A stretch of DNA of 35,692 nt from Hydrogenophaga sp. (lineage in GTDB: Bacteria; Pseudomonadota; Gammaproteobacteria; Burkholderiales; Burkholderiaceae_C): positions 1 through 35,692 of the forward strand of contig JAGKSX010000059.1 of the NCBI GenBank assembly GCA_018993155.1. The letters run 5' to 3'. Position 1 is the stretch's first letter, and every line of letters starts with the position of its first letter. The notes below the pieces were generated by a model. It was given only the letters and a program-made list of their open reading frames with translations, ran no database searches and was not told the origin of the DNA. A program made the position numbers and the translations under genes. This document shows positions 1-35,692 of the stretch, in pieces.

Positions 1-314
1 AAAAAGGGATCGAAGACGATTTCCTGCGGCACGATCCCGATCGAACGGCTGGCGTTGCGGCGGTGCTGATCGATGTCGAAGCCCCAGATGTCGACGCTGC
101 CGGACGTCTTGTTGACCAGCCCTGCAAGGATATTGATCAGCGTCGATTTGCCCGCGCCATTCGGGCCCAGCAGCCCGAAGATCGAGCCTTGCGGCACATC
201 GAAGCTGACCCCGCCAAGCGCCAGCTTGCCTTCGGTCATGGTGCCCTTGGCGCCCTTGGCCGGGGCATAGCGTTTGACGAGGTTTTCGATGCGGATGGCG
301 GGCTGAGCAGACAT
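1..314 (-). CDS. ABC transporter ATP-binding protein (3' truncated by window edge)
   Basis: The first 104 codons of an ABC-type ATPase, starting at the ATG at 314 and running off the window start. The translation begins MSAQPAIRIENLVKRY, typical of the ABC N-terminal strand. It carries a Walker A motif GPNGAGKST at about residues 50-58 and a Q-loop region (IVPQE) near the cut. The ABC signature and Walker B lie outside the window. The family hydrolyses ATP to drive a membrane permease; the LLGPNGAGKSTLINILAGL style is common in ABC-2 type exporters, but the substrate cannot be told. The sequence type resembles Sphingomonadales homologues. It is divergent from the zinc-finger gene at 565. The ATPase identity is sure; the transporter class is inferred. 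Confidence 0.9.
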   Translation of the reverse strand, partial: MSAQPAIRIENLVKRYAPAKGAKGTMTEGKLALGGVSFDVPQGSIFGLLGPNGAGKSTLINILAGLVNKTSGSVDIWGFDIDQHRRNASRSIGIVPQEIVFDPF

Positions 315-564
315 GGCGATGGCCCTAATGCCTCGGCAGGGGACGGGGCAACCGTAATCGTCGGCCATTCACCTGAAGCAGGCTTTCCTACTGCGGGGCG
401 GACTGACAGGATGGGCGGCATGATCGCAGCCATCCTCGCCCGCCTTTTGTCCCCTTTGCCCGGCCTGTGCGCGGGGGCGGGGTTTTTTCGTTTCTGGACT
501 GTGTCTCATGTGTCTCCAACAGGCGGCTTGCGGGGCGCGGGGCGGGGTTGTATCGGCTGGGGGC
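315..564. other. Divergent intergenic region, no gene seen
   Basis: This is 250 bases between two divergent genes. Open frames here lack a plausible start or recognisable product. An imperfect GC-rich hairpin (arms around 451-460 and 472-482) is followed by six T at 483-488 and could be a plus-strand terminator, but no plus-strand gene precedes it, so it is weakly supported. Confidence 0.4.
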
Positions 565-825
565 ATGAGCATTCCTCCTCCTGAAACCCTGCTGGTCGAA
601 ACCCACCGCGTGTCGTGCGACGGCGCAACCGGCATCCGCGGCGGCGCGGGCTTCCGCCCGGCGGCGCTGGGCCATCCGCGCGTGTTTCTTGAAATTGACG
701 AACATGGCTATGTTGATTGCGGCTATTGCGACCGGCGCTTCGTGCTGAAGGGCGGTCCGGCCGATGGCGCGGCGCAAGGCAGCTTGCCTGACATCGCCTC
801 GGGCGCGGATGCAGGCCACGCCTGA
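565..825 (+). CDS. Small zinc-finger domain protein (NDUFS6-like)
   Basis: An 86-residue protein starting MSIPPPETLLVETH at the ATG at 565. It contains the core GHPRVFLEID followed by HGYVDCGYC and DRRF. The C-x2-C pair with a preceding His matches the short zinc-finger proteins (zf-CHCC family) related to the mitochondrial complex I accessory subunit NDUFS6, which are frequent as free-standing small proteins in alphaproteobacteria. Role is inferred as zinc binding, perhaps linked to respiratory complex I assembly; no direct evidence here. Longer in-frame extensions upstream to 508 lack the family pattern and were not used. It is followed by the exported protein at 910 on the same strand. Confidence 0.8.
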   Translation: MSIPPPETLLVETHRVSCDGATGIRGGAGFRPAALGHPRVFLEIDEHGYVDCGYCDRRFVLKGGPADGAAQGSLPDIASGADAGHA

Positions 826-909
826 GCACTGGACCGGGGCGTTACTCATCCGCGGTTCAGGCGCAAGGTGGCATGGCCTGCTGACAATCTTCGACAAGGA
901 GACCTTCGC

Positions 910-1392
910 ATGATTCGTCTGTCCTCCCCTTCGCGACTGTGGGCCGGCTGTGTCGCCGGTGCTCTGGCCCTGAGCGCAGGCCTGCCGGTGGCAGCGCAAT
1001 CGGCGCCCGATCAGGGCGATATCGAGGCCGGAACCCGTGCCGCTGCTCCCACCAAGGGCGAGGCGCGGCTTGCGAAGATGCTTGAAGGACGCGTGGCCGG
1101 TGAACCGCTGTCCTGCATCCGCAACATGCCGAGCCAGCGGATGCAGACCATCGACGGGGTCGCCTATGTCTATGGTTCGGGCAACACCATCTATGTCCAG
1201 CGCACCCGCAGCCCCGAAGCGATCGACGATAATGATACGCTGGTGGTGACCCGCACCAACGGTACGCAGCTGTGCCGCTTCGACATCGCCACGACGATTG
1301 ATCGCTTCAACGGGTTCTTCACCGGAGCGGTGCTGTTCGAGGATTTCGTCCCCTATACCCGCGCCGCAAAAGGCACCGCTGGCGAGGGTTGA
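910..1392 (+). CDS. Exported protein of unknown function
   Basis: A 160-residue protein. The ATG at 910 has a good ribosome binding site (aaggaga, about 10 bases upstream) and opens a clear Sec signal peptide: basic MIRLSSPSRLW, a hydrophobic core AGCVAGALALSAGLP and an AQSA cleavage region. The mature part has two cysteines (LSCIRNMP and QLCRFDIA) that could pair, and a region around IDGVAYVYGSGNTIYVQR that looks like beta structure. I do not recognise a named family; similar short secreted proteins occur in Sphingomonadales. Its last 40 bases overlap the 3' end of the convergent gene ending at 1353. Periplasmic location is inferred from the signal peptide. Confidence 0.75.
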   Translation: MIRLSSPSRLWAGCVAGALALSAGLPVAAQSAPDQGDIEAGTRAAAPTKGEARLAKMLEGRVAGEPLSCIRNMPSQRMQTIDGVAYVYGSGNTIYVQRTRSPEAIDDNDTLVVTRTNGTQLCRFDIATTIDRFNGFFTGAVLFEDFVPYTRAAKGTAGEG

Positions 1393-1910
1393 GCCGGCCC
1401 GGGCCGCAGCGCCGCGCTGGCGCAGGCCACGCCGCTTTCGCAGGCGGTGAGCGCCGCGCCTGATACCCCGCAGGTCGGCGTGCCCGTGAGCCCGATGAAG
1501 CGGCAGCGATGCGCATCCTTGCGGGGAATGGGATCGAGCAGGAGCATGTCCTCGTTCAGCCCGGCAAAAACCTGTTCGGCACGGCGATAGGCGGTGATTT
1601 CGGCATGAACCGTGCCCAGACACGGCGCCGCCGCCAGCGCCACGCGCAGCTCGTCGCGGGCAGCATCCTGGCAGGGCGCGGCGGCTGCCTCAGATGGTGC
1701 GGCATCCGGCAGGGCGGGGGCGGGCACAGAGGTCGCTGGCAGGATCGGCCCATCCCGGCCTTGCGGGCTGGCATGGCGCAGCCGCGCACGCCGCACAGCT
1801 CCTGCCTCGCCCCGAAGCTGCACACCCCGGTGTCGCCCCAGTGCCCACGCGCCAAGCGCCGCCCAGATGATAATTCCGCCCAGCATCACCGGGCCTTCTG
1901 CAAGTACCAT
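1353..1910 (-). CDS. Membrane-anchored protein of unknown function, Cys-containing
   Basis: A 185-residue protein. The ATG at 1910 is preceded by a strong Shine-Dalgarno (ggagg, spacing about 5), which decides the start over an upstream in-frame ATG at 1967. An N-terminal hydrophobic segment (VMLGGIIIWAALGAWALG, residues about 8-25) is a likely signal anchor. An Ala/Pro-rich linker follows, then a C-terminal domain with six cysteines (APCQDA, APCLGT, HRCRF, PTCGVS, TACESG, VACAS). No family is recognised. The convergent overlap with the gene ending at 1392 is small. The coding call rests on the ribosome binding site, the membrane segment and the organised C-terminal half; compositionally biased frames make it less certain. 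Confidence 0.6.
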   Translation of the reverse strand: MVLAEGPVMLGGIIIWAALGAWALGRHRGVQLRGEAGAVRRARLRHASPQGRDGPILPATSVPAPALPDAAPSEAAAAPCQDAARDELRVALAAAPCLGTVHAEITAYRRAEQVFAGLNEDMLLLDPIPRKDAHRCRFIGLTGTPTCGVSGAALTACESGVACASAALRPGPAQPSPAVPFAARV

Positions 1911-2090
1911 CGCCACCTCCCCGTCCAATCCATCGGGGGAAGCGTCCCGCAGCCCGCCCCGAAGCACACAGCATCATGTGCGTCAGCCGACCCCCTCCAG
2001 AATCGGCCTGTCGCAGTTCTACAAACTGCCGCACGAAACAGACGGGGAGAATGCGGGTGACTACCTAGAGCGCGAAAGGTGGGGCAATGC

Positions 2091-3065
2091 TCAGGCGCGG
2101 GCCATGGCCTGCATCCGGGCAATGATCTCCTCAGCTTGCAGCATGATCCGGTCGATCAGCTCCTGACAGGTGGGAATATCGTGGATCAGCCCTGCCACCA
2201 TGCCGCAGCTCCACGCGCCTTCGTCCATCGCACCTTCGGTCATGATCTTGGGGTAAACGCCTGCAACCTCGGGCAGGATGTCCTGAATGGTGATGGCATC
2301 GCCCAGCGCCTTTTCCTTCTGGATCAGGCGCTCGACCGCGGCATTGTTGAGCACGCGTTCGGTGTTCCTGAGCGGGCGCATCACCAGCCGCGTGTCAAGT
2401 TCGCTGGCGGCAAGGATCGCCTGCTTCACGTTGTCATGAACGGGCGCTTCCTTGGTCGCGATGAAGCGGGTGCCCATGTTCATCCCCTGCGCGCCCATCG
2501 CCAAGGACGCGACCAGACTGCGCCCGTCGGCCATGCCGCCGCTGGAGACAAAGGGGATTTCCAGCTCGTCCGCAGCACGGGGCAGCAGGATGAAGTTGGG
2601 CACGTCATCCTCGCCCGGGTGGCCGCCGCATTCGAACCCGTCGACGCTCACCGCATCGCAGCCGATCTCCTGCGCTTTCAGGGAGTGGCGCACGCTGGTG
2701 CACTTGTGGATCACCTTGATCCCGGCATCCTTGAGCGGCGGCAGCAGTTCGACCGGGTTGCGCCCCGCCGTCTCGACCACCTTCACGCCCCCTTCGATCA
2801 CTGCCTTGACGAGGCCCGGATAATCGGGCGGCGTCAGGGTCGGCAGGATGGTGAGGTTCACGCCGAAGGGCTTGTCGGTCATGTCCTTGCAGCGCGCAAT
2901 TTCATTGGCGAGCTTTTCAGGCGTGCCCTGCGTGAGGCCCGTGATGATCCCCAGCCCCCCGGCATTGGAGACCGCCGCCGCCATCTCGGCAAAGCCGACA
3001 TAGTGCATCCCCCCCTGAATGATCGGGTGCTGGATGCCGAACATTTCAGTGATGGCAGTCTTCAT
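2091..3065 (-). CDS. Nitronate monooxygenase-family NAD(P)H:flavin oxidoreductase
   Basis: A 324-residue TIM-barrel flavoprotein of the nitronate monooxygenase / 2-nitropropane dioxygenase family. The start is the ATG at 3065, giving MKTAITEMFGIQHPIIQGGM, the standard family opening, with a purine-rich gggagaga upstream. Typical elements are PIIQGGM, GGLGIITG, the FMN-binding segment VSVDGFECGGHPGED, the phosphate-binding part VSSGGMADGRS and GAQGMNMGTRF. Enzymes of this family oxidise nitronates with FMN and oxygen, or act as enoyl reductases or quinone reductases; the exact substrate cannot be assigned. Many Sphingomonadales carry this gene in lipid or aromatic catabolism contexts. It is divergent from the PAP2 gene at 3204. 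Confidence 0.88.
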   Translation of the reverse strand: MKTAITEMFGIQHPIIQGGMHYVGFAEMAAAVSNAGGLGIITGLTQGTPEKLANEIARCKDMTDKPFGVNLTILPTLTPPDYPGLVKAVIEGGVKVVETAGRNPVELLPPLKDAGIKVIHKCTSVRHSLKAQEIGCDAVSVDGFECGGHPGEDDVPNFILLPRAADELEIPFVSSGGMADGRSLVASLAMGAQGMNMGTRFIATKEAPVHDNVKQAILAASELDTRLVMRPLRNTERVLNNAAVERLIQKEKALGDAITIQDILPEVAGVYPKIMTEGAMDEGAWSCGMVAGLIHDIPTCQELIDRIMLQAEEIIARMQAMARA

Positions 3066-3203
3066 CTCGTGTCTCTCCCGTGCAAAGCCATGTTTGCGCG
3101 GGAGACAAGCCGAGTTGCGCAGGGCTTTCAAGCCTGCTTTTGAGAGGGCCTGCATACTCTGCGCCAAGCCGTAACGTCAGCCAGTCCCGGATTTTTCCTC
3201 GCC

Positions 3204-3800
3204 ATGCGCCTGCCTGCCATCCTCGCCCTTGTTGCCGCCATGATCGGGGGCACGAGTTTTGCCCTGCAAGGGCCGCTGCCGGGAGATGTCGCGGTGACAC
3301 TGGCGATGCAGGCGATGCTGGGAGCCGAACCGGGCTGGGCCGGGTGGCTGACCAATACGGCCAAGGCGCCGCTGCTGTGGGGCACGCTTACGCTTGCCAC
3401 GCTGCTGGCCGGATTGAGCGCCCCGCGCCCGCTGCGATGGGTGCGCGCGCTGGCGGTGCCGCTGGCTTATGCCTTGGCCTTTGCCGCCGACAAGGCCCTG
3501 CGCGCCGCGATCTTCGTGCCCCGCCCCGATCCGGCGCTGGTGCACGTGGCCGATCCCGCCACATCGAGCGGCCTGCCCTCGACCTTCGGCCTGGTCTACG
3601 GAGCGATCTTCGGGGTAGTGCTGCTGGCGCGGGGAGAGGCAAAAGGCCGCCTTGTCGCGGGCGTGCTGTTTGGCGTGGGGCTTGCCGCGCGTATCGTGCT
3701 CGGCGGGCACTGGCCAAGCCAGATGCTGGCCTCTGCCACGCTCGGCCTGCTGCTGGCCTCAGCGGCGCTGACCATGACCGCACGCCTGCGCCGGTCCTGA
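3204..3800 (+). CDS. PAP2-family membrane protein with degenerate catalytic motifs
   Basis: A 198-residue, very hydrophobic protein with about five or six transmembrane segments, fitting the PAP2 (type 2 phosphatidic acid phosphatase) fold. Motif 1 is present as R100-x6-R107-P108 with Arg for the usual Lys. Motif 2, normally PSGH, reads P125-S-T-F, so the histidine is missing. Motif 3 keeps R163-x5-H169 but ends in Gln173 rather than Asp. The family removes phosphate from lipid phosphates at the membrane, but loss of the motif 2 His suggests a changed or lost activity. The start at 3204 gives a normal membrane signal. The stop is 118 bases from the convergent YceI gene. Confidence 0.75.
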   Translation: MRLPAILALVAAMIGGTSFALQGPLPGDVAVTLAMQAMLGAEPGWAGWLTNTAKAPLLWGTLTLATLLAGLSAPRPLRWVRALAVPLAYALAFAADKALRAAIFVPRPDPALVHVADPATSSGLPSTFGLVYGAIFGVVLLARGEAKGRLVAGVLFGVGLAARIVLGGHWPSQMLASATLGLLLASAALTMTARLRRS

Positions 3801-3918
3801 AGCGAGGACGTACCGGGCGACAGAGATGCGTTGGGATCGGTGCGCGCTCTTGCCACCCGGCACATCCGGAAATGGCGCAGCGCCTCTCCCGCTGCCTTGA
3901 TTCAGGACAAACTCAGCG

Positions 3919-4554
3919 TCAGCTGCGCGTAAAGGAGAGGTTAAAGGTCACCGGCACGGCAGGTGTGATCGAGGGCAGCTGGGCCAGCGCACGCAATTCG
4001 CCCAGTTCGTCGGTGAGGCCGAACATGTCGGTCGAGACAATCACCGGCGCGGTCGGCACCACGGTCACGCGGTCGGCCGAGACGCGGGTGACGAGCACCT
4101 CGGTTTCGATGTCGCTCGATGCGCCCTTGATCGTCACGTTCGCCTTCAGGGGCCGGGTCAGCGACTGGCCCACCGCAAGACCGGCAAAGGCGGCCGGGTC
4201 GAGCTTGGCCGTCACGCTCGCCTTTGGATTGCCTGCCACATCGAAGAAGATCTCGCGCATCCGTTCGTTGCGGATATCGACCCCGGTGTTGACCGAAGCC
4301 AAGTCGATGGCGAGGCTGGCGCTGCCATCGGGCGAGACGCTCCCCGAAAGGGTGTCGAAGCGATTGGCCTCGGCCACTTCGCCCGCCTTGATCGAGACAT
4401 AGGACAGCCGGGACCCCGCCGGATCGAGCGCCCAGGCCCCTTCGGTAACGGCAACAGGCGCGCTCGCCTCAGCCGGTGGTGCCTCAGACTCTGGCCCGGC
4501 GCAGGCGGCAAGGGAGAGGGCGGCGGCGAGTGGTAACAGGCGAAGCATCAGCAT
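3919..4554 (-). CDS. YceI-family lipoprotein
   Basis: A polypeptide of 211 residues beginning MLMLRLLPLAAALSLAACAG, a lipoprotein signal with lipobox LAAC, so it is likely tethered in the cell envelope. A second ATG six bases downstream (4548) is an equally good start. After an Ala/Pro/Glu linker the mature part has YceI features: W-x-LDPAGSRLSYVSIKAG, a RFDTLSGSVSPDGSASLAIDL stretch, VNTGVDIRNERMRE and FFDVAGNPKA. YceI proteins form a lipocalin-like barrel that binds polyisoprenoids or amphiphiles in the periplasm. It lies 61 bases downstream of guaA on the same strand; it converges with the PAP2 gene. An upstream in-frame start at 4659 would overlap guaA and hide the signal, so it was not used. 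Confidence 0.87.
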   Translation of the reverse strand: MLMLRLLPLAAALSLAACAGPESEAPPAEASAPVAVTEGAWALDPAGSRLSYVSIKAGEVAEANRFDTLSGSVSPDGSASLAIDLASVNTGVDIRNERMREIFFDVAGNPKASVTAKLDPAAFAGLAVGQSLTRPLKANVTIKGASSDIETEVLVTRVSADRVTVVPTAPVIVSTDMFGLTDELGELRALAQLPSITPAVPVTFNLSFTRS

Positions 4555-4615
4555 GAGGCCCGCGATATGCGATTTGGCGGCAGTGCGGAAGGGGCGGATC
4601 AGCGCGCGGCGCGGA

Positions 4616-6190
4616 TCACTCCCACTCGATCGTCCCCGGCGGCTTGGAGGTGTAGTCATAGACCACCCGGTTGATGCCCTTCACTTCGTTGACGATGCGG
4701 GTGGCCACGCGGGTCAGGAAGCTGGCGTCATAGGGGAAGACATCCGCCGTCATCCCATCTGTGGAGGTGACAGCGCGCAAGGCGCAAACCGAATCGTAAG
4801 TGCGCCCGTCGCCCATCACGCCCACGGTCTTGACCGGCAGCAGAACGGCGAAAGCCTGCCAAATCGCGTCATAAAGGCCCGCATTGCGAATTTCCTCAAG
4901 GTAGATCGCGTCGGCCTTCCTCAGGATGTCGCAGCGTTCCTTGGTGACTTCGCCGGGGATGCGGATCGCAAGGCCGGGGCCGGGGAAGGGGTGACGGCCA
5001 ACGAAGGCGGGCGGAAGGCCCAATTCGCGGCCGAGATCGCGGACCTCGTCCTTGAACAATTCGCGCAAGGGTTCGACCAGCGCCATGTTCATGCGTTCGG
5101 GCAGGCCGCCGACATTGTGGTGGCTCTTGATCGTGACGCTTGGGCCTCCGGTGAAGCTGACGCTTTCGATCACGTCGGGATAGAGCGTCCCCTGCGCCAG
5201 GAACTCGGCCCCGCCGATCTTGCGCGCTTCCTCTTCGAACACATCGATAAAGGTCTTGCCGATGAACTTGCGCTTGGCCTCCGGATCGGTGAGGCCCGCA
5301 AGCCCGCCGAGGAACAGTTCCTCCGCCTCAACATGGACCAGCGGGATATTGTAGTGATCGCGGAACAGGGTCACGACCTGTTCGGCCTCGTTCATGCGCA
5401 TGAGGCCGTGGTCGACGAAGACGCAGGTCAGCTGATCGCCGATTGCCTCGTGGATCAACACCGCCGCAACAGCCGAATCGACCCCGCCGCTCAGGCCGCA
5501 AATCACTCGCTTGTCGCCCACCTGTGCACGGATTTCAGCGATCTTGGTCTGGCGGAACTCGGCCATCGTCCAATCGCCTGCAAGCCCGCAGACGTGGCGC
5601 ACAAAGTTGGCGATCAGGCGCGCGCCATCGGGAGTGTGCACCACCTCGGGATGGAACTGCGTACCGTAGAACTTGCGCGCCTCATCCGCGATCACCGCGA
5701 AGGGTGCGCCATCCGAGGTGGCGACGATCTCGAATCCGGGGGCAAAGGCGGTGACCTTGTCGCCGTGGCTCATCCACACCTTGAGCATGCCGTGGCCTTC
5801 GGGGGTGGTGAAGTCGGCGATGTTCTTGAGCAGCGCCGTGTGACCCCGGGCGCGCACCTCGGCGTAGCCGAATTCGCGCGTGTGCGAGCCTTCCACCTTG
5901 CCGCCCAGCTGCTGCGCCATGGTCTGCATGCCGTAGCAGATGCCCAGAACCGGAATGCCGAGTTCGTACACCGCTTCAGGCGCCTTGTCGTCCACCTCGT
6001 ACACGCTGGCGTGGCTGCCGGAGAGGATCACGCCCTTGAGCTGCCCGTCGGCGGCGAACTCGCGCACCCACTCGCTGCTGACATCGCAGGGATGCACTTC
6101 GCAGTACACATGGGCTTCGCGCACGCGGCGGGCGATCAGCTGGGTGACCTGGGAACCGAAATCGAGGATGAGGATTTTCTGGTGCTGCAT
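4616..6190 (-). CDS. guaA: GMP synthase (glutamine-hydrolysing); chimeric between two taxa
   Basis: A 524-residue GuaA, which converts XMP to GMP using ATP and glutamine. The start [20 protein letters not shown] at 6190 is the usual one. The class I amidotransferase domain has Cys85 (GICYGMQ), His180 and Glu182 (QFHPE); the ATP-pyrophosphatase P-loop SGGVDS is at 234-239; the C-terminal dimerisation domain ends in PPGTIEWE. Length is normal for the family. Residues 1-137 read as Comamonadaceae (for example [14 protein letters not shown]), while residues after about 147 ([20 protein letters not shown] onward) read as Sphingomonadales. The switch falls in [10 protein letters not shown], bases 5750-5779. 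The ORF is intact, but it probably exists in neither organism. Confidence 0.9.
5750..5779. other. Probable chimeric assembly junction inside guaA
   Basis: This 30-base stretch encodes [10 protein letters not shown] (guaA residues 138-147), a motif present in both alpha- and betaproteobacterial GuaA. To its right (higher coordinates) all genes are of Comamonadaceae type; to its left all are of Sphingomonadales type. A shared word of this length is enough for a short-read assembler to join two genomes. The position is inferred from protein character and could be off by a few tens of bases. Confidence 0.75.
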
Positions 6191-6210
6191 GGCGTGACGG
6201 TGGACTTCTG

Positions 6211-6242
6211 AAAAAAACAAGGGTCGTCACGAAGGACGACCC
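6211..6242 (-). terminator. Intrinsic terminator / possible attenuator between guaB and guaA
   Basis: On the minus strand an 8-bp perfect stem (GGGTCGTC, 6-base loop, GACGACCC; bases 6221-6242) is followed by a T-rich tract (TTGTTTTTTT, 6211-6220). The tract ends only 20 bases before the guaA ATG at 6190. There is no room for a promoter between the two, so guaA must be transcribed through this hairpin. Confidence 0.8.
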
Positions 6243-6344
6243 GTTGGGCGAGCGGCCCCCCCATCCAGGGGCACCGCGGAACCGGCTTTGCCGGGCCGCT
6301 GGTGCCGCCCCTCGGGGGTGACGCCGCAGGCGGCGCGGGGGGTC
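6243..6344. repeat. GC-rich intergenic element with nested inverted repeats
   Basis: The spacer between the guaB stop and the terminator holds several inverted repeats: AGCGGCCC (6251-6258) with GGGCCGCT (6293-6300), CCGGC (6282-6286) with GCCGG (6290-6294), and CGCCG (6322-6326) with CGGCG (6331-6335). The overall character resembles dispersed palindromic intergenic repeats seen in Comamonadaceae genomes; that comparison is from memory and only one copy is in the window. Confidence 0.45.
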
Positions 6345-7973
<1,629 letters not shown>

Positions 7974-7986
7974 CTAAACTCCGCCA

Positions 7987-8559
7987 ATGCCTCAAAAACG
8001 CCCTTCGAAGCCGTCCTGGCGAGCGCCTCTGGCGGCGGGATTCCTGCTGCTGGTCTGCTCGACCGCCTCCGCGCAATGGGTCTGGAAGGAAGGTGATCGC
8101 AAGGTGTTCAGCGACACCGCACCCCCCGCCAGCGTGCCCGACAAGAACATCCTCAAGCGCCCCGGCGGCGGCAGCGCCCCGATGCCCGCGCCGGCAGCGG
8201 CCGCTCCCGCCAACACCGAGACCGGAGCAGCGTCCCCCGCGGGTGCGGCGCCTCAGGCGGCAGCCCCTCAGCTGCCCACGGTCGACAAGGAACTCGAAGC
8301 CAAGAAGAAACAGGCCGAACAAACCGAGGCCGCTCGCCTGAAGGCCGAGGAGCAGCGCGTCGCGCAGGCGCGCACCGAGAGCTGCAACCGCGCCAAGCAG
8401 GCCAAGGCCACGCTGGATTCCGGCGTGCGCCTGGCCACCACCAATGCCAAGGGCGAGCGCGAGGTCATGGACGACAAGGCCCGCACCGCCGAGGCCAAGC
8501 GGCTGGATGACGTGATGCGCAGCAACTGCGGGCCGATGCCCAAGGCCGGCCCTCAGTAA
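7987..8559 (+). CDS. DUF4124 domain-containing exported protein
   Basis: A 190-residue protein with an N-terminal signal peptide (hydrophobic core AAGFLLLVCSTASA, cleavage near residue 29). The mature protein begins with a DUF4124-type segment, WVWKEGDRKVFSDTAPP, a short beta-rich motif common in Comamonadaceae periplasmic proteins. An Ala/Pro-rich linker follows, then a charged, probably coiled-coil helix (KELEAKKKQAEQTEAARLKA), and a C-terminal part with two cysteines (ESCNRAKQ and RSNCGPMP). The function of DUF4124 proteins is unknown; an envelope role is inferred. It is divergent from guaB and overlaps the convergent rnfH gene by 7 bases. Confidence 0.85.
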   Translation: MPQKRPSKPSWRAPLAAGFLLLVCSTASAQWVWKEGDRKVFSDTAPPASVPDKNILKRPGGGSAPMPAPAAAAPANTETGAASPAGAAPQAAAPQLPTVDKELEAKKKQAEQTEAARLKAEEQRVAQARTESCNRAKQAKATLDSGVRLATTNAKGEREVMDDKARTAEAKRLDDVMRSNCGPMPKAGPQ

Positions 8560-8882
8560 CCGGCCTTCGACCCCGGGCGCCGGCGGGCGAACAGCCCCGT
8601 GGAGCGTGCGCCCTGCCCCATGAAGCGTTCGCGGCGCGCCACCTTCGGGTCCACGCGCAACCCACGAACCACCTCCACCCGGTCACCCTCGCGCAACACC
8701 CGGTCCCAACCGGCCTTGCGCCCCCAGATGCCGAGCGCCAGCGGTTCGGCCTCAATGTCGGGAAAGCGCAGCAGCCAAGCCGCCTGATCGAGTGCCTGGC
8801 GCAGCGTGCAACCCTCGGGCACGTCGAGCACCTCTTCCACCACCTCGCGGGGCGACGGAGCGTGAATCAGTGTGATCTTCAT
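8553..8882 (-). CDS. rnfH: RnfH-family ubiquitin-like protein
   Basis: A 109-residue small protein with the RnfH/UPF0125 beta-grasp pattern: a first strand MKITLIHAPSP, then VPEGCTLRQALDQA, a LALGIWGRKA turn and the terminal LREGDRVEVVRGLRVDPKVARRER, which is the conserved family end. The family has a ubiquitin-like fold and unknown biochemical function; some members are found with Rnf electron transport operons, but here it sits beside the ratA-like gene, a common arrangement in proteobacteria (smpB-ratA-rnfH). The ratA stop lies 10 bases upstream of its start, so the two are probably cotranscribed. Confidence 0.88.
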   Translation of the reverse strand: MKITLIHAPSPREVVEEVLDVPEGCTLRQALDQAAWLLRFPDIEAEPLALGIWGRKAGWDRVLREGDRVEVVRGLRVDPKVARRERFMGQGARSTGLFARRRPGSKAGY

Positions 8883-8892
8883 GGGATCGTGA

Positions 8893-9339
8893 TCAGTCCG
8901 CGCCGTACACCTGATCGGCCCGCTTCACGAAAGCGTCCACCAGGCTGCCGGCGATCTTGTCGAACACCGGGCCGACCAGGGCCGCCAGGGCCGAACTGGC
9001 GAAGCCGTAGCTCAGCTTGAAATCGACCTTGCAGGCTCGCTGGCTGCCGTCCCCCAAGGGGGTGAACTCCCACACGCCATCGAGCTGCGAGAACGGCCCG
9101 TCCACCAGCTCCATGTGCACCTTGCGGTCGACCTCGTGCGTGTTGCGGGTGGTGAAGCTCTGATGCAGGCCGCTGATGGCGATGCCCACGCGGGCCACCA
9201 TGCCCGCTTCGTTTGTTTCCAGCACCTGGCCCTGATCGCACCAGGGCAGGAACTGGGGGTAACGCTCGATGTCGGTGACCAGCGCGAACATTTCGTGTGC
9301 GCTGTGCCAGAGCAAAACGGACTTGTGAATGGTTTTCAT
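8893..9339 (-). CDS. ratA: RatA/CoQ10-type SRPBCC (START-like) protein
   Basis: A 148-residue protein of the polyketide cyclase / Coq10 type. The start MKTIHKSVLLWHSAHEMFALVTDIERYPQFLPWCD at 9339 matches the family opening well; longer frames upstream run through smpB in antisense and were discarded. The rest has the helix-grip pattern ending in LSYGFASSALAALVGPVFDKIAGSLVDAFVKRA. Family members bind ubiquinone-like lipids (Coq10) or, in E. coli (RatA), are reported to bind the 50S subunit and block subunit joining; which role applies cannot be told. It is divergent from smpB with a 48-base gap and is followed by rnfH. Confidence 0.88.
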   Translation of the reverse strand: MKTIHKSVLLWHSAHEMFALVTDIERYPQFLPWCDQGQVLETNEAGMVARVGIAISGLHQSFTTRNTHEVDRKVHMELVDGPFSQLDGVWEFTPLGDGSQRACKVDFKLSYGFASSALAALVGPVFDKIAGSLVDAFVKRADQVYGAD

Positions 9340-9358
9340 ACAATCCAACTCATTGTAT
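9338..9358. promoter_or_regulatory. Perfect inverted repeat in the ratA/smpB divergent spacer
   Basis: ATACAAT (9338-9344) and ATTGTAT (9352-9358) form a perfect 7-bp inverted repeat with a 7-base spacer, overlapping the ratA start codon. Each arm contains a TACAAT -10-like hexamer on one strand, so it may be a pair of facing -10 elements or an operator. No convincing -35 boxes were found. Confidence 0.35.
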
Positions 9359-9387
9359 TGGCCTGAAATGGCCGCACCTTCCGCTTC

Positions 9388-9882
9388 ATGTCCACCAAAA
9401 GCAGCAAAGAATCTTCCACCAAAGGCGTTGACAGCCGCATCGCCGAGAACCGCAAGGCGCTCTTCAACTACGCGATCGAAGAACGCTTTGAAGCGGGCAT
9501 GGTGCTGGAAGGCTGGGAGGTCAAGGCCTTGCGCGAAGGCAAGGTGCAGCTCACCGACGGTTATGTGGTGATCCGCGAGGGCGAGATGTTCCTCATCGGC
9601 TGCCAGATCAACCCGCTGCACACCGCCTCATCCCACGTGAGCCCGGACTCGGTGCGGACCAAGAAGCTGCTGCTGCACAAGGAGCAGATCCGCCGCCTGG
9701 TCGGCAAGGTCGAACAGAAGGGCTATGCCCTGGTGCCGTTGAACCTGCACTGGAAGACCGGCAAGGTGAAATGCGAGATCGCACTGGGCAGGGGCAAGGC
9801 CGAACACGACAAACGCGACACCATCAAGGACCGCGAAGGCAAGCGCGAGGTCGAGCGCGCGATGAAGTCGCGCAGCCGCTGA
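9388..9882 (+). CDS. smpB: SsrA-binding protein SmpB
   Basis: A 164-residue SmpB, which binds tmRNA and brings it to stalled ribosomes for trans-translation. Visible features are the N-terminal [35 protein letters not shown], the OB-fold body with the [16 protein letters not shown] and NPLHTASS segments, [13 protein letters not shown], and the basic C-terminal tail [15 protein letters not shown]...KSRSR that reaches into the decoding centre. It is slightly longer than usual at the N-terminus because of a Ser/Thr/Lys-rich lead ([13 protein letters not shown]). Divergent from ratA, a widely conserved arrangement. No intrinsic terminator with a proper T tract was found downstream. Confidence 0.96.
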
Positions 9883-9975
9883 GGTTTTTTTTCCCTGGGG
9901 CGGGAATAAACCCGCCACAGCCGGCGTTCATCCCTGTGCAGAGCCTGTCTGCCCATACCTTCAACGGAGAACGCC

Positions 9976-10353
9976 ATGAAATTCCTGATTCCCCTGACCC
10001 TGGCAACAGCCCTGCTGGGTGGCTGCGCCTCGATGTCGTCCGCCCCGGCCCCTGCCATGGCCAGCGATGGCGTGCTGGTCGGCCCCAACCGCATGACCCT
10101 CTACACCTTCGACCGCGACGTGGCGGGCAGCGGCAAGTCGGTCTGCAACGGGCCCTGCGCCACCAACTGGCCGCCGCTGATGGCCGGTGGAAACGACAAA
10201 GGCAACGGCGACTACACCGTCATCACGCGCGACGACGGCCAGAAGCAGTGGGCCCTGAAGGGCAAGCCGCTGTACTACTGGGCCAAGGACACCAAGCCCG
10301 GCGACAAGACCGGCGACGGCTTCAACAACGTCTGGCGCGTGGCCAAGCCCTGA
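9976..10353 (+). CDS. COG4315-type secreted lipoprotein
   Basis: A 125-residue lipoprotein: MKFLIPLTLATALLGGC is a signal with lipobox LGGC (Cys17). The mature part is the predicted lipoprotein with Yx4D repeats (COG4315, secreted repeat family): GRMTLYTFDRD-like LYTFDRD, CNGPCATNWPPL, the DDGQKQWALKGKPLYYWAKD segment and PGDKTGDGFNNVWRVA. All hallmark parts are there, including the paired cysteines. The biochemical role is unknown. The gene lies 39 bases upstream of an ECF sigma factor, and such lipoproteins are commonly found with ECF/anti-sigma pairs, which suggests coregulation in an envelope or oxidative stress response; that is inference. Confidence 0.88.
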   Translation: MKFLIPLTLATALLGGCASMSSAPAPAMASDGVLVGPNRMTLYTFDRDVAGSGKSVCNGPCATNWPPLMAGGNDKGNGDYTVITRDDGQKQWALKGKPLYYWAKDTKPGDKTGDGFNNVWRVAKP

Positions 10354-10392
10354 GCCTCCCACAGCCCACCACGGCCATTGCCGCGCCGAGAC

Positions 10393-10926
10393 ATGAGACG
10401 CGCCGAGCTGATCGACCAGATTCCCGGTCTGCGCCGCTACGCGCGCGCGCTCACCGGCGACCCCTGGGCGGCCGATGACCTGGTGCAGGACACGCTGGAG
10501 CGGGCCTGCGCCAGGTGGCGGCTCTGGACGGTCGGCACGGATCTGCGGGCCTGGCTTTTCACGCTCATGCACAACCTGCACGTCAGCGACCTGCGCCGGG
10601 CGCAACGTCGCGAGGGCAGTGGCCTGCCGGTGGACCCGGACGATGTGGCGGCCGAGCTGGTGGCGCCCGACGCCGCGCAGGACCTGGCCATGGACCTGCA
10701 GCGCTGCCTGTTGCGCCTGCCCGAAGAACAGCGCGTGGTGTTGCTGCTGGTGAGCCTGGAGGACATGAGCTACGAGCAGGTGGCCCGCATCACCGGGAGC
10801 CCGATCGGCACCGTCATGTCGCGGCTCTCGCGCGCCCGCACCCGCCTGCAGGCGCTGATGAACGCGGCGGCCCAGAGCGAACCGCCCGATGCCTACGCTC
10901 CTCCCCACCTGAGGCGGCTGAAATAG
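10393..10926 (+). CDS. ECF-family RNA polymerase sigma factor
   Basis: A 177-residue group IV sigma factor. Region 2 is seen as LRRYARALTGDPWAADDLVQ and DTLERACARW, with the -10-recognising RAWLFTLMHNLHVSDLRRA following. Region 4 is LPEEQRVVLLLVSLEDMSYEQ with the helix-turn-helix VARITGSPIGTVMSRLSRAR. There is no long extra domain. The start MRRAELIDQIP at 10393 aligns with the family; a short non-ATG extension to 10378 is possible but unneeded. It is followed after 20 bases by an anti-sigma-like membrane protein, so the two likely form a regulatory pair. The target regulon is not visible; the COG4315 lipoprotein just upstream is a candidate. Confidence 0.93.
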   Translation: MRRAELIDQIPGLRRYARALTGDPWAADDLVQDTLERACARWRLWTVGTDLRAWLFTLMHNLHVSDLRRAQRREGSGLPVDPDDVAAELVAPDAAQDLAMDLQRCLLRLPEEQRVVLLLVSLEDMSYEQVARITGSPIGTVMSRLSRARTRLQALMNAAAQSEPPDAYAPPHLRRLK

Positions 10927-10946
10927 CACCGCCCGCAAGACCGACC

Positions 10947-11762
10947 ATGGACACGCCCCTCACCCAGCCGCTGACCGACGCCGAGATCAATCGCCTGCTC
11001 GATGGCGAGGTGCAAGGTGCCGAGCGGGACGCCCTGTTGCAGCGGCTGCAGGGCGATCCACACGGCCGCGAGCGCCTGGCCCACTGGCAAACCCAGCGCG
11101 ACGCCATCCGCCAGTTGCATGCCGGCCTGCTGCAGGCACCCGTGCCGCCCGGCATGCGGGAAGCCGCGCACCGCGCGAGCGATGCGCAGGCCCGCGTGTC
11201 CGGCTGGTGGCGCTGGGGCGGCATGGCGGCCGGCATCGTGCTGGCCTTCGGCGTCGGCCGTTTGTCGAACCACGAATGGCCGGGCGGGCCCGCGCCAGGT
11301 TCTGCCCCCTTGGCCACCCTGCCCGCCTTCGCGCGTGATGCATCGGTCGCCCACGCGGTGTACTCCCCCGAGAAGCGGCACCCGGTTGAAGTGGGGGCGG
11401 CGGATCAGGAGCACCTGGTGCAATGGCTGTCGCGCCGCACCGGCAAAGCGCTCAAGGTGCCGCGCCTCGATGCCTTGGGCTACGAACTCGTCGGTGGCCG
11501 CCTGCTGCCGGGCGACGTGGGTGCGCGCGCGCAGTTCATGTTCCAGAATGCCCAGGGCGTGCGCATTACCTTGTACCTCGGTGCGCTGGACCTCACCACG
11601 GTGCCCGCCGAGACCGGCGAGGAAACCGCCTTCCGTTTCGCGCAGGACGGCCCGGTACCGGGCTTCTACTGGGTCGACCAGGGCTTCGGCTACGCGCTGA
11701 GCGGCCCGCTGAGCCGGGACGCGCTCATGGCCCTGGCCCAGGCCGTGTACCAGCAGCTCTAG
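10947..11762 (+). CDS. Membrane anti-sigma factor
   Basis: A 271-residue protein with the layout of a transmembrane anti-sigma factor: a cytoplasmic N-terminal domain opening with LTDAEINRLLDGEV (zinc-less ASD-like helices, residues 10-60), one transmembrane segment (GGMAAGIVLAFGVGRL, about 91-106), then a periplasmic domain of about 160 residues. The start is the ATG at 10947, 20 bases after the sigma factor stop. The typical HxxxCxxC zinc motif is absent. It would hold the ECF sigma at the membrane until an envelope signal releases it. Assignment rests on topology and gene order; no sequence motif in the periplasmic domain reveals the signal. Confidence 0.85.
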   Translation: MDTPLTQPLTDAEINRLLDGEVQGAERDALLQRLQGDPHGRERLAHWQTQRDAIRQLHAGLLQAPVPPGMREAAHRASDAQARVSGWWRWGGMAAGIVLAFGVGRLSNHEWPGGPAPGSAPLATLPAFARDASVAHAVYSPEKRHPVEVGAADQEHLVQWLSRRTGKALKVPRLDALGYELVGGRLLPGDVGARAQFMFQNAQGVRITLYLGALDLTTVPAETGEETAFRFAQDGPVPGFYWVDQGFGYALSGPLSRDALMALAQAVYQQL

Positions 11763-11768
11763 GCACCG

Positions 11769-12869
11769 TCAGCGCAGATGCCGCAGCGGGTGCGCGTCCG
11801 CCGCCCAGGGGCTCTCGAAGAAGGCCGCGACCTGCGCAGGCGTCACGTCTTCGAGGCGAGCCGGATTCCATCGGGGCGCATGGTCCTTGTCCACCGCCAG
11901 GGCGCGGATGCCCTCCACCGTTTCGCTGGCCGAGCCGGGGCGCAGGTGGAAGCAGCGGTGCACCATGTCGCGCTCCATGCGCAGGTCGTCGGCCAGGCCC
12001 ATGCCGCGCGCGCGGCGGATCTGCTCGAGCACCACATGCAGCATCAGCGGCGAACGCTGGCGCAGCGTGACAGCGGTCTGTTGGCACCACGTGTTGTCGG
12101 AGGTTTCGAGCGCGGCCATGATCTGCAGCACATCAGGCAGGTCGAAGATCCGGTCCAGCTCCTTCTTCGGCCACGTCATCGGTGCCAGGGTGGTGCTCAG
12201 ATGGCTCACGCACCAGCGCTCCACCGAGTCGCCGTTCTCGAACGGCGTGCGTTCGAGCGAGGCCCACAGACCGGGCAGGCGTCCCGAGTCGATGAAACCG
12301 TCGGCCAGGCCCCCGTTGATGGCCTCGCGACCCTTCAGCACATGGCCCGTCAGGGCGAGGTACTCGCCCAGCCGGCCGGAGCAGCGGCTCAGGAAGTAAC
12401 CGCCACCCACGTCGGGGAACAGGCCGATGTTGGTCTCGGGCATGGCCAGCATGCTGCGCTCGGTGATGATGCGCAGGCTCGCCCCCTGGCTGATGCCCAT
12501 GCCGCCTCCCATCACGATGCCGTCCATCAGCGCGATGTACGGCTTGGAGTAGGTGTGGATCAGGTGGTTGAGCGCGTATTCCTCGGTGAAGAAGTCCTCC
12601 AGCGCCGCGTCGCCGGCCAGGGCCGCCTGGTGGAAGAAGCGGATATCGCCGCCGGCGCAGAAGGCGCCGAACGGTCCTTCCTTGTTGACGCCCCGCACCA
12701 CCACCGCGAGCACGGCGTCGTCGTTCTGCCAGTCCTTCAGCGCCTGCGTGATGCGCCGGATCATGTCGAGCGACAGCGCGTTGAGGGCCTTGGGCCGGTT
12801 CAGCGTGATGCAGCCCACGCGCCCGCGGATTTCGGCAACGACATGGGTTTCGGGTGTCAGCGAGGTCAT
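11769..12869 (-). CDS. 3-hydroxyisobutyryl-CoA hydrolase-like (enoyl-CoA hydratase/isomerase family)
   Basis: A 366-residue crotonase-fold protein. Its length and the extended C-terminal half match 3-hydroxyisobutyryl-CoA hydrolase of valine degradation rather than a 260-residue enoyl-CoA hydratase. The oxyanion-hole motifs are FCAGGDIRFFH (residues 70-80) and GGGMGISQGA (121-130); the catalytic acids lie in PETNIGLFPDVGGGYFLSR (Glu145 and Asp153). The ATG at 12869 gives MTSLTPETHVVAEIRGRVGCITLNRP, the normal opening; longer frames upstream overlap the neighbouring gene. It lies 22 bases downstream of the DMT transporter, so cotranscription is likely. It could also be a short-chain hydratase with another CoA ester; the HIBYL hydrolase assignment is the best fit. 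It converges on the anti-sigma gene with a 6-base gap. Confidence 0.88.
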   Translation of the reverse strand: MTSLTPETHVVAEIRGRVGCITLNRPKALNALSLDMIRRITQALKDWQNDDAVLAVVVRGVNKEGPFGAFCAGGDIRFFHQAALAGDAALEDFFTEEYALNHLIHTYSKPYIALMDGIVMGGGMGISQGASLRIITERSMLAMPETNIGLFPDVGGGYFLSRCSGRLGEYLALTGHVLKGREAINGGLADGFIDSGRLPGLWASLERTPFENGDSVERWCVSHLSTTLAPMTWPKKELDRIFDLPDVLQIMAALETSDNTWCQQTAVTLRQRSPLMLHVVLEQIRRARGMGLADDLRMERDMVHRCFHLRPGSASETVEGIRALAVDKDHAPRWNPARLEDVTPAQVAAFFESPWAADAHPLRHLR

Positions 12870-12891
12870 CTTCGTTCTTCCGTTCTGTCGA

Positions 12892-13899
12892 TCAATGTGG
12901 CTGTCTGTCCACGGTCTGGATGCGGGGGGTGCCGACGCGCGAGCGCCAGCCCAGCAATTCGTTGAGCACCAGGGCACCGATGACCAGCGAGCCGCCGGTC
13001 AACACCTCGGGGCCGGGCACTTCGCCCGCGCCGGCCCAGGCCAGCAGGATGCCGAAGATCACCTCCAGCAGCGCCAGCAGCGAGACCTCGGGCGCCTTGA
13101 GCGAACGGGCGCACACGACGGCCAGCGCGCAGGGAATGGCCAGCTGCACCAGGCCGAGCAGGGCCAGCCAGGCCACGTCGGTGCCCGTGGCCTCGAACGG
13201 CAACGCCAGAGGCAGCGTCGCCAGCGAGGACAGGAGGCCGCCCAGCAGCACCGAGGGCACGAGGTCGATCTTTTCGCCATGGGTCTGGCCGCGTTGCACC
13301 ACGGTCCAGTTGATGGCAGCGGCCACCGGCACGCACAGTGCCGCCAGCGAGCCGGCCACCAGGCCACCGGTCTGTGTGGCGGGGTCGCTGAAGGCCTGCA
13401 GGAACTGGCTGCCGTACATGTACACGATGCCCGCGCCGGCCGCCACGATGGCCAGCCAGGTGCGCAGCGCGAGCCGCTGGCCGAGCACCGCGCGCGCCAC
13501 CAGCGCGGTGAACAGCGGGCCCACCGACATGATGATGAGCACGTTGGCCACGGTGGTGAAGGTCAGCGCCAGCATGAAGGCGGTGAACATCACGCTCCAG
13601 CAGACGCCCGAGATCCAGAACGCCTTCGAGCGCGCCAGCACGCCCCAATGGCGCTCGAGCATTCCCTGCCCGGGGTCGTCGGCGATCTGCCCCGCCGCGC
13701 GGTCGGCGGCGCGCCACCAGGGCAGGATCACCAGCAGTGAAAGCGCGGTGAAAGCGCTGCGCCAGAACGTGACCTCGAAGCGCGCCGCCGACTCGAGCTG
13801 GCGCGAGACCACCCCCGCGATCGACCACATCAGGGTCACCACGATCATCATGAACACCGCCTGGGTGTGCGTCAGGCGACTGAGGGCACGAAAGGGCAT
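12892..13899 (-). CDS. DMT-superfamily (EamA) transporter
   Basis: A 335-residue integral membrane protein with about ten hydrophobic segments in two repeated five-helix halves, as in the EamA/RhaT drug-metabolite transporter family. Typical pieces are the first helix QAVFMMIVVTLMWSIAGVVS, FWRSAFTALSLLVILP, and near the end LSLLALLEVIFGILLAWAGAGEVP followed by TGGSLVIGALVLNELL, the conserved EamA ending with the E-P pattern. It likely exports or imports small metabolites across the inner membrane; substrate unknown. The start MPFRALSRLTHTQ at 13899 lies 54 bases downstream of typA, with a terminator in the gap, so it probably has its own promoter or depends on read-through. Confidence 0.9.
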   Translation of the reverse strand: MPFRALSRLTHTQAVFMMIVVTLMWSIAGVVSRQLESAARFEVTFWRSAFTALSLLVILPWWRAADRAAGQIADDPGQGMLERHWGVLARSKAFWISGVCWSVMFTAFMLALTFTTVANVLIIMSVGPLFTALVARAVLGQRLALRTWLAIVAAGAGIVYMYGSQFLQAFSDPATQTGGLVAGSLAALCVPVAAAINWTVVQRGQTHGEKIDLVPSVLLGGLLSSLATLPLALPFEATGTDVAWLALLGLVQLAIPCALAVVCARSLKAPEVSLLALLEVIFGILLAWAGAGEVPGPEVLTGGSLVIGALVLNELLGWRSRVGTPRIQTVDRQPH

Positions 13900-13910
13900 G
13901 GTCTGTTCGT

Positions 13911-13942
13911 AAAAAAGGCCGCGTCCCGGGAGACAACGGCCT
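13911..13942 (-). terminator. Intrinsic terminator downstream of typA
   Basis: On the minus strand AGGCCG (13937-13942) pairs with CGGCCT (13916-13921), with further internal pairing, and the 3' arm runs into six T (13911-13916). It lies 11 bases after the typA stop and would end the rimP-to-typA operon before the DMT transporter gene. Confidence 0.8.
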
Positions 13943-13953
13943 GTGCGGAGCGA

Positions 13954-15776
<1,823 letters not shown>

Positions 15777-15780
<4 letters not shown>

Positions 15781-16778
15781 GATGTGAGTTCCGGTGAGGT
15801 TTCCAGGATTTGCTGTATTTCGGAGGGGCTCAGCAGTCGCCCCGGGATCAACTCCCCGGCCTGGGTGTGGGCACTGCCCAGCAGCACGGAAGATGGGAGG
15901 GAGAATGGGTCGGAAGTCGTGTGGGGCAAGGGACCGAAGACCGCCACGCGGGCGCTGTCAGCCCAGCCGCCCCGGCGGCGCACGCCGCTGAGAAAGCGCC
16001 CGGCATCGTCGGCGCCGAGCGTGACAGGGTCATGACCTACCAGCAGGGACTGCACCGGCAGCAGCCGCGCCAGCCGGTCCTCTTCGCCCAAGGCTTCCAG
16101 CGCATCCAGTGCGATGCATTGCGAGACGTCGAATGGGCCGGTGGCGGTGCGCCGCAGCGCGATGAGGTGGCCGCCGCAACCCAGGGCTTCGCCAATGTCT
16201 TCACCCAAGGTGCGGATGTAGGTGCCCTTGCTGCAGCGCACCCGCAGGCGCAGTTGCGGGGCCTCGCCCTGCAGCTGCATGTCCAGCAGCTCCAGATCGT
16301 GGATGACGACGTGGCGCGCTTCGCGCTCCACCGTCTCGCCGTCCCGCGCGTATTCGTAGAGCGCCTTGCCGTCCTTCTTCAAGGCGCTGTGCATGGGCGG
16401 CACCTGGGCAATGGGGCCGGTGAAGCGGTCGAGCCCCTCGACCACCTGCCCCGCCGTGCAGGTCACGGGGCGCGACTCGATGACGTCGCCCTCGGCATCG
16501 CCGGTGCGGGTCTTCACGCCCAGGCGCACGGTGGTCTCGTAGGTCTTGTCCGCGTCCAGGTGGATCTGGCTGAATTTGGTGGCGGCGCCGAAACACAGCG
16601 GCAGCACCCCGCTGGCCAGCGGGTCGAGTGTGCCGGTGTGGCCCGCTTTTTCCGCGCGCAGCAACCACTTGGCCTTCTGCAAAGCCTGGTTGCTGGAGAG
16701 ACCCAGCGGTTTGTCGAGCAGCAGCACCCCATGCACAGGGCGCCGCTGCACCCGTGTGCGTGGCGCGTGCATGCTCAT
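15777..16778 (-). CDS. truB: tRNA pseudouridine(55) synthase TruB
   Basis: A 333-residue TruB, which makes pseudouridine 55 in the T arm of tRNAs. The N-terminal catalytic domain has [19 protein letters not shown] and the catalytic Asp52 in [19 protein letters not shown]. The [11 protein letters not shown] motif and [19 protein letters not shown] follow; the C-terminal part resembles the PUA-like region of betaproteobacterial TruB and is somewhat longer than in E. coli. Start [13 protein letters not shown] at 16778 overlaps the rbfA stop by 4 bases and its own stop overlaps the typA start by 4, so the three genes are translationally coupled. No missing residues noted. Confidence 0.97.
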
Positions 16779-17146
16779 TCTTCCTTTGAACGAGAAGACA
16801 CGGCCTTGGAAATCAAGGCGTTCATGTCGGCCGCGCGCTCGGTGGTGCGGTCGAACACGAAATGCAGCGTCGGCACGGTGTGGATGTGCAGGCGCTTGAA
16901 CAGGCCATTGCGCAGGAAACCGGCCGCCGCGTTGAGGCCCTGCAGGGTCTCATCGGGGTTGCCGGTCAGCAGGCTGAAGAACACCTTGGCGTGCGCGTAG
17001 TCGGGCGTGACCTCCACCGCATTGATCGTGACCATGCCCACCCGCGGGTCCTTGAGCTCGCGCGCGATCAGCTCGGCCAGATCCCGCTGGATCTGGTCGG
17101 CCACGCGGAAACCGCGGTTGGGGGTGGATGATGCTTTGCGGGGCAT
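16775..17146 (-). CDS. rbfA: Ribosome-binding factor A
   Basis: A 123-residue RbfA, a type II KH-domain protein that helps mature the 30S subunit by acting near the 5' end helix of 16S rRNA, and matters in the cold. Visible family features: [29 protein letters not shown], the [15 protein letters not shown] strand, and [20 protein letters not shown]. The start [12 protein letters not shown] at 17146 lies 3 bases after the infB stop and its end overlaps the truB start by 4 bases. Its place between infB and truB is the standard order in proteobacteria. Confidence 0.97.
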
Positions 17147-17149
17147 GGT

Positions 17150-20017
17150 TTACAGCGTGCGCGCCACTTCCTTGACTTCGAAGAATTCGAGCTGGTCGCC
17201 TTCCTTGATGTCGTTGTAGTTCTTCAGCTTGATACCGCACTCGAAGCCTTCCTTGACTTCGCGCACATCGTCCTTGAGGCGCTTGAGCGTGTCGATCTCG
17301 CCGGTGTAGACCACCACGTTGTCGCGGAGCAGACGGAAATGCGCGTTGCGCGTGACCATGCCGGAGGTGACCATACAGCCAGCGACCGTGCCAATCTTGG
17401 AGGCCACGAACACGGTGCGGATCTCGGCCGAGCCGATGACCTCTTCGCGCTTCTCGGGCGCCAGCATGCCGGACATGGCCGCCTTCAGATCGTCCACGGC
17501 GTCGTAGATGATGTTGTAGTAGCGCAGGTCCACGTCGTTGCCCTCGGCCAGCTTGCGCGCGCCCACGTCGGCACGCACGTTGAAGCCGATGATCACCGCC
17601 TTGGAGGCGATGGCCAGGTTGACGTCCGATTCGCTGATGCCACCGACCCCGGCGAACACCAGCTGCACCTTGACCTCTTCGGTCGAAAGCTTGAGCAGCG
17701 AGGCCGACAGCGCTTCCTGCGAACCCTGCACGTCGGCCTTGACGATGATGGGCAGCAGCTTGACCTCGCCCGCCGTCATGTCGGAGAACATGTTCTCCAG
17801 CTTGGCGGCCTGTTGCTTGGCCAGCTTGGTGTTGCGGAACTTGCCGGCACGGTAGGTGGCGATTTCACGCGCACGGCGCTCGTCGGTCATCACCATGAAG
17901 TCGTCGCCAGCCTGAGGCACTTCGGACAGGCCCTGGATTTCCACCGGAATCGACGGGCCGGCCGCCTTGATGGGCTTGCCGTTCTCGTCGAGCATGGCGC
18001 GCACGCGGCCCGAGGTCTGGCCGACCAGGATCACGTCGCCGGTCTTGAGCGTGCCGCTCTGCACCAGCACCGTGGCCACGGCACCGCGTCCCTTGTCCAG
18101 GCGCGCTTCGATCACCAGGCCCTTGGCCATGGCATCCACCGGCGCCTTGAGCTCCAGCACTTCGGCCTGCAGCAGCACCTGTTCGAGCAGCGCGTCCACG
18201 CCCGCACCGGTCTTGGCCGACACGCCCACGAATGGGGTGTCACCGCCAAACTCTTCCGGCACCACTTCTTCGGCGATCAGTTCGGAACGAACCTTCTCCA
18301 GGTTGATGCCCGGCTTGTCGATCTTGGTCAGGGCCACGACCATCGGCACACCCGCCGCCTTCGCGTGCTTGATGGCTTCCCTGGTCTGTGGCATGACGCC
18401 GTCGTCGGCCGCGCAGACCAGGATCACGATGTCGGTGGCCTGGGCACCGCGGGCACGCATGGCGGTGAACGCCTCGTGGCCCGGGGTGTCGAGGAACGAG
18501 ATCATGCCGCGCTCGGTTTCCACGTGGTACGCACCAATGTGCTGCGTGATGCCGCCGGCTTCGCCCGCAGCCACCTTGGCACGGCGGATGTAGTCGAGCA
18601 GCGAGGTCTTGCCGTGGTCGACGTGGCCCATGACGGTGACCACCGGCGCGCGAGGCAATGCCTCGGCGTCCTGTTGCGCGGCTTCCTCGTCGGTGAAGGC
18701 CTCGGGGTCGTCCAGCGCGGCCACGATGGCCTTGTGGCCCAGTTCCTCCACCACGATCATGGCGGTGTCCTGGTCCAGCGGCTGGTTGATGGTGACCATC
18801 TGGCCCAGCTTCATCAGCTGCTTGATGACCTCGGACGACTTCAGGCTCATCTTGTGCGCGAGTTCGGCCACGGTGATGGTCTCGGGCACGTGCACTTCGA
18901 TCACCTTGAACTCGGTCGGTGCCACGAAGCTGCTCTGGCCGGCATCGCGCGAATCGCGGTCGTTGCGGCGGCCACGTGGGCCGCCACGCCAGTTGGAACG
19001 CCCGGCGCTGGTGTCGCCACGGGTCTTGATTTCCTTCTTCTTGGCCGCGTCGTCCTTCCAGGTGGAGGACAGGTTCTCGGACTTGACTTCCTTCTTGCCC
19101 GCGGCACCGCCCGGAGCGGCCGCCGTGGCGCCGGCCGTGGCGGGCGCCTTGCCTGGCGTGCCCGCTGGCTTGTGCAGCGTGCCCTTGATGCCCGCCTTCG
19201 GGTCGGCAACAGGCGCCGGCTCCGGCTTCTTGGCCACCAGGGTCCTGGCGGGAGCGGACATCATCGCGCGGATGTTCGCGGCTTCGGCCTCGGCCTTGCG
19301 GCGGCGCTCCAGCAGGTCCTGCGCGCGCAGTTCCTCGGCCTTCTTGGCTTCGGCGTTCTTGTCGGCCAGAACGCGGGCAGCGGACTCGCGCTCCAGCGAA
19401 GCCGTCTTGGCCTGAGCGTCCTTGCTCGCCTTGGCGGCGGCGGCCTCATCCACCGAAACCGGCGCGGCGGCCTCGGCGGCGACGCGCGCGGCAGCCTCAG
19501 CGGCTTCGACCGCGGCTGCACGCTCCTGCTCGGCCTTGGCCTGGCGGGCTTCCTCGGCCTCGCGGGCCTGGCGCTTCTGCGTCAGTTCTTCTTCCTGGCG
19601 GCGCAGCAGCTCGGCCTGGCGGCGCGCGTCTTCCTCGCGCCGGGCCAGTTCCTCGGTGTCGATCGCGGGTGCGGTCGGCGCGGCTTCGGCCACGGCCTCG
19701 GGCACAGCCACCTCGTCGTCGCGCTTGATGAAAGTGCGCTTCTTGCGCACTTCCACCTGGATGGTGCGGGCGCGCCCGGTCGCATCGGCCTGCTTGATCT
19801 CGGAGGTCGATTTCTTGACCAGGGTGATCTTCTTGCGCTCACCCCCGGCCGTGCCGTGGCTGGCCTTGAGGTGGCCGAGCAGCGACTGCTTGTCGGATTC
19901 GGTGACCGCATCGGTCCCGGAAGTCTTGGGCACTCCGGCTGCTGTGAGTTGCTCCAGCAGGACGGAAGTGGGCTTGTTCAGCTCGGCAGCCAATTCGGCG
20001 ACGGTGGTACTGGTCAT
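17150..20017 (-). CDS. infB: Translation initiation factor IF-2
   Basis: A 955-residue IF-2, which brings fMet-tRNA to the 30S subunit and drives subunit joining. The ATG at 20017 gives [16 protein letters not shown], the IF2-N subdomain start; an upstream in-frame ATG at 20074 overlaps nusA and is less likely. A long Ala/Glu/Lys/Arg-rich charged linker (about 100-360) is followed by a second IF2-N-like segment, the G domain and domains II to IV. G1 is GHVDHGKT (464-471) and G3 DTPGH is intact. G4 reads TKID rather than the textbook NKID, which I recall as usual for this bacterial group. The C-terminal C2 domain is complete. It follows nusA after 31 bases and precedes rbfA after 3. Confidence 0.97.
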
Positions 20018-20048
20018 GGGTTCTTTTCTCCGCTGGGGCCTCCGCTGG

Positions 20049-21548
20049 TCAGTTCGTGGATTGCGCTTCGTCACCGGTGAACCAGTGCGCGCGTGCCAGC
20101 ATGATCAGCGCCGTGGCCTCTTCAGGCGTCTGTGCGGTGATGTCGGTGAGTTCGTCGGTGGCCAGGTCGGCCAGCTCGTCGCGGGTGTGGACACCGGCGT
20201 CGGCCAACTTGGCGATCAGCTCGGGTGTCACGCCTTCGAGGTCGCGCAGGTCCTGCGAGACTTCCTCGACGCTTTCTTCCCGCGCGATTTCCATCGTCAG
20301 CAGGGCGTCCTTGGCGCGCGTGCGCAACTCGTTGACGGTGTCTTCGTCGAAAGATTCGATCTCAAGCATTTCCTGCAGCGGCACGTAGGCCACTTCCTCG
20401 AGGCTGGTGAAACCTTCCTCGATCAGGATGTCGGCGATCTCCTGGTCCACGTCCAGCTTGGCCATGAACACCTTGCGGATGCCGTCGGCCTCTTCGGCCT
20501 GCTTCTGCGCCGATTCGTCGGCGGTCATGATGTTGATGCGCCAGCCGGTCAGTTCCGAAGCCAGGCGCACGTTCTGGCCGCCACGGCCAATCGCGATCGC
20601 GAGGTTTTCCTCATCGACCACCACGTCCATCGCGTGGCGCTCTTCGTCCACCACGATGGAGACCACGTTGGCCGGGGCCAGCGCGCCGATCACGAACTGC
20701 GCCGGGTCTTCCGACCACAGCACGATGTCCACGCGCTCGCCAGCAAGCTCGTTGGTCACGCCGTTGACGCGCGAACCGCGCACACCGACGCAGGTGCCGA
20801 TGGGGTCGATGCGCTTGTCGAAGCTGTGCACGGCGATCTTGGCGCGCGAACCCGGGTCGCGGGCGCAGGTCTTGATCTCCAGCAGGCCTTGCTCGATCTC
20901 GGGCACTTCCTGGCGGAAGAGCTCGATCATGAAGGACGGGGCCGAGCGCGACAGAAGGATGGGCGCGCCGCGCAGCGTCAGGTCCACCTCCATGATCATG
21001 GCTCGCACGCGGTCGCCGGTGCGGAAGTTTTCCTTGGGGATCATCTCGCCGCGCTTGAGGCGGCCTTCAACCCGGCCGCTCTCGACGATCAGGTCGCCCT
21101 TGTCCATGCGCTTGACGGTGCCCACGAAGATCTTGTCGCCGCGCGACATGAAGTCGTTGAGCAGCATCTCGCGCTCGGCGTCGCGGATCTTCTGCAGGAT
21201 CACCTGCTTGGCGGCCATCGCGCCGATGCGGCCGATCGGCACGCTTTCCACCGGCTTCTCGATGTAGTCGCCCTCCTCGATGTCGGCGAGTTCCTCGCGC
21301 GCATCGCTGAGCATTTCTTCGGCATCCGGGTTCTGCAGGCCGGCCTCATCGGGCACGACCAGCCAGCGGCGGAAGGTTTCGTAGGCGCCGGTGTCCGGGT
21401 CCATCGCGACGCGGATGTCGACATCGCCCTTGTAGAGTTTCTTGGTGGCCGAGGCCAGTGCGAGCTCCACGGCGCCGAGCACCACGTCGCGCTCGACGTT
21501 CTTCTCGCGGGAGATCGCATCGATCAGCATCAACATTTCGCGGTTCAT
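20049..21548 (-). CDS. nusA: Transcription termination/antitermination protein NusA
   Basis: A 499-residue NusA. In order: the N-terminal RNA polymerase-binding domain ([20 protein letters not shown]), an S1 domain (about 137-201), KH1 with VGVRGSR (254-260), KH2 with IGRGGQNV (320-327), then two acidic helix-hairpin-helix repeats typical of proteobacterial NusA ending at DEAQSTN. NusA binds RNA polymerase and nascent RNA and modulates pausing, termination and antitermination. In E. coli it also regulates its own operon at leader terminators, and a terminator-like hairpin lies in this operon's leader (22260-22292). It sits 51 bases after rimP and 31 before infB, the standard order. Confidence 0.98.
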
Positions 21549-21599
21549 TTCACTCGCCCACCTTTCCGAATAGCTTTTCCGTAGTCACAACGTTTTCTC

Positions 21600-22199
21600 T
21601 CATTCATCGCCCGGCGCAGCGGCCGCGCCAGGGGCCTGCCGGCCCTTGAAATTCACGATCGGCGCAAGCCGCGCCTGCTGGACATCCGCCAGCGCAAAAG
21701 CCAGGGCCTGCAGCGGCACGGGCGCGCGCTTCTTGCTCACGCGCTGCCCCGGCTTGGGTTCGGGCGCATCGCTCCAGACCACCTGCCACTGCACACCGTC
21801 GTCGGCACGTTCGAGCGTGCCGCGAAATTTCTTGCGGTTCGCCGCCACATCGGTCCCCGTGGCGCCGATCGGCGCCTTCAGGGTCAGGTCCACCACGTGG
21901 CCTTCGAACCGCACGTAATCGATCTCGCGCTTGAGCGGGCGATCAATGCCCGGCGAGCCCACTTCGAGGCGCCGGTACTCCAGACCTTCCACTTCCAGCA
22001 GGTACTGCAGCTGGCGCGTGACCTTCTCGCAATCCTCCACCGTCACAAAGCGCTCGGCGGGCATCGGCTGCCCCTCCACGGGCGCCTGCCAGGGCCAGTC
22101 GATCGTCACCCGCAACAGACCGCCAGCGGAGCGTTCGAGTTCCACCAGGTCAAAGCCCAGTCCGGTGACGGTCTGCTCTACGGTGTCTTGCCAAGCCAT
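21600..22199 (-). CDS. rimP: Ribosome maturation factor RimP
   Basis: A 199-residue RimP needed for 30S maturation. The start MAWQDTVEQTVTGLGFDLVELE at 22199 matches the family; a longer frame to 22337 would read through the terminator hairpin and promoter and was rejected. Characteristic elements: LLRVTIDWP, VTVEDCEKVTRQLQYLLEVE, the YRRLEVGSPGIDRPLKREIDYVRFEG stretch (family signature SPGIDRPL) and the C-terminal SH3-like domain. The C-terminal tail after the KK-rich segment is longer than in E. coli, as is common in Burkholderiales. It is the first gene of the rimP-nusA-infB-rbfA-truB-typA operon. Confidence 0.95.
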   Translation of the reverse strand: MAWQDTVEQTVTGLGFDLVELERSAGGLLRVTIDWPWQAPVEGQPMPAERFVTVEDCEKVTRQLQYLLEVEGLEYRRLEVGSPGIDRPLKREIDYVRFEGHVVDLTLKAPIGATGTDVAANRKKFRGTLERADDGVQWQVVWSDAPEPKPGQRVSKKRAPVPLQALAFALADVQQARLAPIVNFKGRQAPGAAAAPGDE

Positions 22200-22259
22200 T
22201 CGTGTGGTGTCTGCCCAGGGTTCGCCCCCGGCGGTCCGTGGGGCCAAAAGCGTTCGGCC

Positions 22260-22292
22260 AAAAAAAATGGGCCGGTAGTTACCCGCCCATTT
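22260..22292 (-). terminator. Leader terminator / candidate attenuator upstream of rimP-nusA
   Basis: On the minus strand AAATGGGC (22285-22292) pairs with GCCCATTT (22265-22272), with internal GGT/ACC pairing, and runs into eight T (22260-22267). The hairpin begins about 10 bases after the predicted start of transcription from the promoter at 22308-22337 and ends about 60 bases before the rimP start, so it can abort operon transcription. It would also end transcripts from the DUF2788 gene. Confidence 0.8.
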
Positions 22293-22307
22293 GGTCGTGA
22301 AGCCAGC

Positions 22308-22337
22308 ATTGTAACGCTTCTGTGCGCTATCTGGCAA
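22308..22337 (-). promoter_or_regulatory. Sigma-70 promoter of the rimP-nusA-infB operon
   Basis: On the minus strand TTGCCA (22332-22337) and TACAAT (22308-22313) are separated by 18 bases, close to consensus sigma-70 spacing. Predicted start of transcription is near 22301, about 100 bases before the rimP ATG. The -35 box is 6 bases beyond the stop of the DUF2788 gene. Confidence 0.7.
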
Positions 22338-22343
22338 CCTCGC

Positions 22344-22565
22344 TCAGATGCCCAGCACCCATTGGATGAGGTTCTTGGCCAGAAAGCCCAACATGCCGAA
22401 AGAAAGCACCAGGAAGAGGACAAAAGTACCAAATTTCCCCGCCTTGGACTCGCGCGCCAGGTTGAGCACGATGAACAGCATGTAGAGGATGAAGGCACCG
22501 ACACCGAAGGTCAGCCCGAACTGTGCGATCTGGCCCTCCGTGAAGCCCAGGACGGTGGCTTCCAT
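22344..22565 (-). CDS. DUF2788 family small membrane protein
   Basis: A 73-residue protein with two transmembrane helices (FGLTFGVGAFILYMLFIVL and FGTFVLFLVLSFGMLGFLAKNL) joined by a short polar loop NLARESKAGK. This pattern fits the DUF2788 family of small proteobacterial inner membrane proteins, whose function is unknown. The ATG at 22565 lies 3 bases after the stop of the DUF2189 gene, so the two are probably cotranscribed. It sits just upstream of the rimP operon promoter. Confidence 0.85.
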   Translation of the reverse strand: MEATVLGFTEGQIAQFGLTFGVGAFILYMLFIVLNLARESKAGKFGTFVLFLVLSFGMLGFLAKNLIQWVLGI

Positions 22566-22568
22566 CGC

Positions 22569-23327
22569 TCAGCCCTGCCCGTCCCCGGCGGTCAGATCGC
22601 GGTAGGCGTGCCAGCTGGCGTGGCCCATCAGCGGAATGAGCACGATCAGGCCCAGCAGGCCCGACGCCATGCCCAGGCCAGCGAGCAGCGCAATGCAGAC
22701 CGCCCACCACGTGGCCGGGCCCGGGTGGCTGGCCACGGCGCGCCAGCTGCGGAACACCGCCGTGCTGACCGTCACCGGCCGATCCACCAGCATGGGCAGC
22801 GCCACCAGGGTGGACGCGAAGACCGGGGCGGCCAGCAACGCGCCCAGCAGCAGCCAGACCTCGAACAGGCCGATCTCGCGCACCAGCACCACGTGGCGCA
22901 GAAAATCCATCGGCTTGTGAATGGGCAGGGGCGACCACAGGGTGATCAGCGCCGCCGAGGTCAGCACCCAGCCGGTGCCCGCCAGCCCCAGCAGCAGACC
23001 AAAGCGCACCAGCCGGGCGTCGCCCGAGCGCCAGAGCCCCCACACCTCGGCCATGCCGATGCGCTGACCGCGTTCCAGCCCCCCGCTGACCGCGTACAGG
23101 CCGGTGGCCAGGATCGGCGCGACGATGAGAAAACCCGAGAAGGCGCCGGCGAGCAGCCAGAAGCGGTCGCGCGCGATCCACAGCAGCAAGGCGCCAAAGG
23201 CGGTGACCAGCAGGCCATGCACCAGCCCCGGCACGGGGTTGCGGCAGAGGTCGGCCCAGCCCGCCGCCACCCAGCGCGCGGGCGAAGTCAGCGTGACTGG
23301 CGACGAAGGCATGCGATCCACAACCAT
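22569..23327 (-). CDS. DUF2189 family membrane protein
   Basis: A 252-residue integral membrane protein with about six hydrophobic segments. The N-terminal PARWVAAGWADLCRNPVPGLVHGLLVTAFGALLL and the central GFLIVAPILATGLYAVSGGLERG are typical of DUF2189, a family of bacterial inner membrane proteins of unknown function often near cytochrome c oxidase or other core genes. Starts at 23327 or 23312 (MPSSPVTL) are both possible; neither has a clear ribosome binding site. A TATAAC -10-like hexamer at 23335-23340 would put the transcript start at or next to the ATG at 23327, suggesting a leaderless message. Followed by the DUF2788 gene after 3 bases. Confidence 0.85.
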   Translation of the reverse strand: MVVDRMPSSPVTLTSPARWVAAGWADLCRNPVPGLVHGLLVTAFGALLLWIARDRFWLLAGAFSGFLIVAPILATGLYAVSGGLERGQRIGMAEVWGLWRSGDARLVRFGLLLGLAGTGWVLTSAALITLWSPLPIHKPMDFLRHVVLVREIGLFEVWLLLGALLAAPVFASTLVALPMLVDRPVTVSTAVFRSWRAVASHPGPATWWAVCIALLAGLGMASGLLGLIVLIPLMGHASWHAYRDLTAGDGQG

Positions 23328-23389
23328 TGGGCGCGTTATAGCCTCCGCGCCCGCGCCAGCGACTGACGCAGATCAAGAACGGTGTGGGT

Positions 23390-24997
23390 TCAGGCGGCGG
23401 CCTGCACCAGCGCGCGCGTGTAGGGGTGCCCGGGCGCCTGCAGGACCCGGTCCACCGGCCCATGCTCCACCACCACACCGTCCTTCATCACCATCACGTC
23501 GTGCGCCATGGCGTGGATCACATCCACGTCGTGCGTGATCAGCAGGTAGCTCAGACCCCGCTCTCGCTGCAGGCGCTGCAGCAGCGACAGCACCTGCTTC
23601 TGCACCGTCACGTCGAGTGCGCTGGTGGGCTCGTCGAGCACCAGCAATTGCGGATCGACGATCAAGGCACGGGCGATCGCCAGCCGCTGCCGCTGACCGC
23701 CCGAGAACTCATGCGGGTAACGCTGCAGCCAGTCGCTGCCGTGCTCGGGGTCGTCAACCAGCCCCACGTCGGCCAGCGCGGTCACCACCCGTTCGCGCCG
23801 CTGCGCCGCCGACAGCCCTGGCTGGTGCACCTGAAGACCCTCGCCCACGATCTGCTCGACGGTCAGGCGCGGCGAGAGCGAGGAAAACGGGTCCTGGAAC
23901 ACCACCTGGATGCGCTGGCGCACGGCGCGGTCCCGACCGGCCTTTTTCGCCTGCGCCCAGTCCGTGCCATCGATCTGCAGGCTGCCCTGGTGCGGCAGCA
24001 GGCCCAGCGCGGCCAGCGCCAGGGTGGACTTGCCCGAGCCAGACTCGCCGATCACGCCCAGCGTCTGCCCTGGGGCGATCACCATGTCGGCGCCGTGCAC
24101 CGCCACGAACTCGCCCTTTCTGAACCACCCCTTGAAACCTGGCAGCCGCACGGGATAGCTCACGCGCAGACTCCGGGACTTCAGCACAGGCGCCGCATCG
24201 GCCCGCACCGCCGGCTCGGCCACGTCGCGCTCGGGCTTGCTGGCCAGCAGCTTGCGGGTGTAGGGGTGTTCGGGCGCATCGAACACGTCGCCCACCCCGC
24301 CCTGCTCCACCAGGTGGCCCCGTTCCATCACGGCCACGCGGTCCGCGAAGCGGCGCACGAGGTTCAGGTCGTGCGTGATCAGCAGCACCGCCATGCCGTG
24401 CTGCCGCTGCAGGTCCGCGAGCAGGTCGAGGATCTGCACGCGCAGGGTCACATCCAGCGCGGTGGTGGGTTCGTCGGCCAGCAGCAGCTTGGGCGCGCTG
24501 GCCAGGGCCATGGCGATCATGGCGCGCTGGCGCTGGCCGCCGCTGAGCTGGTGCGGAAAGGCGTTGGCGCGGCGCGCCGGCTCTGGAATGCCGGTGGAGG
24601 CCAGCAACTCGTGGGACGCCACCACAGCCTGGCGGAGCGAGAGGCCCTTCTTGAGCTGCAGCACCTCACGGATCTGATCGCCCACGGTGTAGAGCGGGTT
24701 GAGCGCGCTCATGGGCTCCTGGAACACGACCGCCACCTCGTCGCCCCGAACGCCACGCAGCTGGCGCTCGGTCATGGCGAGCAGGTCCTTGCCCTGCAGC
24801 AGCGCACGGCCGGACACGTCCGCGTTGTGCACCAGCCGCAACAGCGAGAGCGCCGACACCGTCTTGCCCGAACCCGATTCGCCCACCAGCGCGAGCTTCT
24901 CGCCGGCGCGGATCGAGAAATCGATGCCATGCACGACCTCCTGCCCGGCGAACGCCACGCGCAGATCGCTGACTTCGAGCAGCATCGGGGCCGTCAT
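23390..24997 (-). CDS. yejF: Peptide ABC transporter ATPase, two fused NBDs (YejF-type)
   Basis: A 535-residue protein with two complete ABC ATPase domains in tandem. Domain 1 has Walker A GESGSGKT (39-46), signature LSGGQRQR (151-158) and Walker B LLLADEPTTALD. Domain 2 has Walker A GESGSGKST (317-325), signature FSGGQRQR and LLVLDEPTSALD. Each is followed by the oligopeptide-type tail (APEHPYTRKLL, APGHPYTRALV). It powers the YejABEF-type importer of oligopeptides; in E. coli this system also takes up microcin C. The ATG at 24997 overlaps the yejE stop by 4 bases. Last gene of the operon; 62 bases separate it from the DUF2189 gene. Confidence 0.94.
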   Translation of the reverse strand: MTAPMLLEVSDLRVAFAGQEVVHGIDFSIRAGEKLALVGESGSGKTVSALSLLRLVHNADVSGRALLQGKDLLAMTERQLRGVRGDEVAVVFQEPMSALNPLYTVGDQIREVLQLKKGLSLRQAVVASHELLASTGIPEPARRANAFPHQLSGGQRQRAMIAMALASAPKLLLADEPTTALDVTLRVQILDLLADLQRQHGMAVLLITHDLNLVRRFADRVAVMERGHLVEQGGVGDVFDAPEHPYTRKLLASKPERDVAEPAVRADAAPVLKSRSLRVSYPVRLPGFKGWFRKGEFVAVHGADMVIAPGQTLGVIGESGSGKSTLALAALGLLPHQGSLQIDGTDWAQAKKAGRDRAVRQRIQVVFQDPFSSLSPRLTVEQIVGEGLQVHQPGLSAAQRRERVVTALADVGLVDDPEHGSDWLQRYPHEFSGGQRQRLAIARALIVDPQLLVLDEPTSALDVTVQKQVLSLLQRLQRERGLSYLLITHDVDVIHAMAHDVMVMKDGVVVEHGPVDRVLQAPGHPYTRALVQAAA

Positions 24998-26028
24998 TTG
25001 TCGGCCTTTCTGGGGTCCAGCGCGTCGCGCAGCGCATCGCCCATGAAGGTGAGCAGCAGCAGGGTGATCACCAGCACCGCGAACGTGGAAAGGGAAATCC
25101 ACCAGGCGTCGATGCTGTTCTTGCCCTGGCTGAGCAACTCGCCCAGCGACGGTGTGCCCGGCGGCACACCCAGGCCGAGGAAGTCCAGCGAGGTCAGCGC
25201 CAGGATGGCCGCACTCATGCGGAACGGCAGGAAGGTGACCACGGGCGTCAGGCTGTTGGGCAGCACATGGCGCCAGATGATCTGCCCGTTCGACAGGCCC
25301 ATGGCGCGCGCCGCGCGCACGTAGTCGAGCTGGCGGTTGCGCAGAAACTCCGCGCGCACGTAGTCGGACAGGCCCATCCAGCCGAACAGGCTGAGCAGGA
25401 TCAGCAGCAGGCCCAGGCTGGGCGAGAACACGGCCGAGAAGATGATGAGCAGATACAGCTCCGGCATGGAACTCCAGATCTCGATGAAGCGCTGGAAGGC
25501 CAGGTCGGTCTTGCCGCCAAAGAAGCCCTGGATCGCGCCGGTGATGACGCCCAGCACCACCCCGATGGCGGTGAGCGCCAGCGCGAACAGCACACTCACG
25601 CGAAAGCCGTAGATCAGCTGCGCCAGCAGATCGCGCCCCCGGTCGTCGGTGCCCAGCCAGTTGTCCCACGTGGGCGCCGACGGATTGGGCGATTTGGCGA
25701 AGTAGTTGATGGTCTGCGCACCGTAGGGGTTGGGTGCGTAGAGCGCCCAGTTGTCGCCCCGGGTGATCTGCTCGCGGATGAAGGGGTCGAGGTAGTCGGT
25801 GGGCGTTTCGAAGTCGCCCCCGAAGACGGTCTCCGCATGGTCCTGCACCACCGGGAAATAGGTCTTGCCCTCGTAGCGCACGATCAGCGGCCGGTCGTTG
25901 GACAGCACCTCGGCGAAGAGGCTGGCCACCACCAGCGCACAGAAAATCACCAGGCTCCAGTAGCCGAGCCGGTTGCGCTTGAAGCGCAGCCAGGCGCGCC
26001 GGCCGGGACTCAGGGACGCCGTGGCCAT
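24994..26028 (-). CDS. yejE: Peptide ABC transporter permease (YejE-type)
   Basis: A 344-residue permease beginning MATASLSPGRRAWLRFKRNRLGYWSLVIFCALVVASLFAE. The N-terminal extension after the first helix (GKTYFPVVQDHAETVFGGDFETPTDY) is a YejE hallmark not found in DppC/OppC. The BPD transport domain contains ARAMGLSNGQIIWRHVLPNS, the EAA-loop that contacts the ATPase, and ends SLSTFAVLVITLLLLTFMGDALRDALDPR. Its ATG shares one base with the yejB stop (TGATG), and its stop overlaps the yejF ATG by 4, indicating translational coupling. Inner membrane. Confidence 0.94.
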   Translation of the reverse strand: MATASLSPGRRAWLRFKRNRLGYWSLVIFCALVVASLFAEVLSNDRPLIVRYEGKTYFPVVQDHAETVFGGDFETPTDYLDPFIREQITRGDNWALYAPNPYGAQTINYFAKSPNPSAPTWDNWLGTDDRGRDLLAQLIYGFRVSVLFALALTAIGVVLGVITGAIQGFFGGKTDLAFQRFIEIWSSMPELYLLIIFSAVFSPSLGLLLILLSLFGWMGLSDYVRAEFLRNRQLDYVRAARAMGLSNGQIIWRHVLPNSLTPVVTFLPFRMSAAILALTSLDFLGLGVPPGTPSLGELLSQGKNSIDAWWISLSTFAVLVITLLLLTFMGDALRDALDPRKADK

Positions 26029-27059
26029 CAGTCGAACTTCACGCGGGGGTCCACCCACACGTAGCAAAGGTCGGAGATCAGCTTGGTGACCAGTCCGATC
26101 AGGGTGAACAGGAACAGCGTGCCCATGACGACCGGGTAGTCGCGCCGGATCACGCTCTCGTAGCTCAGCAGGCCCAGGCCATCCAGCGAGAACAGGGTTT
26201 CAATGAGCAGCGCCCCCGTGAAGAAGGCGCCGATGAAGGCCGCCGGAAAACCGGTGACGATGGGGATGAGCGCATTGCGGAACACGTGTTTCCACAGCAC
26301 CTGCCGCTCCGACAAGCCCTTGGCGCGCGCCGTCATCACATACTGCTTGCGGATCTCCTCCAGGAAGGCGTTCTTGGTCAGCATGGACGTGACCGCGAAG
26401 CTGCCCAGCACCATGGCCGTGACGGGCAGCGTGATGTGCCAGAGGTAGTCCACGATGCGCGCGCCCCAGCTCAGCTCCTCCCAGTTGGCGGAGGTCAGGC
26501 CACGCAGCGGGAACCACTGCAGCTGCCCGCCGAAGATCACCAGCAGCGCCACGCCCAGCACGAAGCCCGGAATGGCATAGCCCACGAGCACGAGCAAGGT
26601 GCTGACCAGATCGAAGCGCGTGCCCGCCCGCACGGCCTTGGCCACACCCAGCGGCACGGCCACGCCGTAGCTGATGAGAAAGGTCCACAAACCCAGGCTG
26701 ATGGACACCGGCAGCTTCTCGGCGATGAGCTGGCTCACCGGCTTGTTCTGGAAGAAGCTGTTGCCCAGATCGAAGCGCGCGAAGCGGCCCAGCATTTCGA
26801 CGAACCGCGTGTGCGCGGGCTTGTCGAATCCATAGAGCGCCTTGATCTGTTCCAGGCGCTGCGGGTCCACACCTTGAGCCCCCCGGTAGGTCATGCCGCT
26901 GCCCTCCGCGCCGCCGGGCCCGCCCGCCGCGCGCGCGTCGGCCAGGTACTGCTCCACCGGGCCACCGGGCACGAACTGGATCACCACAAACGTCAACAGC
27001 AGCACCCCGAACAACGTGGGCAGCATGAGCAGCAGGCGTTTGAGGATGTAAGAAAGCAT
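26028..27059 (-). CDS. yejB: Peptide ABC transporter permease (YejB-type)
   Basis: A 343-residue permease with the standard N-terminus MLSYILKRLLLMLPTLFGVLLLTF, then FVVIQFVPGGPVEQYL as in YejB. A loop of about 30 residues rich in Gly/Ala (DARAAGGPGGAEGSG) precedes the ALYGFDKPAHTRF segment. The EAA-loop is MTARAKGLSERQVLWKHVFRN, and the end is GLVTKLISDLCYVWVDPRVKFD, which is a YejB-like ending. It forms the transport channel with YejE in the inner membrane. It lies 17 bases after the yejA-like gene. Confidence 0.95.
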   Translation of the reverse strand: MLSYILKRLLLMLPTLFGVLLLTFVVIQFVPGGPVEQYLADARAAGGPGGAEGSGMTYRGAQGVDPQRLEQIKALYGFDKPAHTRFVEMLGRFARFDLGNSFFQNKPVSQLIAEKLPVSISLGLWTFLISYGVAVPLGVAKAVRAGTRFDLVSTLLVLVGYAIPGFVLGVALLVIFGGQLQWFPLRGLTSANWEELSWGARIVDYLWHITLPVTAMVLGSFAVTSMLTKNAFLEEIRKQYVMTARAKGLSERQVLWKHVFRNALIPIVTGFPAAFIGAFFTGALLIETLFSLDGLGLLSYESVIRRDYPVVMGTLFLFTLIGLVTKLISDLCYVWVDPRVKFD

Positions 27060-27076
27060 AGGGGGTCAGCGGCAGG

Positions 27077-28912
27077 TCATTTTCTGGCCCACCAGGTGCT
27101 CATGGCCCAGGTCTCGGCCTGGGTGTAGGGCGGCATGCTGGCAGGCTTGTCCAGGCGCGTGGCGTTGTAGGCCATGCGGTGTTCGTTGACCGTCCATTGC
27201 GGGATCAGGTAGTGGCTGTGCGCGATCACGCGCTCCAGCGCGTGGCAGGCTGGCAGCAGCTCGGCCTTGGTCCGGGAACTGGTCATGCGCCTCAACAGGG
27301 CATCGACCGCCGGGCTCTTGACACCCGCGAAATTGCCCGAGCTCGGCGTGTCCGCCGCCTTGCTGCCGAAGATCTCGACGTACTCCTGCCCCGGGTTGTT
27401 GGTGCCCGGAAAGGCGATCGAAATCATCTCGTACTCGAAACGATCGACCCGTTGCTGGTAGAGGGCGTAGTCCACGGAGCGGAAGTTCAGGCGAATGCCC
27501 AATTTCTCCAGGTTGCGGATCCACGGGCCGACGGTGCGCACGCCGCCCTCGCGGCTGTCCAGGTACTCCAGCACCATGGGCTCACCCTTGGCATTGCGCA
27601 GCGCGCCGTCGCGCACCGTCCAGCCCGCCTCGCTCAGGAGGGCGCGGGCCTTGCGCAGGTTCGCCCGCAGCGAGGAGTCTCCATCGGTGCGCGGGGGCAC
27701 GGTCATAGGGCCGAAGACCGCATCAGGCACCTTGCCGCGCCAGGGCTCCAGCAGCGCCAGCTCCTGCGCCGTGGGCAGGCCCGTGGTTTCGCAATCGGTG
27801 TTGCCGAACAAGCCATTCACACGGTGGTACGAGCTGTAGAACATCTGGCGGTTCATCCACTCGTAGTCAATGGCCAGGCCCAGCGCCTCGCGCACCCGCA
27901 CGTCCGCCAGCTTGGGGTTGCGCGTGTTGAGCACGTAGCTCTGGAAACCCGAGGGCAGCCGATGGGCGAATTCGCCCTTGACCAGCTCACCGCTGTCGAA
28001 GCGCTTGCCGTTCACGCGGCGGGCCCAGTCACCCGCGGAAAACACCTGCATCAGGTCGTATTCGCCGGCCTTGAAGCCCTCCAGGCGGGCGGTGTTGTCC
28101 TTGTAGATCTTGACCGTGATGCGGTCGAAGTTGTCCGTGCCGCGCTTGACGTTGAGATCGCGGGCCCAGTAGTTCGGGTCGCGCACGTAGGTGATGTCGC
28201 GCCCGAACACCACGGGGCCGATCTTGTAGCGCCCGCTGCCAATCGGCACGTCCATGACCACTTGATCGAACGGCTTGGCCTTGCCGTCCACCATGCCCCA
28301 CTTGCGGCTGAAAACGGGAATGGTGCCCACCGTCAGCGGCAGTTCGCGGTTCGGCCGCTTGAAGCGGAAGCGCACCGTGCGCTCGTCGATCACGTCCAGC
28401 CCTGCGACCTCTTCCAGCAGCGTCTTGTAGGCCGGCATGGTCTGCGGGCTCATCAGCGTGTCGTAGCTGTGGCGCACGTCCGCAGCCAGTACAGGATCGC
28501 CGTTGTGAAACCGCGCCTCGGCACGCAGCTTGAACGTGGCCGACAGGCCATCGTCGGCCACCGAGACATCGCTGGCCAGCAGCCCATAGGCCGACGCGGT
28601 CTCGTCCAGCGAGGGTGTGAGCAAGGTGTCGAACACCAGTGCGGCGAGGTAGGCCGGTGCCGAACCCCGGATGGTGAACGGGTTGTACTTGTCGAAGGTG
28701 GACACCCGCTGGTTGCTCACCAGCCGCAGCTCGCCACCCTGCGGCGCGTTCGGGTTCACGTAGTCGAAGTTCGTGAAACCCGCCGGGTACTTCAGGTCGC
28801 CCCACAGCGCATAGCCATGGGCCGCCCAGCTGGCCGGGCTCCACGCCACCAGGGCCACGGCCGCGCACAGCGTCGCGAGACGGCGGTGGAGGCAAGGGGC
28901 GGAACGACGCAT
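27077..28912 (-). CDS. yejA: Peptide-binding periplasmic protein (YejA-type, SBP family 5)
   Basis: A 611-residue solute-binding protein. The signal peptide has a basic start (MRRSAPCLHRRL), a hydrophobic core (CAAVALVAWSP) and a likely SWA-AHGYALWG cleavage. The mature protein starts with the YejA pattern ALWGDLKYPAGFTNFDYVNPNAP, then GGELRLVSNQRVSTFDKYNPF and ...DTLLTPSLDE. DGLSATFKLRAEARFHNGDPV is the SBP family 5 signature region, and GGVRTVGPWIRNLEKLGIRL a later conserved part. It captures oligopeptides in the periplasm and delivers them to YejBEF. First gene of the operon; divergent from fabI with a 38-base gap. Confidence 0.94.
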   Translation of the reverse strand: MRRSAPCLHRRLATLCAAVALVAWSPASWAAHGYALWGDLKYPAGFTNFDYVNPNAPQGGELRLVSNQRVSTFDKYNPFTIRGSAPAYLAALVFDTLLTPSLDETASAYGLLASDVSVADDGLSATFKLRAEARFHNGDPVLAADVRHSYDTLMSPQTMPAYKTLLEEVAGLDVIDERTVRFRFKRPNRELPLTVGTIPVFSRKWGMVDGKAKPFDQVVMDVPIGSGRYKIGPVVFGRDITYVRDPNYWARDLNVKRGTDNFDRITVKIYKDNTARLEGFKAGEYDLMQVFSAGDWARRVNGKRFDSGELVKGEFAHRLPSGFQSYVLNTRNPKLADVRVREALGLAIDYEWMNRQMFYSSYHRVNGLFGNTDCETTGLPTAQELALLEPWRGKVPDAVFGPMTVPPRTDGDSSLRANLRKARALLSEAGWTVRDGALRNAKGEPMVLEYLDSREGGVRTVGPWIRNLEKLGIRLNFRSVDYALYQQRVDRFEYEMISIAFPGTNNPGQEYVEIFGSKAADTPSSGNFAGVKSPAVDALLRRMTSSRTKAELLPACHALERVIAHSHYLIPQWTVNEHRMAYNATRLDKPASMPPYTQAETWAMSTWWARK

Positions 28913-28950
28913 GAGACAATTCTGAAGGATTTTTCTCTGGAGACTGAAAA

Positions 28951-29748
28951 ATGGGTTTTCTCGCTGGCAAGAAACTGCTGATCACGGGCGTGCTGTCCAA
29001 CCGATCCATCGCCTACGGCATTGCCAAGGCCTGCCACCAACAAGGCGCCGAGCTGGCGTTCAGCTACGTCGGTGACCGCTTCAAGGACCGCATCACCGAG
29101 TTCGCGGCCGACTTCGATTCCAAGCTCATCTTCGACTGCGACGTGAGCGACGACGCCCAGATCGACAAGATGTTCGCCGACCTGTCGCAGGCCTGGCCCA
29201 AGTTCGACGGCTTCGTGCACAGCATCGGCTTCGCCCCACGCGAGGCCATCACCGGCGACTTCCTCGAAGGCCTCTCGCGCGAAGCCTTCCGCATCGCGCA
29301 CGACATCAGCGCCTACAGCTTCCCTGGCATGGCCAAGGCGGCCCTGCCCTACCTGAACGACAAGGCTTCGCTGCTCACGCTGAGCTACATGGGCGCGATC
29401 CGCGCGGTGCCGAACTACAACACCATGGGCCTGGCCAAGGCCAGCCTGGAGGCATCCGTGCGCTACCTCGCCGAGTCGCTCGGGCCCAAGGGCATGCGCG
29501 TCAACGGCATCAGCGCCGGCCCGATCAAGACGCTGGCGGCCAGCGGCATCAAGGACTTCGGCAAGCTGCTCAACCTCGTGGCTTCCGCCGCGCCGATCCG
29601 CCGCAACATCACCATCGAGGAAGTGGGCAACGTGGCCGCGTTCCTGCTGTCCGACCTCGCCTCGGGCGTGTCGGCCGAAATCACTTACGTGGACGGCGGC
29701 TACGCCCAGACCACGGGCGTGAGCCGCGACAGCCAGGCCATGCTCTGA
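28951..29748 (+). CDS. fabI: Enoyl-[acyl-carrier-protein] reductase (NADH), FabI
   Basis: A 265-residue short-chain dehydrogenase-type enoyl-ACP reductase, the last step of fatty acid elongation and the target of triclosan. The FabI signature is clear: [20 protein letters not shown] (nucleotide binding), [10 protein letters not shown], catalytic Tyr146 and Tyr156 with Lys163 ([20 protein letters not shown]), and the lipid-binding loop region [16 protein letters not shown]. Length is normal. The ATG at 28951 has ggag about 11 bases upstream. It is divergent from yejA and converges on the decarboxylase gene, with a strong hairpin between them. Confidence 0.97.
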
Positions 29749-29756
29749 AATGGAAA

Positions 29757-29785
29757 CGCCCCGCGCCACTGACGTGGCCGGGGCG
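29757..29785. terminator. GC-rich hairpin between convergent fabI and decarboxylase genes
   Basis: CGCCCC (29757-29762) pairs with GGGGCG (29780-29785), and GCCAC (29765-29769) with GTGGC (29774-29778). There is no T tract on either strand, so it is at best a weak or Rho-assisted bidirectional terminator between the two converging genes. Confidence 0.5.
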
Positions 29786-29811
29786 CCTCGCGGCACGGAG
29801 GCCCGGGGGCC

Positions 29812-32088
29812 TCAGGCCTTCACGCAGTCCGCGAAATAGCTCTTGCGGCCGTCGTCGCCCACCACTTCCACCAGACCGTGGATGTCGGTCTCGAAGCCCG
29901 GGCACTGCAGGTTGAACTCGCGCGCGAACTTCAGGTAGTCCACGATCTTCTTGTTAAACACCTCACCCGGGATCAGCAACGGAATGCCCGGCGGGTACGG
30001 CGTCACCAGACTGGTGGTGATGCGGCCTTCCAGCGCGTCGATCGGCACACGCTCGGTGGTGCGTTGCGCGATGTGCGCGAAGGCATCGGTGGGCTTCATC
30101 GCCGGCGTGAGGTCACTCAGGTACATCTCGGTGGTGAGGCGCGCGATGTCGTAGCGGGCGTACAGCTCGTGCACGTGCTGGCACAGGTCGCGCAGGCCCA
30201 TCTGCTCGTAGCGCGGATGCTTCTGGCAGAACTCCGGCAGGATGCGCCACATCGGCTGGTTCTTGGCGTAGTCGTCCTTGAACTGCTGCAGCGCGGTCAG
30301 CAGCGTGTTCCAGCGGCCCTTGGTGATGCCGATGGTGAACATGATGAAGAAGCTGTACAGGCCCGTCTTCTCCACCACCACACCGTGCTCGGCCAGGAAC
30401 TTGGTGACGATGGACGCCGGAATGCCGTTGGTTTCGAAACGGCCGTCCAGGTTCAGGCCCGGGGTGACGATGGTCGCCTTGATCGGGTCCAGCATGTTGA
30501 AGCCGGGCGCCATGTCGCCAAAGCCGTGCCAGTCCTTCTCGCTGAAGGACACGTCCTTCTGCTTGAGCACCCAGTCGCCGGTCTCGCCCATGCCTTCGTC
30601 GGCCAGGTCGTCCGGCCCCCAGACCTTAAACCACCAGTCGTCCTCACCGAACTCGGCTTCCACCTTGCGCATGGCGCGGCGGAAATCGAGCGCTTCGAAG
30701 ATGCTCTCTTCCACCAGCGCACGGCCGCCGGGCGGCTCCATCATGGCCGCGGCCACGTCGCAGCTGGCGATGATGGCGTACTGCGGGCTGGTGCTGGTGT
30801 GCATCAGGTAGGCCTCGTTGAAGAGGTGGCGGTCCAGCTTCACATTCTGCGAATCCTGCACGAGCACGTGGCTGGCCTGGCTGATGCCGGCCAGCAGCTT
30901 GTGGATGGACTGCGTCGCGTACACCACCGACTCCATCGGCCGCGCGCGCTTCTTGCCCATGGCGTGGAAATTGCCGTAGAACGGGTGGAAGGCCGCGTGC
31001 GGCAGCCAGGCTTCGTCGAAATGCAGGTTGGCCACGTAGCCGTCCAGCATCTGCTTGATGGCCTCGGTGTTGTAGAGCACGCCATCGTAGGTGGACTGCG
31101 TCAGCGTGAGCACGCGCGGCTTCACGGTCTCGGCGTCCACGCCGGCCAGCAGCGGATTGGCGCGGATCTTGGCCTGGATGGCCTCGATCTCGAATTCGCT
31201 CTGCGGGATCGGGCCGATGATGCCGTAGTGGTTGCGCGTGGGCTTGAGGAAGACGGGGATTGCGCCCGTCATGATGATGCTGTGCAGGATGGACTTGTGG
31301 CAATTGCGATCCACCACCACCACGTCACCCGGCGCCACCGTGTGGTGCCACACCATCTTGTTGGAGGTGGACGTGCCGTTGGTGACGAAGAAGCAGTGGT
31401 CGGCGTTGAAGATGCGCGCGGCATTGCGCTCGCTCGCACCGATCGCGCCGTTGTGGTCCAGCAGCTGGCCCAGCTCTTCCACTGCGTTGCACACGTCGGC
31501 GCGCAGCATGTTCTCGCCGAAGAACTGGTGGAACATCTGGCCCACCGGGCTCTTGAGGAACGCCACGCCGCCCGAGTGCCCCGGGCAGTGCCACGAATAG
31601 GAGCCGTCTTCCGCGTAGTCCAGCAAGGCCTTGAAGAACGGCGGCTGGATGCCTTCGAGGTAGCTCTTGGCCTCGCGGATGATGTGGCGCGCCACGAACT
31701 CCGGCGTGTCCTCGAACATGTGGATGAAGCCATGCAGCTCGCGCAGCACGTCGTTGGGCAGGTGCCGGCTGGTCTTGGTCTCGCCGTAGATGTAGATCGG
31801 CACGTCGGCGTTCTTGCGGCGCACCTCGTCGATGAAGCTGCGCAGGTTCAGCACCACGGGGTCGATGTCGTCGCCGTGGCTGAACTCCTCGTCGTCGATC
31901 GACAGGATGAAGGCACTCGCCCGGCTCTGCTGCTGCGCGAACTGGCTCATGTCGCCATAGCTCGTCACGCCCACCACCTCGAAGCCTTCGACTTCGATGG
32001 CCTGTGCCAGCGCGCGGATGCCCAGGCCCGAAGTGTTCTCCGAGCGGAAGTCCTCATCGATGATGACGATGGGAAAGCGGAATTTCAT
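29812..32088 (-). CDS. PLP-dependent Orn/Lys/Arg decarboxylase (fold type I, large)
   Basis: A 758-residue amino acid decarboxylase with three parts. These are an N-terminal response-regulator-like wing domain (MKFRFPIVIIDEDFRSENT, about 1-130), the PLP core, and a C-terminal domain. The core has the HCPGHSGGVAFLKSPVGQ opening, the NGTSTSNK cofactor phosphate region, Asp358 in HFDEAW and the Schiff-base Lys397 in ATQSIHKLLAGISQ. The family decarboxylates arginine, lysine or ornithine to agmatine, cadaverine or putrescine. Substrate cannot be read directly; the betaproteobacterial form is usually annotated as arginine/lysine/ornithine decarboxylase. The ATG at 32088 follows ggagaatctcac; the longer frame to 32160 has no family match. 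It is divergent from the NfeD gene across 221 bases that hold no other gene. Confidence 0.93.
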   Translation of the reverse strand: MKFRFPIVIIDEDFRSENTSGLGIRALAQAIEVEGFEVVGVTSYGDMSQFAQQQSRASAFILSIDDEEFSHGDDIDPVVLNLRSFIDEVRRKNADVPIYIYGETKTSRHLPNDVLRELHGFIHMFEDTPEFVARHIIREAKSYLEGIQPPFFKALLDYAEDGSYSWHCPGHSGGVAFLKSPVGQMFHQFFGENMLRADVCNAVEELGQLLDHNGAIGASERNAARIFNADHCFFVTNGTSTSNKMVWHHTVAPGDVVVVDRNCHKSILHSIIMTGAIPVFLKPTRNHYGIIGPIPQSEFEIEAIQAKIRANPLLAGVDAETVKPRVLTLTQSTYDGVLYNTEAIKQMLDGYVANLHFDEAWLPHAAFHPFYGNFHAMGKKRARPMESVVYATQSIHKLLAGISQASHVLVQDSQNVKLDRHLFNEAYLMHTSTSPQYAIIASCDVAAAMMEPPGGRALVEESIFEALDFRRAMRKVEAEFGEDDWWFKVWGPDDLADEGMGETGDWVLKQKDVSFSEKDWHGFGDMAPGFNMLDPIKATIVTPGLNLDGRFETNGIPASIVTKFLAEHGVVVEKTGLYSFFIMFTIGITKGRWNTLLTALQQFKDDYAKNQPMWRILPEFCQKHPRYEQMGLRDLCQHVHELYARYDIARLTTEMYLSDLTPAMKPTDAFAHIAQRTTERVPIDALEGRITTSLVTPYPPGIPLLIPGEVFNKKIVDYLKFAREFNLQCPGFETDIHGLVEVVGDDGRKSYFADCVKA

Positions 32089-32309
32089 GTGAGATTCTCC
32101 AGCCGTGTTCAGCCGGCTACGGGGGAAGGGCACCATCGGCGGGGACCCCAACGGTGGCAAAGCAGGCGCGAAGTGTACGGAAATCGCGTGTCTCCCTGCG
32201 GAACGCGCCGGCCTTTTGTCGCAGAATGTGGCGCAAGCCAGACATTCCTTCTGGCCAGACCCTTGGGCCGCGCCCGGGTTCCCTTGGCATTCTGAAGACA
32301 GGAGTATTC

Positions 32310-32735
32310 ATGTCGGACTCAACCGTGTGGTGGCTGCTGGCCGGCGCCGCCGTCGCGCTGGAGCTTTTCACAGGCACCTTTTACCTGCTGATGCTCGCCG
32401 TGGGCCTGGCCGCGGGCGCGCTCGCGGCACACGCCGGCCTGGGCACCACCGCGCAGCTGATCGCGGCGGCGGTCGTCGGCTCGGCTGCTGTGGTGGGCTG
32501 GTACTTCATCAAGAAACGCGGTGCCGGCGACCCCTCGGTGCGCGCCATGCGCAGCGTCAACCTCGACATCGGCGAGGTGCTGCAGATCGACGAATGGCAC
32601 GCCGACGGCACCGCGAGCGTGAAATACCGTGGCGCGCAATGGACCGTGATCCAGCGCCCGGGCAACCCGCCCACCCCAGGCGCCTACCGCGTGGCCGAGC
32701 TCGTGGGCAACCGCCTGCTGGTTGACAAGGTCTGA
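32310..32735 (+). CDS. NfeD-family membrane protein
   Basis: A 141-residue protein of the short NfeD type: two or three N-terminal transmembrane segments (VWWLLAGAAVALELFTG, FYLLMLAVGLAAGALAA, QLIAAAVVGSAAVVGWYF) then a soluble OB-fold domain (GEVLQIDEWHADGTASVKYRG, AQWTVIQ, GAYRVAELVGNRLLVDK). The ATG at 32310 has an aggag site about 8 bases upstream. NfeD proteins pair with SPFH/stomatin proteins, and an SPFH gene follows 59 bases downstream, so the two likely form a membrane microdomain or quality-control module. The upstream frame extension to 32154 lacks any domain and was not used. Confidence 0.9.
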   Translation: MSDSTVWWLLAGAAVALELFTGTFYLLMLAVGLAAGALAAHAGLGTTAQLIAAAVVGSAAVVGWYFIKKRGAGDPSVRAMRSVNLDIGEVLQIDEWHADGTASVKYRGAQWTVIQRPGNPPTPGAYRVAELVGNRLLVDKV

Positions 32736-32794
32736 GCGCGAACACGCATGCGCTACCCTCGCCCCTCCTGAAACCTTTCTGAGAAGCCATTGCC

Positions 32795-33712
32795 ATGGAA
32801 ATTGCCATCCTCCTCTTCATCATCGCCGTCATCTTCATCACACGGTCCATCAAGGTCGTGCCGCAGCAGAACGCGTGGGTGGTGGAGCGCCTGGGCAAGT
32901 ACCACTCTTCGCTCGCGCCGGGCCTGAACTTCCTGGTGCCCTTCGTCGACAAGGTGGCCTACAAGCACAGCCTGAAGGAAATTCCGCTGGACGTACCCAG
33001 CCAGGTCTGCATCACGCGCGACAACACCCAGCTGCAAGTGGACGGCATCCTGTACTTCCAGGTCACCGACCCCATGCGCGCGAGCTACGGCTCGTCCAAC
33101 TACATCGTGGCCGTGACCCAGCTGGCACAGACCTCGCTGCGCTCGGTCATCGGCAAGCTGGAACTCGACAAGACCTTCGAAGAACGCGACGTGATCAACG
33201 CGCAGGTGGTCTCGGCCATCGACGAAGCCGCGCTGAACTGGGGCGTGAAGGTGCTGCGCTACGAAATCAAGGACCTCACGCCGCCCGAGGCCATCCTGCG
33301 CGCCATGCAGTCGCAGATCACCGCCGAGCGCGAGAAGCGCGCCCTGATCGCGGCGTCCGAAGGCCGCCGCCAGGAACAGATCAACATCGCCACCGGCGAG
33401 CGCGAAGCCTTCATTGCCCGCTCCGAAGGCGAAAAGCAGGCCGAGATCAACAACGCCCAAGGTGAAGCCGCCGCCATCCTCGCGGTGGCCGAAGCCAACG
33501 CCGAAGCCATTCGCAAGGTGGCCGAAGCCATCCGCCAGCCGGGCGGCCAGGAAGCCGTGCAGCTCAAGGTGGCCGAGAAAGCCGTGGAGGCCTACGGCAA
33601 GGTCGCCGCCGACGCCACCACCACGCTCATCGTGCCCAGCAACATGACCGAGGTGTCGGCGCTGATCACCTCGGCCATGAAGATGGTCGGCGTGGGCAAG
33701 ACCAACGCCTGA
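32795..33712 (+). CDS. SPFH/stomatin-family membrane protein (QmcA-like)
   Basis: A 305-residue SPFH-domain protein with an N-terminal membrane anchor (MEIAILLFIIAVIFITRSI), then VPQQNAWVVERLGKYH, typical of the stomatin/QmcA group. It continues with VDKVAYKHSLKEIPLDVPSQ, LRSVIGKLELDKTFEERDVIN, a long charged coiled-coil (REKRALIAASEGRRQEQINI) and a Gln/Ala-rich helix. The family builds multimers at the membrane and associates with proteases such as FtsH. In E. coli the homologue QmcA is next to an NfeD-type gene (YbbK), as here. Length is close to E. coli QmcA. Followed after 32 bases by the DUF2237 gene. Confidence 0.92.
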   Translation: MEIAILLFIIAVIFITRSIKVVPQQNAWVVERLGKYHSSLAPGLNFLVPFVDKVAYKHSLKEIPLDVPSQVCITRDNTQLQVDGILYFQVTDPMRASYGSSNYIVAVTQLAQTSLRSVIGKLELDKTFEERDVINAQVVSAIDEAALNWGVKVLRYEIKDLTPPEAILRAMQSQITAEREKRALIAASEGRRQEQINIATGEREAFIARSEGEKQAEINNAQGEAAAILAVAEANAEAIRKVAEAIRQPGGQEAVQLKVAEKAVEAYGKVAADATTTLIVPSNMTEVSALITSAMKMVGVGKTNA

Positions 33713-33744
33713 CGCAACGCCAGCCTCACCACGGAGCCGCCACC

Positions 33745-34137
33745 ATGACCTTGTCGCGCAACGTGCTGGGCGGCCCGCTGGTGCCCTGCTCCTACGACCC
33801 GCTCACCGGCTTCTACCGCGACGGCTGCTGCGAGACCGACGCCGAAGACCACGGCACGCACGTGGTGTGCGCCCGTGTCACGGCGGCGTTTCTGGACTTC
33901 TCGCGAGAGCACGGCAACGACCTGAGCACCCCGCGCCCGCAATGGCGCTTCGCCGGCCTCAAGCCCGGCGACCGCTGGTGCCTCTGTGTGCAACGCTGGC
34001 TGGAGGCCCTGCGCGCGGGCGTCGCCCCGCCCGTGGTGCTGGACAGCACCCACGCGGCGGCGCTGGAGTACGTATCGCTGGAAGTGCTTCAGCAACACGC
34101 CTGGCACAAGACGGCGGACGGCAGCCCGGCGGGATGA
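33745..34137 (+). CDS. DUF2237 family protein
   Basis: A 130-residue soluble protein with the strongly conserved DUF2237 pattern: NVLGGPLVPCSYDPLTGFYR, DGCCETDAEDHGTHVVCARV, FLDFSREHGNDLSTPRP, GLKPGDRWCLCVQRWLEA and GVAPPVVLDSTHAAALEYVS. Several conserved cysteines and histidines suggest metal binding or redox chemistry, but no biochemical function is established to my knowledge. The ATG at 33745 is 32 bases after the SPFH stop. It is followed by tRNA-Ser, 32 bases beyond its stop. Confidence 0.9.
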   Translation: MTLSRNVLGGPLVPCSYDPLTGFYRDGCCETDAEDHGTHVVCARVTAAFLDFSREHGNDLSTPRPQWRFAGLKPGDRWCLCVQRWLEALRAGVAPPVVLDSTHAAALEYVSLEVLQQHAWHKTADGSPAG

Positions 34138-34145
34138 ACGAAATC

Positions 34146-34164
34146 GCCTGCTACAATCGCAGGC
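34146..34164 (+). promoter_or_regulatory. Likely tRNA-Ser promoter -10 inside a palindrome
   Basis: TACAAT (34152-34157) sits 12 bases before the tRNA and is flanked by the inverted repeat GCCTGC (34146-34151) / GCAGGC (34159-34164). No good -35 hexamer is seen at the expected place. The -10 spacing would start the transcript about 6 bases before the mature tRNA. Confidence 0.45.
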
Positions 34165-34169
34165 TTCGC

Positions 34170-34259
<90 letters not shown>

Positions 34260-34303
34260 TTATTGAGTCTCGGACCTTCTCATCAGGTCTCAGACGCCCC
34301 CTG

Positions 34304-34342
34304 AAAGCCCCGTCCTCCCTCTAGGAGTGCGGGGCTTTTTTT
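34304..34342 (+). terminator. Intrinsic terminator after tRNA-Ser
   Basis: AAAGCCCC (34304-34311) pairs with GGGGCTTT (34331-34338), with G34312-C34330 and an inner CTCC/GGAG helix, followed by a run of seven T (34336-34342). It lies 44 bases after the tRNA 3' end. Confidence 0.85.
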
Positions 34343-34505
34343 GTTGCTCGCTGTGCAAATTGACTTGTAGCAAGTCACACATTTTTGCGGGCTATCTTTG
34401 GGGGAATCGCGGTACTTGAAGTGGGTATCGGCTCTGAGGCTCCAGACGGGACTCTCCATGCCCTGACCGACACCGCACAAGCGCCTGCGGCCAACTTCGC
34501 CTTCT
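34343..34505. other. Non-coding spacer at the edge of the AT-richer segment
   Basis: This stretch has no gene I can support. It contains a perfect 17-base palindromic element (7-bp arms around TAG, 34361-34377). Base composition starts to fall here relative to the preceding high-GC genome. Confidence 0.5.
34361..34377. repeat. Short perfect palindrome (TGACTTG-TAG-CAAGTCA)
   Basis: Seven-base arms (34361-34367 and 34371-34377) with a 3-base centre. It lies between the tRNA terminator and the 3' end of the minus-strand module. It may be an operator, an integrase arm site or chance; no T tract follows it on either strand, so it is not a typical terminator. Confidence 0.4.
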
Positions 34506-34952
34506 CTAGAACGGCCCTGTCTGCGACATTACTCGATCGACAATAAACTCGTGTCTGGCCGTCACCACGTGAAGCGGTGCCTTGTATCTCTCCGAAAGTC
34601 GAGCGCGAGCTTTTTGAAGCTTAGAACTGAACTTGGGGGTGCGATGAGGCCGCGAGCAAACAATCAGCGCTGCGTTCTTGTCCGCCAACAACTTCTCACG
34701 AGCCATATATTCAAACGCTGCCTCAATTTGCTCAAGCGCGTGCTCGACATCAGTCCCTTTCAACTCGACCAAAATATTGTCGGTTGCTTGGCGGATCACT
34801 AGCCAATCGCAGGCTACAGCATTCTTCACTAAACATCCGTCAAACTTGACCCTAAAAAAATCCACACGTTCCGGATTAAGAAACACTGCAGACTTCCCTC
34901 TTTCTTGGACCAAAACCTTTGAAGCCTTTGTCTTTGTGTAGCACTCAATCAA
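34506..34952 (-). CDS. Small PD-(D/E)XK-nuclease-like protein paired with ATPase
   Basis: A 148-residue protein if it starts at the TTG at 34952, which has a good ggagg site 6 bases upstream; an ATG at 34982 would give 158 residues and no such site. I do not recognise a named family. Around ACDWLVI (Asp49) and ILVELKG (Glu63, Lys65) it has the D...E-x-K pattern of PD-(D/E)XK nucleases, followed by a helix HALEQIEAAFEYM. Then comes a strand ALIVCSRP and a C-terminal APLHVVTARHEFIVDRV. Its start overlaps the end of the upstream AAA ATPase gene by 8 bases, so the two are translationally coupled and probably work together. Base composition is AT-richer than the flanking genome. Nuclease activity is inferred from motif spacing only. 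Confidence 0.7.
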   Translation of the reverse strand: MIECYTKTKASKVLVQERGKSAVFLNPERVDFFRVKFDGCLVKNAVACDWLVIRQATDNILVELKGTDVEHALEQIEAAFEYMAREKLLADKNAALIVCSRPHRTPKFSSKLQKARARLSERYKAPLHVVTARHEFIVDRVMSQTGPF

Positions 34953-35692
34953 GGGATTCCTCCAATTCCAGCAACCGTCCAAATTCCGTGCTCATTTCGC
35001 TGGAGACCTCATCGAGATAATCTGCGGAGATCAAACCGTCGGACTCAAGAATAGACTCTGTTTTTCCATCCCGCAAAGCATACGCTGAAACATTTCGTGC
35101 TGTGAGCCAGGCCCGACGACTAACGATTGAATCGAGTGCTTTTTTCTTGTCCTCTGACAGTCGCCGTGATAGCGCGCCTGCTTGCAACAAGTTATTGATC
35201 TTTGTCAGCACATAGGGGCTATGGGTTGTCAATACCAAATTTGCATTTGTATTAGCACTAACGGACGATACAAGAGTTTCAATAAGCTGACTTTGCGCCT
35301 TAGGGAATAGATGGGCTTCTGGCTCTTCGATGTAACATATTCTCTCTTCTCGAATCCTCATCAACCAAGGCAAGATAGTTGCCAAGGGGAGCAGTTCCTG
35401 CTGGCCGGAGGACATCGCACTAAGTGGGACCTTTCGATCATCTTGCGTGATCAGATATTCTCTCTCCCCATCTCGCTCGACCCTTCCGCCCAAAAGCTCA
35501 TCAAACTGTCGTTCTAGGGTTTTCCTAAGCGACGACTCCGCTGTTTTTTCACCGTAGTAGTGAGCGAAACCTTGTTCCCGATAAGCCGTATACAACCTAC
35601 CAAATTGAAGAATTAATGGATCCAGCACGCGACCTTGTTCAAACGCAGCGATCGCCTTTCCGATACTCGTAAAGAATGAACGTCCCGCCGGC
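34945..35692 (-). CDS. AAA ATPase of the RecF/OLD/SMC-like type (5' end outside window)
   Basis: At least 248 codons; the frame stays open to the window edge, so the N-terminus with Walker A is missing. A GTG at 35628 is an internal codon, since the frame upstream still reads like the family (PAGRSFFTSIGKAIAAFEQG). Numbered from that GTG: the ABC-like signature SSGQQE (73-78), Walker B ICYIEEPEAHLFP (98-109) with acidic residues before P, and the H-loop TTHSPYV (His136). The C-terminal part (NVSAYALRDGKTESI) resembles ATPases of phage-defence modules such as PtuA or AriA; no TOPRIM domain is seen after it. It overlaps the nuclease-like gene downstream. Base composition and codon use (TTA, ATA, AGA) differ from the core genes. 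Confidence 0.85.
   Translation of the reverse strand, partial: PAGRSFFTSIGKAIAAFEQGRVLDPLILQFGRLYTAYREQGFAHYYGEKTAESSLRKTLERQFDELLGGRVERDGEREYLITQDDRKVPLSAMSSGQQELLPLATILPWLMRIREERICYIEEPEAHLFPKAQSQLIETLVSSVSANTNANLVLTTHSPYVLTKINNLLQAGALSRRLSEDKKKALDSIVSRRAWLTARNVSAYALRDGKTESILESDGLISADYLDEVSSEMSTEFGRLLELEESLD

Follow-up and report, generated by a model that had tools for sequence, protein, structure and literature searches.

A cross-class chimeric guaA on a contig very probably misjoined from two organisms

Metagenome-assembled genomes often contain chimeric sequences, as stated in a review (PMC10523443). The closest described system is the inter-species chimeric contig, a misassembly in which two arms of different organisms are joined in a word of a conserved gene and binned with the majority organism, and the stretch of DNA analysed here (the window, which is the whole of contig C126, 35,692 bp) resembles it in these points. 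It departs from the usual case in joining two classes inside one gene with the frame kept, where annotation sees an intact gene, and in having arms similar in G+C, so that a GC step would not reveal the join. The product of homology-facilitated illegitimate recombination is alike in having one junction in a homologous stretch; in C126, however, the second junction is not seen, and the identity at the first does not exceed 33 bp, against a background of 65–71%. The gene concerned encodes GuaA, the glutamine-hydrolysing GMP synthetase, with which the conceptual protein shares the GATase and GMP_synt_C domains and the motifs GICYGMQ, FHPEV, and SGGVDS, to which we ascribe catalytic roles; unlike a genuine GuaA, the chimeric 524-residue version is tied to no single organism.

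The assembly that holds C126 (4.9 Mb over 176 contigs; completeness 94.2%, contamination 3.3%) is probably a metagenome bin. Its guaA ORF is a cross-class chimera and is real as sequence: conceptual GuaA lies over the cut-offs for both PF00117 (GATase) and PF00958 (GMP_synt_C), and all three motifs are kept, GICYGMQ from one class and FHPEV from the other. The preliminary description had the frame preserved across a conserved ten-residue motif at 5750–5779, and so we find it: the motif comprises GuaA residues 138–147, its coordinates are confirmed, and the frame is open over all 524 residues.

For comparison we used an “alpha” set of 80 Sphingomonadales loci from named genomes (the best 80 of 589 relatives found with the chimera as query) and a “beta” set of 12 loci from relatives in the assembly's own genus (12 out of 23 listed genomes of that genus). 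GuaA residues 1–137 have a mean identity of 0.931 (0.839–0.964) to the 12 same-genus relatives and of 0.468 (maximum 0.511) to the Sphingomonadales, while residues 148–524 have a mean identity of 0.591 (maximum 0.602) to the former and of 0.885 (maximum 0.973) to the latter, the best match, at 97.3%, being from Erythrobacteraceae. Residues 1–137 and those beyond 147 had been assigned to different classes, and the separate comparison (93%/47% versus 59%/88.5%, same-genus/Sphingomonadales) agrees. Taken in 12-residue blocks, the two identity curves cross between the blocks starting at residues 133 and 145.

The switch can be placed more narrowly by two diagnostic codons. At codon 137, the window and 12/12 beta genes have AAG, against CAG or CAA in 80/80 alpha genes; at codon 148, the window has GCC, against GAG or GAA in 12/12 beta genes. 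The switch is thus confined to the 33 bp at 5749–5781, the “hinge,” at the conserved WMSHGDK codons. All 80 alpha genes have at least three gap codons within residues 128–137 (window 5780–5809), positions that are filled in the window and in the betas. The whole 33-mer is present in 2 of the 80 alpha and 1 of the 12 beta guaA genes, and it is possible, judging from these sequences, that the true parents shared the entire hinge. Among the 960 alpha–beta guaA pairs, 570 (summed from the table of pairs) have an exact word of at least 22 bp in common, and in 345 the longest shared word lies at the hinge site.

Separate trees for residues 1–137 and 148–524 (24 alpha and 12 beta rows) place the window with the betas in the first and with the alphas in the second, each main split with support of 100/100, and the rows nearest to the window in the second tree are L016 and L017 (89/86). 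Forcing residues 1–137 beside L016 and L017 is rejected (p-AU 2.5e-21), as is forcing residues 148–524 beside L106 (p-AU 3.2e-7). A looser constraint, which fixes only the side of the long central branch, alpha or beta, to which the window belongs, is not rejected (p-AU 0.33 and 0.072).

The composition of the two arms changes as well. The tetranucleotide profile of the left arm correlates with alpha reference DNA at r = 0.72 and with beta reference DNA at r = 0.39, and that of the right arm (5782–34000) at r = 0.908 with beta and r = 0.685 with alpha. Held-out pieces of matching size show differences of the same sign, of 0.080–0.323 for alpha (15 loci) and of 0.118–0.312 for beta (12 loci). 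Of the two profiles whose comparison the preliminary description proposed, the tetranucleotide signature changes between the arms and the G+C is alike in both.

The gene order of the left arm (with ABC ATPase, nitronate monooxygenase, YceI, and guaA among the pieces that match) is that of five Erythrobacteraceae-type loci (L016, L017, L018, L019, and L022), with DNA identities of 72–89% per aligned piece, and in 6 of the 8 loci listed the alpha alignment stops at 5781. Pieces of the arm are matched in 6/6 whole genomes (those behind the same five loci and L020), in one of which, G087, about 6.6 kb separates guaA from the next matched piece, and at E 1e-50 or better in at least 112 of the 114 genomes of G084's genus, among the matches listed. 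The source species was not found, the best pieces being 90–91% identical among the matches listed, of which the nitronate monooxygenase reaches 91%. A search of 66 other genomes of the host genus (E 1e-20, four candidates scored per genome) did not find the left arm: it returned only homologues of guaA (65–71%) and of nitronate monooxygenase (65–77%), with nothing in 6 genomes, and neither the junction nor the tract was found. None of the plasmid records holds 80% of the arm, and five left-arm ORFs scanned besides guaA have no integrase domain. Every gene left of the join had been described as of alphaproteobacterial type, and the aligned stretches of the arm agree with this.

The right arm aligns in order to same-genus loci, for example to L106 over 6332–9884 (guaB to smpB) and 11763–16312 at 81–83%, and its 33.7–34.3 kb portion is matched in same-genus genomes. 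The arm is assigned to the beta class by the best named IF-2 matches in the plasmid collection, Niveibacterium and Neisseria, both of which we take to be betaproteobacteria; no plasmid record holds 80% of 6332–9884. The companion claim, that all genes right of the join are betaproteobacterial, holds by alignment for 5782–9884, 11763 to about 16.4 kb, and 33.7–34.3 kb, while for 9885–11762 and 16.4–33.7 kb it is one of composition only, and the low-GC tail is left unassigned. A segment of ≈1.9 kb at 9885–11762 separates smpB from an enoyl-CoA hydratase-like gene. In 6 of the 8 same-genus loci listed its flanks are adjacent, which makes it look like an insertion in the genome of C126; its ORFs appear by eye to encode a small lipoprotein, an RNA polymerase sigma factor, and an anti-sigma-like protein. 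The ORFs 3′ of guaA also vary among the 12 same-genus loci (L096–L107), and in L098 and L105 the first long ORF is a phage-type integrase.

Table 1. Coordinates of the features of the window (contig C126), with the strand and the evidence for each.
Feature	Coordinates	Strand	Evidence
Left arm, Erythrobacteraceae-type chromosomal DNA, from inside the ABC transporter ATPase gene to the 3′ two thirds of guaA	1..5748	.	Gene order, identity, tetranucleotides
Fragment of an ABC transporter ATPase gene, truncated where the contig begins	3..368	-	PF00005; 86–89% DNA identity to L016–L019 and L022 from 1 to 303–327
Nitronate monooxygenase	2091..3167	-	PF03060; 86% DNA identity to L019 and L022 over 2090–3143
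PAP2-superfamily ORF	3204..3800	+	PF01569
YceI-like protein	3919..4659	-	PF04264; within block 3915–5781, aligned to L017 at 82%
Conceptual guaA, 524 aa, chimeric (residues 1–137 beta, 148–524 alpha)	4616..6190	-	ORF, identities, Pfam, trees, diagnostic codons
33-bp hinge, longest stretch that the alpha and beta parents can share, judged from relatives; join inside	5749..5781	-	Codons 137/148
Right arm, DNA of the same genus as the assembly (with the 5′ part of guaA, guaB, smpB, bipA, infB, and others)	5782..34341	.	Ordered alignment to same-genus loci; tetranucleotides
Right contig end, 78 bp identical to the end of contig C170, inverted orientation	35615..35692	.	Contig-end comparison

The ends of the contigs themselves provide evidence on the assembly. 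We compared 122 contig ends (two of them unreadable) from 62 of the 176 contigs and found five pairs overlapping by exactly 22 bp, one pair overlapping by 78 bp (the right end of C126 and C170), one pair overlapping by 16 bp, and two ends whose final 21 bases coincide. The same comparison moved into the interior of the contigs gave no 22-bp overlap; its only matches, of 54 and 150 letters, are in our reading the C170 pair and the unreadable contig. Because of the five 22-bp overlaps, the word of the assembler was probably about 22 bp and so shorter than the hinge; the 78-bp and 16-bp overlaps mean, therefore, that the word length was not single or that some overlaps have another cause. The 78-bp overlap had itself been considered as the assembler word and was dropped once the 22-bp overlaps appeared. 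The comparison is accordingly between a hinge of up to 33 bp, as judged from relatives, and a word of about 22 bp, as judged from five overlaps alongside two of other lengths.

If the contig is a misjoin, the 3′ part of the beta guaA would be expected on another contig. It was not found in the assembly, though it could be outside the bin, and its absence fits a lost contig as well as a real replacement. A gene cluster with FkbM lies downstream of guaA within the fetched stretch in 4 of 12 same-genus relatives, in L106 directly after it. Contig C142 of the same assembly was considered as the other half of the join and rejected: the FkbM cluster is there, but not at a contig end, and guaA is not with it. 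By eye, the cluster on C142 (L128, L129) adjoins OmpA-like and sensor kinase-like genes. Other Erythrobacteraceae contigs were sought in the bin with GcrA, which we assume to be an alphaproteobacterial marker, and gave no match, the control matching Caulobacter but also Sulfolobus; the 17.5-kb neighbourhood of L018 matched the bin outside C126 at best at 69% over 1.5 kb. A single joined contig needs no further Erythrobacteraceae contig in the bin.

The best-supported reading, in which we have high confidence, is that the junction in guaA is an assembly misjoin of two organisms. The preliminary description had already proposed this, and its proposal is upheld by two arms that keep the gene orders of two unrelated genome groups, by the tetranucleotide switch, by the shareable 33-bp word, and by the five 22-bp overlaps. 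Part of the chromosome of an Erythrobacteraceae organism (1 to about 5781) would have been fused to that of the bin's organism (from about 5749 rightwards). Both genomes would carry guaA, the two copies could be exactly identical over as many as 33 bp at the WMSHGDK codons, and an assembler using words of about 22 bp, the length suggested by the contig ends, would have been unable to separate them at the hinge. Were the competing paths (the 5′ part of the alpha guaA and the 3′ part of the beta guaA) thinly covered, as uneven coverage might have left them, the assembler could have crossed between the two genomes. As both guaA genes are homologous and in the same frame, the false gene remains open. 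We infer that no physical molecule carries the junction.

One argument of the preliminary description is weaker than it seemed, namely that a real recombination should alter a segment and not both whole flanks: base 1 of the contig already lies within the alpha arm, only 5.7 kb of the alpha flank is visible, and the two borders of the tract are not seen together in one molecule, the far one being outside the contig. A real cross-class recombination, in which Erythrobacteraceae DNA paired at the guaA hinge, was joined illegitimately elsewhere, and replaced the 3′ part of guaA, could take advantage of this hidden border. It would also sit well with a join where the parents may be exactly identical, a setting that homologous recombination favours too, with the frame and motifs kept in GuaA, and with a host guaA 3′ part that is not found in the assembly. 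Such one-sided homology events exist; for conjugation in E. coli, one study gives a frequency of 3x10^-10 per recipient cell (PMC3240628). Here the anchor would offer no more than 33 identical bp between guaA genes otherwise 65–71% alike; the left arm keeps a foreign composition and a foreign gene order, with no integrase domain in the ORFs scanned; and the search of the 66 other host-genus genomes described above did not find the event, although a recent one need not be shared. We therefore consider it very unlikely that a natural one-step import of Erythrobacteraceae DNA via a 33-bp anchor has produced a hybrid GMP synthetase, with a glutaminase domain part beta and part alpha.

There are two further explanations. 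A chimeric molecule made during library preparation, by template switching at the shared word in PCR or whole-genome amplification, and then assembled faithfully would give the same sequence as a misjoin, and a shared stretch of 33 bp would be enough for template switching; such molecules are, however, usually rare against the true ones, and we regard this origin as extremely improbable. The idea of an integrative element adjoining guaA comes from islands that appear to insert there in the host genus: of the 10 relatives in which the ORF downstream of guaA was scanned, 2 (L098 and L105) have a phage-type integrase there, and guaA may mark a hotspot of insertion in the genus. In C126, however, the switch falls within the gene rather than at the 3′ end, the left arm follows in order the DNA that surrounds guaA in Erythrobacteraceae, and no integrase is found among the five left-arm ORFs scanned besides guaA, all of which makes an element scarcely credible.

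With the junction read as an assembly misjoin, the chimeric guaA is most likely not a real gene. It is nevertheless intact, in frame, and equipped with both diagnostic domains; its domains and motifs being complete, the conceptual protein will therefore pass annotation and would be named GuaA, and trees or transfer scans could mistake it for a cross-class gene transfer. C126 also adds 5.7 kb of alphaproteobacterial DNA to the genome of another organism, with an overall G+C that gives nothing away. The contig is best treated as two fragments, 1–5748 of Erythrobacteraceae type and 5782 onward of the host, with the 33 bp between them assignable to either. If the 22-bp overlaps reflect the word of the assembler, other conserved genes in this assembly could carry the same kind of join.

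Finally, the right end of the contig has features of its own. A tRNA-Ser lies at 34170–34259, beyond which the G+C falls to 0.49–0.56, and the matches listed from the 66 other host-genus genomes extend only to about 34404. The stretch 34260–35692 contains a truncated AAA ATPase (best PADLOC matches PDC-M29A and AriA) overlapping a 158-residue ORF for which Pfam and PADLOC gave no match, and it is perhaps a tRNA-linked island with a defence-like gene. As the last 78 bp of C126 are those of an end of C170 in inverted orientation, C170 probably continues C126.
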